Assembly: GCF_002909235.1 (NCBI RefSeq)
Contig: NZ_PHQQ01000002.1
Location: 310,001-374,000 of the forward strand
Reading direction: 5' to 3'
DNA from: Arenibacter catalasegens
GTDB taxonomy: Bacteria > Bacteroidota > Bacteroidia > Flavobacteriales > Flavobacteriaceae
DNA: 64,000 nucleotides
Each line of letters begins with the position of its first letter. Within the stretch, counting starts at the first letter, position 1. The translations under genes and the position numbers were made by a program. Below the pieces are notes generated by a model. It searched no databases. It was given only the letters and a program-made list of their open reading frames with translations, and was not told where the DNA came from. Positions 1 through 64,000 of this stretch are shown one piece after another.

Positions 1-2099
1 TGACTCCTCCAGGTGAATTTGGTGCAGATGTTGTGGTAGGGACCACTCAACGTTTTGGCATTCCTTTGGGCTATGGAGGTCCCCATGCGGCCTTTTTTGC
101 AACAAAAGAAGAATACAAAAGAAGTATTCCTGGAAGAATTATAGGTGTCACCAAGGACATTGATGGCAAGACCGCTTTGAGGATGGCTTTACAGACCAGA
201 GAACAGCACATTAAACGGGACAAAGCCACATCCAACATTTGTACAGCCCAGGTACTATTGGCCGTAATGGCAGGAATGTACGCAGTGTATCACGGACCAA
301 AAGGATTAAAATATATTGCAAGTAAAGTAAATTCTTCCGCTACTACATTGGCCGAAAGTCTTGAAAAATTAGGCCTATATCAGACGAATACTTCTTACTT
401 TGATACCATAAGCATAAAAGCTGATTCTTCAAAAGTTAGGCCCATTGCCGAAAAGTACGAGGTTAATTTCCTCTATATTGATGCAAACACCATATCCATT
501 TCTTTAAACGAGGCTACATCCTTAAAAGACCTGCAACAAATAGTAACTATTTTCGCCGAAGCTATTGGAAAGAAGTCTATTCCTTTAAATGCACTGCTGC
601 CCCAATCTGCGATTGAAAACAACCTCACCCGTACTACAACGTATTTGGAGAATGCTGTATTCAATTCCTATCATTCAGAAACCGAATTGATGCGGTATAT
701 AAAAAAATTGGAAAGAAAAGATTTGGCATTGAACCATTCCATGATTTCCTTGGGCTCCTGTACCATGAAGTTGAACGCGGCTTCGGAAATGCTCCCTATT
801 AGCCTTGCTCGCTGGGGAAATATTCATCCTTTTGTACCAATTGAACAAGCGGAGGGATATCAAATCATTTTAAAAGAACTGGAAAAAGACCTTAATATTA
901 TCACCGGATTTGCCGGAACTTCTTTACAACCCAATTCTGGAGCACAAGGTGAATTTGCAGGCCTTATGGTAATTAGGGCCTATCACGAATCCAGAGGGGA
1001 AGGCCATAGAAACATATGCCTTATACCTGCCTCTGCCCATGGCACCAATCCTGCATCTGCTGTTATGGCGGGAATGAAGGTAGTGGTAACCAAAACCGAT
1101 GAAAATGGCAACATAGATGTAACCGATTTAGGAGAAAAGGCTGCTTTGCACAAAGACAATCTTTCTGCTTTAATGGTAACATATCCTTCCACACATGGTG
1201 TATTTGAATCCTCTATTAAGGAAATAACAAAATTGATCCATGATAATGGTGGACAGGTCTATATGGACGGAGCAAATATGAACGCACAGGTTGGGTTGAC
1301 CAACCCCGCAACCATTGGTGCCGATGTCTGCCACTTAAACCTGCACAAAACATTCGCCATACCGCACGGTGGTGGTGGACCTGGAGTGGGACCTATTTGT
1401 GTAGCAGAGCAATTGGTTCCGTTCTTGCCCGGAAACCCAATAATAAAAACAGGAGGAGACAAGGCAATTACAGCTATATCGGCAGCACCTTGGGGAAGTT
1501 CTCTTGTCTGTCTTATATCCTATGGATATATAAAAATGTTGGGGGAATACGGTTTAACGCAGTCCACAAAGACAGCCATACTAAATGCAAACTACATTAA
1601 AAATAAACTGAATGGAAAATTCGACGTTCTTTATACCGGAGAAAAAGGAAGGGCGGCCCACGAGATGATTATTGACTGTAGACCCTTTAAAGAAAATGGC
1701 ATAGAAGTTACCGACATTGCAAAAAGATTAATGGACTATGGTTTTCATGCACCTACAGTCTCTTTTCCTGTTGCCGGGACACTTATGATCGAGCCCACAG
1801 AGAGCGAAAGCTTAGCTGAATTGGATCGGTTCTGCAGTGCTTTGCTTTCTATTCGTGAAGAAATAGATGCTGCTTCGATTGAGGATAGCAACAATGCCCT
1901 GAAAAATTCCCCACACACTTTGGAAATGATAACCAGTGACCAATGGGATTTTCCATATACTAGACAACGAGCAGCCTTCCCATTGCCTTATATTATTGAA
2001 AACAAGTTTTGGCCAAGTGTAAGGAGAGTGGACGACGCATATGGAGACCGTAATTTAATATGTACCTGCGCACCTATGGAGGCTTACATGGAAGCATAG
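1..2099 (+). CDS. gcvP: Glycine dehydrogenase (decarboxylating), C-terminal part
   Basis: P-protein of the glycine cleavage system. It decarboxylates glycine with PLP and passes the aminomethyl group to the lipoyl H-protein. The reading frame is open from base 3, so the N-terminal part lies left of the window and the first ATG-like codon inside is not the true start. Family landmarks are seen: the TPPGEFGAD segment at the left edge, [11 protein letters not shown] near base 750, and the PLP lysine in [16 protein letters not shown], with its codon at 1347-1349. The C-terminus looks complete and a hairpin terminator follows. The visible ~698 residues fit the rest of a protein of roughly 950. Identification is firm. 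Confidence 0.96.
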
Positions 2100-2128
2100 A
2101 GACCTCAATGAAACAAAGCCTTTTAAAG

Positions 2129-2158
2129 CCTTTCAATTAAATTTGAAAGGTTTTTTTC
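2129..2158 (+). terminator. Rho-independent terminator after gcvP
   Basis: An 8-bp stem, cctttcaa paired with ttgaaagg, is followed by a run of T, 30 bp downstream of the gcvP stop codon. Confidence 0.85.
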
Positions 2159-2267
2159 TTATTAAATCTAAAAGCAGTATAATCTTGGACATCATATCAA
2201 ATATTATGCGCAATCAACCTCCAAGGTCAATTGTTTTATATTTATACTTTTAAATTCACATATTATT

Positions 2268-3326
2268 ATGAACATTGGAATTACTGGCACTGGTTCTTAC
2301 CTACCATCCATTGTAACAAAAAATTCAGATTTTGAAAATCATGATTTTTTAAATGAAGATGGCAGTCCTTTTACACATCAAAACGAAGTAATAATTCAAA
2401 AATTTAAGGGTATCACAGGAATTAGCGAAAGACGCTATGCTAAAAATAACCTAAACACTTCCCAATTGGCATTTTTTGCGGCAGAAAAGGCTATCGCCGA
2501 TGCTAAAATTGACAAAGAGGATCTGGACTATATAATTTTTGCACATAATTTTGGTGATGTAACCGAAGGCAGATCCCAAGGGGACACCCTTCCGAGTTTA
2601 GCGACAAGGGTAAAACACCAATTACAAATCAAAAACCCCAAATGCGTCGCATATGACCTCCTATTTGGTTGTCCAGGCTGGATTGAAGGTCTCATCCAAG
2701 CAAATGCGTTCATTAAAAGTGGCATTGCAAAAAAATGTCTTGTCATAGGAGCCGAAACCTTATCAAGGGTAGTGGATAGGCACGACCGAGATTCCATGAT
2801 CTATTCTGATGGCGCTGGTGCCACCATTTTGGAAGCAAAAGATAGTGCTGGCCAAATATTGGCCCACAACAGTGCAACCTATGCCAATGAGGAAGCGTTC
2901 TATTTATTTTTCGGCGAGTCAAATTCCAAAGCTACCAAGGAAGATAAGCGGTATATAAAAATGTACGGCCGAAAAATATATGAATTTGCCGTAACCCATG
3001 TACCTCAGGCCATGAAGGACTGTTTGGACAAAAGTGGTGTTCCTATCTCCGAGTTAAATAAAATATTCATTCACCAGGCCAATGAAAAAATGGATGAAGC
3101 CATAGTAAAGCGTTTTTACAAACTTTACAATATGGAAATGCCCGATGACATAATGCCGATGAGTATCGAGAAATTGGGAAATAGTTCAGTAGCTACAATA
3201 CCCACCCTGTTTGATATGGTGAAAAATGGAAAAATGGAAAATCAATCGATAACAAAGGGAGATGTTGTTATATTTGCCAGTGTTGGAGCTGGCATGAACA
3301 TAAACGCCATAGTTTATAGGGTTTAA
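2268..3326 (+). CDS. 3-oxoacyl-ACP synthase III family protein
   Basis: A 352-residue thiolase-fold condensing enzyme of the KAS III (FabH-like) type. The expected triad is visible: Cys135 in LLFGCPGW, His269 in FIHQAN and Asn305 in LGNSSVATIP. The C-terminal SVGAGMNINA loop is also typical. KAS III enzymes condense acyl-CoA with malonyl-ACP to start fatty acid or related chains in the cytoplasm. It is a lone gene beside a methyltransferase-like gene and a glycosyltransferase, unlike housekeeping fabH, which usually sits with fatty acid or ribosomal genes. A role in specialised lipid, pigment or hydrocarbon-like condensation is therefore possible but is inference. Confidence 0.88.
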   Translation: MNIGITGTGSYLPSIVTKNSDFENHDFLNEDGSPFTHQNEVIIQKFKGITGISERRYAKNNLNTSQLAFFAAEKAIADAKIDKEDLDYIIFAHNFGDVTEGRSQGDTLPSLATRVKHQLQIKNPKCVAYDLLFGCPGWIEGLIQANAFIKSGIAKKCLVIGAETLSRVVDRHDRDSMIYSDGAGATILEAKDSAGQILAHNSATYANEEAFYLFFGESNSKATKEDKRYIKMYGRKIYEFAVTHVPQAMKDCLDKSGVPISELNKIFIHQANEKMDEAIVKRFYKLYNMEMPDDIMPMSIEKLGNSSVATIPTLFDMVKNGKMENQSITKGDVVIFASVGAGMNINAIVYRV

Positions 3327-3435
3327 TCCCAGGTCCGCTATACGCTTTTTCTAATATCTTTGTTTCTGGTTATTGGGTTATTCCTTGGTAAACCACAAAA
3401 CGAACAATTTTAAACCACAAACCGGATTACAACTG

Positions 3436-4005
3436 ATGTACGAGAAAACATTTCCAAATAAACGTTTTAAACATACCCTAGCTTTTCTTCAAAAACATGT
3501 ATCCACGGACCAATCCATATTAGATCTTGGCATTGAAAATCCCTTTTCCAAGATTATGAAAGAAAATGGATACACCGTAGAAAATACAAAGGGAGAAGAT
3601 TTGGACCTTGATTTTACTTCTGCACTGTCCACAAAAGCTGAAGTTACAACAGCCTTCGAAATCTTTGAACATTTATTAGCTCCATTAAATATTCTCAGCC
3701 AAGTAAAAACAGATAGATTGGTGGCGAGCATTCCTTTAAAATTATGGTTTTCACCAGCATATAGAAGTAAGACCGACGCATGGGATAGACACTACCATGA
3801 ATTTGAGGACTGGCAATTTGACTGGTTACTTGAAAAGGCGGGTTGGGAAATAAAGGATCGGGCAAAATGGACCAATCCTGTCAAAAAAATAGGTATTAGA
3901 CCTCTGTTAAGGAGTTTTACCCCTAGATATTACATTGTTTACGCGGAAAGAATAGCCGGACATCGTGCAAATTCCATTGGAGCCCATGAGCGCGAAAAGA
4001 ATTAG
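3436..4005 (+). CDS. Class I SAM-dependent methyltransferase-like protein
   Basis: About 189 residues. The frame is open from a TTG at 3373, but I chose the ATG at 3436 because the conserved-looking start MYEKTFPNKRFKHTL begins there and the upstream residues look unconstrained. ILDLGIENPF resembles motif I of Rossmann methyltransferases in degenerate form. FEIFEHLLAPLNIL resembles the EVxEH motif that follows motif II/III. The glycine-rich SAM loop is weak, so binding of SAM is inferred from the overall pattern. It lies just upstream of a family 2 glycosyltransferase. The substrate is unknown. Confidence 0.7.
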   Translation: MYEKTFPNKRFKHTLAFLQKHVSTDQSILDLGIENPFSKIMKENGYTVENTKGEDLDLDFTSALSTKAEVTTAFEIFEHLLAPLNILSQVKTDRLVASIPLKLWFSPAYRSKTDAWDRHYHEFEDWQFDWLLEKAGWEIKDRAKWTNPVKKIGIRPLLRSFTPRYYIVYAERIAGHRANSIGAHEREKN

Positions 4006-4117
4006 GAAATGCACCATCAGCAAGAAACGCGAATAACGATCAACATCTAATGTTTAAACCTGTGCAATGCACACATCTTATAGGTTAGTAAACTAGAAAA
4101 CAAATACAATTATACAG

Positions 4118-4972
4118 GTGAATTATTATATTATTATCCCTGCACATAATGAAGACCTATTCTTAAAGGAAAGTCTGCAATCTGTGGTGAAACAAACCAT
4201 GCCTGCAAAAAAAGTTATTGTAGTAAATGATAATTCAACAGATAAGACAGAGCAGATAATAGACCATTTTGCTTCAGAACATGAATTTGTTCACAAGGTC
4301 AACACCAAATCCTCCACTGCCCATATGCCGGGCAGTAAAGTCGTCAATGCTTTTAACAAAGGATTGGAACTGTTAGATGACGACTATGATTTTTTAGTGA
4401 AATTAGATGCCGACATCATTCTTCCAGATACGTATTTCGAAAGAATAGCCCAGATATTTTCAAACGACCCAAAAATTGGTATAGCTGGCGGATTTATCTT
4501 TGAACAGGACAAAAACGGAGAATGGAAATTAAATCACCCTATGGATAAAAATCATGTCCGTGGTGCATTTAAAGCCTATAGAAAAAGTTGTTTTAAGACC
4601 ATTGGGGGACTAAAGACCGCCATGGGATGGGATACGGTTGACGAGTTGTTGTCCCAATATAACGGTTATAACATATATACCGATACTTCCTTGCATGCCC
4701 AACACTTACGACCATTAGGCAATGCTTATAACAAAAAAGCCAAACTACTTCAAGGAAAAGCGATGTATACTATGAGGTACGGTTTTCGAATTACCTTGAT
4801 TGCTTCCCTAAAAATGGCCCTAAAACAAAAAAAACCAAAGGCATTTTTGGATAACCTGCAAGGCTACCTTTTAGCAAGGAAAGAAAAAGCAGATTTTTTG
4901 GTAAGCCCTATAGAAGGCAAGTTTATTCGCCAGCTAAGATGGAGAAATATAAAAGCCAAACTTTTCAAATAA
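4118..4972 (+). CDS. Family 2 glycosyltransferase
   Basis: A 284-residue GT-A fold glycosyltransferase with a GTG start. The N-terminus YYIIIPAHNED and the following VIVVNDNSTDKT match the nucleotide-sugar binding part of GT2 enzymes, and LDAD (Asp97, Asp99) is the metal-binding DxD motif. There is no transmembrane segment, so it is probably cytoplasmic or peripheral, adding a sugar to a cell-surface glycan or lipid. Its neighbour on the left is a methyltransferase-like gene with the same orientation. Donor and acceptor cannot be told from sequence. Confidence 0.87.
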   Translation: MNYYIIIPAHNEDLFLKESLQSVVKQTMPAKKVIVVNDNSTDKTEQIIDHFASEHEFVHKVNTKSSTAHMPGSKVVNAFNKGLELLDDDYDFLVKLDADIILPDTYFERIAQIFSNDPKIGIAGGFIFEQDKNGEWKLNHPMDKNHVRGAFKAYRKSCFKTIGGLKTAMGWDTVDELLSQYNGYNIYTDTSLHAQHLRPLGNAYNKKAKLLQGKAMYTMRYGFRITLIASLKMALKQKKPKAFLDNLQGYLLARKEKADFLVSPIEGKFIRQLRWRNIKAKLFK

Positions 4973-4990
4973 ACGAAAAGTTTGGCTTTT
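4951..4990. terminator. Bidirectional terminator between convergent genes
   Basis: A perfect 15-bp inverted repeat (aaaagccaaactttt at 4951-4965 and its complement at 4976-4990) with a 10-nt loop. A and T runs lie on both sides. It overlaps the stop codon of the glycosyltransferase and serves both it and the convergent phosphatase gene. Confidence 0.93.
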
Positions 4991-5008
4991 ATATTTATAC
5001 TTGTATTA

Positions 5009-6715
5009 CTATTTGTTGATTACCTCTGCAATGGGCTCTCCTGTAGTACCTGAAGGAGCATTCATTCCCATTAAAGCTGCTATGGTAGGAGCTATATCAG
5101 GAATTTCTGTTCTATTAACCGTACTCCCTTTCTTTATCCCTTTCCCATAAAATAACAATGGTGCATGAGTGTCATAATTCCATGGAGAACCATGTGTTGA
5201 CCCTGTATCTCCGTATTTCCCACTTCCAGGATCGAAGACCATCAATACCTCTCCAGAACGTTTTTGATTGTATCCATTTTGAACAATGTAGGGGAGTCCT
5301 CTTGTATATTGATTTTGCCACATCTGATTGGCCGTAAATACATTATATATGCCATCATATTGTATTAACTCCAGCGCAATAGCCTCCTCTACTTCAGCTA
5401 TCTCCAAATCCAAACCTTTAATAACCTTATAATCTAGAAACAATTGATTGTTGGATGTATTCTTCAAAATATCAGTAGTCCCAAAGGTATATTTCAGATA
5501 TTCCGAAAGTCTATTATTAAAATTATCGGACGCCAAGGCCGCTGCCGGAAGTTTTTGATCCCTTAAATAAGCGGGAACATCAATGGCGGCATGATCCGCG
5601 GTTAGAAAAACAGTATACTCCCCAGAACCTACCTTTTGATCTAATCTACTAAATAGCCTTGCCAAGTCCTTATCCAGACGTAAATAGGTGTCCTCAACCT
5701 CTTTAGAATTTACCCCCCATTTATGCCCAACATAATCCGTACTTGAAAAACTTATAGCCAAGAAATCGGTAATACTATCTGCCCCCAGTAATTCCTTATC
5801 AACTGCCTCTATGGCAAAGTCAGCTGTTAAACTATTCCCATAGGGGGTACTTTTTAGGATACTATACTTACCATTATCATCCCACAAAGCTGCCAAATCA
5901 TGTGGAAATGTTGGAGTGGACTGCCCTTTAAAAAGCCCCTCATAATGATTATTATCCGTACCACTTTCCAAATAGGTATTCATATCTTTCAAGGTGGTCC
6001 AAGGCTTTTTGTATTGATTTACACTTTTTTGCGCATTAAATTCAGTTACCCATTTAGGCAATTCGTTCATATAATAAGAACTAGTAATCCAGTTACCTGC
6101 ATCTCCTCCATCAAACCAATAAGCCCCATTCGCAGCATGTCCACCAGGCAAAACAGCTCCTCTATCCTTTATCGCAATGGCAATTACTTTCCCCCTCATC
6201 TGGGTATGCAACTTTACTTGATCTGTAATTGTGGTTGTTTGCATTCTATGTGGGGACATTTTACCGGCATCGGAAGATGTTCCAACAGAATTATAATTAT
6301 TATCACCTGCACAATAAACACTTTCATCGGCATATTTATCATACCAATCGTTGGCGATTATACCATGTACAGATGGAGTTGTCCCCGTATAAACAGAAGC
6401 GTGTCCAGCACCGGTTACCGTTGGCGCATAATTAAAATGATTATTCTTACAATTGAAGCCCTCATTTACCAATCGCTTAAATCCGCCTTCTCCATAATGA
6501 TCCCAAAAACGAGTTAAATAATCGTACCGCATCTGATCTACTACAATTCCGACCACTAATTTCGGTGTTGTAGCAATATTAGGCACAGCGATTACCTCCT
6601 TGTTCTTTAAGGACTCAACCTTATCTTTTTTAGATTTGCGTTGCGCATTCACCTTCCCAGGATTAAATCCCACAAACAGCAATAAAAATAATAGCAGTAG
6701 ACTTTTATTTTGCAT
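5009..6715 (-). CDS. pafA: PafA-type alkaline phosphatase (secreted)
   Basis: A 568-residue alkaline phosphatase superfamily enzyme with an N-terminal signal peptide (hydrophobic residues 4-16, cleavage after NAQ). The likely nucleophile is Thr99 in YAPTVTGAGHASVYTG, with the first metal-binding Asp at residue 60 (VVDQMRYDY). GIIANDWYD and IKDRGAVLPGGH carry the Asn and Lys/Arg residues that mark the calcium-activated PafA phosphate monoesterases of Bacteroidota. TADHAAIDV and the C-terminal THGSPWNYDTHAPLLFYG supply the other metal ligands. It likely releases phosphate from organic phosphate outside the cytoplasm. It ends at a shared terminator with the convergent glycosyltransferase. Confidence 0.88.
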   Translation of the reverse strand: MQNKSLLLLFLLLFVGFNPGKVNAQRKSKKDKVESLKNKEVIAVPNIATTPKLVVGIVVDQMRYDYLTRFWDHYGEGGFKRLVNEGFNCKNNHFNYAPTVTGAGHASVYTGTTPSVHGIIANDWYDKYADESVYCAGDNNYNSVGTSSDAGKMSPHRMQTTTITDQVKLHTQMRGKVIAIAIKDRGAVLPGGHAANGAYWFDGGDAGNWITSSYYMNELPKWVTEFNAQKSVNQYKKPWTTLKDMNTYLESGTDNNHYEGLFKGQSTPTFPHDLAALWDDNGKYSILKSTPYGNSLTADFAIEAVDKELLGADSITDFLAISFSSTDYVGHKWGVNSKEVEDTYLRLDKDLARLFSRLDQKVGSGEYTVFLTADHAAIDVPAYLRDQKLPAAALASDNFNNRLSEYLKYTFGTTDILKNTSNNQLFLDYKVIKGLDLEIAEVEEAIALELIQYDGIYNVFTANQMWQNQYTRGLPYIVQNGYNQKRSGEVLMVFDPGSGKYGDTGSTHGSPWNYDTHAPLLFYGKGIKKGSTVNRTEIPDIAPTIAALMGMNAPSGTTGEPIAEVINK

Positions 6716-6734
6716 TTTTAAATTTTTAAAAAAA

Positions 6735-6742
6735 CAAAAATA
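6735..6742 (-). promoter_or_regulatory. -7 promoter box of the phosphatase gene
   Basis: On the minus strand this reads TATTTTTG, matching the Bacteroidota -7 consensus TAnnTTTG, 19 bp upstream of the phosphatase ATG. No clear -33 box was recognised. Confidence 0.5.
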
Positions 6743-6829
6743 TAGAAATAAAACCTTTAAATTTTAAATGGAAGTTAAATGATTCTTAATATTGTTATTT
6801 TTACATTCCTAAGCAATATCACATATTGA

Positions 6830-7567
6830 ATGAATTACCTTGCATCCATCGGCAGTTATTTTATTATGATCATAGAGGTTTTTAAAAAACCCACCAAATG
6901 GTCAGTAATGAGAACTTTAATTTTAAAGGAAATTGACGAATTGGTCTATGGTTCCATGGGCATTATTATTTTCATTTCTTTTTTTATAGGGGGAGTAGTT
7001 GCCATACAGACGGCATTGAACATAACCAACCCGCTAATTCCTCGAAATTTAATCGGCTTTGCCACTAGGCAATCCGTAATCCTAGAATTTGCACCTACAT
7101 TCACCTCCATTATTATGGCTGGAAAAGTGGGGTCCTACATAACGTCCAGTATAGGTACAATGAGAGTAACGGAACAAATTGATGCCCTAGAGATTATGGG
7201 CGTAAACTCATTGAATTATCTGGTTTTTCCAAAAATAATAGCCATGTTGTTTTATCCCTTTGTGATTGCAATAGCTATGTATGTGGGTATATTTGGAGGA
7301 TGGACAGCAGGTGTTTTCGGAGGCTTCAGTTCCAGTGCAGACTTCGTTGAAGGTCTACAATTAGACTTTATTCCCTTTCATATCACTTATTCCTTTGTTA
7401 AATCAATAGTATTTGCACTAATAATTGCCACCATACCGTCCTTTCACGGATACTATATGAAGGGAGGGGCCTTAGAAGTTGGGAAGGCCAGTACTACCTC
7501 CTTTGTTTGGACTAGTGTTGTTATTATTATTGTAAATTACATTTTAACGCAATTACTTTTGGGCTAA
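6830..7567 (+). CDS. mlaE: MlaE-family ABC transporter permease
   Basis: A 245-residue integral membrane protein with about five hydrophobic segments. The family signature AGKVGSYITSSIGTMRVTEQIDALEIMGVNSLNYLVFPK spans about residues 100-140 and is typical of the MlaE/DUF140 permease. Such permeases work with an MlaF ATPase and an MCE-domain protein to move phospholipids between inner and outer membranes. The stop codon overlaps the start of the ATPase gene, so the two are translationally coupled. No MCE (MlaD) gene follows here, so the substrate-binding partner must be elsewhere. Confidence 0.92.
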   Translation: MNYLASIGSYFIMIIEVFKKPTKWSVMRTLILKEIDELVYGSMGIIIFISFFIGGVVAIQTALNITNPLIPRNLIGFATRQSVILEFAPTFTSIIMAGKVGSYITSSIGTMRVTEQIDALEIMGVNSLNYLVFPKIIAMLFYPFVIAIAMYVGIFGGWTAGVFGGFSSSADFVEGLQLDFIPFHITYSFVKSIVFALIIATIPSFHGYYMKGGALEVGKASTTSFVWTSVVIIIVNYILTQLLLG

Positions 7568-8334
7568 TGATAGAAGTAGACAATATTCATAAATCGTTTG
7601 GAGACGCGCATATTTTAAAAGGTGTCAGTTCCAGCTTTGAAAAAGGCAAGACCAATTTGATCATAGGGCAAAGCGGATCGGGAAAAACAGTTTTTTTAAA
7701 ATGCCTTTTAGGCCTTTTCACTCCTGAAAAGGGTTCTATCAGTTACGATGGAAAAATGTATGCCAAACTATCGACTAGAGAACAAAGGGATTTAAGACAG
7801 GAAATGGGAATGGTTTTTCAGGGAAGTGCTCTTTTTGATTCCATGACAGTCCAAGGCAATGTTATGTTCCCCCTGGGCATGTTTACCAAACAATCCAAAT
7901 CAGAAATGCAGGATCGGGTAGATTTTGTACTAAAAAGGGTCAATCTGGTTGATGCCCATCATAAATATCCATCGGAAATTTCTGGAGGTATGCAGAAAAG
8001 AGTTGCTATTGCAAGGGCCATTGTAATGAATCCAAAATATTTATTCTGTGATGAACCCAATTCGGGACTAGACCCCAAAACGGCTATCCTCATAGACAAT
8101 CTTATTCACGAAATAACCCAAGAATACGACATTACCACTGTAATCAATACCCATGACATGAATTCTGTTATGGAAATTGGTGAAAAGATAATATTCCTTA
8201 AAAATGGCCTAAAGGAGTGGGAAGGCAGTAACAAGGAAATTTTTAAAACCGATAACGAAGCCGTAACCGACTTCGTATATTCCTCGGAATTATTTAAAAA
8301 AGTACGCCAGATGTACATTGAAGAACGGAATTAG
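7567..8334 (+). CDS. mlaF: ABC transporter ATP-binding protein, MlaF type
   Basis: A 255-residue ATPase. Walker A is GQSGSGKT, the ABC signature appears as ISGGMQKRVAIARAI, Walker B is YLFCDEPNSGLDP, and a switch His lies in NTHDMNS. ISGGMQKR rather than LSGGQ is characteristic of the MlaF subfamily. It pairs with the upstream MlaE permease (overlapping start/stop) to power lipid transport across the envelope. Its stop codon overlaps that of the convergent DUF389 gene in the four bases TTAG, so the two transcripts run into each other. Confidence 0.93.
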   Translation: MIEVDNIHKSFGDAHILKGVSSSFEKGKTNLIIGQSGSGKTVFLKCLLGLFTPEKGSISYDGKMYAKLSTREQRDLRQEMGMVFQGSALFDSMTVQGNVMFPLGMFTKQSKSEMQDRVDFVLKRVNLVDAHHKYPSEISGGMQKRVAIARAIVMNPKYLFCDEPNSGLDPKTAILIDNLIHEITQEYDITTVINTHDMNSVMEIGEKIIFLKNGLKEWEGSNKEIFKTDNEAVTDFVYSSELFKKVRQMYIEERN

Positions 8335-9791
8335 GTTTGTTCCTCCCGGACCTGAACCTTAGAGTTCTTTAACCTTAAACGCAACCATTCCGTTAGCTTT
8401 TGGGAATCCGTTTTTATTTGCTTTGCAGGCAATCCTTTTTTCCACTGAACATTAAAAACAGGGATAGTATCCAGTTTATTAAAGTCTGTTGTAATGGTAT
8501 ATGAAAAACCCAAACTGGTTAAATTTTCGTAATTCGCCTTGGCTTCCGCGCTAATTTCCTGAAAGGGAATCTGCTGATCAACAATTTTGCTCATTTTGCC
8601 AACCTCCTCCTTTAAAACCTGAATTTGTTGTTCCTTACTGAGTAGTTCCGCTTTTTTGGATTCGTACAATTCGCTGACATACTTCATTTGATCTAATTCC
8701 AAATTTTTAGATCCCTGAACAATCTTCAATTCCACATTTTTAAGCTTATTAAAAGTGTTTTTCTGGGAGTTCCAAGTGGCAATCACATTATCTGGAACGG
8801 TTTCGTTCCCCATAAATACCAATTCTATATAACCATCCTTCCCATGATTGTATTGAATGTCGGTTAAATTCTCTAAATACCGGCCCTCACCGGGCAATTT
8901 GTAGGGTACAACATTATTGGTCACAAACTGATTGGCTTCTTTTTTAAATAGAGACTCCTGAAACACATCGTAAAATGTAAATCCGGCAGGAATCATTACT
9001 AAAATTGCCACTATTGATGCCATTCTGGCTATGAACCTTCTACGTTGTGAATTGGCATAGCGCACCATAGGAAAACGCAATAATTTTATGACCAAAAAAG
9101 TGGCCAACCCAATAAAAATGGTATTTATGGTAAAGAGATACATGGCCCCAGTGGCATAACCAAAATTCCCTATTGCCAACCCAAAACCAACAGTACATAA
9201 AGGCGGCATCAATGCTGTGGCAATGGCCACACCAAAAATAACGCTAGCTATGGTACCTTTTTTGGCACGGGCAATAACCAACGCCAATCCCCCAAAAAAG
9301 GCAATCAGAACATCTCGTATATCTGGTTCAGTACGTGCTAGAAGCTCTGAAGACTCATCTCTTAAAGGGAATAGGTAAAAGAATAAAAAAGCAGTAATAA
9401 CACTTAGCGCTACCATCACAGCGAAATTCTTTAATGACCGCCTTAAGGTATCAATGTCATTGATGGCCAATGACAGCCCCATACCTAAAATAGGACCCAT
9501 TAAGGGCGAAATTAACATCGCACCTATGACTACCGCCGTGGAATTGGCGTTAAGCCCTACAGAGGCAATAAAAATGGAACAAATTAAAATCCATGAGGTA
9601 TGTCCTTTAAAAGGAATATCCGCAATAATAGATTCCTTGGTTGCCTCTTGATCGGTGTTCTGACGAATGTCGAGCAAATCGCTGAGGAATTTTTTCGTGC
9701 TTCCCAACAGCCCTTTAAAATCCTTCTTAATGTCTTCACGGCTACCTTCGACCACTACCTGATTCTTATCCTTATTCAAATTTTCCTCCAT
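8331..9791 (-). CDS. DUF389 domain membrane protein
   Basis: 486 residues. Hydrophobic segments lie between about residues 65 and 275, with the DUF389 hallmark GLNANSTAVVIGAMLISPLMGPILGMGLSLAINDIDTL in two stretches, and a further LALVIARAKKGTIASVIFGVAIATALMPPL motif. A soluble C-terminal domain of about 210 residues contains a likely coiled coil around residues 365-405 (Glu/Lys/Gln rich). The function of DUF389 proteins is not established, although distant relatives are annotated as hydrophobic TIGR00341/TIGR00271 proteins. It starts only 2 bp after the mannose-1-phosphate guanylyltransferase gene and is probably cotranscribed with it. Confidence 0.85.
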   Translation of the reverse strand: MEENLNKDKNQVVVEGSREDIKKDFKGLLGSTKKFLSDLLDIRQNTDQEATKESIIADIPFKGHTSWILICSIFIASVGLNANSTAVVIGAMLISPLMGPILGMGLSLAINDIDTLRRSLKNFAVMVALSVITAFLFFYLFPLRDESSELLARTEPDIRDVLIAFFGGLALVIARAKKGTIASVIFGVAIATALMPPLCTVGFGLAIGNFGYATGAMYLFTINTIFIGLATFLVIKLLRFPMVRYANSQRRRFIARMASIVAILVMIPAGFTFYDVFQESLFKKEANQFVTNNVVPYKLPGEGRYLENLTDIQYNHGKDGYIELVFMGNETVPDNVIATWNSQKNTFNKLKNVELKIVQGSKNLELDQMKYVSELYESKKAELLSKEQQIQVLKEEVGKMSKIVDQQIPFQEISAEAKANYENLTSLGFSYTITTDFNKLDTIPVFNVQWKKGLPAKQIKTDSQKLTEWLRLRLKNSKVQVREEQT

Positions 9792-9793
9792 AA

Positions 9794-10873
9794 CTATCCT
9801 AAATGTGCCCCAAATTTATCCTTTACCTTGGCAAGTATTTTTTTTATGTCCTGCTCCTTAGATTTAGGGTATATCAGTAAAACCTCCTCTTTGTCCACTA
9901 CAATATAATCTTTTAGGCCATCAATGACTATTATCTTACCTTTTGGGGAGCGGATGATATTCCCTTGGGCATCCTCGGCCAAAACTTGGCAGTTCACCAA
10001 AGCATTATTATTATCGTCCTTATCCAACTTATCGTAGAGGGATCCCCAGGTACCTAGATCATTCCAATCGAAAGAAGCAGGTAGGACAAAAATATTTTTG
10101 GAGGGTTCCAAAATCGCATAATCAATGGACACGTTATCTGCCCTAGGATAATTTTCATTGATAAAAACCCTTTCCTTGTTGGTATTGTAATATTCCATCC
10201 CACTCTGGAATAAAGCATATTGTTCTGGTTGAAATTTTTTAAAAGCATTAACTATGGTATTTACGCTCCACATAAAAATACCGGCATTCCATAAAAAATT
10301 TCCTTGTTTTATAAAATCCTTGGCGGTTTCATAATCTGGCTTTTCCCTAAATTGTCGCACATTTTTTAAAGGTGCATCATTTGCCTTGTCAAATTCTATA
10401 TACCCAAAACCAGTATTGGGAAAAGTTGGCTTTATGCCTAAGGTGCATAGGACATTTTCTTCACTACATTTATCAAAACAGGTTATAACATCTTTGGCAA
10501 ATGCCTCCTCATCCTCTATCCAATGATCACTGGGAGCCACAATCATAACCGCATCGGGATTCATTTTCTGAATTTTTAGGGCAGCATACAGTATACATGG
10601 AGCCGTATTGCGCATAGCCGGTTCCAGCACTATTTGTTCCTGTTGTATATCTGGCAATTGCTCAATGACAAGTTCGTTATATCTTTCATTGGTCAAGATT
10701 AATATATTTTCGACCGGAATAAATTTGGACAACCTTTTAAACGTCTTCTGGATCAAGGTATCCCCTGTTCCCAACATATCATGAAACTGCTTAGGGTAGG
10801 CAGTTGTGCTTATTGGCCAAAATCTGGACCCCACTCCACCAGCCATTAAAACGGCATAATAATTTTTATTCAT
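9794..10873 (-). CDS. manC: Mannose-1-phosphate guanylyltransferase
   Basis: A 359-residue nucleotidyltransferase making GDP-mannose from mannose-1-phosphate and GTP, a precursor for surface glycans and GDP-fucose. The pyrophosphorylase signature LMAGGVGSRFWPIS is at residues 9-22. VLEPAMRNTAPCI and the FREKPD motif (FREKP, the sugar-phosphate binding lysine) follow. It lacks the fused isomerase domain of the long two-domain form, so it is the short type. It sits between a SprT-like gene (10-bp gap) and a DUF389 gene (2-bp gap), indicating one minus-strand operon. Confidence 0.94.
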   Translation of the reverse strand: MNKNYYAVLMAGGVGSRFWPISTTAYPKQFHDMLGTGDTLIQKTFKRLSKFIPVENILILTNERYNELVIEQLPDIQQEQIVLEPAMRNTAPCILYAALKIQKMNPDAVMIVAPSDHWIEDEEAFAKDVITCFDKCSEENVLCTLGIKPTFPNTGFGYIEFDKANDAPLKNVRQFREKPDYETAKDFIKQGNFLWNAGIFMWSVNTIVNAFKKFQPEQYALFQSGMEYYNTNKERVFINENYPRADNVSIDYAILEPSKNIFVLPASFDWNDLGTWGSLYDKLDKDDNNNALVNCQVLAEDAQGNIIRSPKGKIIVIDGLKDYIVVDKEEVLLIYPKSKEQDIKKILAKVKDKFGAHLG

Positions 10874-10883
10874 ATTCTCTTCT

Positions 10884-11486
10884 CTAATCTTTTATTAATT
10901 CTACCTCGGCATTGGGTTGAAAAAGATACACCCTGCCAGTAGCCACCTCAACACATTCGTACCGCTTTACCCTTTTATTTTTCTTTTGAAATAGTTTACC
11001 ATTATATATTCTAAAGATACTGCCATGCGGCAGCTCAAAAATATAGGATTTTTCCTTATCCTGAATATCAAATTGTTTCAAGGCCAATGACAACTTAGCA
11101 TCCGTATCACTACTCGCCTTTGGGTTTCTAAAATGGCTGGCTAACATAGGCAAAAGATTAGTAGGGAAGACTTCTGGCCTTAAAAATGGTAACATTAAAT
11201 ATTGAAATGACCTTTTCCACTCCAAGCCGTGGGGTTTTATTTTCCGACCATATTTCTCAAAAGCAACCAAATGTGCTATTTCATGGACCAAAGTAATTAA
11301 AAATCGATATTTATTTAAAGTAGCATTGACAGTAATTTGATGAGTCCCATTGGGCATCCTCCTATAATCACCATGACGGGTAACCCTCTGATTTACAATC
11401 TTTAGGTGAACGCCGTTTTCCCTTATAAGTTCCATACTTAAACCTACCGCCCTTTCAGGAAGATACTTTTCCAAAGTGTCCTGCAT
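10884..11486 (-). CDS. SprT-like domain zinc protein
   Basis: 200 residues. The zinc-metalloprotease motif HEIAHL (HExxH) is at about residues 67-72 in FLITLVHEIAHLVAFEKYGRKIKPHG, and a following His in KPHGLEWK could be the third ligand, as in SprT/Spartan-like proteins. The C-terminal part VKRYECVEVATGRVYLFQPNAEVELI resembles the small zinc-ribbon-like tail but lacks the usual cysteine pairs (one Cys only). The substrate and role are unknown; eukaryotic Spartan cleaves DNA-protein crosslinks, which is only an analogy. A -7 box ends five bases before the ATG. Confidence 0.85.
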   Translation of the reverse strand: MQDTLEKYLPERAVGLSMELIRENGVHLKIVNQRVTRHGDYRRMPNGTHQITVNATLNKYRFLITLVHEIAHLVAFEKYGRKIKPHGLEWKRSFQYLMLPFLRPEVFPTNLLPMLASHFRNPKASSDTDAKLSLALKQFDIQDKEKSYIFELPHGSIFRIYNGKLFQKKNKRVKRYECVEVATGRVYLFQPNAEVELIKD

Positions 11487-11491
11487 AGCAA

Positions 11492-11499
11492 CAAAATTA
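11492..11499 (-). promoter_or_regulatory. -7 promoter box directly before the SprT-like ATG
   Basis: The minus strand reads TAATTTTG, a full match to TAnnTTTG. Only five bases separate it from the ATG, so transcription would start at or next to the start codon, giving a leaderless mRNA if this box is used. Confidence 0.55.
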
Positions 11500-11626
11500 G
11501 AAATTAAAAGATCTTAATCGAATTAACACAAAGAATTTATCCACAATTAAGTTAAACCTTGATGAAAAATAGGATAATAGTCAATATTTACATTTTTATT
11601 AACTACCAAAGACAACTTCTTTCAAC

Positions 11627-11634
11627 TAAATTTG
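11627..11634 (+). promoter_or_regulatory. -7 promoter box of the AI-2E family gene
   Basis: TAAATTTG matches TAnnTTTG and lies 43 bp before the ATG at 11677. The TTG that would extend the reading frame to 11632 lies inside this box, which argues against the longer start. Confidence 0.6.
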
Positions 11635-11676
11635 TATTCCCAACAATCATTGAAAAAAATAACTATTATATTATAT

Positions 11677-12720
11677 ATGAACGATTTAAGAACCACCAAT
11701 AAGCTACTCCTTATTATCGTAGTGCCCCTAGTGTTTTATTTGCTAAAACTTCTTTCATTTATCTTCATCCCCCTCATTTTCTCTATGTTTATCGCACTAT
11801 TGTTCCTGCCGATCATGCGTTGGCTAAACAAAAAGAAGGTATCCAAACCCATCAGTATTTTTATTGTTATACTGATTTTTATAGGAGCTTTGAAAATTGG
11901 CGGGGAACTAGTTCAACTTACCAGTAAGGAAATTCTATCTGCCGACAATGCGTTTTTCCAAAAAGCGGAGACCAAACTAGAAGCCTTATTAATAGGCATG
12001 GAGGACTATCTAGGCATACCCTATTCCAAGGAAGAAAGTATCATTAATAATATTATCCCCAAAGAAAGTATGATGAAGAACTTTGGGACAACATTGGACT
12101 TCATTGGAAATACGCTTACCATGATTTTAATGACGGTATTCTTTGTAGTGCTTTGGCTGGCAGAATCCATTAACGTCCAAAAATTAATGAACAACACCCT
12201 TCTAAAACAAAAGCATACCTCGGTTAAAACATTTGTTAAAGTGGAAAAAGATATTATTAAATTCATTAAGGTAAAATTCTTGGTCAGTCTTTTTACAGGA
12301 ATAGGATTTGGGCTGGCATGTGTATTTTTTGACGTAAGCTTCCCTATTTTTTGGGGGTTATTCGCTTTTGCAATAAATTTTGTTCAAATGGTGGGATCCA
12401 TCATTTCTGTAGCCCTTCTAGCATTATTTGCGTTCGTTGAATTGGAGCCTTCAAGTACCCTTTTATTCTTTGTGATTTCTATTACCGGGGTACAGGTTCT
12501 GTTTGGATCAATATTGGAACCTATATTTATGGGCAAGTCCTTTTCTATAAACATAATTACCGTATTGGTAATGTTGATGCTTTGGGGTTATATCTGGGGC
12601 GTACCAGGATTAATTATGGCCATCCCCATTACCGTTTTTATCAAGATTATTCTGGAACAATTTCCTCAAACCAAAACAATAGCCAGTCTTATCTCCGGAA
12701 ACAAACCACTAAAAACCTAA
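11677..12720 (+). CDS. AI-2E family transporter
   Basis: 347 residues from the ATG chosen here. A TTG 45 bases upstream is in frame but sits in the promoter box. About seven to eight hydrophobic segments are visible, with the family pattern of an N-terminal pair, a central soluble loop (about residues 75-145) and a C-terminal bundle ending LMLWGYIWGVPGLIMAIPITVFIKIILE, a hallmark of the AI-2E/PerM family. Members have been linked to autoinducer-2 export or to sodium/proton exchange, so the substrate cannot be assigned. It is a lone gene, convergent with the HAD hydrolase. Confidence 0.9.
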   Translation: MNDLRTTNKLLLIIVVPLVFYLLKLLSFIFIPLIFSMFIALLFLPIMRWLNKKKVSKPISIFIVILIFIGALKIGGELVQLTSKEILSADNAFFQKAETKLEALLIGMEDYLGIPYSKEESIINNIIPKESMMKNFGTTLDFIGNTLTMILMTVFFVVLWLAESINVQKLMNNTLLKQKHTSVKTFVKVEKDIIKFIKVKFLVSLFTGIGFGLACVFFDVSFPIFWGLFAFAINFVQMVGSIISVALLALFAFVELEPSSTLLFFVISITGVQVLFGSILEPIFMGKSFSINIITVLVMLMLWGYIWGVPGLIMAIPITVFIKIILEQFPQTKTIASLISGNKPLKT

Positions 12721-12738
12721 CTAAAAAAAGGCAGTGGA

Positions 12739-13380
12739 CTACAGTTTTAACAAGGATATCAAATCCTTCATTTGTTCGAATGTTTTGGTAACTTCCTTTT
12801 CAAAATTGGGATCTTCATTGTGCAGATCATACCCATACACATCAAATCCTCCAGAGGTGGCTGCAAGCGCTCCCTTATAGGAATCTTCTATTACCAGACA
12901 TTCATTGGGCAAAAAACCCATAGCTGCTGAAGCATGTAAATAAATTGCCGGATCGGGCTTCCATTTTTCAATATCATAACAGCTGTAGATATTATCATTA
13001 AAAAAGGACAATAGACCAGCAGTAGCCAAATTCTTTTTAATTTTTTCCTGGGGGCCACTGGATGCAACACAGAACGGAACAGTCAATTTCTCCAGGACCG
13101 CCTGAATACCATCTACCGGTTTAAGATGCGTCGAAAATATTTGGTAGGATCTATGGCGATATTCTCTTTCAAAATCCAAGGGCAATGATTTTTGGATGAT
13201 CGCCTCCACTTGTTTGATACTGTCCATTAAAAAACCACCTTTAAAATGCTGCATGGCATAGGAAATATCTATCTCAGCCCCATTTTCATTGGCCATATCC
13301 ACAAACACCTGATTACCCAACACCTCGCTATCAACCAAAACCCCATCACAATCGAATATAATACACTTGTATTCTTTCAT
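12739..13380 (-). CDS. HAD-superfamily phosphatase (beta-phosphoglucomutase-like)
   Basis: A 213-residue HAD hydrolase of subfamily IA. Motif I is FDCDGVLVDSE (nucleophile in DCDG, residues 10-13), motif II is the Ser in CVASSG, motif III is the Lys in KWKPDPAIYLHA, and motif IV is VIEDSYKGALAA. A helical cap lies between residues about 20 and 85. It most likely dephosphorylates a small sugar phosphate or similar metabolite in the cytoplasm. It lies 15 bp downstream of an SDR gene and M28 peptidase gene on the same strand, probably one operon. Confidence 0.9.
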   Translation of the reverse strand: MKEYKCIIFDCDGVLVDSEVLGNQVFVDMANENGAEIDISYAMQHFKGGFLMDSIKQVEAIIQKSLPLDFEREYRHRSYQIFSTHLKPVDGIQAVLEKLTVPFCVASSGPQEKIKKNLATAGLLSFFNDNIYSCYDIEKWKPDPAIYLHASAAMGFLPNECLVIEDSYKGALAATSGGFDVYGYDLHNEDPNFEKEVTKTFEQMKDLISLLKL

Positions 13381-13395
13381 TATCTTTCAGATGAT

Positions 13396-14076
13396 TTAAG
13401 GAGTGGAATTGGAAACCTGTAGCAATTTACCATTGTAAAGCTTATTTCCATTAAGTGCAAAATCCTTTATATAGTTTGCCATTTCCAAAGCGGTGGTAGG
13501 TGCCAAATAGCCAGGGAAAGCTTCCTCTAACATTTCTGTCTGCACGGCTCCAAGGGCCAACGCATTAAATGATGGTCCGGATTCCTTAAACTCTTCCGCC
13601 CATAATTCTGTCATTGTAATTACGGCGGCTTTACTGGAACTGTAGGCAGATAATCCCGGAAATTTCACACTACCCTGTACACCTCCCATAGAACTTATGG
13701 TAACCACATGTCCATCTTTGGGCATCAGCGGGATTATTTTTTTAGTAATGCTTGCCACTCCAAAAACATTGACTTTGTACACCTCTTCAAATTCTTTCAT
13801 AGAGGTTTCCAAAAATGGCTTATTCAATAATTTGCCAGCATTATTTACAAGAACATCTACTTGTTTCCAGTTCTTTTTCAAGAAATCATCCAACTGGTCA
13901 TAATCCGCCAAATTTGACAAATCAAAGGAAAAACTGGAGATATTTGAATGTTCCAATGCCGCAATGGGCAAATTATTTCTTGACAGGGCCAACACCTTGT
14001 GCCCTTCATTGGCGAATAACTGCGCCATTTGAAAACCGATTCCCCTACTACTTCCTGTAATTATAATATTCGCCAT
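13396..14076 (-). CDS. Short-chain dehydrogenase/reductase
   Basis: A 226-residue Rossmann-fold oxidoreductase. The cofactor motif is TGSSRGIG (TGxxxGxG), NNAG is at about residues 76-79, the catalytic Ser is in ISSMGG, and YSSSKAA is the YxxxK motif. At 226 residues it is a little short for a classical SDR, with a compact C-terminus. Its ATG overlaps the stop codon of the M28 peptidase gene (TAATG), so the two are translationally coupled. The substrate is unknown. Confidence 0.9.
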   Translation of the reverse strand: MANIIITGSSRGIGFQMAQLFANEGHKVLALSRNNLPIAALEHSNISSFSFDLSNLADYDQLDDFLKKNWKQVDVLVNNAGKLLNKPFLETSMKEFEEVYKVNVFGVASITKKIIPLMPKDGHVVTISSMGGVQGSVKFPGLSAYSSSKAAVITMTELWAEEFKESGPSFNALALGAVQTEMLEEAFPGYLAPTTALEMANYIKDFALNGNKLYNGKLLQVSNSTP

Positions 14077-15101
14077 TATTTGTATTCTATTTCCCTAGTA
14101 GGGGAGTTTATAATATTTTTTAAAATCGGAATAGTTTTGTTTACCAATAAGGCCATATGATCAAAATCCATTATGGTAGCCTCATCACCTACCTTATGGT
14201 AGTGGTCAAAATTGGTAAAGTCAAAGGTACAAAAGGTCTGGGAAGGAACTCCAAACTCCTTGTGAAACGGATAATTATCCGATCTCTGAAACAAATTGAA
14301 TTCTTTTGCTGTAGGTAAAAATCCAACCAATTTCTCTTTGGCATAGCCATTGCAGATATCCGCCAAATTAGATTCCTCATATCCAGTTACATACATAAAG
14401 TAATCTTTCCCTACCAAAGGAACTCCAACCATTTCGAAGTTAAGCATGGCGTATAGGTTTAAATTTTGATCTTTGAGTTTTTTAGCCAAGTGCTTAGACC
14501 CTAAGAGTCCCTTTTCCTCGGCACTGAACAAGACGAAAATTATACTGCGTTTATTCTTTCCAAATTTTCCGAAATAACGAGCAAATTCTAAAACGGCTGT
14601 GGTCCCCGAAGCATTATCATTGGCTCCATTGGCAATAAGATCATCGGATACAGGGACAGCTACACCTATATGGTCATAGTGTGCACCAATTATTACAAAT
14701 TCATTTTTCAATTTTTTGTCCGTGCCTTCAATATACCCCACCACATTATACGCTGGCTTCTCAAAATTGGTCAAGGTATCCCTGTAACTTTCAAAATAGG
14801 GCCTAATCCCATTATTTTCGAAAATTTCTTCTATGTATTCAGCAGCCATTTCTATCCCCTCAGTACCGGCTTCCCTTCCCTTTAGCTCATCTGAAGCCAA
14901 ATAGGTTATTATTCCACCTACCCTTTCCACGGTAGAAAAATCCAACATAGAGCCTTCCTTTGCAACGTTTAGAATAGCCACATCATTGCTAATTGTGCTA
15001 GACCCATTGGCCCCATTCGTTAGCCTTACGGTTTCGTTTATCTTGGTAGCACCACAACCCACAATTAGAGAAAGGATTGCAAGACTAATTATGTTTTTCA
15101 T
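14076..15101 (-). CDS. M28 family zinc peptidase lipoprotein
   Basis: 341 residues with a lipoprotein signal (hydrophobic N-terminus, lipobox SLIVGC). The M28 fold ligands are visible: GAHYDHIG (His, Asp), NGANDNASG (bridging Asp), FSAEEKGLLGS (catalytic and metal Glu), the Asp-equivalent in NFEMVG, and a C-terminal His in FDHYHKVGDE. It probably removes N-terminal residues from peptides outside the cytoplasmic membrane. It is the first gene of a minus-strand operon with the SDR and HAD genes; the functional link between the three is not evident. Confidence 0.9.
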   Translation of the reverse strand: MKNIISLAILSLIVGCGATKINETVRLTNGANGSSTISNDVAILNVAKEGSMLDFSTVERVGGIITYLASDELKGREAGTEGIEMAAEYIEEIFENNGIRPYFESYRDTLTNFEKPAYNVVGYIEGTDKKLKNEFVIIGAHYDHIGVAVPVSDDLIANGANDNASGTTAVLEFARYFGKFGKNKRSIIFVLFSAEEKGLLGSKHLAKKLKDQNLNLYAMLNFEMVGVPLVGKDYFMYVTGYEESNLADICNGYAKEKLVGFLPTAKEFNLFQRSDNYPFHKEFGVPSQTFCTFDFTNFDHYHKVGDEATIMDFDHMALLVNKTIPILKNIINSPTREIEYK

Positions 15102-15228
15102 ATAATAATTTTTAATGATTTTGTATACTTATTAAAAAATATTCATTCTCATTCCAAGGCTAACGAGAGGCATGTTAGATGCACAAACAAAACCATATAG
15201 CAAGAAGAAATGATACAGGTTTAAAGAT

Positions 15229-15264
15229 AAAAAAGCATCCTGAAAATCAGGATGCTTTTTCTAT
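15229..15264. terminator. Strong hairpin terminator downstream of pdhC
   Basis: The arms aaaaagcatcctga and tcaggatgcttttt flank a 3-nt loop, with A and T runs on both sides, so it can act in both directions. It lies about 100 bp past the pdhC stop on the minus strand. Confidence 0.88.
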
Positions 15265-15360
15265 TATTGTTTATGGACTTTATCTTGATGTTATTCCCTC
15301 TTTCAATGGCTACAAACGCCTTAACCCAAAAATTCAGAGCAAGAAAATACCTTTCTGGGA

Positions 15361-16998
15361 CTATGCCAGCATGGTAACCGGATTCTCCAAGTATGCCCTT
15401 AGTGTTTGCAAGAACTGGGCCCCTGTGGCTCCATCAACTGTTCTATGATCACATGCCAAGGTTACCTTCATGGTATTCCCAACAACGATCTGTCCATTTT
15501 TAACTACTGGCTTTTGGACAATTGCGCCGACAGATAGTATGGCAGAATTAGGTTGGTTAATAATTGAGGTAAATTCAGAAATCCCGAACATCCCTAAATT
15601 AGAAACGGTAAAAGTACTGCCTTCCATTTCAGCTGGACTAATTTTCTTATTCCTTGCCTTACCTGCCAAATCCTTTACTGAAGCACCTATTTGAGTTAGC
15701 GTCATTTGATTGGCGAATTTCAATACTGGCACCAAAAGACCTTCATCAACCGCAACTGCCACTCCTATATGCACGTGGTGATTATATCTTGTAGTATCAT
15801 TGTTCCATGAGGTATTTACTTGTGGATGTTTTTTTAACGCCATAGCACAAGCCTTTACCACCATATCGTTATAAGAAACCTTGGTATCTGGCAAGCTATT
15901 GATTTGTTCTCTTGAAATCTTGGCATAGTCCATATCAACCTCTATGGTCAAATAGTAATGCGGTGCGGAAAACTTAGATTCTCCCAGACGCTTGGCAATT
16001 ACCTTGCGCATTTGAGAGTTCTTCACTTCTTCAGTTCCCTCTTGCCCTACTGGCAAATTAATAGGCGCCGCTACAGCAGCTTGTGAAGACACTGCCTTAT
16101 CTTGAGACACTGCTTTTTCCCCCGTTTTCTGAGCAGGCTGATATTCCTCAACATCCTTTTTTATTATTCTACCTTGATCTCCACTGCCCTTAACTTCCCC
16201 TAAATTAATTCCTTTATCCTGAGCTATTTTCTTGGCCAATGGCGATGCAAAAATTCTTTGACCATCATTAGTGGTAATAACCGCAGATTCCTTATTGTTG
16301 GCAGAAGCACTTTCAGACTTTTTAGTTTCTTCGGGAATACTTTCTACTTTTGCAGCAGAACCTGCACTCAATACAGCATCAACATCCGTACCCTTTGGTC
16401 CAATTACGGCAAGTACAGAATCTACGGGTGCTGTTTCCCCTTCCTTAATACCTACATACAGTAAGATACCTGAATAAAAAGACTCAAATTCCATGGTAGC
16501 CTTATCGGTCTCTATTTCGGCTAGAATATCCCCTTCTTCAACTTCGTCCCCAACTTTCTTCAACCAGCTGGCAACTGTTCCCTCTTCCATAGTATCACTA
16601 AGGCGTGGCATATTTACTATTTCCACCCCCTCAGGGATTTTAGCAGCTTCACTTTTTGCCTGTGGCACCTCCTTTTCAACGGTCTCAGGCGCAGGTTCCT
16701 CTTGTTTTTCCTCCTTGGCATCTGAGGAAGAATTGTTCAACAATCCTGAAATATCCTCTCCTTTTTCACCAATTATGGCTAAAAGTGTATCTACCGGTGC
16801 TGAATCTCCCTCCTTAATTCCAATATATAATAAAGTTCCTTCATTAAAAGATTCGAATTCCATGGTTGCTTTGTCGGTTTCAATCTCCGCCAAAATATCA
16901 CCTTCTTCTATCTTGTCCCCTACTTGTTTTAGCCACTTAGCAACAGTCCCTTCTTCCATGGTATCGCTAAGTCTTGGCATATTTATTACCTCTGCCAT
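15361..16998 (-). CDS. pdhC: Pyruvate dehydrogenase E2, dihydrolipoamide acetyltransferase
   Basis: 545 residues. Two tandem lipoyl domains carry the lipoate lysine in ETDKATMEFESF (Lys43 and Lys166). These are near-copies of each other, and the duplication is still visible in the DNA. They are followed by an Ala/Glu/Lys-rich linker, the E1/E3-binding domain (ASPLAKKIAQDKGI, about residues 250-290), and the catalytic domain ending with DHRTVDGATGAQFL, which holds the HxxxDG active-site motif. It transfers acetyl groups from E1 to CoA. pdhA lies 4 bp upstream. The order pdhA-pdhC without a pdhB suggests the fused-beta E1 gene is elsewhere. Confidence 0.96.
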   Translation of the reverse strand: MAEVINMPRLSDTMEEGTVAKWLKQVGDKIEEGDILAEIETDKATMEFESFNEGTLLYIGIKEGDSAPVDTLLAIIGEKGEDISGLLNNSSSDAKEEKQEEPAPETVEKEVPQAKSEAAKIPEGVEIVNMPRLSDTMEEGTVASWLKKVGDEVEEGDILAEIETDKATMEFESFYSGILLYVGIKEGETAPVDSVLAVIGPKGTDVDAVLSAGSAAKVESIPEETKKSESASANNKESAVITTNDGQRIFASPLAKKIAQDKGINLGEVKGSGDQGRIIKKDVEEYQPAQKTGEKAVSQDKAVSSQAAVAAPINLPVGQEGTEEVKNSQMRKVIAKRLGESKFSAPHYYLTIEVDMDYAKISREQINSLPDTKVSYNDMVVKACAMALKKHPQVNTSWNNDTTRYNHHVHIGVAVAVDEGLLVPVLKFANQMTLTQIGASVKDLAGKARNKKISPAEMEGSTFTVSNLGMFGISEFTSIINQPNSAILSVGAIVQKPVVKNGQIVVGNTMKVTLACDHRTVDGATGAQFLQTLRAYLENPVTMLA

Positions 16999-17002
16999 TT
17001 AC

Positions 17003-18001
17003 TTATATTTTATGTTGTACAAATGGATAATCTTTTTGATCGTATACCATGTCATATAATTGACTTACAGGCGGATAATCCGATTCGTCCGCAAATTTTT
17101 CGCATTCTATAACCAACTTTTTCACTTTGGCATCAATTTCCTTTATCTGGGCATCCGAAGCATATTTATTGTCTTTTATAACCGTCAATACTTGGGATAT
17201 TGGGTCGATTTTCTTGTACTCCTCAACCTCATCCTTTGTTCTATAATGTTGGGCATCCGACATGGAATGACCTCTATATCTATAGGTTTTCATTTCCAGA
17301 AAAGTTGGACCACCTCCAGACCTGGCGCGATCAATAGCTTTACTCATTTCCTTGGCCACTGTAACCGGATCCATTCCGTCTACAGGTCCACAAGGCATTT
17401 CATATCCCAAACCTAATTTCCAAATTTCCGTTGAATGTGAAGTTCTTGCGACTGATGTTCCCATGGCATAGCCATTGTTCTCACAAACAAATACAACGGG
17501 TAATTGCCAAAGCATTGCCAAGTTAAAACTTTCGTGAAGTGAACCTTGTCTAACCGCACCATCACCCATATAACATAAGGTTACGGCATCTCTCTTGAAA
17601 TATTTATCTGCAAAAGCCAATCCAGCTCCCAAAGGAATTTGACCACCTACGATGCCATGGCCACCATAAAAACGGTGTTCTTTGGAAAAAATATGCATAG
17701 ACCCACCCATCCCTTGGGAAGTACCGGTAACTTTACCGTAGAGTTCGGCCATTACTTTTTTGGGATCAACACCCATCCCTATTGGTTGAACATGGTTCCT
17801 ATAGGCGGTAATCATCCTGTCCTTGGTAAGATCCATTGCGTGCAATGCTCCTGCAAGAACAGCTTCCTGTCCATTGTAAAGATGTAAAAATCCACGAACT
17901 TTTTGTTGAATGTATACTGCGGCAAGTTTATCTTCAAACTTTCTCCAGAACAGCATGTCCTCATACCATTTAAGGTAGACCTCTTTGGTTATTTTTTCCA
18001 T
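17003..18001 (-). CDS. pdhA: Pyruvate dehydrogenase E1 component, alpha subunit
   Basis: 332 residues from the ATG chosen at 18001. An upstream in-frame start at 18067 would add 22 residues that look like untranslated leader. The thiamine pyrophosphate motif GDG-(x)n-NN is seen as YMGDGAVRQG to CENNGYAMGTS. The phosphorylation-loop region YRYRGHSMSDAQHYRTKDE is also conserved. With the beta subunit it decarboxylates pyruvate and reductively acetylates the lipoyl domains of E2, encoded 4 bp downstream. Confidence 0.95.
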   Translation of the reverse strand: MEKITKEVYLKWYEDMLFWRKFEDKLAAVYIQQKVRGFLHLYNGQEAVLAGALHAMDLTKDRMITAYRNHVQPIGMGVDPKKVMAELYGKVTGTSQGMGGSMHIFSKEHRFYGGHGIVGGQIPLGAGLAFADKYFKRDAVTLCYMGDGAVRQGSLHESFNLAMLWQLPVVFVCENNGYAMGTSVARTSHSTEIWKLGLGYEMPCGPVDGMDPVTVAKEMSKAIDRARSGGGPTFLEMKTYRYRGHSMSDAQHYRTKDEVEEYKKIDPISQVLTVIKDNKYASDAQIKEIDAKVKKLVIECEKFADESDYPPVSQLYDMVYDQKDYPFVQHKI

Positions 18002-18197
18002 TAATTGATAATTTATGTAGTATTTCGCATTTATCAAAAACAAGTTTAAGACAAAAATGGAGAACAAAAATACATATATAAATCAATAGGAAAAAAAATT
18101 AAATCAAAAGCTTCCAATAATGCTATTATATGCAACAAAATAGGGAATAGTTGAGAAATTGCTGAAATTTAAAAACATAATGCAGTAATTTTTAAAT

Positions 18198-18683
18198 CTA
18201 ACCAAGAAAAGTACTATTGAATGCCAAAGGAAGAATATCAGAAACAGAGCTACACTTTAATATCTCTCCCGTCTCCCCGGACATGATTATAGAGATAGGG
18301 CTATTTTGTTTTATTTCGTATTCAGATACGGACTGCCTACAATTCCCGCAAAGCGCCGCCGGTTTATTGACCACAAAATTTTTAGAGGTAGCGCTTACGG
18401 CAATGCTCTGAATAGCAATTCCTGGAAATTTTGAAGAAGCATAAAATATTGCTACTCTTTCTGCACATAAGCCTGATGGATAGCACGCATTTTCTTGGTT
18501 GTTACCGGTAACAATTTCGCCATTTTTCAATAATACGGCTGCACCAACATTAAATTTCGAATAAGGGGAATAGGCTTTTTTCCTCGCTATCACTGCCTCT
18601 TTCAGTAGTATTTGATCTTGATCTTCAAGTTCACGGGCAGATTCATAAACCACAAGATCGAACGATATCCTTCTTATATTCAT
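18198..18683 (-). CDS. cdd: Cytidine deaminase
   Basis: A 161-residue zinc enzyme that turns cytidine or deoxycytidine into uridine forms for pyrimidine salvage. The catalytic motif is CAERVAIF (zinc Cys and proton-shuttling Glu), and the two further zinc cysteines lie in CGNCRQ. VGAAVLLKNGEIVTGNNQENA is the substrate-binding stretch with the NxE pattern. The length fits the small tetrameric type. It lies between porV and pdhA, as I recall from other flavobacteria. A terminator separates it from porV. Confidence 0.95.
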   Translation of the reverse strand: MNIRRISFDLVVYESARELEDQDQILLKEAVIARKKAYSPYSKFNVGAAVLLKNGEIVTGNNQENACYPSGLCAERVAIFYASSKFPGIAIQSIAVSATSKNFVVNKPAALCGNCRQSVSEYEIKQNSPISIIMSGETGEILKCSSVSDILPLAFNSTFLG

Positions 18684-18715
18684 ATTTGATCAACGCTATA
18701 CAATTAGTCAAAAAT

Positions 18716-18747
18716 AAGTAAAACCTGCTTGTGGGCAGGTTTTACTT
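18716..18747 (-). terminator. Terminator after porV
   Basis: An approximately 13-bp inverted repeat (aagtaaaacctgc and gcaggttttactt) with a short loop. On the minus strand it is followed by a T-rich run, so porV transcription should stop before cdd. Confidence 0.85.
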
Positions 18748-18770
18748 AAAACTATAAACGATTTATTACC

Positions 18771-19916
18771 TTAATCATTCAAAAATTCCTCCCCTAAATT
18801 AAATGTAAGGGAAAATCTCAACGTATTCTCCAGAGGGTTTCTCACCTTTGAAGAAGAGAATAAATAAGACAAGTCCACTTGAGCCGATTTAAATCTAAAT
18901 CCAGCACCTAAGGTGAAAAATTTTCTTGAGCCTTTTAAATCACTTTCATTAAAATAACCTGTCCTTAACATAAACGCATTTTGATAGGTGTATTCCGCTC
19001 CAAGCGCCCAAGTAAGTTCTTTTAACTCTTCACTAAAACCATCCGGTGCATCACCGAATGACTTAAAAACTCCTTCAAAAAAAGTAGTTTGCTGATATTG
19101 GTCATTATCAGTTCCATCTATGACACCATCATTATTATAATCTTGTGGTGTTGGCACCAACAATTTATTAAATTCCGTAGTTAGCCCCAATACATTATCT
19201 TGATCCAAAATAAAGTCAAATCCAACACCGGCTTTCAAATTGGTAGGTAGAAAATTCTCTTGGCCAGCATCATCATATTTAATTTTACTTCCAAGGTTTG
19301 AAACATTAAAACCTGCCCTCCATCGGCCATCAAAGCTACTATAAGCTATTTCCCTTGACCGATAATACCCAGAAACATCCACTGCGAAAGAACTCGCCGC
19401 TTTAGAATCCTCGCTGCCGTTATCTGGCAATTTGAGATTGGAGCTGATATATCGCCCTGAAACGGCCATGGAAAAGGTTTCGCTAAGTTTTAAGGAATAG
19501 GATCCGTCAAAAGCAACTTCATTGGGTTTGGCCAATCTTGCCTGATCACCAGCAAATTGCCTAAGTTCAATTTCTCCTAAAGTAAAATATCTAATCCCAA
19601 ACGCAAAGGCACTTCTTTCATTGATCTTACTATGAAAACTGGCACTTAACAATGCTATATCCGTTATTATACTTTCCAAATAAGGGGTATAACTAAGTCC
19701 GATTCCCATTTTCCTTTCTGCAAAGGCAAATTTCGCGGGATTCCACTGTTGCGAAAAGGCGTCTGTAGAAGTGGCAACCCCCATATCTCCCATACCTGAT
19801 GCTCTCGCATCTGCAGCAATAGTCAAAAAAGGCACAGCTGTTGTAATTACCCTGTCTTCCTGTGCAGAAACTTTACACACTATTAGGAGTAAGAAAAGTA
19901 GTGATAATTTTTTCAT
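18771..19916 (-). CDS. porV: Type IX secretion system outer-membrane protein PorV (LptO)
   Basis: A 381-residue outer-membrane beta-barrel with a signal peptide (cleavage after VSAQ). The N-terminal AVPFLTIAADARASGMGDMGVATSTDAFSQQWNPAKFAF stretch, read in two parts, is the conserved PorV/PorQ start. The C-terminus ends in an aromatic/hydrophobic strand pattern (LRFSLTFNLGE). PorV acts with the PorU sortase-like protein in the type IX secretion system, carrying cargo proteins at the cell surface. It is divergent from gldJ. In Flavobacterium johnsoniae, as I recall, porU lies between gldJ and porV; here there is no room for it. Confidence 0.92.
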   Translation of the reverse strand: MKKLSLLFLLLIVCKVSAQEDRVITTAVPFLTIAADARASGMGDMGVATSTDAFSQQWNPAKFAFAERKMGIGLSYTPYLESIITDIALLSASFHSKINERSAFAFGIRYFTLGEIELRQFAGDQARLAKPNEVAFDGSYSLKLSETFSMAVSGRYISSNLKLPDNGSEDSKAASSFAVDVSGYYRSREIAYSSFDGRWRAGFNVSNLGSKIKYDDAGQENFLPTNLKAGVGFDFILDQDNVLGLTTEFNKLLVPTPQDYNNDGVIDGTDNDQYQQTTFFEGVFKSFGDAPDGFSEELKELTWALGAEYTYQNAFMLRTGYFNESDLKGSRKFFTLGAGFRFKSAQVDLSYLFSSSKVRNPLENTLRFSLTFNLGEEFLND

Positions 19917-20355
19917 TTTTACTTATTATAATTAAGATTTGGTTCCTATCATAATTCCATAAAACCTAAATTTATTCATTTGGGTTCATTATAGTCAAAC
20001 GCCCTTTTTCCAAATATCTTATATAAACTACAAAAAAAATATAGCCCACTATACCTATTGTAAGGTCATGTTATAAATATATGAATAACTATTGTAGTAA
20101 ACGGTTGCATCTAAATTCATATAATTGATATTTTTTGAAGAATTATCAATTGTCCATACTATAATAAATTTTAAGTCGTTATTGATGTTAAGCGATGCTT
20201 TGGCATTTTAAATAATTTGATTAATTTTTTTCTATTAACAAAATATTATGCCTTAATCATCGTTTTATATGCCGAAAGCGACACAAAATATTAATAAAAT
20301 ATGAATCGCAAACTCCTTTAAGAAGAAGTTTGTCTTTTGAACTCAAGTCCTAATT
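19917..20355. other. Divergent promoter region between porV and gldJ
   Basis: 439 bp of very AT-rich DNA with no convincing ORF on either strand and no porU remnant. It must contain the promoters of both porV and gldJ. I could not assign a clear TAnnTTTG box to either. Confidence 0.5.
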
Positions 20356-22011
20356 ATGAAAAAACAATTCATCAAAGTTGTACTCTCTTGCGCTATTGTA
20401 GCTGGTGGTTTTTCAAGTTGTAAAAACTCATCCTCCTCAAAAAATGTTTCAAGAGCTACCGGCTGGAATATCAACGCCAAGGAAGGTGGATTTCAGTACA
20501 ATTCAGACTTTAAAGAGCAAGAAACTGCGCCTGGTCTAGTCTTTGTAGAAGGTGGGACCTTTACAAAAGGACAGGTTCAAGATGACGTAATGCACGAATG
20601 GAACAACATTGCCACTTCGCAGCACGTACAGTCTTTCTATATGGATGAGACTGAGGTAACCAATGTAATGTATTTGGAATATTTAGATTACCTAAAGAGT
20701 GTATATCCCCCTGAAAACCCAAAATATGTACATATTTACACCGGGGCTTTACCAGATACCTTGGTGTGGAGAAACAGATTGGGGTTCAATGAAACTATGA
20801 CCAATAATTACCTGCGTCACCCAGCTTATGCGGAATATCCTGTAGTAGGTGTTAGTTGGATCCAGGCAACACAATTTGCAGAATGGAGGACAGACCGAGT
20901 TAATGAGGTAATGTTGGAAAGGGAAGGCTATCTTTCAGAAGAGGCTAAATACAAAGTAATTAACGGCGAGGCTGAAGGAGGTTTTAGCACTGAGGCCTAT
21001 TTGAATAAGCCGGAATCTGTGTATAACGGCCAAATAGATTCTTTACAAGGAAAAATGAAGAAGGATTCAGTTTCCGTATTTGCTAAAAGAAGTTCAGGAA
21101 TAATTTTGCCAGAATACAGATTACCTACGGAAACAGAATGGGAATACGCAGCCCAGGCACAAATTGGAAGTAGGGAATACAACAACTATAGAGGAAGAAA
21201 AAAATATCCTTGGGAAGGTGACTATACCAGAAGCGGTCAAAGAGTTGGCAGAGGAGATCAATTGGCCAACTTTAAGCAAGGCAAAGGTGATTACGGCGGA
21301 ATTGCCGGATGGTCAGATGACGGTGCGGATATAACAGCAGAAGTTAAGTCTTACAAACCAAATGATTTTGGATTATATGACATGGCTGGAAACGTGGCCG
21401 AATGGGTGGCAGATGTTTACCGACCCATAGTAGATGATGAGGTGAGCGACTTTAACTATTACCGAGGGAACGTTTATATGAAAACGGCCATTGGAAAAGA
21501 TGGAAAAGTAAATGTAATTCGAGATTCTATAGTTTATGATACCTTACCAAACGGAAAAATTGTAGCAGTAAATTTACCAGGAGAAATAAAAATGGTGCCT
21601 GTAGATGAAAAAGAAACCTTTTTAAGAACTAATTTCTCATCAAGTGACAACCGTGGGTATAGAGATGGCGAGCCGGGGTCTACAAGATTTTACGACAGGT
21701 TTAGTGAGGGAGAAGAGGACGAACAGAAAATGTACGACTCCCCAGTGAGCAAAGTACAAGTGGACTCCACAGGAAATATCATAAGGGCTTATGACAAATC
21801 CAACAACAGGACCTCATTGATTAATGACGAGGTCAGGGTTTTCAAAGGTGGATCTTGGAGAGATAGGGCCTATTGGTTAGACCCAGCACAAAGAAGGTAT
21901 TTACCTCAATATATGGCAACGGATTATATCGGATTTAGATGTGCCATGTCTAGAGTAGGTTCCAAATCCAAGACAAAAAACAAGACCCCAAGAGGCAAGA
22001 AAGCCAAATAG
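20356..22011 (+). CDS. gldJ: Gliding motility lipoprotein GldJ
   Basis: A 551-residue outer-membrane-facing lipoprotein (lipobox cysteine at residue 22). An FGE/SUMF1-type fold is visible from FVEGGTFTKGQ (about residue 60) through YRLPTETEWEYAAQA, DMAGNVAEWVADVY and VFKGGSWRDRAYWLDPAQR to IGFRCA. A long insert lies between the last two blocks, as in GldJ and GldK proteins. GldJ stabilises GldK/GldN and is needed for gliding and type IX secretion in F. johnsoniae. It is not expected to be a formylglycine-generating enzyme. The basic C-terminal tail (KSKTKNKTPRGKKAK) is notable. murF follows after a terminator. Confidence 0.95.
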   Translation: MKKQFIKVVLSCAIVAGGFSSCKNSSSSKNVSRATGWNINAKEGGFQYNSDFKEQETAPGLVFVEGGTFTKGQVQDDVMHEWNNIATSQHVQSFYMDETEVTNVMYLEYLDYLKSVYPPENPKYVHIYTGALPDTLVWRNRLGFNETMTNNYLRHPAYAEYPVVGVSWIQATQFAEWRTDRVNEVMLEREGYLSEEAKYKVINGEAEGGFSTEAYLNKPESVYNGQIDSLQGKMKKDSVSVFAKRSSGIILPEYRLPTETEWEYAAQAQIGSREYNNYRGRKKYPWEGDYTRSGQRVGRGDQLANFKQGKGDYGGIAGWSDDGADITAEVKSYKPNDFGLYDMAGNVAEWVADVYRPIVDDEVSDFNYYRGNVYMKTAIGKDGKVNVIRDSIVYDTLPNGKIVAVNLPGEIKMVPVDEKETFLRTNFSSSDNRGYRDGEPGSTRFYDRFSEGEEDEQKMYDSPVSKVQVDSTGNIIRAYDKSNNRTSLINDEVRVFKGGSWRDRAYWLDPAQRRYLPQYMATDYIGFRCAMSRVGSKSKTKNKTPRGKKAK

Positions 22012-22036
22012 GTTTTACGCTCAAAAAAATATTAAG

Positions 22037-22062
22037 AAGCCCTTTGTAAAAAGGGCTTTTTT
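22037..22062 (+). terminator. Terminator between gldJ and murF
   Basis: aagcccttt and aaagggctt form a 9-bp stem followed by a T run, about 25 bp after the gldJ stop and 15 bp before the murF ATG. Confidence 0.88.
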
Positions 22063-22076
22063 TATATCTTAGATTT

Positions 22077-23351
22077 ATGACAGTAGAGCAAATACACCAA
22101 CTTTTTTTAAAGTTCCCACAGGTTTGTACCGACACTAGAAAAATTAGTAAGAATTGTTTCTTTTTCGCGCTAAAGGGTGATAATTTCAATGGAAATGAGT
22201 ACGCAGCGGAAGCTTTAAAAAAGGGTGCTGCATACGCTGTTATAGATGAAGGGAAAACTGCCGGTAATGCCAATCTAATATTAGTTAAGGATGTACTTAC
22301 AACACTCCAAAATTTAGCTCAATTTCATAGAAATTATTGCAAAGCAAAGGTAATTGGTCTAACTGGGAGTAATGGTAAAACAACTACAAAAGAACTCATT
22401 ACCAATGTGCTTTCAAAAAAATATAAAACTATTGCAACTAAGGGCAATCTAAACAATCACATAGGCGTTCCATTAACCCTACTTTCAATAGCTCCTGATA
22501 CCGAAATAGCTATTGTGGAAATGGGAGCAAATCACCCTAAGGAAATAGATTTCCTCTGCCAATTGGCAATGCCAGATTACGGATATATCACCAATTTTGG
22601 AAAGGCACATTTAGAGGGATTTGGTAGCGAGGAAGGAGTTATTAAAGCCAAGAGCGAGCTATACGACTATCTTACTAGCCATGATAAATCGATTTTCTTT
22701 AATGCAGATGATCCAATTCAAAAAAACAAACTAGGTTCTGTAGTAAAAAAATTCGGGTATAGTCAGGATGACACCCAATTCTTTAACATAAAGCTTATTG
22801 GTGCCGATCCATTTGTTCAGATAGCAGTTGACAATACCAATATTTCGACTCAACTTGTAGGTCGCTATAATTTCACCAATTGCTGTGCAGCTATTTTAAT
22901 AGGGAAATATTTTAATGTGGACATTGTTAAAATCAAAGACGGATTAGAAAATTATGCACCACAAAACAATCGTTCCCAAATAATTAATAAAAATGGGCAT
23001 CATATAATATTGGATGCCTATAATGCCAATCCTACAAGTATGACTGCTGCACTAGAAAGTTTTCAGCAATTAAAGGCCGACCATAAAATTATTTTTTTAG
23101 GGGATATGTTCGAACTTGGGAAAACCGCAGAAAAAGAACATCAAGATATTTCCGATCTAGCCATGGAAATGAAATTTGACCAAGTGTATTTAATAGGGGA
23201 GAACTTTTTTAAAACAAAAAGTAACCTAAACAAATACAAATCTTTTGAACAGCTAATGGAATTACTTCAAAATAATACTTTGGACCACGCCACGATACTT
23301 ATTAAGGGGTCCAGAGGCATGGCCTTGGAAAGGATACTCGATTTCTTATAG
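22077..23351 (+). CDS. murF: UDP-N-acetylmuramoyl-tripeptide-D-alanyl-D-alanine ligase
   Basis: A 424-residue Mur ligase that adds D-Ala-D-Ala to the UDP-MurNAc-tripeptide in the cytoplasm, the last step of soluble peptidoglycan precursor synthesis. The three-domain layout is visible: an N-terminal substrate domain (VCTDTRKISKNCFFFALKGDNFNGNEYA, in two parts), an ATP-binding domain with GSNGKTTTKE and EMGANHPKEI, and a C-terminal domain with YNANPTSMTAALESF and FLGDMFELG. Its position after gldJ is one I recall from other flavobacteria. Confidence 0.96.
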   Translation: MTVEQIHQLFLKFPQVCTDTRKISKNCFFFALKGDNFNGNEYAAEALKKGAAYAVIDEGKTAGNANLILVKDVLTTLQNLAQFHRNYCKAKVIGLTGSNGKTTTKELITNVLSKKYKTIATKGNLNNHIGVPLTLLSIAPDTEIAIVEMGANHPKEIDFLCQLAMPDYGYITNFGKAHLEGFGSEEGVIKAKSELYDYLTSHDKSIFFNADDPIQKNKLGSVVKKFGYSQDDTQFFNIKLIGADPFVQIAVDNTNISTQLVGRYNFTNCCAAILIGKYFNVDIVKIKDGLENYAPQNNRSQIINKNGHHIILDAYNANPTSMTAALESFQQLKADHKIIFLGDMFELGKTAEKEHQDISDLAMEMKFDQVYLIGENFFKTKSNLNKYKSFEQLMELLQNNTLDHATILIKGSRGMALERILDFL

Positions 23352-23378
23352 CCAATTAAGATCGAGGTGTTTTTTTTG

Positions 23379-23453
23379 TGGGACATACTGGATTCGAACC
23401 AGTGACCTCTGCCCTGTCAAGGCAGCGCTCTAAACCAACTGAGCTAATACCCC
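23379..23453 (-). tRNA. tRNA-Val (anticodon GAC)
   Basis: The minus strand folds as a full cloverleaf. The acceptor stem GGGGTAT pairs with ATGTCCC (two G-T pairs), the D arm contains AGCTCAGTTGGTTTAGAGC, the anticodon stem CTGCC/GGCAG holds the loop TTGACAG (anticodon GAC), and the T arm is CTGGTTCGAATCCAG. CCA is not fully encoded. It stands alone on the strand opposite to murF. Confidence 0.95.
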
Positions 23454-23689
23454 ATTACTGTAATTACAGAAAATAGTGCGCCAAAATTACACCAATTTTA
23501 AGAGTTTAAAACAACCTTATGCAATATTTTTCCAAAATTAAATTTATTATAGGATCCAAATAGGCATAATTATTTCTTCAACCATAGAGAAATAGAAAAA
23601 CTTTTAAGACTGAGCCCCCAATAGAAAATAAATAAAATTAAATTTATACCGCACATATTAAATTTAATGAACAAGAAAAAGCCGAACCC

Positions 23690-24925
23690 TTGAAATATTC
23701 CATTGTAATTCTTCTATTCAGTTTTATTTATAGCCATGCCCTCTTTGGACAGCATCAAAATTCAAAAATAGTATTTGTTATTGTAGATGGCATTTCCGCA
23801 GACGTCATAGAAAAATTAGACACACCTAATTTGGATGCAATTGCCAAGGTGGGCGGGTATACCCGTGCCTATGTTGGAGGCATAAAGGACGGCTATTCAG
23901 AAACGCCTACTATCTCAGCAGTGGGTTACAATAGTTTGTTGACCGGCACCTGGGCCAATAAACACAATGTATGGGGCAACAGTATTAAAGATCCCAATTA
24001 TAATTATTGGACTGTTTTTAGATATGCAAAAGAACATAAGCCCGAATTGAAAACAGCCATTTTCTCGACTTGGTTGGACAATAGAACAAAACTCGTCGGA
24101 GAGAGCCTACCGCAAACCGATCACCTACTCTTAAATTATCATTATGATGGCTTTGAATTGGACACCCTAAACTTTCCCCATGACGAAGACCGACAGTACA
24201 TTCATAAAATTGATGAAAAAGTAGTTAATGAGGCCGCTAGATACATCAAGGACCAAAGTCCGGATATTTCATGGGTGTACCTCGAATATACGGATGATAT
24301 GGGACACCGATATGGAGACAGCGAGCAATTTCATAACGCCATAAGCATTATGGACCAACAAATAGGGCGACTATCGGAAGCTATGGAATATAGACAAAAC
24401 AACTATAGCGAGGATTGGCAAATATTCATCACTACTGATCATGGGAGAGACAAAGAAACAGGCAAGGGACATGGTGGGCAAACAGAACGGGAGCGTTCCA
24501 CATGGATCGTAACCAATTCTCCCGATGTAAACGATTACTTTAGGAAAGGTACACCTGGTATAGTAGATATTTTGCCTGCCATGATTAGAAGTTTGGGAAT
24601 TTCACCAAAGCGCGATCGAGTTTTCGAAATAGATGGGGTATCCATTACAGGACCGATTTCTATAAGCGATTTAAAGGCAACCCTCCAAGAAAAAGAGTTA
24701 ACCCTTAGCTGGAAAAGCTACAACAGCAATGAAAAACTGAAAGTTTATCTAAGTACCCGAAACGGTTTTAAAAATGGTATTAACGACCGTTATAAATTAG
24801 TCCAAAAAGTAAAGGCCAGTAGCAATAGGACACAAATTAATTTAGGCAAATACTCCTCCAAATTTTATAAAATAGTAATCGAGGGAAAGCACAATTCGTC
24901 CAATACTTGGATTATTTTGGAATAA
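23690..24925 (+). CDS. Alkaline phosphatase superfamily phosphodiesterase-like protein
   Basis: 411 residues from a TTG start, with a signal peptide (MKYSIVILLFSFIYSHALFG). The upstream ATG at 23667 is out of frame. VIVDGISADVIEKLDTPNLDAIAKVGG resembles the metal-binding start of nucleotide pyrophosphatase/phosphodiesterases, and SETPTISAVGYNSLLTGTW the nucleophile region. DDMGHRYGDSEQF and TTDHGRDKETGKGHGGQTERE give the remaining Asp/His ligands. The last ~90 residues (from about LKATLQEKELTLSW) look like a small beta-sandwich. It probably hydrolyses a phosphodiester outside the cytoplasm. It precedes the sugar regulon but is separated from it by almost 1 kb. Confidence 0.8.
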   Translation: MKYSIVILLFSFIYSHALFGQHQNSKIVFVIVDGISADVIEKLDTPNLDAIAKVGGYTRAYVGGIKDGYSETPTISAVGYNSLLTGTWANKHNVWGNSIKDPNYNYWTVFRYAKEHKPELKTAIFSTWLDNRTKLVGESLPQTDHLLLNYHYDGFELDTLNFPHDEDRQYIHKIDEKVVNEAARYIKDQSPDISWVYLEYTDDMGHRYGDSEQFHNAISIMDQQIGRLSEAMEYRQNNYSEDWQIFITTDHGRDKETGKGHGGQTERERSTWIVTNSPDVNDYFRKGTPGIVDILPAMIRSLGISPKRDRVFEIDGVSITGPISISDLKATLQEKELTLSWKSYNSNEKLKVYLSTRNGFKNGINDRYKLVQKVKASSNRTQINLGKYSSKFYKIVIEGKHNSSNTWIILE

Positions 24926-25235
24926 GGCTTCTTATCTGCTTAGGCATACACCCCAAACATAAAAATAGATCACTTCCCGATTGAACAACCATTTACTTTT
25001 AAGCAGATTGTGCAGAAAATCTTACCAACTATACAATTCCCGTTCAAGGGATTACATATACTTACTATCTTCCGTAAGAATTAGAATGGATCTCTAGTTT
25101 TCCAATTAAAATATAAAAGCACTTTCGGTTTTTAAACCGTCCATTTTAGTGTAATTATATAACTGATTGTAATAATTATATAACATAGAGCTTCCCCTGT
25201 TTTCGACATTTGTATAACCTTAAAAAATAATTATC
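24926..25235. other. Intergenic region, no gene seen
   Basis: 310 bp of AT-rich sequence. I see no convincing ORF, RNA or strong hairpin here. Confidence 0.4.
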
Positions 25236-25409
25236 ATGTCACAGATCATAAGCATTATACTCATACTGAATCTTTGCTTTGCAGGAGGAACTATTTTAGT
25301 AATTCTACATGGAATGTTTTTTTCAAAAAGGATCCATACGATAGACCTGGATTCCATTTACGATTTGGAAAACAGAAAAAACAATGAGGGGCCAAAGAAT
25401 CAATTTTAA
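25236..25409 (+). CDS. Small single-pass membrane protein
   Basis: A 57-residue ORF starting MSQIISIILILNLCF. One hydrophobic segment covers about residues 4-27, and the tail is charged and hydrophilic (SKRIHTIDLDSIYDLENR). This is the usual shape of a small inner-membrane protein with a short cytoplasmic tail. I do not recognise the family. It stands alone, with an AT-rich region on both sides. Confidence 0.5.
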   Translation: MSQIISIILILNLCFAGGTILVILHGMFFSKRIHTIDLDSIYDLENRKNNEGPKNQF

Positions 25410-25523
25410 ACTTTTACTCCTTCACGGCATAGCACATTATAACGATATGGGCTACTATTTAATGATTTCCCAAAAGCCGTAGATAGTAGTCTATATCACC
25501 ATCTGCCATTCTTGTTATTTTTA

Positions 25524-25658
25524 TTATCCTTGCCTTAACAATTTAATATTTTCAAAATCGATTTTGAGTTCTGGGAATTCACTCATTTCTTCAAGCCATG
25601 CATCCCCTATCCTAATTCTAATTATACCGTGATTAAATGCCACATATACGGTCTTTAA
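25524..25658 (-). pseudogene. C-terminal remnant of an unidentified gene
   Basis: A 44-codon open stretch on the minus strand, without a start, reads TVYVAFNHGIIRIRIGD followed by AWLEEMSEFPELKIDFENI and ends at TAA. It is protein-like in composition and is preceded by stops in frame. Further protein-like reading in other frames (FVPHDQIEVLRIEAF near 25690-25730) suggests a decayed gene rather than a small real one. The family was not recognised. Confidence 0.35.
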
Positions 25659-25747
25659 TTAAATGGGTAATTTATCCATTCAAAAGGCCTCGATTCTCAA
25701 AACTTCAATTTGATCATGTGGTACAAACCAAACTTCTTTCTTTTAAA

Positions 25748-25763
25748 ACTTGTACGTACAAGT
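25748..25763. promoter_or_regulatory. 16-bp perfect palindrome, candidate GntR operator A
   Basis: ACTTGTACGTACAAGT is a perfect palindrome about 147 bp upstream of the Gfo/Idh/MocA gene. The flank-plus-half-site ttttaaaacttgt recurs at 25790-25802. Related sites occur before the gntR gene and before the dehydrogenase gene. Confidence 0.6.
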
Positions 25764-25909
25764 AAAATTATTATATTTACTTAATCACGTTTTAAAACTT
25801 GTTTACTAACTTCTTCTAGATAATAGGAATTACTTGGTGAAAAAATGTCAATTGAAAATACGCACCTAGAAACAGACCATAGAGCTCGATAAAAACAAAA
25901 AGCACCTAT

Positions 25910-27112
25910 ATGAAAATTGCCATGCTAGGCTCTGGCTTCATTGCCCGATTTTATGCCGAATCGCTACATTCACAAAGACGAAAAGATCATTTGGTGATGG
26001 TCTTCTCACGAAATAAGGAAAACGCCAAACGGTTTTCAGACGATTATAACCTACCGCACTACACTACCTCAATGGTAGAAGCTATTACACATCCTGAGGT
26101 TGAGGTGGTTCTTATATCCCTACCCAATCATCTACATGAAGCAGCTGTACGCGAATGTGCCAAATTTAAAAAACATGTCATCTGCACAAAACCTTTAGGA
26201 CGTACGGCCGAGGAAGCCAAACGCATGTTGGACTTCGTAGAGGAAGCTGGCATTTTTGGAGGATATCTGGAAGATTTATGCTATACCCCAAAATTCCTTA
26301 AATCCATGGAAAGTATACGGCGTGGTGACATTGGTAAAGTACTTTGGACAAAATCAAGGGAAACGCACCCTGGGCCACATAGTGATTGGTTCTGGGACAA
26401 GGAAAAATCTGGAGGAGGCGCTATTATCGACTTAGGTTGCCATTGTGTGGAAATTAGTCGAAATTTTATTGGTAAAAATATAAAACCCTTGGAAGTCATG
26501 TGCTGGGCGGACACCCAAGTACATCCCATAGATGCCGAAGACCATGCCATTGGACTCGTAAAATATGCCAACGGTGCCATTGGGCAATTTGAAGTAAGCT
26601 GGACGTTCCGTGGTGGAATGGATCTCCGGGACGAGGTCATGGGCACAGAAGGCACCATTTGGATCAATAGCTTTTTACGGACCGGCTTTGAAATGTTCAC
26701 CACAGGAAAAGGAGGTGATGGCTATGTTGCCGAAAAGGCAGAATCCAATTCCGGCTGGCTATTTCCCGTTGGAGACGAATCGCACGAACTTGGTTATCCC
26801 CATATGTTTACCGATATGTTTACTGCTATAGAAGAAAAAAGACAGCCTCTTGAAACATTCTATGATGGTTATGTCGTGAATGCCATTCTCGATGCGGCTT
26901 TCAAATCTGCAGATACCAAACAATGGGAGCCCGTTATTTTAAAGGATTGGCGGGGTGATGAACCTGAAGAAATCGAAAAAAAATGGAATTCCTTTGATGA
27001 TGACCACTATTTAATAAAGGAAGAAGTGTTACCCAACGGGGACACTAAAGCGATATTAAAACATAAACAAACAGGTGTAGTTACGCAAAAAGTAACCCAC
27101 GGCAAAAGATAA
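25910..27112 (+). CDS. Gfo/Idh/MocA family oxidoreductase
   Basis: A 400-residue NAD(P)-dependent sugar oxidoreductase type. An N-terminal Rossmann fold is seen in IAMLGSGFIARFYAES (GxGxxA-like). The CTKPLGRTAEEAKRM segment is the family EKP-like motif with the catalytic Lys. SGGGAIIDLGCHCVEISRNFIG holds the downstream His pair. Members oxidise or reduce hydroxyl groups of sugars and cyclitols, often at C1 or C3. It is the first gene of a plus-strand series (SDR, SIS, FAD oxidoreductase, phosphotriesterase family), behind a palindromic operator candidate. The exact substrate is unknown. Confidence 0.88.
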   Translation: MKIAMLGSGFIARFYAESLHSQRRKDHLVMVFSRNKENAKRFSDDYNLPHYTTSMVEAITHPEVEVVLISLPNHLHEAAVRECAKFKKHVICTKPLGRTAEEAKRMLDFVEEAGIFGGYLEDLCYTPKFLKSMESIRRGDIGKVLWTKSRETHPGPHSDWFWDKEKSGGGAIIDLGCHCVEISRNFIGKNIKPLEVMCWADTQVHPIDAEDHAIGLVKYANGAIGQFEVSWTFRGGMDLRDEVMGTEGTIWINSFLRTGFEMFTTGKGGDGYVAEKAESNSGWLFPVGDESHELGYPHMFTDMFTAIEEKRQPLETFYDGYVVNAILDAAFKSADTKQWEPVILKDWRGDEPEEIEKKWNSFDDDHYLIKEEVLPNGDTKAILKHKQTGVVTQKVTHGKR

Positions 27113-27278
27113 AATCATATTGCCCAAGTCGGTAATAAGTAACTTTTGCTCCAATCATTATCGGAGTAATTAGACCTACTATAAGGTAGAGAATACTTTA
27201 AAAATAAAACATAAATGTACTACGTGGCGTACATGCCCTTTACGAAAAAAGCATCTATGGATTACCTTACAAAGTACT

Positions 27279-28064
27279 ATGGATTTTAAAAACAGCACTT
27301 ATATAATAATGGGCGGCACAACCGGAATGGGACTGGCCGCTGCCATCGCCTTAAAGGCAAAAGGCGCCAACCTAATGGTAGTTGGAAGAAACTCCGAAAA
27401 TTGCCAAAAAGCGGAGGAAATCCTAGGTATGGGCAGCATTAGCATGGATGGTGACGCCACCAACCCAGAGACCATTAAAACAGCCATTAAAATAACACAT
27501 AAGACCTTTGGATACATTAGTGGACTATTTCACGTTGCCGGTGGAAGTGGTCGAAAATGGGGTGATGGAGCATTGGATCAACTAACATTGGAAGGCTGGA
27601 ACAAAACCATGGAACTAAACCTGACTTCCCTAATGTTGTCCAATCAGGCCATAATAAATTATTTCCTTGAACATAAAAAATCGGGAACCGTTTTAAATAT
27701 GGGGTCAGTGTTGGGCTACTCCCCTTCCCCTAAATATTTCACCACCCATGCCTATGCCGCGGCCAAATCAGCCATATTAGGTTTTTCTAAATCGATTGCA
27801 GCCTATTATGCAGAGCACAATATCAGAATAAACGTTATTGCCCCAAGTCTGTTTGTTACCCCTATGGCCCAAAGGGCAATAAAAGATGATAAAATTTTAG
27901 AATTCCTCAAAACCAAACAACCCTTGGACGGAGGGCGCCCCGGGGTTTCGGAGGACATCAACAACGCCGTATTAATGTTCTTACATCCAGATTCTAAATT
28001 CATCACCGGACAAGTTTTAGCTGTAGATGGAGGCTGGAGCATTAGCGAAGGGCAGTATGGTTAA
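27279..28064 (+). CDS. SDR family oxidoreductase
   Basis: 261 residues of the classical SDR type. GGTTGMG is the cofactor loop (in place of TGxxxGxG), Ser is in MGSVLG, and YAAAKSAILGFSKS is the YxxxK motif. The C-terminal DPDSK-like FITGQVLAVDGGWSI is typical. GRNSENC after the second strand, with Arg, points to NADP preference, which is inference. It is 166 bp after the Gfo/Idh/MocA gene and 50 bp before the SIS-domain gene, in the same orientation. It may act on the same sugar intermediate. Confidence 0.9.
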   Translation: MDFKNSTYIIMGGTTGMGLAAAIALKAKGANLMVVGRNSENCQKAEEILGMGSISMDGDATNPETIKTAIKITHKTFGYISGLFHVAGGSGRKWGDGALDQLTLEGWNKTMELNLTSLMLSNQAIINYFLEHKKSGTVLNMGSVLGYSPSPKYFTTHAYAAAKSAILGFSKSIAAYYAEHNIRINVIAPSLFVTPMAQRAIKDDKILEFLKTKQPLDGGRPGVSEDINNAVLMFLHPDSKFITGQVLAVDGGWSISEGQYG

Positions 28065-28114
28065 AATACATTTGACAGGACTTCAATTAAAGAATACAAA
28101 AGCATAATTTAAAA

Positions 28115-28909
28115 ATGAGCGTAACAAAAGAGTATCTAGCAAAGGGTAAAGAAATTATCTCCGTTATAGCGGAACAGGAATCGAAGATTCAAGAAGTTGC
28201 CCAAATTTTTGCCCAATCCATTTTAGATGGACGAATGGTGCACCTTTTTGGATCTGGCCACAGCCGAATGATGGTGGAAGAAATGTGGCCACGATATGGG
28301 TCCTTTCCTGGCTTCAACCCTATAGTAGAACTTTCTTTATCCTTTCATAATTTGGTGGTCGGTGCCAATGGGCAGCGTCAAGCCATGTTTCTTGAGAATG
28401 TATCCGGCTTGGCCGCACGAATTCTACGTAATTTTGACACTAGTCCGCAGGACACCGCCTTGGTTATATCCTCTAGTGGGTGCAATGTGGTTCCTATTGA
28501 AATGGCAGAAGAATTTCAAAAAAGGAATATAAAGGTAGTAGCCTTGGTAAGTAAACTGCATCTGGAAGGTAGTACCTCAAAAAAATCGGATGGTAGAAAA
28601 TTAACAGATTTTGCAGATATTGTATTGGATACAGGAGCACCTCTGGGCGATGCCATGATATATTTAGAGGGCTTGGACTCTCCCGTTGCACCTGGTTCTA
28701 CCTTAGGCGGGGTTATGCTTATAAATTGTATCAAAGCGGAGGTCGCCAAAATATTACATGAGAATGGAAAATCGCCTAAAGTATTGAGCAGTGGTAAAAT
28801 TGTAGGTGAAAAACGCGCCGTCGACCTTTTCGAATCGGCTTATGACGAACACGCCCATTTGATAGCAAAATTATATCAAAATATAGGGAACAAATCCAGT
28901 GAAATTTAA
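28115..28909 (+). CDS. SIS-domain sugar isomerase-like protein (UPF0309 type)
   Basis: 264 residues with one SIS domain. VHLFGSGHSRMMVEEMW (about residues 43-59) and ALVISSSGCNVVPIEMAEEFQKRNIKVVALVS (about residues 113-145, in two parts) are the phosphosugar-binding loops rich in Ser. SIS domains bind phosphorylated sugars, as in isomerases, MurQ-type etherases and regulators. LEGLDSPVAPGSTLGGVMLINCIKAEVAK is conserved in the UPF0309 group. A phosphorylated sugar intermediate in this pathway is therefore implied, although no kinase is encoded nearby in this part. Confidence 0.82.
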   Translation: MSVTKEYLAKGKEIISVIAEQESKIQEVAQIFAQSILDGRMVHLFGSGHSRMMVEEMWPRYGSFPGFNPIVELSLSFHNLVVGANGQRQAMFLENVSGLAARILRNFDTSPQDTALVISSSGCNVVPIEMAEEFQKRNIKVVALVSKLHLEGSTSKKSDGRKLTDFADIVLDTGAPLGDAMIYLEGLDSPVAPGSTLGGVMLINCIKAEVAKILHENGKSPKVLSSGKIVGEKRAVDLFESAYDEHAHLIAKLYQNIGNKSSEI

Positions 28910-28969
28910 TAGCGCAGCACCTATATGCTATGTTATTATTCCCTTTTTGGATTTTAACTAATAATCATC

Positions 28970-30331
28970 ATGAACTTTTCTCCCGTAATTTCTAAATCGT
29001 TTCACACAGACATCCTCATTATTGGGAGCGGTAGCGCAGGTTCTACCGCAGCCATTGCCGCATCGAAAGGAAAACACAAAGTTACATTAGTGGAGCGTTA
29101 TGGTTTTCCAGGTGGCACCTCAACCCAGATGCTGGATACCTTTTACGGTTTTTTCACTCCATCAGAATCTCCAAAAAAAATTGCAGGTGGCATCCCCGAC
29201 ACAATAGTGAATACCTTAAACCAATCCGGTGATATTTTCCTAAGGCCCAATACCTATGGTGCCGGTACAGGTGTTAATTACAACCCGGAAAAGCTAAAAC
29301 TCGTTTGGGACCATCTTTTACAACAAAATGGGGTTCAAATTTACTATCATTCAACATTAGTGGGAGTGGAAAAGGCGGGAGAAACATCCACTTGCATTTT
29401 TTTCCATAAAGGAATTGGCTTTTTTTCCATAACAGCAAAAAGGGTTATAGACGCATCGGGTGACGCGGATTATTGTCATTGGGCAGGTATCCCTTATGAA
29501 CGTGCCGGCGAAAAAGAATCAGCCCAAAGTATGACCACTACCTTCCGTATGGCCAATGTAGAACTGAAAGAATACGAGGCTGCAGGAGGAAAAAAAATGT
29601 TGAAAGAGAAGATGGCAGAAGCTTATGAAAAAGAAACTTATGGCCTTCCCCGCAAGGAAGGTTCCGCACATGAAATGTGCCAGCCCAAATGCATTTCTAC
29701 TGTGGCCGTAAAAGTGGTAGATCTAGACCCTTTGGATTTAGAAGGCATTACCAAGGCCGAAATAGAAGGTCGCCGGCAATCCTTTATTTTTGAAGATTTT
29801 TTCAGAGCGGAAGTTCCTGGATATCAAAATGCCAAGATCATAGGGCTTTCCCATCAAATTGGAGTAAGGGAGACACGACGGGTATTCGGCGAATATCGCC
29901 TTACAAAAGAAGACTGTATAAACGCCAAGACCTTCGATGATCAAATTTTTCTTTGCGGCGCCCCGATAGAAGACCATCGCAAATCGGACAAGGGAGATTC
30001 GGAAACTTTTTGGCAATATGTACCCAAAGGAGGAGCTTATGGGGTTCCCTACGGTACAATTGTACCCAAAGAGAGTCAAAATACTTGGGTCGTTGGCCGT
30101 TGCTTCTCGGCCACCCATGATGCCCATGCTTCTTGCCGATCAATGGCACAGACCATGAGTATGGGGCAGGCAGCCGGTCTGGCTGCCAAGATCTCTTTGG
30201 ATACCGATCAAAATGCAAAAAATATCGATTTTAATAAACTACAGGATGCTTTGATAGCAGTTGGTGCAATTTTAGAAATGCCTGATAAAGTAGCGGATAC
30301 ATCCCGAAACGGATGGGAAAATAATAAATAA
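28970..30331 (+). CDS. FAD-dependent oxidoreductase
   Basis: 453 residues. The dinucleotide-binding motif IIGSGSAGSTAAIAASKG is at about residues 17-34, followed by VERYGFPGGTST, the FAD-contacting stretch of the FAD_oxidored (Pfam 12831-like) family. A C-terminal FAD motif VVGRCFSATHDAHASCRSMAQTMSMGQAAGLAA, in two parts, covers about residues 375-405. No signal peptide is apparent, so it is cytoplasmic. It likely oxidises a hydroxy acid or sugar-derived intermediate. It sits between the SIS gene and the phosphotriesterase-family gene, the latter 3 bp downstream. Confidence 0.85.
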   Translation: MNFSPVISKSFHTDILIIGSGSAGSTAAIAASKGKHKVTLVERYGFPGGTSTQMLDTFYGFFTPSESPKKIAGGIPDTIVNTLNQSGDIFLRPNTYGAGTGVNYNPEKLKLVWDHLLQQNGVQIYYHSTLVGVEKAGETSTCIFFHKGIGFFSITAKRVIDASGDADYCHWAGIPYERAGEKESAQSMTTTFRMANVELKEYEAAGGKKMLKEKMAEAYEKETYGLPRKEGSAHEMCQPKCISTVAVKVVDLDPLDLEGITKAEIEGRRQSFIFEDFFRAEVPGYQNAKIIGLSHQIGVRETRRVFGEYRLTKEDCINAKTFDDQIFLCGAPIEDHRKSDKGDSETFWQYVPKGGAYGVPYGTIVPKESQNTWVVGRCFSATHDAHASCRSMAQTMSMGQAAGLAAKISLDTDQNAKNIDFNKLQDALIAVGAILEMPDKVADTSRNGWENNK

Positions 30332-30334
30332 GAT

Positions 30335-31294
30335 ATGTCTCAAGAATTCTTTAGAACTGTTTTGGGCGACAAGCCAACTTCAGAAATGGGTTTGACCTAT
30401 TCCCATGAGCATATTATCATAGAAGATAGTTATGTAACCGCCGCACACCCAGAATTTTTATTGAACGATGTAGATAAAATTTCAAAGGAGCTAAAAAATT
30501 TTTATAAGGAGGGAGGTAGAACCGTTGTAGATACCATGCCCGCCAATTGTGGTCGTAATATATTGAAATCTGTAAAGGTAAGTCGGTTGAGTGGGGTAAA
30601 TATCATTGTGCCCACAGGAATCCATTTGGAGATTTATTATCCCAAAAATCATTGGAGATTTAGCTATACAGAAGATCAATTGTCTCAACTTTTTATCGCG
30701 GATATTGAAAACGGCATTGATCAATTTGATTATTCCGGACCTAATGTATTGAGGACTGAATATAGAGCAGGACTTATAAAATTGGCTACAGGAAATAACC
30801 CTATTGACAAGCATCAAGAAAAAATTTTCAGGGCAGTGGTCAATGCTCATTTGGAAACAGGAGCCCCAATTTTAACACATACCAATTTTGGAAATCAGGC
30901 CTTGGAACAAGCCAAACTGTTTAAAAAATTGGGAGCAAACCTAGAACATGTGGTATTGTCCCATGTAGATCGAGCAAAAGAAATCAACTACAACAAAGCC
31001 GTACTCGATATAGGAGTTCGAGTGGAATACGACAGTGCCTTTCGCTGGAAAGAAAACGAACCCAACTATACCTTAAAACTCTTGGAACACCTTCTTCCCG
31101 AATATCCCGATCAAATTACCTTAGGAATGGATATGGCCAAAAATGCCTATTGGAAAAGTTACGGAGGTGGCCCAGGATTAAATTATCTTATCGAAACTAT
31201 CCCCACATTCCTAAAATCCAAAGGACTGGAAGTCCATTACAAGAAATTATTTTTTGACAATCCCAAAAGATTATATGCCTTTTCCAAATCCTAA
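30335..31294 (+). CDS. Phosphotriesterase-family hydrolase, candidate sugar lactonase
   Basis: A 319-residue binuclear metal amidohydrolase. The family ligands are all visible: SHEH (His24 and His26), Lys149 in AGLIKLATG (the carboxylated bridging lysine), His182 in LTHTNFG, His210 in LSHVDR and Asp266 in GMDMAKN. Several characterised COG1735 members hydrolyse phosphorylated sugar lactones rather than phosphotriesters, which fits the oxidoreductase and SIS neighbours. That assignment is inference. It is last in the plus-strand series and convergent with gntR. Confidence 0.86.
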   Translation: MSQEFFRTVLGDKPTSEMGLTYSHEHIIIEDSYVTAAHPEFLLNDVDKISKELKNFYKEGGRTVVDTMPANCGRNILKSVKVSRLSGVNIIVPTGIHLEIYYPKNHWRFSYTEDQLSQLFIADIENGIDQFDYSGPNVLRTEYRAGLIKLATGNNPIDKHQEKIFRAVVNAHLETGAPILTHTNFGNQALEQAKLFKKLGANLEHVVLSHVDRAKEINYNKAVLDIGVRVEYDSAFRWKENEPNYTLKLLEHLLPEYPDQITLGMDMAKNAYWKSYGGGPGLNYLIETIPTFLKSKGLEVHYKKLFFDNPKRLYAFSKS

Positions 31295-31371
31295 TCCCAT
31301 GCGTTGACCGGCAATTGATTATCCAATGGATTGGATCGTTAGCATCTAAAATAAGGTTCTAACCAATTGAA

Positions 31372-31390
31372 AACACAAAACCCTTGTGTT
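31372..31390. terminator. Weak hairpin between convergent genes
   Basis: aacacaa and ttgtgtt form a 7-bp stem with a 5-nt loop, between the phosphotriesterase-family gene and gntR. There is no clear T tail for the plus strand. Confidence 0.35.
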
Positions 31391-32099
31391 ACAGAAAGTA
31401 ACTATTTCTTATGGGATATTCAGCGGTATTACAATACAAATCCCCATAAAGGTTCAAATTAGGCCTACTGGTCCTAAACCTAATGGAGATATGAAGAATT
31501 GGGACACCAACCTCCACCCCTAATTTGTCTGCTATTTCCTTGGTAGCGGCTATCGACCTTAATTCTTGTTCCGCCCCCATTATCTCTATTAAGTATTCTT
31601 GACTAAGGGTTTTAAAAAAAGAACCCTCTACAAATTCATCTGACTTAATGGGCTCCAAAGCGTTCAAGGCATACCAATTATTCTCCAAGACCACTGGTTT
31701 GTCTTCTATGTAGCGTACTCTTTGAAAATAAACGCATTGTGAACTTCTTTCATCTTCGGATAAAGGAAAAACTATAACTGGATCCCATTCCACTATTTTA
31801 GGCTCTTCCGTCACCTTGGTCTTTACATTATAATCCGTGGAACCCGAAAAACCTTTGACAGACAATAGTCCTAAATATTTACCCCGCTCCAGGACCTTAC
31901 TGCCCTTACCGTGTTCCTTCTCTATAAAACCCTCCTTCAATAATTCGTCCAAGGCTTTTCTAACCGTTGTCCTAGTAGTGCTGAACTGCACACAAAATTC
32001 ATTTTCCGAAGGCAAATAACTATCGGGCGGATACTTTTGTGTTTGTATCCTTTTTTTTATATACTCCTGAATCTGATGGTATTTCTTTATCTTTTTCAC
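31389..32099 (-). CDS. GntR family regulator with UTRA domain
   Basis: A 236-residue transcription factor of the HutC subfamily. The N-terminal winged helix has the typical LPSENEFCVQFSTTRTTVRKALDELLKEGFIEKEHGKGSKVL, in two parts, at about residues 24-67. The UTRA ligand domain follows (ERSSQCVYFQRVRYIEDKPVVLENNWY and SIAATKEIADKLGVEVGVPILHI). UTRA domains commonly bind phosphorylated or free sugars and acids as inducers. Flanked by the two sugar-oxidation gene sets, it most likely represses them. A related palindrome lies 97 bp upstream of its own start. Confidence 0.92.
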   Translation of the reverse strand: MKKIKKYHQIQEYIKKRIQTQKYPPDSYLPSENEFCVQFSTTRTTVRKALDELLKEGFIEKEHGKGSKVLERGKYLGLLSVKGFSGSTDYNVKTKVTEEPKIVEWDPVIVFPLSEDERSSQCVYFQRVRYIEDKPVVLENNWYALNALEPIKSDEFVEGSFFKTLSQEYLIEIMGAEQELRSIAATKEIADKLGVEVGVPILHISIRFRTSRPNLNLYGDLYCNTAEYPIRNSYFL

Positions 32100-32195
32100 T
32101 TTTCAATATACTGGTATTCTAATCCTAAAATTTATTATCCCTCAGCCACTTTACAAGAGCAACGTAAATGAAGTCCTCTTCATATAAACCGCAAA

Positions 32196-32211
32196 GATTG
32201 TACAGACAAGT
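32196..32211. promoter_or_regulatory. Candidate GntR operator B (autoregulation)
   Basis: GATTGTACAGACAAGT shares the TTGTAC-nn-ACAAGT pattern with operator A. It lies in the 456-bp region between gntR and the dehydrogenase gene. Confidence 0.5.
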
Positions 32212-32513
32212 TAATTATTGAGAGAATTTTGATTTGTACTCACTACAAAAATAAACTATCCCCAGCTTGTTTCCTAACTCATTGACCCAACCATCATAAC
32301 ACCATAAACGATAAATCATTTCCCGAGCTTTAAACAAACATATATAATGTTGATTTTTAGATTTTTACAATAAAAACAAATTATCTGGCCCACGGAGACG
32401 ACTTCAACACATCTCTATCACTTGGCGCAATTATAAAAACCAACCCCAACCATATTAAACTAAGAATGGCCATCTCAATTTTTCACGGAAAATGTCCTGT
32501 AATTTGAAATTAA

Positions 32514-32541
32514 ATTTTAACTTGTATGCACATGTTAAAAT
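32514..32541. promoter_or_regulatory. Candidate GntR operator C before the dehydrogenase gene
   Basis: An inverted repeat with outer arms ATTTTAAC and GTTAAAAT flanks the core TTGTATGCACAT, which resembles operators A and B but is less symmetric. It ends 14 bp before the start codon at 32556. Confidence 0.45.
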
Positions 32542-32555
32542 AATCAATTTTCCAT

Positions 32556-35474
32556 ATGGGATTTATAAAGGGAATTAAAGTCAAATTATTATCTCTAGGT
32601 ATTTCCACCGCCATGGTCTGTTCCTTTACAGGGTGCACAGATCCTAGAAATGCGAACTACACAACCCCTGAACTTAATTTCCAAACTAATATTGACAATG
32701 ATTTTAGTGTGCCAGAAGGATGGCAAGTGAGCTTATGGGCAGAATCCCCTTCCTTATATAATCCGACAAATATGGATGTAGACGAAAAGGGAAGAATTTG
32801 GGTTACCGAAGCTGTTAATTATAGGGATTTTAATAACGACCCAAAACACCACCTAAATTTCGACCAAGGAGATCGGGTAATGATTCTAGAAGATACAGAT
32901 GGGGATGGGATAAGCGACACCTCCAAAGTATTTGTCCAGGATAAAGACCTAGTGGCCCCCTTGGGCATAGCAGTGGTTGGAAACAAGGTGTTCGTGTCCT
33001 GTGCACCCACCTTATTTGTCTACACCGACGAAAATGGGGATGACGTGCCCGACAAAAAAGAAGCTTTTCTTACTGGGTTTGGCGGCTTCGACCATGATCA
33101 CAGCCTACATTCGCTCGTCGTAGGTCCAGACGGAAAATGGTATTTCAATACTGGAAATGCCGGACCCCACGGTGTAACCGATAAAGCCGGTTGGGAACTC
33201 CGTTCTGGAAGCGTCTATACTGGGGGAACTCCATACAACGATAAAAATGAGCCCGCACAGGTCAGTGATGATGGCCGCATTTGGGTTGGCGGTCTCGCCC
33301 TGAGAATGAACAATGACGGTACCGGCCTAGAAGTTGTTGGCCACAATTTTAGAAACTCCTACGAGGTGGCGTTGGATTCTTATGGTAATATGTGGCAAAA
33401 CGACAATGATGACCAAGTAGTGACCTGTAGGGTAAGTTGGCTTATGGAAGGTGGCAACGCTGGTTATTTTAATGCTAACGGCAAACGCACCTGGCAGGCG
33501 GACCGCAAACCGGACCAGGACATTTTTTCTGCCCACTGGCACCAGGAAGATCCAGGTGTTATGCCCGCTGGGGATAATTCAGGAGCAGGTTCTCCAACCG
33601 GGGTAGTCGTCTATGAAGGAGACGCCTTTGGTCCAGAATATAGGGGCATGCTCTTAAGTGCCGATGCCGGGCGCAATGTTATATTTGCGTACCAACCTTC
33701 ACCCCAAGGCGCTGGATTTGACCTAAATAGGCGCGATTTAATTACCTCAACACAGGAATCTACCGAAGGTTATGTTTGGAACGATATTGATGAGGATAAA
33801 CGCAAGTGGTTCCGACCCAGTGATGTAGCCGTTGGAACAGATGGCGCCATTTACGTAGCCGATTGGTACGATCCAGTGGTAGGTGGTCACCAGATGAAAG
33901 ACACCTTGGGCTACGGCCGAATCTATAGAATTAGCCCTAAAGGAAAAGTACTTAAAACCCCGAAAATAGATCTGACCACTACCGAAGGCCAGATCTCGGC
34001 CCTCCTCAATCCCGCAATTAATGTAAGAAGCCAAGGCTATGAAAAATTATTAGAGCAAGGTGAACAAGTCTTGGACGAGATTAAAAAAATATTGGATTCA
34101 GACAATCCCTATCACCAATCACGGGCTATCTGGCTGTTGTCCAATCTTGGATCCAAAGGAAAAGTGATTGTAAAAAACATATTGAAAAATGAAGCGGACC
34201 CACGATTAAGGCTAGTAGCTTACCGTGCCTTGAAAGATGATTCTGAATCCTTTTTAGATTTTGCTTCTATTGCGGTCCACGATCCTTCACCACAAGTAAG
34301 AAGGGAAGTCGCTATTTCCTTGCGCGACAAGTCTTGGAAGGATAGTGGCCAATTGATCAAGGAATTATTTAACGGCTATGATGGCAACGATGCATGGTAT
34401 CTGGAAGCATTGGGAATGGCTGCGGACGGAAAGGAAGAAATGATCTATCAAGAAATTCTTAATGACCAACCCCAAGACCCATCCAAATGGTCAGATGCCT
34501 TTGCGTCACTTGTTTGGCGTATTCATCCAAAATCGGCCATTAATGCCTTAAAAGACAGGACCATTGCGGAGGGCTTATCCACTGAACTTAAGATTCAAGC
34601 TGTAGATGCCCTTGCCTTTATTAATGATCGGGATGCAGTAGCTGCCATGTTCGACATTCAAAAATCAAGCTCTGACAATACTGTAAAGGAAATGGCCCAA
34701 TGGTGGCTAAATTTCAGAAAGAGCAACGACTGGCATGCCCTATGGGACTGGCAAGCAGAAAGCGGTGAAGGCTATGGTATTCCTGATGAAATTGCAGGTT
34801 TACAAGAAACCCTTTTGAACAAAGAAGCGACCATAGCGAAAAGAATCAACGCAGGAAAAGAAATGGCCGGGAGTTTGATCGGAGGTCGGCTGTTGATAAA
34901 TCTAGCCGCTATGGATAAACTTCCAAGTGAAATAATCAATGGAATTTCCGAAGACATTTTCAACAACCCTACCTTGGAAATTCGAACTTTGGCCAGTGAG
35001 CATTTTTCAAAACCCGGGGGGAAGCAATTTTCTATACCTGCACTCTTAAAATTAAAGGAAGATACTGCAAAAGGTGAAAATGTTTTCCTCTCAAAATGCA
35101 TAAGCTGTCATAAAAACGGAACTACAGGTAACGACATTGGGCCAGATCTATCTTCGATAGGAGAAAAATTCGACCAAACAGCTTTGTTGGATGCCATTAT
35201 TAATCCCAACGCTTCCATCGTATTTGGTTACGAACCAGTTATGATAAAAACAATAAGTGGTCAGGCCCTGTACGGTTTTCTGCTCTCAGAGGGAGAAACT
35301 ACTGTCCTAAAGGACATGACCGGAAAACAGATGGTTATAGCGGCTGACGACATTGAAAGCAAAGAGAAAATGAAAATGGGCATCATGCCAAATGCAATAT
35401 CCCTAGGTCTTACGGAACAAGATTTAGCCGATCTTTCCGCCTACCTATTAACGCTTAAAAATAGCAATCTATAG
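32556..35474 (+). CDS. PVC-type haem-binding membrane-bound dehydrogenase-like lipoprotein
   Basis: 972 residues with a lipoprotein signal (cysteine in SFTGCTDP, about residue 27). The N-terminal half is a six-bladed propeller of the sorbosone/glucose dehydrogenase-like type (MDVDEKGRIWVTEAVNYRD, DTDGDGISDTSKVF, GAIYVADWYDPVVGG). A helical HEAT-like repeat region follows (about residues 480-830), then a c-type cytochrome domain with CISCH at residues 848-852. This layout matches the PVC-type CxxCH proteins thought to oxidise sugars or alcohols in the periplasm and pass electrons to the respiratory chain. A metal or PQQ cofactor cannot be told. Operator C lies just upstream. Confidence 0.85.
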   Translation: MGFIKGIKVKLLSLGISTAMVCSFTGCTDPRNANYTTPELNFQTNIDNDFSVPEGWQVSLWAESPSLYNPTNMDVDEKGRIWVTEAVNYRDFNNDPKHHLNFDQGDRVMILEDTDGDGISDTSKVFVQDKDLVAPLGIAVVGNKVFVSCAPTLFVYTDENGDDVPDKKEAFLTGFGGFDHDHSLHSLVVGPDGKWYFNTGNAGPHGVTDKAGWELRSGSVYTGGTPYNDKNEPAQVSDDGRIWVGGLALRMNNDGTGLEVVGHNFRNSYEVALDSYGNMWQNDNDDQVVTCRVSWLMEGGNAGYFNANGKRTWQADRKPDQDIFSAHWHQEDPGVMPAGDNSGAGSPTGVVVYEGDAFGPEYRGMLLSADAGRNVIFAYQPSPQGAGFDLNRRDLITSTQESTEGYVWNDIDEDKRKWFRPSDVAVGTDGAIYVADWYDPVVGGHQMKDTLGYGRIYRISPKGKVLKTPKIDLTTTEGQISALLNPAINVRSQGYEKLLEQGEQVLDEIKKILDSDNPYHQSRAIWLLSNLGSKGKVIVKNILKNEADPRLRLVAYRALKDDSESFLDFASIAVHDPSPQVRREVAISLRDKSWKDSGQLIKELFNGYDGNDAWYLEALGMAADGKEEMIYQEILNDQPQDPSKWSDAFASLVWRIHPKSAINALKDRTIAEGLSTELKIQAVDALAFINDRDAVAAMFDIQKSSSDNTVKEMAQWWLNFRKSNDWHALWDWQAESGEGYGIPDEIAGLQETLLNKEATIAKRINAGKEMAGSLIGGRLLINLAAMDKLPSEIINGISEDIFNNPTLEIRTLASEHFSKPGGKQFSIPALLKLKEDTAKGENVFLSKCISCHKNGTTGNDIGPDLSSIGEKFDQTALLDAIINPNASIVFGYEPVMIKTISGQALYGFLLSEGETTVLKDMTGKQMVIAADDIESKEKMKMGIMPNAISLGLTEQDLADLSAYLLTLKNSNL

Positions 35475-35502
35475 ACATTAGATCCATTTAAAAAATGTGT
35501 TT

Positions 35503-36369
35503 ATGAGCAATTCAATAACAAGAAGGGATGTATTAAAATCCTCAGTTGGAATATTCGGTTTAAGTATTTTAGGTGCGTATGAAGTTTTTGCCAGGGACAA
35601 TGAACGGCGATTTAAGATTGGAGCCTGCGATTGGTCCATTCAAAAAATGTCGGAAGTAGAGGCTATAAAAGTTGGCAAAAAAATCGGATTGGATGGTGTT
35701 CAGATCAGCTTGGGGAATCTGGGCAACAATATGCATTTAAGACATGAAAGGATTCAACAACAATATAAAAATGCCTGCTCCGAATACGGAATTGAAATTG
35801 GAGGAATTGCCATTGGCGAAATGAACAACATTCCATATAAATCGGACCCACGAGCAGAGCAATGGGTTTCAGATAGTATAGATGTTGCCAAAAAGATGGG
35901 CGTGGGAGTAGTATTATTGGCTTTCTTTCACAAGGGAGACCTCAAGCACGATTTGGAAGGCACCCAAGAAACGATTCGCAGACTTAAAAAAGTATCGGAA
36001 AAGGCGGAAGACAAGGGTATAATCCTAGGCATTGAATCCTGGCTAAGCGCGGAAGAACATATGGAAATTATTGACGCAGTTGGTTCTCCCAACGTACAAG
36101 TATATTACGACGTGGCCAATTCCAACAAAATGGGATACAATATCTATGAGGAAATCCGATGGTTGGGCAAAAAAAATATCTGTGAATTCCACGCCAAGGA
36201 GAATGGGTATTTATTGGGACAAGGCAAGGTAGATTTTAAAGAAGTGAAAAAAGCCATAGATGATATAAACTATGAAGGATGGATACAGATTGAAGGTGCC
36301 GTTCCGGAAAATGCTGATATGTATGATAGTTATGTTCTGAACAATAAATATATTAGGTCCGTTTTTTAA
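35503..36369 (+). CDS. Sugar phosphate isomerase/epimerase family protein, exported
   Basis: 288 residues from the ATG at 35503 (an in-frame GTG at 35497 is less likely). The N-terminus SITRRDVLKSSVGIFGLSIL is a twin-arginine-type signal. The rest is a xylose-isomerase-like TIM barrel with GACDWSIQKMSEVEAIKVGKKIGLDGVQI, GIESWLSAEE, YYDVANSNKMG and EFHAKENGYLLGQGKVDF, which give the metal-binding Glu, Asp, His and Glu. Related barrels act on 3-keto sugars or hydroxypyruvate-like compounds. It is 28 bp after the dehydrogenase gene, likely in one transcript. Confidence 0.86.
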   Translation: MSNSITRRDVLKSSVGIFGLSILGAYEVFARDNERRFKIGACDWSIQKMSEVEAIKVGKKIGLDGVQISLGNLGNNMHLRHERIQQQYKNACSEYGIEIGGIAIGEMNNIPYKSDPRAEQWVSDSIDVAKKMGVGVVLLAFFHKGDLKHDLEGTQETIRRLKKVSEKAEDKGIILGIESWLSAEEHMEIIDAVGSPNVQVYYDVANSNKMGYNIYEEIRWLGKKNICEFHAKENGYLLGQGKVDFKEVKKAIDDINYEGWIQIEGAVPENADMYDSYVLNNKYIRSVF

Positions 36370-36557
36370 ACTTAGGTTTATATACGTACATCATATTAAA
36401 CCAACTTTTTGCTATTCTGTATGTACCGTCCAAAATACCTACATACCATGGCACTATGGACATAGAAATACTAGAAGTACTTAGAATCGGTTAATGTAAT
36501 TGCTTGTTAGATTTCTCCAGTGATCCATTAATTGATATGACACAAAAACTTTAAGGA

Positions 36558-36662
36558 TTAATAAACTTGTTTATCCTTTGCTTGGTAAATATTCGGGCTT
36601 TCCTGTGCTACCAAGGAAAAGGCAAACAACAATAAGGAAGATAATGGTAATCTATTTTTCAT
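36558..36662 (-). pseudogene. Truncated secreted protein N-terminus (possible sulfatase start)
   Basis: A 34-codon ORF encodes a clean signal peptide (MKNRLPLSSLLLFAFSLVAQ) followed by ESPNI and then a short unrelated tail ending at TAA. PNI right after the signal peptide is how the sulfatases in this window begin (PNIIYILTDD and similar), so this may be the stump of a fifth or sixth sulfatase gene. Too little remains to be sure. Confidence 0.4.
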
Positions 36663-36701
36663 AGGAAAAGACTTTTAGGTTAATTATTACCTATTTGTTT
36701 T

Positions 36702-38831
36702 TTACTTGGTGAAATATACATTTTCCGGGACTTTGGATTTCGAAAAAGATGGACCCTCCCAGCTCAATTCCAAAGAGTCATCACCCTTGGAATCACTACC
36801 GCAATAAATTTTAATAGGATGATAACCTGCTTTTAGGGTAATTCTCCCTTCTCTGGTTGTACCAGCCTCATATCCATAATCGGCATCAATCACACTTGCC
36901 TCGTGAATTTTTAAAAAGCCTTTAGTTCCGGACTTCATAGAAAAAGTATATTCCCCATCCTCGGGAATATTAATATATCCCTCAAAAAGCAACAACTCCT
37001 CTTTATTCAACTTTATTCCTGAAAAATCAAGGGAAGTAACCTTACCCATTGCAGTAGCCGGTAATGAATTTAATTGCGGTAACCAAGGAGCTGGGTTTTC
37101 GTAGGCCTTCCAACTGAGTCCGTTGGTTAATCCGTCCACGGAACTTGCGGTAATGGCTGCATTGTCATATGGTCTTTGGGCAGTTGCATTGGGCATGCGT
37201 ACCTGCAGTACTCTATCTTTAAAAGTTTGCTGCAACTCCTTCATATAAACATTACCTGCTAAATTATTAGTCTGTTGGGTATCGCTGATAACATTGTATA
37301 TTTCAAAATCATCATCGGCATTTTTAATATCATAACGGAGTCCGACCAAGTCACCTATCCTCATCATTTGCATTTCTTTCCTTAGTCTTTCGCGGTTACT
37401 GGGTGCAAATTCGTCGTAATTAGGGGTTTTCTGTCCTTGAAAATATTCCACGTAAATTGAACTTTCCTGTTGTTCACCTTTACCTGTCAAGGCAGGCAAC
37501 AAGGAAACCCCATCAGTATTTGCAGGTGCTGGAGTACCGGCAGCAGCAGTAAACGTTGGCAACCAGTCATAAGATATAGAAGGTGATTTAACCACGTGGC
37601 CAGCCTTAATTTGGGCGGGCCATTTGGCTATAGTAGGTATTCGTTCGCCTCCTTCCAGAAGATCTCTTTTAATTCCGTCAAAGGGCCCAAAACTGTTAAA
37701 AAAATTAGCTTCATAAGGCTCTTTTTCTAGATAGGATTCAATGGATGGCCCATTGTCAGAACTAAATACCACCAAGGTGTTTTGATCGATATTTAGATCG
37801 GATAATAGCTTTAAAATATCACCTACTTGATCATCGATTCTCCGGGTAGTCGTGGCAAATCGCTTATAGACATTAGGCCAAGCCACTTCAGGTGTAGCTT
37901 CATTATTATCATGATCATAGGTAGCCTTGCTATAGTCTGGATGTACCCAGGAATCTATGGTTCCAGATGCTGTATTTATCATTTGACCAGGTTTCCCGGT
38001 CCACTGTACACCTCCATTTAATCCTCCCCCATCGGGATAGGCTTGGGTAGGCAGTTCCAAAACGGCATGTGGGGTATCAAAGGCCAAATACATAAAGAAG
38101 GGTTGCTTAGGTCCTTGTTCCTTTGTTTGGTCCACAATCCATTTCTTGGCTACGGCAGTCCATAGATCTCCGGTGTAACATTTATCCAAATCCTTACTTA
38201 CTTCTATCTTATTCTCATAGACTTCCTTTGCACCCCTATAAAGGCCTTCTTTGGGATAATGCTCATGACCATCCCTGTGACGCATATAGCCATAATAATA
38301 ATCGAACCCACGGTTTACGGGATGCGCAGGCCAGCTATCTCCATCCTCTGACCATTTACTGGACCCCATCAATCCCCATTTTCCAATGGCGGCAGTGGTA
38401 TAGCCCAATTTCTGAAGTACGTTGCCCGTTGTGTGGTTATCTGCCAAGGCCTTGTCGAATTGATTATTCCTAACATTGGCATGACCTTGACTTAAGCCAG
38501 ACAGAAGTGAAGCCCTTGAAGGTGCACAAACGGGTGCAGCGGCATAATGATGGGGCATTAAGGCACCTTCAGAAGCCATTTTGTCCAAGTGTGGGGTTAA
38601 CACCCAAGGCTCACTACGGTTGTTGACCTTCTGCCTTTGATTTTGAAAAAACGAGCCCACATCACCGTAACCCAAATCATCTGTTAGTATATAAATAATA
38701 TTGGGCCGTTCACCATCCACGGTCGGTGGCGCTACTTGGGCGTATGGATTGTTCCAACAAAGACAACCAAGTAAGAGCAATAGAGGTGAAAAACATGAGG
38801 AGTAAAGATTACTTATTTTAAAATTTGACAT
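36702..38831 (-). CDS. Secreted sulfatase with C-terminal PA14-like domain
   Basis: A 709-residue S1-family sulfatase with a signal peptide (cleavage near YAQ, residue 41). Metal-binding ILTDDLGYGDVG has Asp51-Asp52 or so, and the formylglycine site is Cys102 in APVCAPSRASLLSG. VVFSSDNGPS holds later metal ligands. After the sulfatase domain, residues about 610-700 (LDFSGIKLNKEELLLFEGYINIPEDGEYTFSMKSG, in two parts) resemble a PA14 carbohydrate-binding beta-barrel. It probably removes sulfate esters from algal galactan oligosaccharides outside the cell or in the periplasm. It is convergent with the TIM-barrel gene. Confidence 0.9.
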   Translation of the reverse strand: MSNFKISNLYSSCFSPLLLLLGCLCWNNPYAQVAPPTVDGERPNIIYILTDDLGYGDVGSFFQNQRQKVNNRSEPWVLTPHLDKMASEGALMPHHYAAAPVCAPSRASLLSGLSQGHANVRNNQFDKALADNHTTGNVLQKLGYTTAAIGKWGLMGSSKWSEDGDSWPAHPVNRGFDYYYGYMRHRDGHEHYPKEGLYRGAKEVYENKIEVSKDLDKCYTGDLWTAVAKKWIVDQTKEQGPKQPFFMYLAFDTPHAVLELPTQAYPDGGGLNGGVQWTGKPGQMINTASGTIDSWVHPDYSKATYDHDNNEATPEVAWPNVYKRFATTTRRIDDQVGDILKLLSDLNIDQNTLVVFSSDNGPSIESYLEKEPYEANFFNSFGPFDGIKRDLLEGGERIPTIAKWPAQIKAGHVVKSPSISYDWLPTFTAAAGTPAPANTDGVSLLPALTGKGEQQESSIYVEYFQGQKTPNYDEFAPSNRERLRKEMQMMRIGDLVGLRYDIKNADDDFEIYNVISDTQQTNNLAGNVYMKELQQTFKDRVLQVRMPNATAQRPYDNAAITASSVDGLTNGLSWKAYENPAPWLPQLNSLPATAMGKVTSLDFSGIKLNKEELLLFEGYINIPEDGEYTFSMKSGTKGFLKIHEASVIDADYGYEAGTTREGRITLKAGYHPIKIYCGSDSKGDDSLELSWEGPSFSKSKVPENVYFTK

Positions 38832-38982
38832 TATTTAATGTATATTATGTTGAGGTTATTTAAATTTTAGTTTTAGCAGTAAATCATCCTTATTAATTCT
38901 TGACTATACTTCCCAAAAAAATCAATATTATTCAGCAATAAAATTGAGGGATTATAAATTAACACCTGTTCCTTGTAAGGAG

Positions 38983-39174
38983 TTATCGTGACCCCAAGAT
39001 CACCCTATTCCCATATACCCCTAGGTCATCCGTTCCATAATCATCGGCTACAAAAAGAATAATATTAGGCCTGGATATCGCCGTCTTTTTGGTCTCTGTA
39101 GTTTCACTTTTATCAGCACAGTCCTGAAACAACAATCCCATAATGATGATATTAATGGCTGGCCTAAAATTCAT
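38983..39174 (-). pseudogene. Truncated sulfatase (N-terminal fragment)
   Basis: From the ATG at 39174 the frame reads a lipoprotein-like leader (MNFRPAINIIIMGLLFQDC) and then RPNIILFVADDYGTDDLGVYGNRV, the unmistakable start of an S1 sulfatase. It ends after 63 codons in a short unrelated tail (ILGSR, stop). The catalytic CxPSR and everything after it are missing. The stump lies between two intact sulfatase genes in the same orientation, so the gene was probably lost by deletion, perhaps by recombination between neighbours. Confidence 0.7.
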
Positions 39175-39249
39175 TATAACGTTATATTCAGCTATAATTT
39201 TACCGAACAAAAAACACACAGTGACCCCAGCTATCTGTAATTTTCTTAT

Positions 39250-40785
39250 TTACTTTCTAGGAGATTTAATGGAATACCCCTGTTGTTGATAGGTTTGTAA
39301 TATGCCCTGCATTCCCTTAATAATTTCTGGATATTGACCGTAAAGGTTATTTTGCTGTTCGGCATCCTTGTCCATATCGAAAAGTAATCCTGCTGTTTCA
39401 AAATCTTTATACTTTCTAAGTTCCTTAAAACTATCGGGCATTTTGGAATGTTCTCCGGAAGGGCCATTAATATAAAGCCATTTCCCCTTTCGAAGTCCCC
39501 AGATTTTCTCATTGGTATTATGTACCGTAGCCTCTCGTAAAGGAGAGCCATATACTTTACCTTTTAATAGTGGTGTTAAATTATAACTGTCCGGTGCAGA
39601 ATTTTCAGGTAGGCTTGTATTGGTAATCGATGCCAGTGTTGCCATAATATCTACTTGGGATATGACTTCTTTGGAAACGGACCCCGGCGCAATGTGATCT
39701 GGCCATTTTACAATAAAGGGCACATGGTGGCCACCTTCCCATACATCGCGTTTTAATCCCCTAAACTCTCCCATACTAAAATGGTCGTATTTTTCAGCCC
39801 TTGCAAATGCGTAGTGTTCCGGTCCGTTATCGGAAGAAAAAATAACTATTGTATTCTCTTCCAGCCCATTCTCTTTCAAGGCCTTTAACACTTGACCAGC
39901 TACCCAGTCTGTTTGATAAACATAATCACCGTAGGGTCCTGCCGAAGATTTGCCCTTAAATTCGTCATTTGGAATTATAGGAGCATGGGGAGATGGTAAC
40001 GCAAAATATAAAAAGAAGGGTTTACCAGGATCCTGTTCGTTTATCCATTGAACCGTTTTTTCAGTCAGCGTCGGCAACACCTTGTAAGGGTTCCAATCTT
40101 TTACTTTGGGTCCTGGTCGAAACTCCCATTCCCCTTCCTCAATATCATAACCTACATTATGGACATCCATGACTTCCGTAGGCGGCTCAACAATCCGATC
40201 ATTCTCTACCCAGGCATAGGGTGGGAAATTAATGGTCCCATCCCCAAAATAATAATCAAATCCTCGATCCAAAGGCCCACCTCCAATAGGCTGACCCCAA
40301 TCTATATCTTCTGGCTGGTAGAATTCCCGTATTTTCCCCCATTGCATTACCCTTCCGCTAGGATCATTTTTAAATTCCCAGTTCCACCCCAAATGCCATT
40401 TTCCAATACAGGCCGTTTTATAACCGTTTTCCTTTAATACTTGCGGAAGTGTAACATCACTTTTGTCAAAAAAAGGTGTTCCGAAGGCTCCCACAATACC
40501 GAATTGTCTCCTCCAATGATAAGTTCCTGTGAGCAGTGCATACCTACTTGGGGAACAAATGCCTGAAGAACTGTGAGCATCAGTAAAGCGCATACCTTCA
40601 GAGGCCAACTGATCCAGATTTGGAGTTGGTATTTTTGAATTTTCATTCTGACAATTGAGATCTCCATATCCCATATCATCGGCATAAATGATCACAATAT
40701 TAGGTTTCTCCATTTCCCCTTTTTGACCAAAAGAGTAGTAGCCGATCAACAGAAATAAACTTAGTTTTATACTTAAATAGTTCAT
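39250..40785 (-). CDS. Secreted sulfatase (arylsulfatase-type, S1 family)
   Basis: 511 residues with a signal peptide ([20 protein letters not shown]). Metal ligands are Asp36-Asp37 in [11 protein letters not shown], and the formylglycine precursor is Cys77 in [29 protein letters not shown] and [12 protein letters not shown] give the conserved Lys/His and Asp/Asn. A four-stranded C-terminal subdomain follows ([20 protein letters not shown]). The lack of a lipobox suggests a periplasmic or secreted enzyme. It is one of four intact sulfatases in a minus-strand series and likely acts on a different sulfate position from the others. Confidence 0.92.
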
Positions 40786-40894
40786 TCAATTAGTATTTAA
40801 AATAGCCCTTTTCTTTATTCTGGTAGATCAGAAAAAAAACAATAGACGCTAACCCTCTTCTTACTCGGTTCCCTCCTGATACATTTAAGTGCAT

Positions 40895-41096
40895 TTATTC
40901 GCTCTCCGGTATTGTAATCCAACCGCTTCCTTTAATAAAATAAATATCAAAGACATAGCCCTTTTCCAGTGATCCAGGATCTCCCTGAGCAATAAGCCCT
41001 TTTCCATTTGAGTGCAAAGGTTTTTATTTGTACCGTATACTCGGGAAGATCTGGCAAGCTATTGATACAATGCTGATCTTTGTATCTATCAAATTT
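40895..41096 (-). pseudogene. Frameshifted C-terminal remnant of an unidentified protein
   Basis: Two overlapping protein-like frames on the minus strand. The upper one reads FDRYKDQHCINSLPDLPEY and TVQIKTFA, the lower one SNGKGLIAQGDPGSLEKGY and VFDIYFIKGSGWITIPESE, ending at TAA. Joined by a one-base shift near 41010 they would form one beta-rich C-terminus. No start is present. I do not recognise the family; its place between two sulfatase genes suggests a lost carbohydrate-active protein. Confidence 0.45.
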
Positions 41097-41133
41097 CTAT
41101 TCTTTCCTCCTAGTCATGTGTTTTTGGCACACC

Positions 41134-42696
41134 TTATTTGAGTTCCAAGTCTTGGATACCCTCAACGCTACTACCTCTAATCTTTTCAAAATCCCTAATT
41201 AATTCCTTAAGTTTTTCAGGATTGGAAAGTGCCAAATTCCCCTTTTGACTAGGATCTTTTTCCAGGTCGAACAGTTGATAATCCTTTGCATTGCCCAACT
41301 CAATGTTTACCATTTTGTTAATTGGCGCCCCCTTATATGGTGGAATCATTGCCCAATTACCTTTTCTAAAGGCGGTTCTTGAAGTTGCTTCCAATACCAA
41401 CTCTTCCCTTCCGTCCTTGGATTTACCCATAAATGCATCCAAAAGATTTTCACTATCCTCACCTATCTTATCACTTCCAACCAATGTAGCCATGGAGGTA
41501 AGCAAGTCTAACTGACATACCAAGGCGTCAGATTTACTAGGAGTTATGGTACCTTTCCAATAGGTGATAAATGGCACCCTGGTACCCGCATCGTATAAAC
41601 TGTATTTGCCACCTCGTAAAATACCTGAAGGGGTATGATTACCCAATTTATCTACGGAGTCGTCGTAATAACCATCGTTGACTACAGGACCATTATCGCT
41701 TGAAAAGACGATTAATGTATTTTCAAGGATCCCTTCCTCCTTCAAGGTTTTCATAAACTCACCTATCATCCAATCAGCCTCCAAAATAACATCCCCTCTT
41801 GGACCCATTCCTGATTTTCCTTCAAAACGCGGGTGCGGAGTTCTGGGTACATGTGGCTGTTGTAAAGCATAATAAAGAAAGAAAGGTTCCTTTTTGTGAT
41901 CTTTCACGTACTGTTGGGCCTTGGCCAGAAAATGGTCGGCCATATCAACATCGCTCCATTTGGCAGCCTCCCCACCTTTCATAAATCCAATTCTCGGTAC
42001 ACCGTTAACAATACTGTTGTTATGACCATGATGCCATTTCATGGTAGTTAATTCTGGATTTTTCAAGCCTGTTGGCTCACCTTCAAAATTATTGTCATAG
42101 CTCACTTCTATGGGATCATTGGGATCTAATCCATCTACGTGACCGTCGGCAATATACACTGTTGGCACCCTATCCTGGGTTGCTGCAAGAATATAGGAAT
42201 AATCAAAACCAACTTCATTGGGACCAGGTGACACTCTTCCATTCCAATTCACATTCCCACTGCCAAGTCCCAAATGCCATTTACCCACAATACCAGTGGC
42301 ATAACCTTCCTCTTGCAACATTCTAGGCACAGTCATTTGAGCCGTATCAATTATCAAAGGAGCAGTTCCCGGTAATATTTTAGCATCTTTGTTGCGCCAG
42401 GGATACCTGCCCGTTAATACAGCATATCTACTAGGTGTACATGTAGCAGAAGAGGCATAACCGTTGGTAAACTGTACTCCGCCATTGGCCAAAGCATCCA
42501 TATTAGGAGTGCTGATCTCCGTAGCACCATAGGCACTCATATCACCATAACCCAAATCGTCCATGTAAATAAATACAATATTGGGCTTTTTGGCATTATC
42601 ATCGGCAGTCACCACTTTCTCTTCCTTAGATTTACATCCTATCAAAAGCAGGACAACCAATACGGTCTGGATTAAATTCCTTTTAATAATTCTCAT
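41134..42696 (-). CDS. Sulfatase lipoprotein (S1 family)
   Basis: 520 residues with a lipobox (LLLIGC, Cys21), so probably anchored in a membrane. Metal-binding Asp46-Asp47 lie in FIYMDDLGYGD and the formylglycine site is Cys86 in ATCTPSRYAVLTGRYPWR. GKWHLGLGSG and FSSDNGPVVNDGYYDDS are the further active-site blocks. The C-terminus (YQLFDLEKDPSQKGNLA) is the usual DLxxDPxExxNLA motif. It belongs to the same minus-strand series as two other sulfatases and the galactonate genes upstream, consistent with desulfation of galactose-containing polysaccharide. Confidence 0.92.
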   Translation of the reverse strand: MRIIKRNLIQTVLVVLLLIGCKSKEEKVVTADDNAKKPNIVFIYMDDLGYGDMSAYGATEISTPNMDALANGGVQFTNGYASSATCTPSRYAVLTGRYPWRNKDAKILPGTAPLIIDTAQMTVPRMLQEEGYATGIVGKWHLGLGSGNVNWNGRVSPGPNEVGFDYSYILAATQDRVPTVYIADGHVDGLDPNDPIEVSYDNNFEGEPTGLKNPELTTMKWHHGHNNSIVNGVPRIGFMKGGEAAKWSDVDMADHFLAKAQQYVKDHKKEPFFLYYALQQPHVPRTPHPRFEGKSGMGPRGDVILEADWMIGEFMKTLKEEGILENTLIVFSSDNGPVVNDGYYDDSVDKLGNHTPSGILRGGKYSLYDAGTRVPFITYWKGTITPSKSDALVCQLDLLTSMATLVGSDKIGEDSENLLDAFMGKSKDGREELVLEATSRTAFRKGNWAMIPPYKGAPINKMVNIELGNAKDYQLFDLEKDPSQKGNLALSNPEKLKELIRDFEKIRGSSVEGIQDLELK

Positions 42697-42863
42697 TTTT
42701 TCAATTTAGGTAATTTTAATGATTTTGGTTTTAGAAGCTAATAAGGTATAACCCATATATATTTGATCGCACCTTTCCACATATTTTATTTCCCGATAAA
42801 CGAAACGTTATTAAATCAATCGATTTTGGCTTGATATTGGTCATAACGGACAGCTTATTTTAT

Positions 42864-44012
42864 CTAGAACTTTAAACATACAGGTTGTGAAAGAGATATC
42901 TCATTTCCAGTAAATTTAAGGAGACCCGTCTTTTTATCAACTTTAAAAACAGTTATGTTATTCGATTTTTGATTGGCCACCAATAAAAATTTTCCATCGG
43001 GCGATAAGGTGAAATTCCTAGGCCAATCCCCTTGAACCTGTACGTTTTCTTTCAGTTTTAAATCCCCATTATTGGATACTGAGAATACGGCTATAGTATT
43101 GTGACCCCTATTGGAAGCGTACAGAAATTTTCCATCGGCACTTATGTGAATATCGGCACAGGCGTTTGGTCCTTGGTAGTCATTAGGGAGCGTACTTTTT
43201 TTATCAATTTTTGTATATACTCCCGTGTTGTGATCCACCTCTGCAGAAACAACTGAACTCGACAGCTCATTGATAATAAAGGCCATGTTTTTCGTTGGGT
43301 GGAAAATAAGATGTCTGGGACCATCCCCAGGATCCAATTGTAACCCGACTTGCGCTTTATCCAGTTTTTTCTCAGAATTTATTGGATAGGTCAAAATCTG
43401 ATCTATCCCCAAATCTACTGCATATAAAAAATTTTCGTTTTGGGAAAATTTTACGCAGTGGGCGTGTGCGAATTTCTGATTGGCATGCGGGCCACTACCC
43501 GTATGTTGTATCCCTTGTGGATCATTTAGCATTACCCCCTTTTGATCCATGGGATATAGCACAATACTGCCAGAACTATAATTTGCCGCAGCAAGAAGAT
43601 TTTCATTGGGACTTAATTCTATATAACATGCGCCATCACCTTTACTGGTCAAGTTGCCTACTCTGGTCAGGGCTGTTTTATCTTCGTTCCATTGGAATGC
43701 CGATACACTCCCCGGTTTTGTTCCGTTTGAAGAATAGACCATCCCGCCATCCTTTGAAAGGTATAAATAACCAGGTTTCTCCTCTTTAGCCACATGTTGA
43801 CTGTTAGATAGTTTGCCGGTTTTAGTATTAAAGTCGAGCTGGTAAATGCCTTGTTCGTCCCCTTCGGCAAGGGTCCCCACAAGGAGTTTTACATCCCCTT
43901 TTTGAATGTATAGTTCAGCGCTTGCCAAATTGTCCTTTTTGGATTGATCTTTACACCCGACCATTACCACCAAAAGAATAATAAATGCTAGATAATTTGA
44001 AGGTCGTTTCAT
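42864..44012 (-). CDS. Lactonase family protein (7-bladed propeller) lipoprotein
   Basis: 382 residues from the ATG at 44012, chosen because MKRPSNYLAFIILLVVMVGC is a good lipoprotein signal; an in-frame ATG at 44048 would add 12 residues. Seven repeated propeller strands follow with the family pattern (GYLYLSKDGGMVYSSN, CYIELSPNENLLAAANYSSGSI, DIHISADGKFLYASNRGHNTIAVF). Members open sugar lactones such as 6-phosphogluconolactone. Located 42 bp after a KDPGal aldolase gene, it could act as a periplasmic galactonolactonase feeding the DgoK/DgoA steps. That role is inferred from context. Confidence 0.88.
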   Translation of the reverse strand: MKRPSNYLAFIILLVVMVGCKDQSKKDNLASAELYIQKGDVKLLVGTLAEGDEQGIYQLDFNTKTGKLSNSQHVAKEEKPGYLYLSKDGGMVYSSNGTKPGSVSAFQWNEDKTALTRVGNLTSKGDGACYIELSPNENLLAAANYSSGSIVLYPMDQKGVMLNDPQGIQHTGSGPHANQKFAHAHCVKFSQNENFLYAVDLGIDQILTYPINSEKKLDKAQVGLQLDPGDGPRHLIFHPTKNMAFIINELSSSVVSAEVDHNTGVYTKIDKKSTLPNDYQGPNACADIHISADGKFLYASNRGHNTIAVFSVSNNGDLKLKENVQVQGDWPRNFTLSPDGKFLLVANQKSNNITVFKVDKKTGLLKFTGNEISLSQPVCLKF

Positions 44013-44054
44013 GATGAAAATGGAATTGATGTTGTTAAATATATTCAATTGAAT

Positions 44055-44696
44055 TTAAAACCCCTTTACTTCAGCCTTTATCTTCGCAAAATGCTGGCCA
44101 AGGCCTTCAAAATTTCTTTCCTCGATCAACTTTTTGTTAAAGAGGGAACTTCCCATTCCCACCCCAACGGCTCCAGCCTCAAAAAAAGATTTGACGTTCT
44201 CCAAAGTAACTCCACCCGTTGGTAAAAGCTTTATATTGTTAAGTGGGGCAGAGATGTCCTTAATAAATTGAACTCCAAGCTGAGTAGCAGGAAATATCTT
44301 TACTGCAGATGCCCCTAAGCGCCAAGCTTTATAGATTTCGGTTGGAGAATAGGCCCCCGGGAAAATTGGTATCTCTTGGGCTACAGCAGTATTGATAACC
44401 GCTTCATCCAAGATCGGAGTTACAATAAACTGGGCACCTGCCGCTACGGCCCTATCGTAATCTTCCATATTACAGACCGTTCCTGCCCCGACATTGAGAT
44501 CCTGAAATTCGCTCCTTAGTTTGGAAATCATCTCTGTTGCCCCAGCGGTATTCATGGTAATTTCAATGGTGTGCAGACCTGCCTTGAGATAGGCCTTGAC
44601 TATATCCCGCATAACATCAATGGAAACTCCTCTTACAATACCAACTATAGGGGCCCTATTATAAAGTTCCCAAGAAAATGATTCATTATTTGACAT
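44055..44696 (-). CDS. dgoA: KDPG/KDPGal aldolase
   Basis: A 213-residue class I aldolase that splits 2-dehydro-3-deoxy-6-phospho-galactonate (or gluconate) into pyruvate and glyceraldehyde-3-phosphate. The Schiff-base lysine is in ASAVKIFPATQLG, and the general acid Glu in HTIEITMNTAG. GAGTV and LPTGGVTLENV bind the phosphate. It overlaps the upstream 2-dehydro-3-deoxygalactonokinase gene by 11 bases, which makes the galactonate pathway the likely one. A galactonate dehydratase (DgoD) gene is not in the window. Confidence 0.92.
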   Translation of the reverse strand: MSNNESFSWELYNRAPIVGIVRGVSIDVMRDIVKAYLKAGLHTIEITMNTAGATEMISKLRSEFQDLNVGAGTVCNMEDYDRAVAAGAQFIVTPILDEAVINTAVAQEIPIFPGAYSPTEIYKAWRLGASAVKIFPATQLGVQFIKDISAPLNNIKLLPTGGVTLENVKSFFEAGAVGVGMGSSLFNKKLIEERNFEGLGQHFAKIKAEVKGF

Positions 44697-45639
44697 GTTG
44701 TTCTAAAATTTTTCGTTGTCCAACCAATAAGGCCTTTTCTATATATTGTGGATCAAAACAAACAATTCGCTCCAAAGGCAGGAACGATTTCAAAGCCAAT
44801 TGGTACAATTCGTTCTGGATTCCAGTGACTGCAAGGTACACGGTTTCGCTCTTTTCTTTCAAATGGCTCAACTCCGCCCCTATCAACAATCCCGATAAAT
44901 AATAATAGTTTTCCTTACTTGAGGTTTTATGTATTAAACTATTTGCCCTAATGGAAAATAGCGAGGCCATCTGTTGGTTCGCAATTCCTTTTTTAACACC
45001 TTCCGCAAAAATATCCTTAAATGAAGGGCTCCATCCTACTTCTTCCACTGAAGCTGACAAAATAGTGTGCTTCCTTATAACTTCAAATAATTCGCCCGTC
45101 ATATAGGTAGTAAAATCTATAAATCTCCCGGCATCAAAAAGAATATGTTTACTGTGGGTGCCAGGTAATACCAGAATACCCTTTTCATCCCTAGGTAGAT
45201 AATCGGTTAGTCCAATGGCCTGAATTTCTTCCCCTCGCATTACATCGTTATTAGTTCTAGCCCCAGAAATTAAAAGAAGGTCAAATTTGCCCCCAAGTGA
45301 AAGCCAACTGCTTATCAGTTCTTCTCCACTAAAGGCCATGGGCAATTTGCAATACTCCAATTCCTGCATCCCAATGGAAGAAGACAGCATTCCAGAAGCA
45401 ACTAAATAGTTGTTTTCGACCCCGTTTAAATCCAACTTTTCCAGCTGCGACATCAAATATTCTGCAAAAAAATCCTGTTGGGACCGTACCTTTTGCTGTG
45501 AATATAACTGATAGCATTTTTTAATCCCTAAATCGGTCCTGATTTCGGAAAGCACCTTTAATGAATTGAAATCCACCAAACGGAGTCTAAAATTGGACGT
45601 TCCCCAATCACAACTTATAAATTTTTTTTGTAGCTCCAT
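44686..45639 (-). CDS. dgoK: 2-dehydro-3-deoxygalactonokinase
   Basis: 317 residues of the DgoK family. The start FISCDWGTSNFRLRLVDFN contains the ATP-phosphate loop DWGTSNFR, and ILVLPGTHSKHILFDAGRFIDFTTYMTGELFEVI (in two parts, about residues 155-190) is the family signature. LAVTGIQNELYQLAL is near the C-terminus. It phosphorylates 2-dehydro-3-deoxygalactonate in the cytoplasm, the product then being split by DgoA. It starts the dgoK-dgoA-lactonase group, all minus strand. Confidence 0.93.
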   Translation of the reverse strand: MELQKKFISCDWGTSNFRLRLVDFNSLKVLSEIRTDLGIKKCYQLYSQQKVRSQQDFFAEYLMSQLEKLDLNGVENNYLVASGMLSSSIGMQELEYCKLPMAFSGEELISSWLSLGGKFDLLLISGARTNNDVMRGEEIQAIGLTDYLPRDEKGILVLPGTHSKHILFDAGRFIDFTTYMTGELFEVIRKHTILSASVEEVGWSPSFKDIFAEGVKKGIANQQMASLFSIRANSLIHKTSSKENYYYLSGLLIGAELSHLKEKSETVYLAVTGIQNELYQLALKSFLPLERIVCFDPQYIEKALLVGQRKILEQHVK

Positions 45640-46277
45640 GATTGTTACAAAGCTTTAGTACTCTTTTTTTATGTGGTAATCGTCATGTATGTAGGTTGAA
45701 CAATACTGGCCAATACCACTAGTGTTGTTACAACAGAGGGAAGGTAAATATTATATTTAAGTCCGTTCGGCTGTACGTCAACAAATACCAATTTTTTGGA
45801 AAAATACGCCATTTTATTTTATCTCCGGAATATACATAGGAAGCAAGTCCGGCTTCCCTATAGTTGCCCATTCAATTGAAAAACAACATTATGTTGATGT
45901 AGCTTAAAATTTATGAAAAAATAAAATCGAACCCTAAATAAGCACTGAGACCAAACAAAAAAGCACCTAATTTCTTGGAAGCCTTGTCTTTGTTACTTTG
46001 GACCCTAATCTTCGTTACATAATTATTATAGTAATCTAAAAAGTATTTTAATCATTTATTGCAACTATTCCTGATTTAACCTTTGAAGTAAAACCATTGC
46101 AAATCCGGAAATACTAGACTTTTCTTAGTATGACTGGTTTCTTCAGAATTTGTTAGAAAGCCAGGTTCCAGCACTTCTCTCGAGAAAGTAAATAAGATTT
46201 CTAAATAAACCTGAAATTTGGTAAATTTTATTTCCCAAATTTAAACACCCATACTCCCATAATCCATTGTTGATTAA
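45640..46277. other. Intergenic region with a tRNA-terminator repeat
   Basis: 638 bp between dgoK and a sulfatase gene. Apart from the repeat at 45949-46008 I see only short open stretches (for example EWATIGKPDLLPMYIPEIK read on the minus strand near 45830-45885), which look like decayed coding DNA. No start-to-stop gene is convincing. Confidence 0.45.
45949..46008 (-). repeat. Degenerate copy of a tRNA-Val 3' end and its terminator
   Basis: About 60 bp closely resemble 50340-50399, the DNA at the 3' end of the tRNA-Val(TAC) fragment: gaccaaacaaaaaag, tttcttggaagccttg and tctttgttact are shared exactly. The tRNA part itself is degraded (tttggaccctaatcttcg in place of tgtgggccctactgggttcg). 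It is read as the scar of an older duplicated or integrated tRNA end. Confidence 0.65.
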
Positions 46278-47894
46278 TCAACTTTTCACAGGGTGCTCAG
46301 TTTTTATATTGACTGGCTGATTGGCCTCTACATCAAAAAGTGGTGTACCTACGAAATCTGGATCGATCGTTATAGAGGGTTCACTTTTTAAATAAATCAA
46401 TGACCCCTCAAAATTGGGATATTTTTCCCTGAGGGCATTATACTCTGGATTTACACATTCCTTGCCCCAAATCCCCAACATAAATTTCAAACCAGCTTCC
46501 TTTTCCCCATATTGCCCTTTATCGTCCGTTTCAACAATCCATTTATCCAACACGGATCGGTATTTTGTCAATACTTCTGAATATTCCGGATTCTCTGCCA
46601 AATTGTTCAATTCAAAGGGGTCTGCTTTTAAATCGTATAATTCTTCCGAAGGGCGTTCATCGGACATAAATCGATCCTGTGCCTCATTTAGCTTTCCTTC
46701 GGCATGCAATTGCTTCATCACCCCTACGAACTCCACCTTGTCAAAATCCATATAAGTAGGCTGGGAATAAGGCCTATCCGTCATAAAATTCAGAATATAC
46801 TTATGATCCTTTGATCGTACAGACCTAATGCGGTCTACAGTGAAATCGCAGCGATCCCTGGTTGAAATTACATATTCCCTTGGCGCCATTGAATCATTAA
46901 AAATGTTCCTGCCTTCCATATATTCAGGTACGGGAATACCCGCCAAAGCCAGTGAGCTGGTACCAAGGTCCAAGCCACCTACCAGATCATTATTAACACT
47001 GCCCGGTTTAAGTTTTTTATTACCGTCTCTAAAATCTGCAATAATCAAGGGTACATGTAGTCCGCCATCATAAAGAAATTGTTTGTTCCTGGTCAAGCGC
47101 ATACCATGATCTGAGAAGAAGAAAACAATGGTGTTTTTAAGCAGATTGTTTTCTTTTAATTTATCCATAATCTCACCTACTTTTTCATCGGTAATCTGAA
47201 TTGCGTCCAAGTGATTGGCATATTCTTCTACAATTGCAGGGTGATTCGGTAAATAGGACGGCATTTGAATTTTAGATCGATCTACCGGGGAAGTTACATT
47301 TTCCTTGAATTTGGAATTAAAAATCTCCTTCCCCCCATACATCTGTATTTGTCCAAAAAATGGTTCCTTTCCTGATAGCGTTGCAAGATCCAATCTTACT
47401 CCTCCTTTACCATACAAAGGATGATATGTATAATCTTGATCATAAAGTTCCCTTCTATCATAAATGAAATTATAGTCATCCTTACCATTATTAAATGTAA
47501 AGTATCCTTCCTTCTTAAACAGCTCGGGAATGGTCTTCAAATTCTCTGGCAAATATATTGCCGATTCAACAGTCCTGGAACTATGATGGTTCTGGGCACC
47601 AATAGTGGTAGACATAGTCCCGGTAATGATGCTTGAGCGACTGGCCGAACAAACGGGAGCAGGCATATACACATTAGTGTAAAGAACACCTTGTAAAGCA
47701 AGACTGTCTATATGGGGGGTAGCAACAAGAGTCTCGCCATAACTCCCCATAAGTGGAGCGGTATCCTCTAAATATATCCAAAGGATATTGGGTTTAACGG
47801 TATGCTGATCCCCGTCTATTTTTTCTGCACTATTATCCTTACAGGATACGAGTAATGTCGCTGAAAAAGAAATTAGCAAGATGATTTTTTTCAT
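46278..47894 (-). CDS. Sulfatase lipoprotein (S1 family, heparan-N-sulfatase-like group)
   Basis: 538 residues with a lipobox (LLVSC, Cys18). The formylglycine site is Cys82 in APVCSASRSSIITG. The first metal motif reads YLEDTAPLMGSYG, with Glu-Asp where most sulfatases have Asp-Asp; this EDxxP form is characteristic of one S1 subgroup that includes SGSH-like enzymes. FFFSDHGMRLTRNKQFLYDGGLHVPLII, in two parts, supplies later ligands. It lies between dgoK and a GH36-like glycosidase, both on the same strand, so it probably works on the same polysaccharide. Confidence 0.9.
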   Translation of the reverse strand: MKKIILLISFSATLLVSCKDNSAEKIDGDQHTVKPNILWIYLEDTAPLMGSYGETLVATPHIDSLALQGVLYTNVYMPAPVCSASRSSIITGTMSTTIGAQNHHSSRTVESAIYLPENLKTIPELFKKEGYFTFNNGKDDYNFIYDRRELYDQDYTYHPLYGKGGVRLDLATLSGKEPFFGQIQMYGGKEIFNSKFKENVTSPVDRSKIQMPSYLPNHPAIVEEYANHLDAIQITDEKVGEIMDKLKENNLLKNTIVFFFSDHGMRLTRNKQFLYDGGLHVPLIIADFRDGNKKLKPGSVNNDLVGGLDLGTSSLALAGIPVPEYMEGRNIFNDSMAPREYVISTRDRCDFTVDRIRSVRSKDHKYILNFMTDRPYSQPTYMDFDKVEFVGVMKQLHAEGKLNEAQDRFMSDERPSEELYDLKADPFELNNLAENPEYSEVLTKYRSVLDKWIVETDDKGQYGEKEAGLKFMLGIWGKECVNPEYNALREKYPNFEGSLIYLKSEPSITIDPDFVGTPLFDVEANQPVNIKTEHPVKS

Positions 47895-47963
47895 TATATA
47901 ATTATGCTTTAAGGATTTACCCTTTTTAATTAGTAATTATTCAAAATTATTTTTCAACTGTTT

Positions 47964-49799
47964 TCAAAGTGCCACAAATTGAACAAGACCAGAAGGTGGT
48001 ACCTCAAAAACTGATATTCCCTGATTCAATTTAATCTGTTTGTTACTTACGGTATTCCCCATACAATCCGAAATAATACATTTATACTGTCGAGTTTGGC
48101 CCGTATTATCGATTATAATTTTTTGTGAAGACTTTGCATTTACAACATCGAAGTCCAATCCTAATGTCGAATCAATATTTACAACTCTCTCAGAAAAAAT
48201 AGTGGTAATCATTTTCCTGCTGTTTTTTCCACGGATCAACGGATAATTCATTAAAGGACTTTCGGCATAGAATTCGCCTTGAAGCAGAACATCTCTATTC
48301 TTTAACCAATAGGCCGTGTAGAACTCGATCATTTTATTATGGTCTTTAGGAATGTCTGCCAAACGAACGGAAATCTGTGGTACAGAAAACAAAACATTAA
48401 GAAATTGTAATGCAGCTGTTTCAACTGGATCCTCGTAATGCCACATAAGCATGTCCGCATGTACAGACGTACTGCCACTTATAAGCCTAAGGTCGGTTGT
48501 TTCTACCCTATTGACCATTGCGGCATTCGGGCAATCCGAAGCTCTAAGCATATTGCCATATTTTCGCATTAATGGTCCGGTATATGGCTGTCTAAACTCA
48601 ATCAAAATATTAGGTTTAATATCCCGTAGGGATCTCATTAAGTCGGTCATTAATTTATCGGTAGCCAAATTTACAGAAGCATAATCCCTACCATCCTCAG
48701 CGGTAAGAACTGTGTTTTCATTAGCACGAAACCTTCCTATAAAATCTAATTTAAAACCATCCAGATCCCATTCTTCAATTGCCTTAACATATGTATTTAT
48801 GATAAACTTCCTTACCTCCGGATATCTTGGGTCAAGGACATAGGTTCCTTGGCCCTCCCAATAATCCAGAAACTTGCCTTTCATTTGTGCATAGGCGTTG
48901 GACTTCTCCCCAACAAATGGTACGGCATACCACAGCATAAATTTCATACCTATGTCGTGCACATCCTTTACAAGTTGCTTTATTTCAGGAATCCGTTCCG
49001 GTTGCCAATCACCTGTAAAGGCATATCCTCTTTTACTATCCAATGTTTGCCACCCGTCATCAACGATCACAGTCTCATAACCCATTTCTTTGGCCTGTCG
49101 ACATTCTTTTAGAATAGCATCGCTACTTATATTTTGGTGATAACTATACCAGGTTGAATATACCGGCAGATTGGCAGCTTCTGGGACCGGGGCAGGTTTA
49201 TATAGATCAAAATTCTCCCACCAGCCACTTACCTCTTTTAAAGATTCTGAAAAATGAACAGCACGAGTATCTAAATATAACTTTATAGCGTATTCCGATA
49301 TTTCTTTATGTGGCTCGGAAAAAAGTTTGATCTCATTATAGATCACACCATTCTCTTCTTTTACCGAAGTGCTGGTAATAACTGTATTCAGGGCTTCAGA
49401 AACGGCAAAAGTCTGACGATTTATATCGTCATAACCATAAAGTGTTATCACAGGAGCATCCCTAGCCAACATAGACGTAACTTTCGCTGGTCCCCAATCA
49501 GGTGTGATGGTCTTGTCCAAAAACGCTTTACTACTCCAATAACCGGCAATATTGGTTGCAGGGGCAGACCACTTTATAGATATGTTCTCGGGAGTAAATT
49601 TTTTATCCCCTTTTAGGTTGATAGTGGCTATATCAATCCCTTCCCGCTCTGTGGATGTTAAAACTTCAATTTCATAATTATTTGCCTCATAGGTAATAGT
49701 TACTTGGTTACCCGATAAGGTAAATGACTTCTTCGAATCTTGGGAAGATGCAACTAATGTTAAATGAAGAATAACAAAATGGATAATTATGCTTTTCAT
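47964..49799 (-). CDS. GH36-like alpha-galactosidase-type glycosidase
   Basis: 611 residues with a signal peptide (MKSIIIHFVILHLTLVASSQ). An N-terminal beta-sandwich covers about residues 25-240. A TIM barrel follows: YSTWYSYHQNISSD, TVIVDDGWQT, GMKFMLWYAVPF and GFKLDFIG, with the likely nucleophile Asp352. RASDCPNA (Asp422) matches the position of the acid/base Asp. A small C-terminal beta domain ends the protein. This arrangement fits clan GH-D (GH36/GH27-like). It may release alpha-linked galactose or a modified galactose from the substrate desulfated by its neighbours. GH family number and linkage are inference. Confidence 0.82.
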   Translation of the reverse strand: MKSIIIHFVILHLTLVASSQDSKKSFTLSGNQVTITYEANNYEIEVLTSTEREGIDIATINLKGDKKFTPENISIKWSAPATNIAGYWSSKAFLDKTITPDWGPAKVTSMLARDAPVITLYGYDDINRQTFAVSEALNTVITSTSVKEENGVIYNEIKLFSEPHKEISEYAIKLYLDTRAVHFSESLKEVSGWWENFDLYKPAPVPEAANLPVYSTWYSYHQNISSDAILKECRQAKEMGYETVIVDDGWQTLDSKRGYAFTGDWQPERIPEIKQLVKDVHDIGMKFMLWYAVPFVGEKSNAYAQMKGKFLDYWEGQGTYVLDPRYPEVRKFIINTYVKAIEEWDLDGFKLDFIGRFRANENTVLTAEDGRDYASVNLATDKLMTDLMRSLRDIKPNILIEFRQPYTGPLMRKYGNMLRASDCPNAAMVNRVETTDLRLISGSTSVHADMLMWHYEDPVETAALQFLNVLFSVPQISVRLADIPKDHNKMIEFYTAYWLKNRDVLLQGEFYAESPLMNYPLIRGKNSRKMITTIFSERVVNIDSTLGLDFDVVNAKSSQKIIIDNTGQTRQYKCIISDCMGNTVSNKQIKLNQGISVFEVPPSGLVQFVAL

Positions 49800-49946
49800 A
49801 TGATTAATTCTATTAATTAATATAGTCCTATTTAATCTATGATTACCCTTGCTTCACCACTCTTGTCCTGCTCCCTTTTATGTTATTATCATCTAAATAA
49901 AAATCTTGACGAGGGTTGGATAATTTTTAATTAACATCAATTTCGT

Positions 49947-50300
49947 TTAAGCCTCCGCCTTGGACAACAAAAGATCGGCATATCTTATTATCCTGAAGTC
50001 ATGACCACTTTTCCACTCCAACATATGGTAATCCGGCCAGTATTTAAAGATAGGAATTTTATCTGGTGCTTGTAATATAATCTCATCTTCCAGATTAATT
50101 TATTAGTATATGATCTGCTCTTTTCTATCATCGTTCCGATCAAAAGAATTAAAAAAATCATAAGCTAGATTTTTGGTACCAGAAATGGATTGGCTGGACA
50201 GTTTAACATCATCGCCATTGACAATGCCTGTATAACTAATCTCAGCACAAGAGTGGGACATAATGGCGTTAGCGGTACTCTCGATTAACAATGTTGATGG
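49947..50300 (-). pseudogene. SusD-like (RagB/SusD) outer-membrane lipoprotein remnant
   Basis: On the minus strand a frame ending at 50103 contains SSQSISGTKNLAYDFFNSFD and RNDDRKEQIIY. Directly after it, in a shifted frame, comes NLEDEIILQAPDKIPIFKYW, then HMLEWKSGHDFRIIRYADLL and LSKAEA, stopping at 49947. FFNSFDRNDDRK and DFRIIRYADLLLSKAEA are hallmarks of SusD C-terminal regions (the NSFDPNDxR and RYADVLLxxAEA blocks). The frameshift and the missing N- and C-termini make it a dead fragment. No SusC partner is present. Confidence 0.72.
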
Positions 50301-50347
50301 AAAGGAGTAAATTTTTTTGTTTTCCTTTTTCGAATTTTTGACCAAAC

Positions 50348-50376
50348 AAAAAAGGCTCCCAATTTCTTGGAAGCCT
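50348..50376 (-). terminator. Terminator of the tRNA-Val fragment
   Basis: Minus strand AAGGCTTCC and GGGAGCCTT form a 9-bp stem (one G-T pair) with an 8-nt loop, followed by six T. It lies 15 bp beyond the tRNA 3' end. Confidence 0.85.
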
Positions 50377-50390
50377 TGTCTTTGTTACTG

Positions 50391-50434
50391 TGGGCCCTAC
50401 TGGGTTCGAACCAGTGACCCCCTGCTTGTAAGGC
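50391..50434 (-). other. 3' half of tRNA-Val (anticodon TAC): integration site
   Basis: The minus strand reads from GCCTTACAAGCAGG (anticodon loop CTTACAA, anticodon TAC) through GGGTCACTGGTTCGAACCCAG (variable and T arm) to the acceptor strand TAGGGCCCA. The 5' half of the cloverleaf is absent, and the 5' anticodon strand already mismatches. The break therefore falls at the anticodon stem-loop, a common crossover point of tyrosine integrases. The integrase gene begins 136 bp away. The intact tRNA should lie at the far end of the element, outside the window. Confidence 0.8.
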
Positions 50435-50531
50435 ACGACAACAGTGGTTTTATATATATCCATATTGTTTTAAATGTACTGATATAGAGCATATTAGTAA
50501 TATATAAATTCATATTAAACCAAATAAACCC

Positions 50532-50570
50532 TATATTTGTTTATAAATAGTTTATAAATTTATAAACAAA
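50532..50570 (+). promoter_or_regulatory. Integrase promoter with 12-bp inverted repeat
   Basis: A -7 box TATATTTG (50532-50539) is followed by a perfect inverted repeat: tttgtttataaa at 50536-50547 and tttataaacaaa at 50559-50570, with a third gtttataaa between them. The right arm ends on the A of the ATG. Confidence 0.65.
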
Positions 50571-51790
50571 TGCTAACGACCAAAGTCCTTCTCAATAAAG
50601 TGCGCCAGAAAAAAGATGGCACCTATCCTCTTGCAATAAGAATAACCTATAACAGAAAAACTATATACCTGCCCCTAGGATTTAATTTACATGAAAAAGA
50701 TTTCGATGCCAAAAATCAACGTGTTAAATCCTCGAACAGGATTGTCTTGAATACGACCAGGCTAAATAACCATATCCAGGAAAAACTAAAAAAAGTATAC
50801 GATACTATCATACAATTGGAGGAAGAAGGAAAAACAGAAAACCTTTCCATGCCCAGCCTCAAAAAAGCGATCGAAGGAAAATTAGTCGGTGGAAAGGACT
50901 TTTTTGAACTTACGGACGAGATTATCGAGGAGCTTGAAAATGCCAGAAAATATGGAAACGCTCAGATATATAAGAACATGAGGAACAAAATAAAAAAAAT
51001 CCACAGTAAAGAATTCCTTCCCTTTACCAAAATCGATTATTCCTTTGTAAAACGTATGGAAACCGAACATTATGGAGCAGGTTATGGTGCGGGAGGACTT
51101 AGCGTATATCTTAGAACATTAAGAGCGGTATACAAAAGGGCTATTAAAACCGGAACCGCTAAGGAAGAGAACAATCCCTTTAACGACTATTCCATTAAGA
51201 GCGGGGTGCCAAAAAGAAAGTTTCTAAATGGGGAACAATTGGAAACACTGAAAACCGCCAAAATTGTGGGATCACACTTGGCCAAAGCTAGAGATCTCTA
51301 TATGGCCTCATTCTATTTACGGGGCATGAACTGGATGGATATGTCACTCCTAAAAGGCAACAGTATCCAAGGTGATTTTGAGCGTATAATCTATATAAGG
51401 TCCAAAACAAAGAATAAGCTATTTTCTATAAAAATAACCCCAGCGCTTAAGGAGATCCTAATTACATTTAACGATGGGATAATCGGCACCAACGATTACG
51501 TTTTCCCCATCGTCCCCAAAGGTAATCATGGAAGCCAGGTCCATGAGACAATTAAGAATAAACGCAAAAGACTGAACCATTATCTTAAACAATTGGCAGA
51601 AAAATTGGAGCTCCCGCCGTTTACTATTTATACTTCACGGCACACCTATGCCAATATTCTGAAAAGAAGCGGCGCACCTAGCAGTGTAATCCAGGACAGC
51701 CTAGGCCATACCACAGAAGCCATGACCCAGGTCTACCTCAACTCGTTCGAAACGAATATCATTGACGATTTTGATGCCAAAATAATGTAG
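50570..51790 (+). CDS. Site-specific tyrosine recombinase (integrase)
   Basis: 406 residues. An arm-type DNA-binding domain begins MLTTKVLLNKVRQKKDGTYPLAIRITYNRK, in two parts. A SAM-like core-binding domain covers about residues 105-215 and the catalytic domain runs from about residue 220. Catalytic Arg I is in FYLRGMNWMDM, the box II region reads YTSRHTYANILKRSG, and the nucleophilic Tyr is in LGHTTEAMTQVYL. The layout is that of Bacteroidota phage/conjugative-element integrases. Its position beside the tRNA-Val 3' half makes it the enzyme most likely to have inserted this element. Confidence 0.95.
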   Translation: MLTTKVLLNKVRQKKDGTYPLAIRITYNRKTIYLPLGFNLHEKDFDAKNQRVKSSNRIVLNTTRLNNHIQEKLKKVYDTIIQLEEEGKTENLSMPSLKKAIEGKLVGGKDFFELTDEIIEELENARKYGNAQIYKNMRNKIKKIHSKEFLPFTKIDYSFVKRMETEHYGAGYGAGGLSVYLRTLRAVYKRAIKTGTAKEENNPFNDYSIKSGVPKRKFLNGEQLETLKTAKIVGSHLAKARDLYMASFYLRGMNWMDMSLLKGNSIQGDFERIIYIRSKTKNKLFSIKITPALKEILITFNDGIIGTNDYVFPIVPKGNHGSQVHETIKNKRKRLNHYLKQLAEKLELPPFTIYTSRHTYANILKRSGAPSSVIQDSLGHTTEAMTQVYLNSFETNIIDDFDAKIM

Positions 51791-51940
51791 CGAAAAATAG
51801 GTAAAGGGATTAACCAGGGATCCGGCAACCAAGTCCCCACTTTTACCATCTCTAACCATAAAATAGTGACCACCATCTACCCTGCAATACTCCTGAAATT
51901 CACTACATATCAAATTGGACAGCTCTTATGAGAACTTTCT

Positions 51941-51983
51941 ACTATATATTGTCACTATATTCGATTTGTTGCCAATATATAGT
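51941..51983. promoter_or_regulatory. Perfect 11-bp inverted repeat upstream of the AbiEi-like gene
   Basis: actatatattg (51941-51951) and caatatatagt (51973-51983) are exact reverse complements separated by 21 bp. A -7-like box TATATTTA follows at about 51990. AbiEi antitoxins of the AbiE system are known to repress their own promoter through inverted repeats, so this is the probable operator. Confidence 0.65.
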
Positions 51984-52078
51984 TTTACTATATTTACACC
52001 AAAATTCCAGCTATCACCATACCAAGTTTACATATCGATACATTAAAAAAGAATTTTAAGAACGCTGCTTCCATTTCG

Positions 52079-52744
52079 GTGAACGATATTTTCATGTTTT
52101 ATTTGAAACAGGACGAAACCTTAAAAAAACCCACAGTAAACTGGCGCATACATCAATTGGTGGAAAAGGGTGTAATGCAACGGATAGGTAGGGGAACATA
52201 CAAACTTGGCCAACAAAAGGAATTTGCTCCATTGTTGTCCGAAGACCTCAAATCCATATATGGGAATCTCAAAGAAAAGTTTCCATTCCTGGACGTTTGT
52301 ATTTGGTCTACACAGTGGCTCGTTTCATGGATGTTACATATTCCCTTTATACATGAGACGATCATTGAGGTCGAAAAAGGTGCTGAGGAGAGTGTCTTTT
52401 ACTTTTTAAGTTCTGAAAGGGAAAATGTCTTTTTAAATCCCAAAAAGGATATTTTGGAAAAATACGCCAAGCACGCAACAGATATAATTATCATCAAGAA
52501 TTTAGTGACAGGATCCCCATTACAAAATATGGACAACGTCCAGATCCCTACCCTTGAAAAAATATTGGTCGATCTGCTCGTGGATATCGAATTGCTTTCT
52601 GCTTACCATGGACGCGATCTGGAAAGCATCTTTGAAAATGCCTTCAGATATAACACCATCAATATGGACAAACTCCTCCGCTATGCAGGAAGAAGGGGGA
52701 AAAAAGATTTCGTAGAACAAAAAATCAAGGATATATTGGAATAA
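52079..52744 (+). CDS. AbiEi-type antitoxin, putative transcriptional regulator
   Basis: About 221 residues from a GTG. The N-terminal part contains a winged-helix-like segment (NWRIHQLVEKGVMQRIGRGTYKL, in two parts), typical of AbiEi-like antitoxins. The frame stays open upstream to a stop at 51980 and reads LHIDTLKKNFKNAASIS before the GTG, which resembles the expected N-terminus. No ATG occurs there; an ATA at 52019 sits where a start might be expected. So the true start may be non-canonical or lost. Its stop overlaps the toxin ATG (TAATG). Confidence 0.8.
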   Translation: MNDIFMFYLKQDETLKKPTVNWRIHQLVEKGVMQRIGRGTYKLGQQKEFAPLLSEDLKSIYGNLKEKFPFLDVCIWSTQWLVSWMLHIPFIHETIIEVEKGAEESVFYFLSSERENVFLNPKKDILEKYAKHATDIIIIKNLVTGSPLQNMDNVQIPTLEKILVDLLVDIELLSAYHGRDLESIFENAFRYNTINMDKLLRYAGRRGKKDFVEQKIKDILE

Positions 52745-53784
52745 TGATCTCATCTAAAAGCCTACATATCGATTGGATAAGCTCCAAGACATCCGAATTT
52801 CATGCGGATCCCATAATAATCGAAAAAGTAATCCGGGCATTGGCCCTATTGGAAGGCCTTAAATCCGCCGATTTGGATTTTATTTTTAAAGGCGGCACTG
52901 CCCTAATGTTGATGATCCAGGAACCCAGACGATTTTCGATCGATATCGATATCATTATAACTGATAAAGGACAGGACATTGAAGGTGTTCTGGAAAGAGT
53001 TGTGGCAGTGACCGACTTCATTTCTTGGGAAGAACAAAAAAGACATACGGCTTCCGCTATTGAAAAAAGACATTTCAAAATATTTTACCGGCCTCAAGTA
53101 AAAATGAGGGGAGATACCAATTATATTCTTTTGGACATAGTCTTTGCTGAAAATCCCTATGTTTCGACACAGGAAACCAATGTGTCCCACTTCCTATTAT
53201 CGGAAGAAGGTAGCCCCGTTACGGTCTTAACTCCAACTCTTCCGGCTATTCTCGGGGATAAACTGACCGCTTTTGGGCCGAATACGACTGGGGTCCCAAT
53301 GACCAAACCAATGGACGTTCTTAAACAAGTTTATGATATTGCCGGTATTACCGATAGATTGACTGTTCTTGACGGGGTCCGGGAGAATTTCATCAAGGTA
53401 GCGAAAGGAGAGTTGGCTTATAAGGGATTGAATCCAGATAATTTTCAGCCGATCATTGATGACATCGTTAATAGTTCATTCAATTTTTGCACCTACGGAA
53501 AAGTTGACAAAACCTCCTATGTCACCATGCAGTCCGGAGTAAGCAAACTATCATCTTATATCTACGGGCCAAAGTTTCGAGAGGCACAGGCCCAAATTGC
53601 TGTGGCCAAGGCCTCATATATCGTTAAGCAGATCGAAAAAAATAGCACTGAAATCGAACATTATGATCAAGGGGCCGATATGACGGAATGGGTCATCGGC
53701 GAACATTATTATTCAGGATTGAACAAACTCAAGAAACACAACTTGGAAGCTTTCCACTATTGGCACAAAATCTTTGCAAAATAA
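52744..53784 (+). CDS. AbiEii-type nucleotidyltransferase toxin
   Basis: 346 residues of the nucleotidyltransferase AbiEii/AbiGii family. The active-site motif is FKGGTALM (Gly50-Gly51-Thr52), followed by FSIDIDI with Asp67 and Asp69 as likely metal ligands. In the type IV AbiE toxin-antitoxin system, the toxin inhibits growth (related MenA-type toxins modify tRNA) and the system can abort phage infection. It is translationally coupled to the AbiEi-like gene. Such pairs are common on integrative elements, where they stabilise the element or protect the host. Confidence 0.9.
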   Translation: MISSKSLHIDWISSKTSEFHADPIIIEKVIRALALLEGLKSADLDFIFKGGTALMLMIQEPRRFSIDIDIIITDKGQDIEGVLERVVAVTDFISWEEQKRHTASAIEKRHFKIFYRPQVKMRGDTNYILLDIVFAENPYVSTQETNVSHFLLSEEGSPVTVLTPTLPAILGDKLTAFGPNTTGVPMTKPMDVLKQVYDIAGITDRLTVLDGVRENFIKVAKGELAYKGLNPDNFQPIIDDIVNSSFNFCTYGKVDKTSYVTMQSGVSKLSSYIYGPKFREAQAQIAVAKASYIVKQIEKNSTEIEHYDQGADMTEWVIGEHYYSGLNKLKKHNLEAFHYWHKIFAK

Positions 53785-53839
53785 GGCGCCCTTTTTTCTT
53801 CTTCCCCCTATCCACAAAAAACCGCACGATAGTACGCAA

Positions 53840-53976
53840 GCGTTAGGGATAGGAACGGCATTGTACGGAGCAGGGCTATAGTGTTCGTTACCTTGGAAAG
53901 CGACAGCGGAGCTCTTCCAAGACTTACGAAACCTTATGGCCTGCGAGGGCGATACAGTGGATAGCCCGGCTAACGC
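53840..53976. repeat. GC-rich nested inverted repeat, possible structured RNA or repeat
   Basis: Three nested perfect 7-bp stems: gcgttag (53840-53846) with ctaacgc (53970-53976), gggctat (53873-53879) with atagccc (53961-53967), and cttggaa (53892-53898) with ttccaag (53915-53921). The last is extended by gttcgtta against acttacgaaac. GC content is clearly above the surroundings. It resembles intergenic repeats I recall near mobile genes in Bacteroidota. Confidence 0.55.
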
Positions 53977-54044
53977 CTAAAAACCTAAAAGAAAACTCCT
54001 GAGACACTCGATATTTTTTGAAATGATTTAGTTTACGAAACTAC

Positions 54045-54215
54045 TTATTCAATCTCTTCAGGGTCTGTATCGTATTTCTCATCCGAATCTGTATTGATTT
54101 CTAAACGTCTCTTTTGAACCAGTTCCAGCTTCTCGTCCTTATCAAATTTCAGTTCGAATATCTTTTGGTTGCCCTTGATGGATTTTTTGAAATCCGAGAG
54201 CAACACCTTTTGCAT
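54045..54215 (-). CDS. Small charged protein downstream of the mobilisation genes
   Basis: A 56-residue ORF: MQKVLLSDFKKSIKGNQKIF, then a Lys/Glu-rich middle (FDKDEKLELVQKRRLEI) and an acidic tail ending EEIE. Regular start-to-stop structure and strongly charged, soluble composition suggest a real gene. The family was not recognised. It lies 87 bp after the mobilisation accessory gene on the same strand. Confidence 0.5.
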   Translation of the reverse strand: MQKVLLSDFKKSIKGNQKIFELKFDKDEKLELVQKRRLEINTDSDEKYDTDPEEIE

Positions 54216-54302
54216 AGAAGTGATTTAGTTGTCTTGGACTATGCGTTGTACATATATTCCGTGAAATTTCCAGGTGGTATGTCGAGTTTTCGCAAAGAAA
54301 AC

Positions 54303-54932
54303 CTATATTGAAAGTCCCCTGCCCTTGTACTTCGAGTAATCCGTAAGTTCGTCCTTGAAGCCGTTGAAAACTTCTTCCTCTTTGTTTTTATTGCTTCCCA
54401 ATAAATTGCCCAGGGCATAGATACCTTGTCTTAGGAGACGGGCCTTTTCGGCATCAATCCGTTTTTTAGAAACGGCCAGCAGAGTTTCCTTGAATCCGTT
54501 CTCCATATGGTGTTCCAATATCTCCAAAGGCAGATTGGGCCTAACCCCGTCCAAAACGAACAAATAAGCGGCCTTTTTATATTGTCCTCTATCCAATAAA
54601 TATCCCGACCATAGATTTTTCAAATTGTCCCGTCCATCGGTCCTAATATCATCTAAGATTTTAACTTGATTATCCAAGGTCTTGTTCAGGTTGCTCAATG
54701 ACTCCAGATAAGCCTGCGTTTTCTTCGGAAGAGGAACACTGACTTGATACTTGGAATATATCGAACCGATACAAAGTTTCCCTTCCTGTTTCTCAAAATA
54801 AAAGCCTTTGGCATTGAAAAACTCCATATAGTCGTCCGGGGATTTTTCAAAGGATACCTGTAGACGCTCGGCATATTTATAATAGGCCTTCAGGCTTAGG
54901 CTTTCAAATTGTTGCCTGTATTTTGGGTTCAT
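54303..54932 (-). CDS. Mobilisation-associated protein of unknown function
   Basis: 209 residues, soluble, without recognised motifs. It is rich in Lys, Leu and Tyr and probably mostly helical; the C-terminal half is DGVRPNLPLEILEHHMENGFKE followed by ISKKRI-like basic stretches. Its ATG overlaps the relaxase stop codon by four bases, so the two are coupled and it likely assists DNA transfer or relaxosome stability. This role rests only on position. Confidence 0.6.
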   Translation of the reverse strand: MNPKYRQQFESLSLKAYYKYAERLQVSFEKSPDDYMEFFNAKGFYFEKQEGKLCIGSIYSKYQVSVPLPKKTQAYLESLSNLNKTLDNQVKILDDIRTDGRDNLKNLWSGYLLDRGQYKKAAYLFVLDGVRPNLPLEILEHHMENGFKETLLAVSKKRIDAEKARLLRQGIYALGNLLGSNKNKEEEVFNGFKDELTDYSKYKGRGLSI

Positions 54933-56587
54933 AGCAGCGTAAAGTTCGGGAACATCAATGGCAAGAATATCGCCGTTGGGCGTAGGTCGATTTCTTTTGT
55001 CTTTTTCTTGTTCAGAAGTCCGCCCAATACTTTTTCATTTTCTTTGATAAAGCCTCTGGAGACATATAAATCGTTTTGCTTTGGTAACAGTATAGCACCA
55101 ATATCCAGCTTGACTTTGTGTCGGTAGGAATTCACATAGGTCAGTAGGTCATTGTCATATTTGGCTCCGAGACTGTGCAGAAGCTCGAAAAGGACTTCCC
55201 TTTGCTCTGGTATATCAAAAAGCTGTTTGTCGATGGCCTGTATTATAAGTCCTGCCTTTACCTGCAATTCCCGTTCTTTCCTTGTCGATTCCGCCCTATA
55301 AAGCAAGTCTTTTGTAATATCGAATTGCGCCTGTATCAAATCGCCCAGGTGGCGGTTGTCCGTCTGAAGATACTTTTTTAGAAATTTGAAACGTTCCGAT
55401 TTGACCATTTCCGTTACTAGGGGTTTTATGGGCATTCTATCGATATGCTCCGAATAAAGTGTCTTGCTCCCCGAAGCTTTATGGGTGTTTTTGTAGGCTT
55501 CCCTGATACATCTTTGAAGCTCCAGTTGCAGTTGTTCGCTTTCCGCATACATCTGGGTATATTCACTTTCAAACAATGTGGGGCTTTGAAGGATTCCAAT
55601 ATCACCCCCTATTTCCCCGCTCTTGAGAACATAGCCCGATTTGTCATAAATGGTAAAATCCACGAGTTTCCCTTTCGCATCGTAGTCTAGCTTACAATCC
55701 AATTTTTGATGGGCTTTTAAGATCTCTGGAAGGTGTCCGGGATTTATAGTCCTGAAAAGTTTGTAAGTGGTACGCAGTTGTTTTTCCAGCCGTTTCTTGA
55801 CCATCGGCAATAGTTTTGAGCTTTTGTTACGGTCAAAGACCTTTTGAAGTTTGGGTCCGCTCAGCTGTGGATGGACGGTATAACCATTGATGAACCTTGA
55901 CCTATAGCCATCCTTTATGGAAATTCCGTAGGCCACCCCTACTCTGTTATTGTAGTTTACCTTCCTTACCTCAATATGGTGCGCTTTTAGCAGTTCGGAC
56001 AACTCCTTAAAGCTTCGAACATTGTATTTCTGCATGGTGTTGTTTATGATATCCTGGATATAGAACCTGACTCCGCTAATGTCTTCGTTCTTAAATTGTG
56101 GATTCTGATGTATTGGGAGCTCCTTGTCCTGTCGTATTCCGGGAGACAAGGAGAGCCCAAACTGCTTTTCTAGGTGTTTTTGGGTGGCTACGGATCTTTT
56201 AAAGTCATTGGAAAGGTTTATTTGCAGACAATCCTCCTTGATGGTGGTCGAGACGATATGGACATGCTCGTGCTTGGTATCGTGGTGGCGCACCACCATA
56301 TAGGGCTGTTCCCCATAGCCCATATGTTCCATGTACGCTTTGGAGAGTTCAAAAAAATCCGTGTCCTCCAATTGTTCGCCACGGGGAAGATTAAGGGTGG
56401 CGTGCACATACCTTCTTTCCGAATCGTGCCGATTTCCCAAATAGTCGAGTACCCTTCCAAAAAACTTTGTGTTGGTATCGGTATCGGAATAGGTGTTCTG
56501 GAAGTCGAGGATGGAAGACTCAGGTTTCCCAAGTACATATTTCAATACCCCTTGTACATTGTTTCGATAAAGTATCCTTGCTATCAT
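54929..56587 (-). CDS. Relaxase/mobilisation nuclease
   Basis: 552 residues. The N-terminal relaxase domain carries the metal-binding motif in VVRHHDTKHEHVHIV (His106, His108 and His110 forming HxHxH), and Tyr residues near the N-terminus (Tyr7, Tyr17) are candidates for the nicking residue. The rest is a long, mainly helical region (about residues 200-552). Relaxases nick oriT and lead the strand into the conjugation channel. No coupling protein or type IV secretion genes are in the window, so the element is probably mobilised by another element's machinery. The broken mobC gene lies 2 bp upstream. Confidence 0.93.
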   Translation of the reverse strand: MIARILYRNNVQGVLKYVLGKPESSILDFQNTYSDTDTNTKFFGRVLDYLGNRHDSERRYVHATLNLPRGEQLEDTDFFELSKAYMEHMGYGEQPYMVVRHHDTKHEHVHIVSTTIKEDCLQINLSNDFKRSVATQKHLEKQFGLSLSPGIRQDKELPIHQNPQFKNEDISGVRFYIQDIINNTMQKYNVRSFKELSELLKAHHIEVRKVNYNNRVGVAYGISIKDGYRSRFINGYTVHPQLSGPKLQKVFDRNKSSKLLPMVKKRLEKQLRTTYKLFRTINPGHLPEILKAHQKLDCKLDYDAKGKLVDFTIYDKSGYVLKSGEIGGDIGILQSPTLFESEYTQMYAESEQLQLELQRCIREAYKNTHKASGSKTLYSEHIDRMPIKPLVTEMVKSERFKFLKKYLQTDNRHLGDLIQAQFDITKDLLYRAESTRKERELQVKAGLIIQAIDKQLFDIPEQREVLFELLHSLGAKYDNDLLTYVNSYRHKVKLDIGAILLPKQNDLYVSRGFIKENEKVLGGLLNKKKTKEIDLRPTAIFLPLMFPNFTLL

Positions 56588-56589
56588 TT

Positions 56590-56973
56590 TTAATCTTTGG
56601 TGTTGATCGTTTCTATCAGTTCGAGCATCAGTTCGCTGGCCATTTGCATCTCCCTTTCTAGGTTGGCGTTCGGGCTTCTCATGTTTTTGTAGTTGGCCAC
56701 CTTCACCAGTCGGTTGATGTTGGTGCCTATTCTGTTCAATTGGTAACTGAGGTTCGACCTACCAACTGGGAACCGCTTCTTTTTATTTGTTTCTCTGTTC
56801 AGGATAAGTTTTCTCAAAAATGGTCCGACCGTTCCTCTTTTCCGAAAATCAAGATTATAGGACTACAGGATAGTCTTTACCTTTTCCAGTTCGGTACCAT
56901 TGAACCGAAGCGTTATGGTATGTTCCCGCTTCCTGTCCCCCAAACGTTTTCTTCCCCCTTTATTGATTGCCAT
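56590..56973 (-). pseudogene. mobC-like relaxosome protein gene with an in-frame amber codon
   Basis: From the ATG at 56973 the frame reads MAINKGGRKRLGDRKREHTI and TLRFNGTELEKVKTIL, then TAG at 56865-56863 (codon 37). It continues in the same frame SYNLDFRKRGTVGPFLRKLI to the normal end with NRLVKVANYKNMR and the acidic tail. Both halves look like one MobC/ribbon-helix-helix protein of about 127 residues (RKRxxxRxxxxTxRF and NxxxxxxN patterns). A shorter product from an internal TTG at 56817 is possible but would lack the DNA-binding ribbon. Confidence 0.75.
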
Positions 56974-57019
56974 TTTTAAGCTTATTATTCATTTCTTACC
57001 TGCGTCAAGCAGGGTTTTC

Positions 57020-57082
57020 ACTTCGTTAGAAGTAGGCATTTTGCGTTGCGCAAAACATAACTTGCTATCCGTTTCACGGATA
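57020..57082. other. Row of three small hairpins, candidate oriT
   Basis: Three perfect inverted repeats in 63 bp: acttc-gtta-gaagt (57020-57033), ttttgcg-ttg-cgcaaaa (57039-57055) and tatccgt-ttc-acggata (57066-57082). They lie directly upstream of mobC and the relaxase, where oriT is usually found in mobilisable elements. Confidence 0.55.
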
Positions 57083-57132
57083 AATATAGGTAATCAATTT
57101 TTAATATAACTATCTAATAATCAGATATTTAA

Positions 57133-57150
57133 CTTGTATAATCATACAAG
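57133..57150. promoter_or_regulatory. Palindrome cttgtat-aatc-atacaag upstream of mobC
   Basis: A perfect 7-bp inverted repeat with a 4-nt centre, about 160 bp before the mobC start. It could be an operator for the mobilisation operon or part of the oriT region. Confidence 0.4.
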
Positions 57151-57267
57151 ACCAAATAAGATTATTTGGAACCAATCGAGGAAATTATCTGGTCCAATAT
57201 GCTGTTGAAAAAATAGAAAAGAGGCATGAAAATGTTTAAGTTTTTTGTGGGTAGGGAGAGAAAAGTT

Positions 57268-57289
57268 CAAGCGGTTTTTTTACCGCTTG
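57268..57289. terminator. Hairpin caagcggt/accgcttg
   Basis: An 8-bp perfect stem with a T-rich loop followed by tTCTTTT on the plus strand. No plus-strand gene ends nearby, so its client is unclear. A second, looser stem (cacaaac at 57341-57347 with gtttgtg at 57391-57397) follows in a GC-richer stretch. Confidence 0.4.
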
Positions 57290-57599
57290 TTCTTTTGTGC
57301 GGCACCGAGGTTGTCGTTTAAAACTGGAACGGAAAGACTTCACAAACATACCGGCGAAGCGTGTCCGCATGGGGAGGATTGTAGTGGAAGGTTTGTGCGA
57401 CTTCCGCAGGGGCTTGGGAAATTAAAAAGTCGAAGAAGAATCATTCAAATTAACATCAGAAAAGTCATAGTACATTCTGACCTAAACTCTTAACAAAAGG
57501 TGCATTCTGTAAAGAGTACTAATTGGTTTTTTAGAAAGTATATTTAAATGCAGGTTTAAATACATTCTAGTTTTAAGAATATAGTCCCATAAAACGTTC

Positions 57600-57740
57600 G
57601 TAACTGTTACAGGAGTGGTTTACGCGCAAGAAATCGACTTAAGCAGACTGCTTAAGGAGCCTTTAGAAGAACTGGTTTTGATTGGATTTGCTAACAAAAA
57701 ATGGTCAGGTAGCTTTGGTAGGCATCTATATTCGTCCTGA
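57600..57740 (+). pseudogene. Fragment of a secreted or receptor-like protein, cut by the IS remnant
   Basis: A frame without its own ATG reads VTVTGVVYAQEIDLSRLLKE then PLEELVLIGFANKKWSG and ends inside the transposase 3' end. The start looks like the end of a signal peptide (VYAQ|EID), and LSRLLKEPLEELV resembles the N-terminus of some TonB-dependent receptors. The assignment is weak. Confidence 0.25.
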
Positions 57741-59204
57741 AAATGCCAAGGGAGGGTTTCCTTGCTCCTTTCTTAAGGTACTTTTTCAGGTTGAAGGCAA
57801 TTGCCGCCATGAGCATGACCTTATGTGCACCGGCCTTGCCCAGTTCGCCTATTTTTCTTAGACCGTAGAACTGGGTCAAACTACCGAATACGGGCTCCAC
57901 TGTACTTTGACTTGGTTTTTTCATTTGTTTGCCCCTTTTACTATGTTGTCGGCCGTAAGCCCTTAAATATTGTTCGTCATAAACCGTTCTGGTGATTTTT
58001 TTGCATGATGTATTTGCTTCACATTGAGATTTCATGGGGCAGACCTTGCAAGCCTTCGATGATGCCCGGTAGCTTTTCAGTACGGTACCATCCCGGTTTG
58101 TATGGAATCCTTTGAAAGGTAAGGGCCTGTTCATCGGGCAACTATATTCGTCCTTTTCCTTATCATAGGGAAAACCTTCTATCTTAGGTTTGTATTTCCC
58201 GAAAACGGGTATCCATCCAGTAACCTTCCTTTGTTCGAGAAAATCGTAGTTGGCACCATTGGAATAACCTGCGTCCGCCAGGAGATCCGTCATTATGAGC
58301 TCGTTCTTCCTTAAACGGTTCTGGACCCGCAGGCTGATATCGGTCAGGTACTGGCTGTCCCTGTCGTCGGCAAACTCCGCCTGGATATGCGAGATGACCC
58401 CTTCCGCGGTATCCACCTCCATACTTTAATGGTAGTTTAGCTTTCTGGCCTTGCCCGGCTTTACCGATATTCGGGCATCCGGATCATTGGGGTTAAAGTG
58501 CATCTTGTTGCCAGGCAGGCGTGCTTTTTTTGTGGGATGCCCCGGCAGGGGCGTACCGGACTGTCCCTTAAGTTTCGCTGGTGTTTCTCTACGCGCTTCA
58601 GCTCGTGCGCAGGAGCGGAGATAAATGCGGGGGGTACAGTTCCCTCATGTTTTTCGATAGTTTCCCGATTTTCTTCCGACACTTTTTTCAAGTGGTCGCC
58701 TATGGAGGTGGCCGGCACTTTTACCACTACGCTTTCCATGGACGCATTTGCTTTTATCGGGGCCGAATCCACCGCCTGGGTATGGCCTGATACCATTCCG
58801 CTGTCGACACACAGGGCAAATACCTTGTTGAACAATGTCCCGAACAGGGATGTTGGGTAAAGTTGCCCCGTCCTGCAGATTGTTGAATGCCATGGCAGAT
58901 CCTCGTCTATGTCATAACCCAGAAAGTAGGGCACGTCCATTCGCATGAAGCAATGTTCCACCAGTTTTCGGTCGGAGGTGATGTTCTCAAGGTATCCCGT
59001 AATCAGTAACTTAAAAAAGACCACGGGGTCGATAGAGGGGTTGCCCGTCTTACCATAAAGTTCCTTCGTTTCCTTATAAAGAAAACTTAGGTCAAGCGTT
59101 TCGCGGAGTCTTCTGTAAAGGTTTTCCTTTGGAATCCGGTCCGATAACCGGAAGCTGAGGAAGAGTTTTTCGGTATAATTCTTCCTGCCTTGCAGGTCTT
59201 TAAT
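57691..59204 (-). pseudogene. IS1182-family transposase, doubly broken
   Basis: On the minus strand an open frame begins after a TAA at 59207 without ATG: DLQGRKNYTEKLFLSFRLSD, then NPSIDPVVFFKLL, ENITSDRKLVEHCFMR and DSAPIKANAS, the IS1182/DUF772 N-terminal half. At about 58578 one base is missing (frame shifts inside HQ-(A)KLKGQSG). The continued frame then meets a TAA at 58426-58428, between LNYH and SMEVDTAEG. The C-terminal half runs on to DAYQSYLTIFC with ADAGYSNG and FNLKKYLKKG. Start loss, frameshift and stop together make it inactive. Terminal inverted repeats were not identified. Confidence 0.85.
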
Positions 59205-59372
59205 TTACGGATTTCCGCACATTTATAGAGGCAAAAATTGATGTTTATCGGAGTTCTGCAACAGCCACGTTCGTTTTGTGAATCCCTTCTAGAATAACAT
59301 ATTAAAATGTAACCCATATACACTCCTTAACTCAAAATTTAAATTTCTATAAAAGTTAAAATAAAGTTAAAT

Positions 59373-59394
59373 ATAAACAGACTTGTCTGTTTAT
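59373..59394. promoter_or_regulatory. TetR operator at its own promoter
   Basis: A perfect palindrome with 10-bp arms: ATAAACAGAC-TT-GTCTGTTTAT. It spans the region of the -33 element (TTG at 59383-59385) of the tetR promoter. The 14-bp core recurs exactly at 60044-60057 and 62444-62457. Confidence 0.75.
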
Positions 59395-59407
59395 TAAAAA
59401 TGTACCC

Positions 59408-59415
59408 TATATTTG
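59408..59415 (+). promoter_or_regulatory. -7 promoter box of the tetR gene
   Basis: TATATTTG matches TAnnTTTG, 22 bp from the TTG in the operator. Only four bases separate it from the ATG at 59420, so the mRNA would be leaderless or nearly so. Confidence 0.65.
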
Positions 59416-59419
59416 TCCT

Positions 59420-59980
59420 ATGAGAAAGTTAGGTGTAAAAGAACGTATCATTGAGACAGCTTCAGATTTGTTCTATAATCAAGGTTATAACCAGACAGGT
59501 ATAAACCAGATTATAGACGAGGCAGGCGTAGCCAAAGCTAGCATGTATCAGCATTTTAGGTCGAAAGAAGACATTGCTGTAGCATATCTGGTTGGTAGGC
59601 ACACCATGTGGATGGGTAAATTAAATGATTGTGTTTCTTCACAAAAACCATCAAAAAGTAAAGTAATAGCGTGTTTTGATTATCTTATGGAATGGCTCAC
59701 AGATAACAATTTTAGAGGGTGTGGGTGGCAGAATATCATAACGGACTTACCAGAAGGACACGACAAGATTAGAAATCAGGCAGTGCTTCACAAAAATGAT
59801 GTTCGTAAATGGATTCATGATTTACTTAAACAAGTGAGTGAATATAGTGATCAACAGGCCGAGGAACTGGGTGATGAGGTATTGGTTTTAATTGAAGGTG
59901 CCATAATCTTATCTCAAATACAAAAGGATGATTGGCCTATTCAAGTTGCAAAAAAGGCCTGTATAAAATTACTCGTCTAA
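59420..59980 (+). CDS. TetR/AcrR family transcriptional regulator
   Basis: 186 residues. The N-terminal helix-turn-helix reads RIIETASDLFYNQGYNQTGINQIIDEAGVAKASMYQHFRSKEDI, in two parts, at about residues 9-52. The C-terminal domain with RGCGWQNIITDLPEGHDKIR resembles TetR regulators that control oxidoreductase or hydrolase genes (TetR_C-like). The ligand is unknown. It is followed by a cassette of five plus-strand genes and very likely represses both itself and that cassette through the shared palindrome. AT content is higher than in the mobilisation module. Confidence 0.92.
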   Translation: MRKLGVKERIIETASDLFYNQGYNQTGINQIIDEAGVAKASMYQHFRSKEDIAVAYLVGRHTMWMGKLNDCVSSQKPSKSKVIACFDYLMEWLTDNNFRGCGWQNIITDLPEGHDKIRNQAVLHKNDVRKWIHDLLKQVSEYSDQQAEELGDEVLVLIEGAIILSQIQKDDWPIQVAKKACIKLLV

Positions 59981-60043
59981 TTTCCAAACATTAAAAATAT
60001 GATAAGAAACCATACTAAAAACTATTAGAGTATCAAATTATAA

Positions 60044-60057
60044 ACAGACTTGTCTGT
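60044..60057. promoter_or_regulatory. TetR operator before the DUF1348 gene
   Basis: The 14-bp core ACAGACTTGTCTGT, flanked by ATAA on the left as at the tetR site. AACATTTG at 60078-60085 is a near -7 box, 42 bp before the ATG at 60127. Confidence 0.65.
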
Positions 60058-60126
60058 ATGTTTAACAATCAAAAAATAACATTTGTAATCATACGGCATA
60101 TAGACAAGTATTTTAAACAATAAGTA

Positions 60127-60537
60127 ATGAAAAAAATAGTCCCTCCTTTTACATTGGAAACCGCAGCACAAAAAGTTCAACTAGCAGAAGATGCCTGGAA
60201 CAGCAAAAACCCGGAAAATGTCTCTATGGGCTATAGTATCGACTCACAGTGGAGAAATAGAGATAAATTCTTTGCCGGTAGACAAGCTATAGTTGACTTC
60301 CTATCAGATAAATGGAACAAAGAACTGCACTACAAGCTCAGAAAGCATCTTTGGTCCTTTACCTACAATAGAATATCCGTTCGGTTCGAGTACGAATGGC
60401 AGCAAGCCACAACCGGACAATGGTACAGAACCCATGGAAACGAGCATTGGCAATTCGACAATGAAGGACTTATGGAAATAAGAGACATGAGTGCCAATGA
60501 TATAAACATCAAAGAATCAGAACGTAAATTTAAATAG
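60127..60537 (+). CDS. DUF1348 / SnoaL-like (NTF2-fold) protein
   Basis: 136 residues of the DUF1348 family, a cone-shaped alpha+beta (NTF2-like) fold. The family start PPFTLETAAQKVQLAEDAWN and the aromatic stretch RFEYEWQQATTGQWYRTHGNEHWQF (in two parts) are clear. Such proteins bind small hydrophobic ligands; a few catalyse isomerisation or hydrolysis, but for DUF1348 no reaction is established. It is the first gene of the TetR-controlled cassette, directly behind an operator. Confidence 0.88.
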   Translation: MKKIVPPFTLETAAQKVQLAEDAWNSKNPENVSMGYSIDSQWRNRDKFFAGRQAIVDFLSDKWNKELHYKLRKHLWSFTYNRISVRFEYEWQQATTGQWYRTHGNEHWQFDNEGLMEIRDMSANDINIKESERKFK

Positions 60538-60709
60538 AAACAAAAACCAAAGTAAAATCTTAAAAGGAAACATTATAAGCATACCGAATTGGTAAATGAA
60601 ACATAAAGTAAGAGATTAAGATACTATCTCCTCTAAAAAGAAACATATACTGTGGAAGTATTAATTAACTAAAAATTATTTCAACAATAATTACTAAAAA
60701 GCAAAAATC

Positions 60710-60821
60710 ATGAAAACATTGAACAGCAATCGAATTTCAAGTCAATCTAGAAGCACAAAAAGTTTCTTTTGGAATAGTAAAAGACGACACAAATAAGAAG
60801 GCCTTATTGAATTACAATTAA
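60710..60821 (+). pseudogene. Frameshifted small ORF
   Basis: The ATG at 60710 opens MKTLNSNRI and soon stops. If one A near 60721 were absent, the frame would read MKTLTAIEFQVNLEAQKVSF then GIVKDDTNKKALLNYN, a 37-residue protein-like sequence. It is a decayed gene start or a fragment; the family was not recognised. The start copies the pattern catgaaaacattgaa seen at the next gene. Confidence 0.35.
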
Positions 60822-60845
60822 TTAATAATAAAAAAACAAAACAAT

Positions 60846-61400
60846 ATGAAAACATTGAAACCTTTAACAATAGAAGAAGCAAACGAAAATTCACAAGCAA
60901 TTTTTAAGGCAGTTAAAAGTAAGATCGGTATGGTACCAAATCTGTACGCAACTATGGGCGTATCAGATAAATTATTAGGAGGTTTTTTAGCCTTTACCGA
61001 AACCCTTAAAAGCGGAGAATTTACTGGCAAGGAATATGAAGCCATTGCTTTGGCCACATCGCAAGCAAATGGCTGTGCATATTGTTTATCAGCTCATACA
61101 GCAATTGGAAAAATGAGTGGGTTTACCGAACAAGATACCCTTGATATTAGAGACAAGTCAATCGCAGACTCAAAATTGAATGCTTTGGTAACATTAGCAA
61201 GCGAATTGGTCAACTTAAAAGGGCATCCCACAGAAACAACAGTAGACAATTTCTTAGAAGCCGGTTACAATAGAGCTGCATTTGCTGAGTTAATTGCAAT
61301 TGTTGCACTAACTACTATTACGAACAATATATATCATAATGGTGGCTTTGAAATCGATTTTTCAAAAGCTAAAAATATTGAACAACTGCAATTAGCATAA
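60846..61400 (+). CDS. AhpD-like carboxymuconolactone decarboxylase family protein
   Basis: 184 residues, all helical. The redox-type motif NGCAYCLSAHTAIG (Cys77, Cys80, His84) is the CxxC-xxxH signature of the AhpD/CMD family, known for peroxidase-coupled electron transfer and, in others, for lactone chemistry. The peroxidase-related YciW/AhpD subgroup often starts with MVPNLYATMG, as here. It is the second intact gene of the cassette. A role in handling a reactive organic compound or peroxide is inference from context. Confidence 0.9.
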   Translation: MKTLKPLTIEEANENSQAIFKAVKSKIGMVPNLYATMGVSDKLLGGFLAFTETLKSGEFTGKEYEAIALATSQANGCAYCLSAHTAIGKMSGFTEQDTLDIRDKSIADSKLNALVTLASELVNLKGHPTETTVDNFLEAGYNRAAFAELIAIVALTTITNNIYHNGGFEIDFSKAKNIEQLQLA

Positions 61401-61425
61401 TTAATTAACACTTAAATAAATCAAA

Positions 61426-62160
61426 ATGAAAACACAATTATTCAAATCTGCATTAGTACTGTTAGGAATGGTACTTGCAACAAACAGTGCTTATGCACAA
61501 TTACCTGATCCGGGATTCACAATTGACGGAACAACAGCCATTGTAATAACTGATCCACAAAATGATTTCTTAAGCCCCGATGGAGTGACATGGGGAGTTG
61601 TAGGCGAAAGTGTTACAAAAAATAACACTGTTCAAAACTTAGAGACCATATTCAAATTAGCAGAGGCTAATGGCATTAAAGTATTTATCTCTCCTCATTA
61701 TTATTACAAACATGACCATTCATGGAAATTTGAAGGCGCCTTGGAAAAACTAATGCACAATATAAACATGTTTGATAGAGGAGATCAGTTGAATAAAGAG
61801 GGGTTTGAAGGATCTGGAGCAGACTTTTTAGAACGATATAAGAAATACATAGACAAAGATTTTGTGACTGTTGTAGGACCTCATAAAGTTTATGGTCCAG
61901 AACAAAACGATTTAAGCTTGCAACTAAGAAAGCAAAAAATAGACAAAGTGATTTTAGCAGGAATGTCTGGAAACCTTTGTGTTGAATCACATATGAGGGA
62001 ACTTTTAGAGGATGGATTTGAAGTTGCTGTCGTTGGAGATGCAACTGCCTCAGCTATTATTCCAGGTTATGATGGAAACGCTGCTGCTCAAACTAATTTT
62101 CGCTTCATTGCTAGTCATGTTTACACTACTGAAGAATTAGAAAAAGAATTTAAAAATTAA
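61426..62160 (+). CDS. Isochorismatase-family cysteine hydrolase, exported
   Basis: 244 residues with a signal peptide (MKTQLFKSALVLLGMVLATN, cleavage after AYAQ). The catalytic triad pieces are Asp43 in VITDPQND and Cys185 in AGMSGNLCVESHMREL; the Lys lies between them. The family includes nicotinamidases, isochorismatases and other amide or ether hydrolases. An exported member is unusual, since most are cytoplasmic; the substrate is unknown. It sits 25 bp after the AhpD-like gene and 25 bp before the alpha/beta hydrolase, so the three are cotranscribed. Confidence 0.88.
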   Translation: MKTQLFKSALVLLGMVLATNSAYAQLPDPGFTIDGTTAIVITDPQNDFLSPDGVTWGVVGESVTKNNTVQNLETIFKLAEANGIKVFISPHYYYKHDHSWKFEGALEKLMHNINMFDRGDQLNKEGFEGSGADFLERYKKYIDKDFVTVVGPHKVYGPEQNDLSLQLRKQKIDKVILAGMSGNLCVESHMRELLEDGFEVAVVGDATASAIIPGYDGNAAAQTNFRFIASHVYTTEELEKEFKN

Positions 62161-62185
62161 TTATTAACTATTAAATTTAAATAAA

Positions 62186-63172
62186 ATGAAAACAACTATT
62201 AAATCATTAATTGGAACAGCCTTACTGGGAGTATTGGCTTTAGGATTATATTCCTATAAATCTACTGAACCAACAACTACAGAAAAGCATGTGATGACTA
62301 TTGAAAGTTCAAAAACATCTTATAAATCTGTAACAGTCAAAGGAGTAAATGTTTTTTATCGTGAAGCTGGTGACGCAAATAAACCAACTATTTTATTATT
62401 ACATGGTTACCCAACATCGTCTCATATGTTTCGCAATTTAATAACAGACTTGTCTGTTCATTATTATGTATTAGCTCCAGATTATCCTGGATTTGGTAGA
62501 AGTGAACAGCCTTTAATGAAAGACTTCGATTATACTTTTGACAATATGTCAGCCATAGTGGAAGGTTTTTTAAAAGAATTAAAAGTTAAAAAATATAGCA
62601 TTTATTTAATGGATTATGGTGCACCAATTGGGTTTAGAATTGCTGCAAAATATCCTGAAAGAGTACAATCGCTAATTATTCAAAATGGTAATGCATATGA
62701 GGAGGGGCTGAAAGACTTCTGGATTCCTATTAAAAAATATTGGAACGATTATACAATTGAAAACGGTAAGCCATTAGAAGGTTTTCACTCACCAGATGGC
62801 TTAAAATGGCAATATACACATGGCGTGCAAGACACTATAAAAATAAGTCCAGATAACTGGAATATAGACCTACAGCATTTAACAAGAGAGGAAAATAACG
62901 AGATTCAATTAGCTATGTTTTATGATTACAGAACCAACGTACCATTGTATCCAGAATGGCAAGAATATTTTAGAAAGCACCAACCACCAACATTAATTGT
63001 TTGGGGTAAGAACGATTACATCTTTCCTGCAGACGGAGCACATCCATATAAGAGAGATTTAAAAAATTTAGAATTTCATTTATTGGATACAGGACACTTT
63101 GCTCTTGAAGAAAAAGGAGATGTCATTGCTCACCATATTTTGAATTTCTTAAATAAGAATAATATTAAATAA
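62186..63172 (+). CDS. Alpha/beta hydrolase, haloalkane dehalogenase/epoxide hydrolase type
   Basis: 328 residues with an N-terminal hydrophobic segment (about residues 8-24), either signal or anchor. LLLHGYPTSSHMFRNL is the oxyanion-hole motif (HGYP). The nucleophile is Asp143 in IYLMDYGAPIG, an aspartate as in haloalkane dehalogenases and epoxide hydrolases rather than a serine. His304 in DTGHFALEE completes the triad. A cap domain follows between residues about 165 and 250. The substrate cannot be told. The 14-bp TetR operator core lies inside this gene at 62444-62457. Confidence 0.88.
   Translation: MKTTIKSLIGTALLGVLALGLYSYKSTEPTTTEKHVMTIESSKTSYKSVTVKGVNVFYREAGDANKPTILLLHGYPTSSHMFRNLITDLSVHYYVLAPDYPGFGRSEQPLMKDFDYTFDNMSAIVEGFLKELKVKKYSIYLMDYGAPIGFRIAAKYPERVQSLIIQNGNAYEEGLKDFWIPIKKYWNDYTIENGKPLEGFHSPDGLKWQYTHGVQDTIKISPDNWNIDLQHLTREENNEIQLAMFYDYRTNVPLYPEWQEYFRKHQPPTLIVWGKNDYIFPADGAHPYKRDLKNLEFHLLDTGHFALEEKGDVIAHHILNFLNKNNIK
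62444..62457. promoter_or_regulatory. Third copy of the TetR operator core, inside the hydrolase gene
   Basis: ACAGACTTGTCTGT identical to the two promoter copies, with flanking A/T on both sides (ataACAGAC...GTCTGTtca). It encodes TDLSV of the protein. It could be a chance match or an internal roadblock site. Confidence 0.45.
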
Positions 63173-63175
63173 ATA

Positions 63176-63269
63176 GTGATTGTTAGTTAGTTAACAGCAG
63201 TCAGTTCGAGTTTCATTTTTCATAGTGTTATAGATAAAAAGAGTTAACTCTTCTCGAACTGACAATCAC
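63176..63269. repeat. Nested inverted repeats after the hydrolase gene
   Basis: An 11-bp perfect inverted repeat, gtcagttcgag (63200-63210) and ctcgaactgac (63253-63263), with an inner perfect palindrome aagagttaactctt (63239-63252) and outer gtgattgt (63176-63183) with acaatcac (63262-63269). It resembles the CAGTTCGAG...CTCGAACTG repeats I recall as dispersed in flavobacterial genomes, and it may terminate the operon. Confidence 0.5.
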
Positions 63270-63541
63270 TTAAATCATCAATAGTCATGAAATTGAATTA
63301 TTTGAATTCATAATTTAATCAATTCAATTCAGAACGAACGTTATGAAAAGAATAGGAGTAAACGACTATAAAATCATATTTATCATCAATAAATAAAGAA
63401 CTATAACAAATTTAACAATTAAAAAAATAAGTGAATTTCACTGCAGCAAACTCGAAATTGCTAATGCAAGTAGAAGAGTGCGTTGGAATTTTAATTCACG
63501 AGCAACATCATTATTAAATATTAATATAAAACAACAAAATC

Positions 63542-63976
63542 ATGAAAACAATTAATTGGAAAAAAGCAATTCTTGCTGGGTTTTTAGGAACTATCCTATT
63601 TGATTTAGTCGGATTGTTAATTACAGGCAACTGGTGGGATTTACCCGCAATTTTAGGCGCTAAAACTGGTCTTGGATTAGCATATGGAGTCATAGGACAT
63701 TACAGCAATGGAATATTACTAGCCATATTATTTGCAGGAATAGCACCTTCGATTTGGGGACCAAAATGGGCAAGAGCAATCACATTTGTAGTTGGTGAGA
63801 CAATAGCACTAGTATGGTTATTTATGTTACCATTATTAGGTGCAGGAGTTGCAGGAGTAGACATGGATCCAATGATGCCTATAATTACTTTACTTCGTCA
63901 TATAGCATATGCTATCCCTTTAATCTTTTTAATTAACTACGATATTATGCCAACAGTAAAACCTGTTAAAAAATAA
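63542..63976 (+). CDS. Small integral membrane protein
   Basis: 144 residues with about four membrane segments (about residues 9-28, 41-64, 76-96 and 117-133). Charges lie at both ends, with a Lys-rich tail (TVKPVKK). No family was recognised with confidence; the GL(x)GVIGHYSNGI stretch could be a conserved pore-like turn. It lies about 370 bp after the hydrolase, beyond a hairpin region, so it may have its own promoter. It is the last gene in the window. Confidence 0.65.
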   Translation: MKTINWKKAILAGFLGTILFDLVGLLITGNWWDLPAILGAKTGLGLAYGVIGHYSNGILLAILFAGIAPSIWGPKWARAITFVVGETIALVWLFMLPLLGAGVAGVDMDPMMPIITLLRHIAYAIPLIFLINYDIMPTVKPVKK

Positions 63977-64000
63977 CATCAATTAATAGCAGTCTATAAC

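Follow-up and report, generated by a model that had tools for sequence, protein, structure and literature searches.

A worn tRNA-Val(UAC) end beside polysaccharide genes of Arenibacter catalasegens: a possible recombination seam in a genus-wide integration hotspot

Site-specific elements such as ICEs and IMEs can stack at one site and be pruned later, a process known as accretion, and the locus described here resembles it in both respects, as read from sequence anatomy. For islands in tRNA and tmRNA genes, the part of the Islander description used here distinguishes sub-sites A, at the anticodon, and J, at the T/acceptor junction, and recognises tandem arrays where every island comes with a fragment and an integrase of its own (PMC4383910). 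Our locus shares with the islands of that description the tyrosine integrase, the anticodon-centred site, the regenerated intact tRNA gene at one end and the displaced 3′ fragment at the other (PMC4383910). With the ssrA islands of Dehalococcoides, as given in the portion of their description used here, it shares the numerous direct repeats derived from the 3′ end of a single RNA gene within 100 kb, the niche genes carried as cargo and the presence of islands that are perhaps fixed; Dehalococcoides has a serine recombinase and a 20-bp ssrA repeat, whereas our locus has tyrosine integrases and a tRNA-Val block of ~90 nt (PMC3146451). Insertion into tRNA genes is a well-known mechanism and it is the place that appears newly described: the open-licence literature searched contained no published description of the hotspot in Arenibacter.

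The window is a stretch of 64,000 nucleotides from Arenibacter catalasegens (assembly GCF_002909235.1, contig NZ_PHQQ01000002.1, positions 310,001 to 374,000, forward strand). A sequence-only reading had proposed that a tRNA-terminator block at 50340-50399 is repeated in degenerate form and in the same orientation at 45949-46008, which we call the scar. This repeat was confirmed: 45949-46007 matches 50340-50399 at 91.7% identity over 60 nt, with 4 mismatches and 1 gap (E 1.6e-17, 49 sequences searched), and an ungapped alignment of 45957-46007 with 50349-50399 gives 90% over 51 nt. The block is indeed a tRNA-terminator, but a longer one than proposed, as it runs to 50435 and contains, on the minus strand, the 3′ half of the tRNA as far as the anticodon. 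The attribution to tRNA-Val also held; the intact source, however, is the tRNA-Val(UAC) gene at window coordinate 73586-73661, beyond the window (G000:C12:383586-383661), and not the tRNA-Val(GAC) gene at 23378, a different gene that is not the integration target. The gene adjoining the intact tRNA-Val(UAC) belongs to the Mur-ligase family and is presumably folC. Features are collected in Table 1.

Table 1. Features of the scar region, of the present element and of related tRNA-Val ends, in window coordinates unless a contig or locus is named.
Feature	Position	Strand	Evidence and remarks
Intact tRNA-Val(GAC), conserved far edge of the variable interval	23378..23453	-	ARAGORN; same flanking genes in relatives read
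DGOK (2-keto-3-deoxygalactonokinase) gene, left neighbour of the scar	44686..45639	-	Pfam PF05035 4.6e-52
Degenerate remnant of an aldehyde dehydrogenase 3′ end	45640..45876	-	Right edge approximate; stops in the frame read
Scar: worn tRNA-Val(UAC)-type terminator and last 9 nt of the tRNA gene	45949..46007	-	
Segment S	46044..46242	.	Second copy at G000:C7:67821-67999
Sulfatase gene	46278..47894	-	Pfam PF00884 8.7e-33; CSASR at residue 82
GH36/GH31-like glycoside hydrolase gene	47964..49799	-	Pfam Melibiase 2.8e-10, GH31 3.1e-7
Region with degenerate SusD-like remnant	49840..50324	-	Named by eye from reading frames
Relic of ~20 nt, like the right end of other species' elements	50324..50343	.	
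Displaced 3′ half of tRNA-Val(UAC) and terminator, left end of the present element	50344..50435	-	99% to the intact gene over 92 nt
21-nt direct repeat TTGTTTATAAATAGTTTATAA	50537..50557	.	Exact string, also beside the intact tRNA at L009:10514
Tyrosine recombinase (integrase) of the present element	50570..51790	+	Pfam PF17293, PF13102, PF00589
AAAGTGAGC-type repeats	L072:10716, L076:16747, L090:334, L011:4726, L087:10449		

The block at 50344, the adjoining tyrosine recombinase and the 21-nt repeat at both ends therefore delimit a present element of ~23 kb, from 50436 to about 73627. It is built like a tRNA island: the intact tRNA lies at one end and the displaced 3′ fragment at the other, in the same orientation, with a tyrosine integrase (Pfam PF00589) beside its end. 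The repeat is possibly an integrase arm site. A MobA/VirD2-type relaxase gene at 54929-56587 suggests that the present element may be mobilizable. Just inside the element, 52079-53784 encodes a DUF6577 protein and, after it, a nucleotidyltransferase of the AbiEii type; the two resemble a toxin-antitoxin or phage-defence pair. Cargo at 57691-63172 begins with a DDE transposase (57691-58422), followed by genes for a TetR regulator and for carboxymuconolactone decarboxylase-like, isochorismatase-like and alpha/beta hydrolase proteins.

We compared 18 genomes of the genus, this one (G000) included; these are draft genomes whose intervals were read in part. In the eight with both tRNA genes on one contig, the interval from tRNA-Val(GAC) to tRNA-Val(UAC) measures 1.8 kb (G012), 2.2 kb (G008), 2.6 kb (G015), 4.3 kb (G013), 50 kb (this genome), 113 kb (G004), 203 kb (G002) and 213 kb (G005), and its flanking genes recur in the relatives read. 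The genomes with intervals of 1.8-4.3 kb are not close relatives of this one, and they hold no displaced fragment among the matches listed. Displaced tRNA-Val(UAC) 3′ ends number at least 19, in 10 of the 18 genomes. Among those listed, the T-arm and anticodon core survive in 16, and every one of these has an integrase-like gene, scored within 2.5 kb to its right by tblastn with four integrases that themselves came from beside four of these blocks. Some cases are qualified: the integrase match of C7_68 is 29% identical and lies beside an apparent tRNA-Leu fragment, that in G014 is partial (341 of 411 residues), and that of G009 fragment 2 is interrupted by the contig end (320 of 399). The three ends without a core are the scar, G011 fragment 1 and G006 fragment 1, and an integrase-like gene accompanies none of them. 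Because all core-bearing ends listed have such a gene and no core-less end does, repeated use of the tRNA-Val(UAC) site by successive elements, which the sequence-only reading had supposed for this one place, is well supported across the genus.

Other tRNA-Val ends of this genome lie on contig C7, where ARAGORN detects no intact tRNA-Val. Two of them (L011:4532-4616 and L013:5829-5937) have the same right flank, and the integrases beside them are 82-83% identical to one in G002. Elsewhere on C7 a tRNA-Val(UAC) 3′ end lies ~110 nt from an apparent displaced tRNA-Leu 3′ half (L014:8213-8500, that is G000:C7:68213-68500), and an intact tRNA-Leu(TAG) is found at C7:92694. This contig seems to bear stacked elements with two tRNA specificities. 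Several tRNA-Val ends are flanked on both sides by AAAGTGAGC-type repeats, which are perhaps integrase arm sites of one element family.

The scar itself is a worn structure, with a predicted hairpin energy of -7.1 kcal/mol against -20.7 kcal/mol for the block at 50344. Its best matches are the block at 50340 and the block of G016, both with a score of 93, and all three have GACCAAAC to the left of the hairpin. The stretch 45984-46045, to the right of the scar hairpin, aligns to the block with a score of 38, equalled in none of 2000 mononucleotide shuffles (best 26). The hairpin pattern GGCTYYCAATTTCTTGRRAGCC has six matches with up to 2 mismatches in the whole genome, five of them in tRNA-Val(UAC) blocks and one on contig C20, and the reversed pattern has none; the scar's own hairpin is too worn to fit the pattern at 2 mismatches. 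The idea of a common genome-wide terminator was rejected, since the hairpin is rare in the 18 genomes (one to six matches per genome) and the reversed control gives no match in any of them.

Identity to the tRNA ends after GGACCCTA, 9 nt into the gene, and by our own reading of the intact tRNA this is one nucleotide past the junction of acceptor and T-stem. Over the next 38 nt (46008-46045) T-arm similarity is absent, as 1666 of 2000 shuffles score equally well, which rules out a decayed T-arm at this position. The scar's end is therefore a sharp breakpoint rather than the outcome of gradual decay. The scar has neither T-arm nor anticodon crossover core, and tblastn with the four integrase queries found no integrase within 2.5 kb to its right. 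Lacking both integrase and crossover core, it is not countable as an island end of the Islander type, going by the part of that description used here (PMC4383910).

To the left, the scar borders a DGOK locus that is conserved in three sister species. DGOK orthologs lie on the Val(GAC) contig in G003, G005 and G009, and 45640-45950 is homologous to their DGOK flank at 68-71% identity. Within it, 45630-45870 matches at 77% over 245 nt the 3′ end of an aldehyde dehydrogenase gene located upstream of DGOK in G017, where that gene is complete. At the position of the scar, the three sisters have a similar hairpin with 0-1 mismatches to the pattern, its loop inverted in G003. Similar hairpins are found elsewhere in the genus too, so that of the trio may be unrelated to tRNA-Val. 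A search for the element right-end (arm) motif (E 20, 1.39 Mb) returned no match in the DGOK flank. A profile of this motif, made from 14 block flanks, has sites on both sides of several blocks; applied to the DGOK flanks as a targeted test, it gave weak and mixed results, with scores reached by none of 200 shuffles for G003 and G009 and by 12 of 200 for this genome, and no match for G005 or C20.

To the right, 46260-50324 holds the sulfatase gene, the GH36/31-like gene and the SusD-like remnant, all three in agreement with the sequence-only reading (named here by Pfam, and by eye for the remnant). This piece starts 253 nt beyond the scar and ends 16-20 nt short of the block. Beside the dihydrouridine synthase gene (the dus locus), G003 and G005 carry a segment homologous to sulfatase and remnant: the sulfatase relatives are 91% identical (G003:C8 and G005:C9), the sulfatase part matches the segment at 89% over 1.75 kb, and DNA homologous to the remnant region adjoins the sulfatase as far as 50324 in G005 and 50188 in G003. 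The GH gene is missing from the dus-locus segment, its 3′ end remaining; in G005, reading by eye, it was apparently lost between two TGATT repeats (L119:11235-11345). At E 1e-40 the only other match to the GH36/GH31-like gene in the 18 genomes is a 45% relative in G006. In all five other genomes with sulfatase relatives of at least 70% identity, these are on contigs with no tRNA-Val gene or end among the matches listed. The dus locus of this genome, on C11, has phosphoesterase, pectate-lyase-like, GH95 and GLAA-B-like genes in the corresponding interval, and the right-hand neighbour of the G003/G005 piece has no relative above 40% identity in this genome. Since the piece lies at the dus locus in G003 and G005 and other genes take that place on C11, the polysaccharide piece occupies different loci in sister species.

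Between the scar and the sulfatase lies segment S, which occurs twice in the 18 genomes, both times in this one. The copy on C7 lies 10 nt left of a decayed tRNA-Val(UAC) 3′ half, whose score was reached in none of 2000 shuffles. S as the native downstream flank of the sulfatase was ruled out, as it has no match in G003 or G005. At the other edge, the homology to the polysaccharide piece of G005 stops at 50324, where the relic starts. Matches of 109 nt starting at this position are found in G016, G017, G011 and G006, and the relic shares 17-19 of 24 nt with five blocks (next best 15). The relic, noticed after the fact, would be the best sign of an earlier element.

A second pair of loci bears on the DGOK flank. 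Right of the hairpin, G003 and G009 have a 468-aa gene with no Pfam match, an FGGY kinase, a TIM-barrel gene and an aldolase/dehydrogenase gene, a set that we take to be a rhamnose-type operon. In G005 only 151 aa of the 468-aa gene are left, and directly adjoining are genes that lie ~15 kb further on in G003. The 468-aa gene of this genome (93% to that of G003) is on contig C20 with its neighbours, adjoining a tRNA-Val-like hairpin (87% over 45 nt); the flank there is common to G003 and G009 and is shared with none of the eight other genomes, in which the 468-aa gene has other contexts. DGOK and the 468-aa gene thus flank the hairpin in three species and lie on two contigs in this genome, each with a tRNA-Val-like hairpin, a pattern that suggests recombination at such hairpins.

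In the flank tree this genome is sister to the trio of G003, G005 and G009, with G009 placed by the left-side genes only. In the tree of the 468-aa gene it joins G017 (support 1.000) instead of G003 or G009, the DGOK tree departs from the species tree, and the other genes of the 468-aa set give yet other trees. For the rhamnose-type operon of this genome (G000:C20:20657-28440), the 468-aa gene goes with G017 and the kinase falls near G001/G003, conflicting trees that are probably a sign of gene exchange. Altogether, the reticulate gene trees speak against simple vertical descent of the adjacency or the split of DGOK and the 468-aa gene. Because of these trees, of the sister position of this genome and of the other contexts of the 468-aa gene, the two genes may never have adjoined in this lineage.

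Several origins of the scar can be weighed on this evidence. The sequence-only reading had taken 46.0-50.3 kb for one older element, and in this case the scar would be its displaced end, the element having carried the sulfatase and GH genes and lost its 5′ part. The piece does lie between two copies of the tRNA end, and the check proposed with that reading, absence as a unit in sister strains, came out in its favour at this place: DNA beside DGOK differs in all three sisters and 46008-50343 is lacking there. Worn ends without an integrase also exist in G011 and G006, but their right sides have no significant similarity to 46008-46280 (best E 0.22). The older unit, however, lacks what would make it a tRNA island, as neither tblastn with the four integrases nor the ORFs (sulfatase, GH and SusD-like remnant) gave an integrase of its own for 46008-50343, and the scar does not reach an anticodon-type crossover site. 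Moreover, the DGOK locus forms its left flank, where the sisters have a similar hairpin; the T-arm is missing sharply rather than decayed; and in two sisters DNA homologous to the cargo lies at another chromosomal locus. We regard this origin as unlikely, if deserving of some weight. An end left by a second class of integrase, cutting between T-stem and acceptor as at Islander sub-site J, would match the point where identity stops; yet no J-type fragment with an integrase occurs among the displaced ends listed and none of the integrase queries matched within 2.5 kb to the right, which makes it highly improbable.

Local duplication or gene conversion, in which the DGOK-side hairpin received a copy of the 50340 block and no separate element took part, would account for the shared GACCAAAC, for the rank of that block among the scar's best matches and for the similar hairpin of the sisters at the same place. 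It leaves segment S unexplained, given the link of S to another tRNA-Val end, on C7, and with 4 mismatches and 1 gap in 60 nt such copying was not recent; we consider it improbable. The sequence-only reading had itself named tandem tRNA-Val genes as the finding that would speak against insertion, the scar then being the remnant of a second tRNA-Val(UAC) gene. Such pairs do exist at the locus, 155 bp start to start, in two of the 18 genomes, G012 and G008 (L064:4879-5109, L065:5368-5598), and the terminators of the two copies are unlike. The second copies nevertheless fit the scar poorly, with scores of 17 and 22 against 93 for the 50340 block (the first copies score 50 and 64), and the scar is fused to the DGOK flank instead of to a tRNA or to folC. 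A tandem origin therefore has very little to recommend it.

Our preferred reading, with a probability of about 0.5, is that the scar is a worn, truncated copy of the tRNA-Val(UAC) 3′ end and terminator in a genus-wide hotspot, later reshuffled, and that it is best seen as a recombination seam built on this tRNA-end copy. Judging from the anatomy of many genomes, tyrosine-integrase elements would insert in the anticodon region of tRNA-Val(UAC), each bringing its own 3′ half and terminator that restore the tRNA gene, with the displaced 3′ half and terminator staying at the element's far end. The relic at 50324-50343 points to an earlier element at the site. The scar would not be a clean displaced end, given the sisters' hairpin at its place, the stop at the T-stem/acceptor junction and the lack of an adjoining integrase. 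Most likely, recombination between the DGOK-side hairpin and a tRNA-Val terminator copy took place, and we infer that through it element-associated DNA (segment S) and the polysaccharide-locus piece came to adjoin the DGOK locus. None of the genomes compared holds an intermediate of this proposed recombination.

The split DGOK and 468-aa loci with their hairpins, together with the discordant gene trees, raise a broader and rather doubtful idea: that leftover rho-independent terminators of tRNA-Val(UAC) act as dispersed seams, at which host recombination with similar hairpins shuffles polysaccharide-catabolism cassettes (the DGOK operon, the rhamnose-type operon and the sulfatase/SusD piece) between the hotspot and other chromosomal loci. 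If true, tRNA scars would remain a driver of modular change in carbohydrate loci well after the elements themselves were dead. Beyond this idea, the comparison defines a genus-wide integration hotspot between tRNA-Val(UAC) and folC, whose length differs by up to ~200 kb between species of this marine genus, and yields attachment-site relics that grade from intact ends into barely visible ones. The position connects the traffic of mobile elements with polysaccharide genes being gained and relocated.
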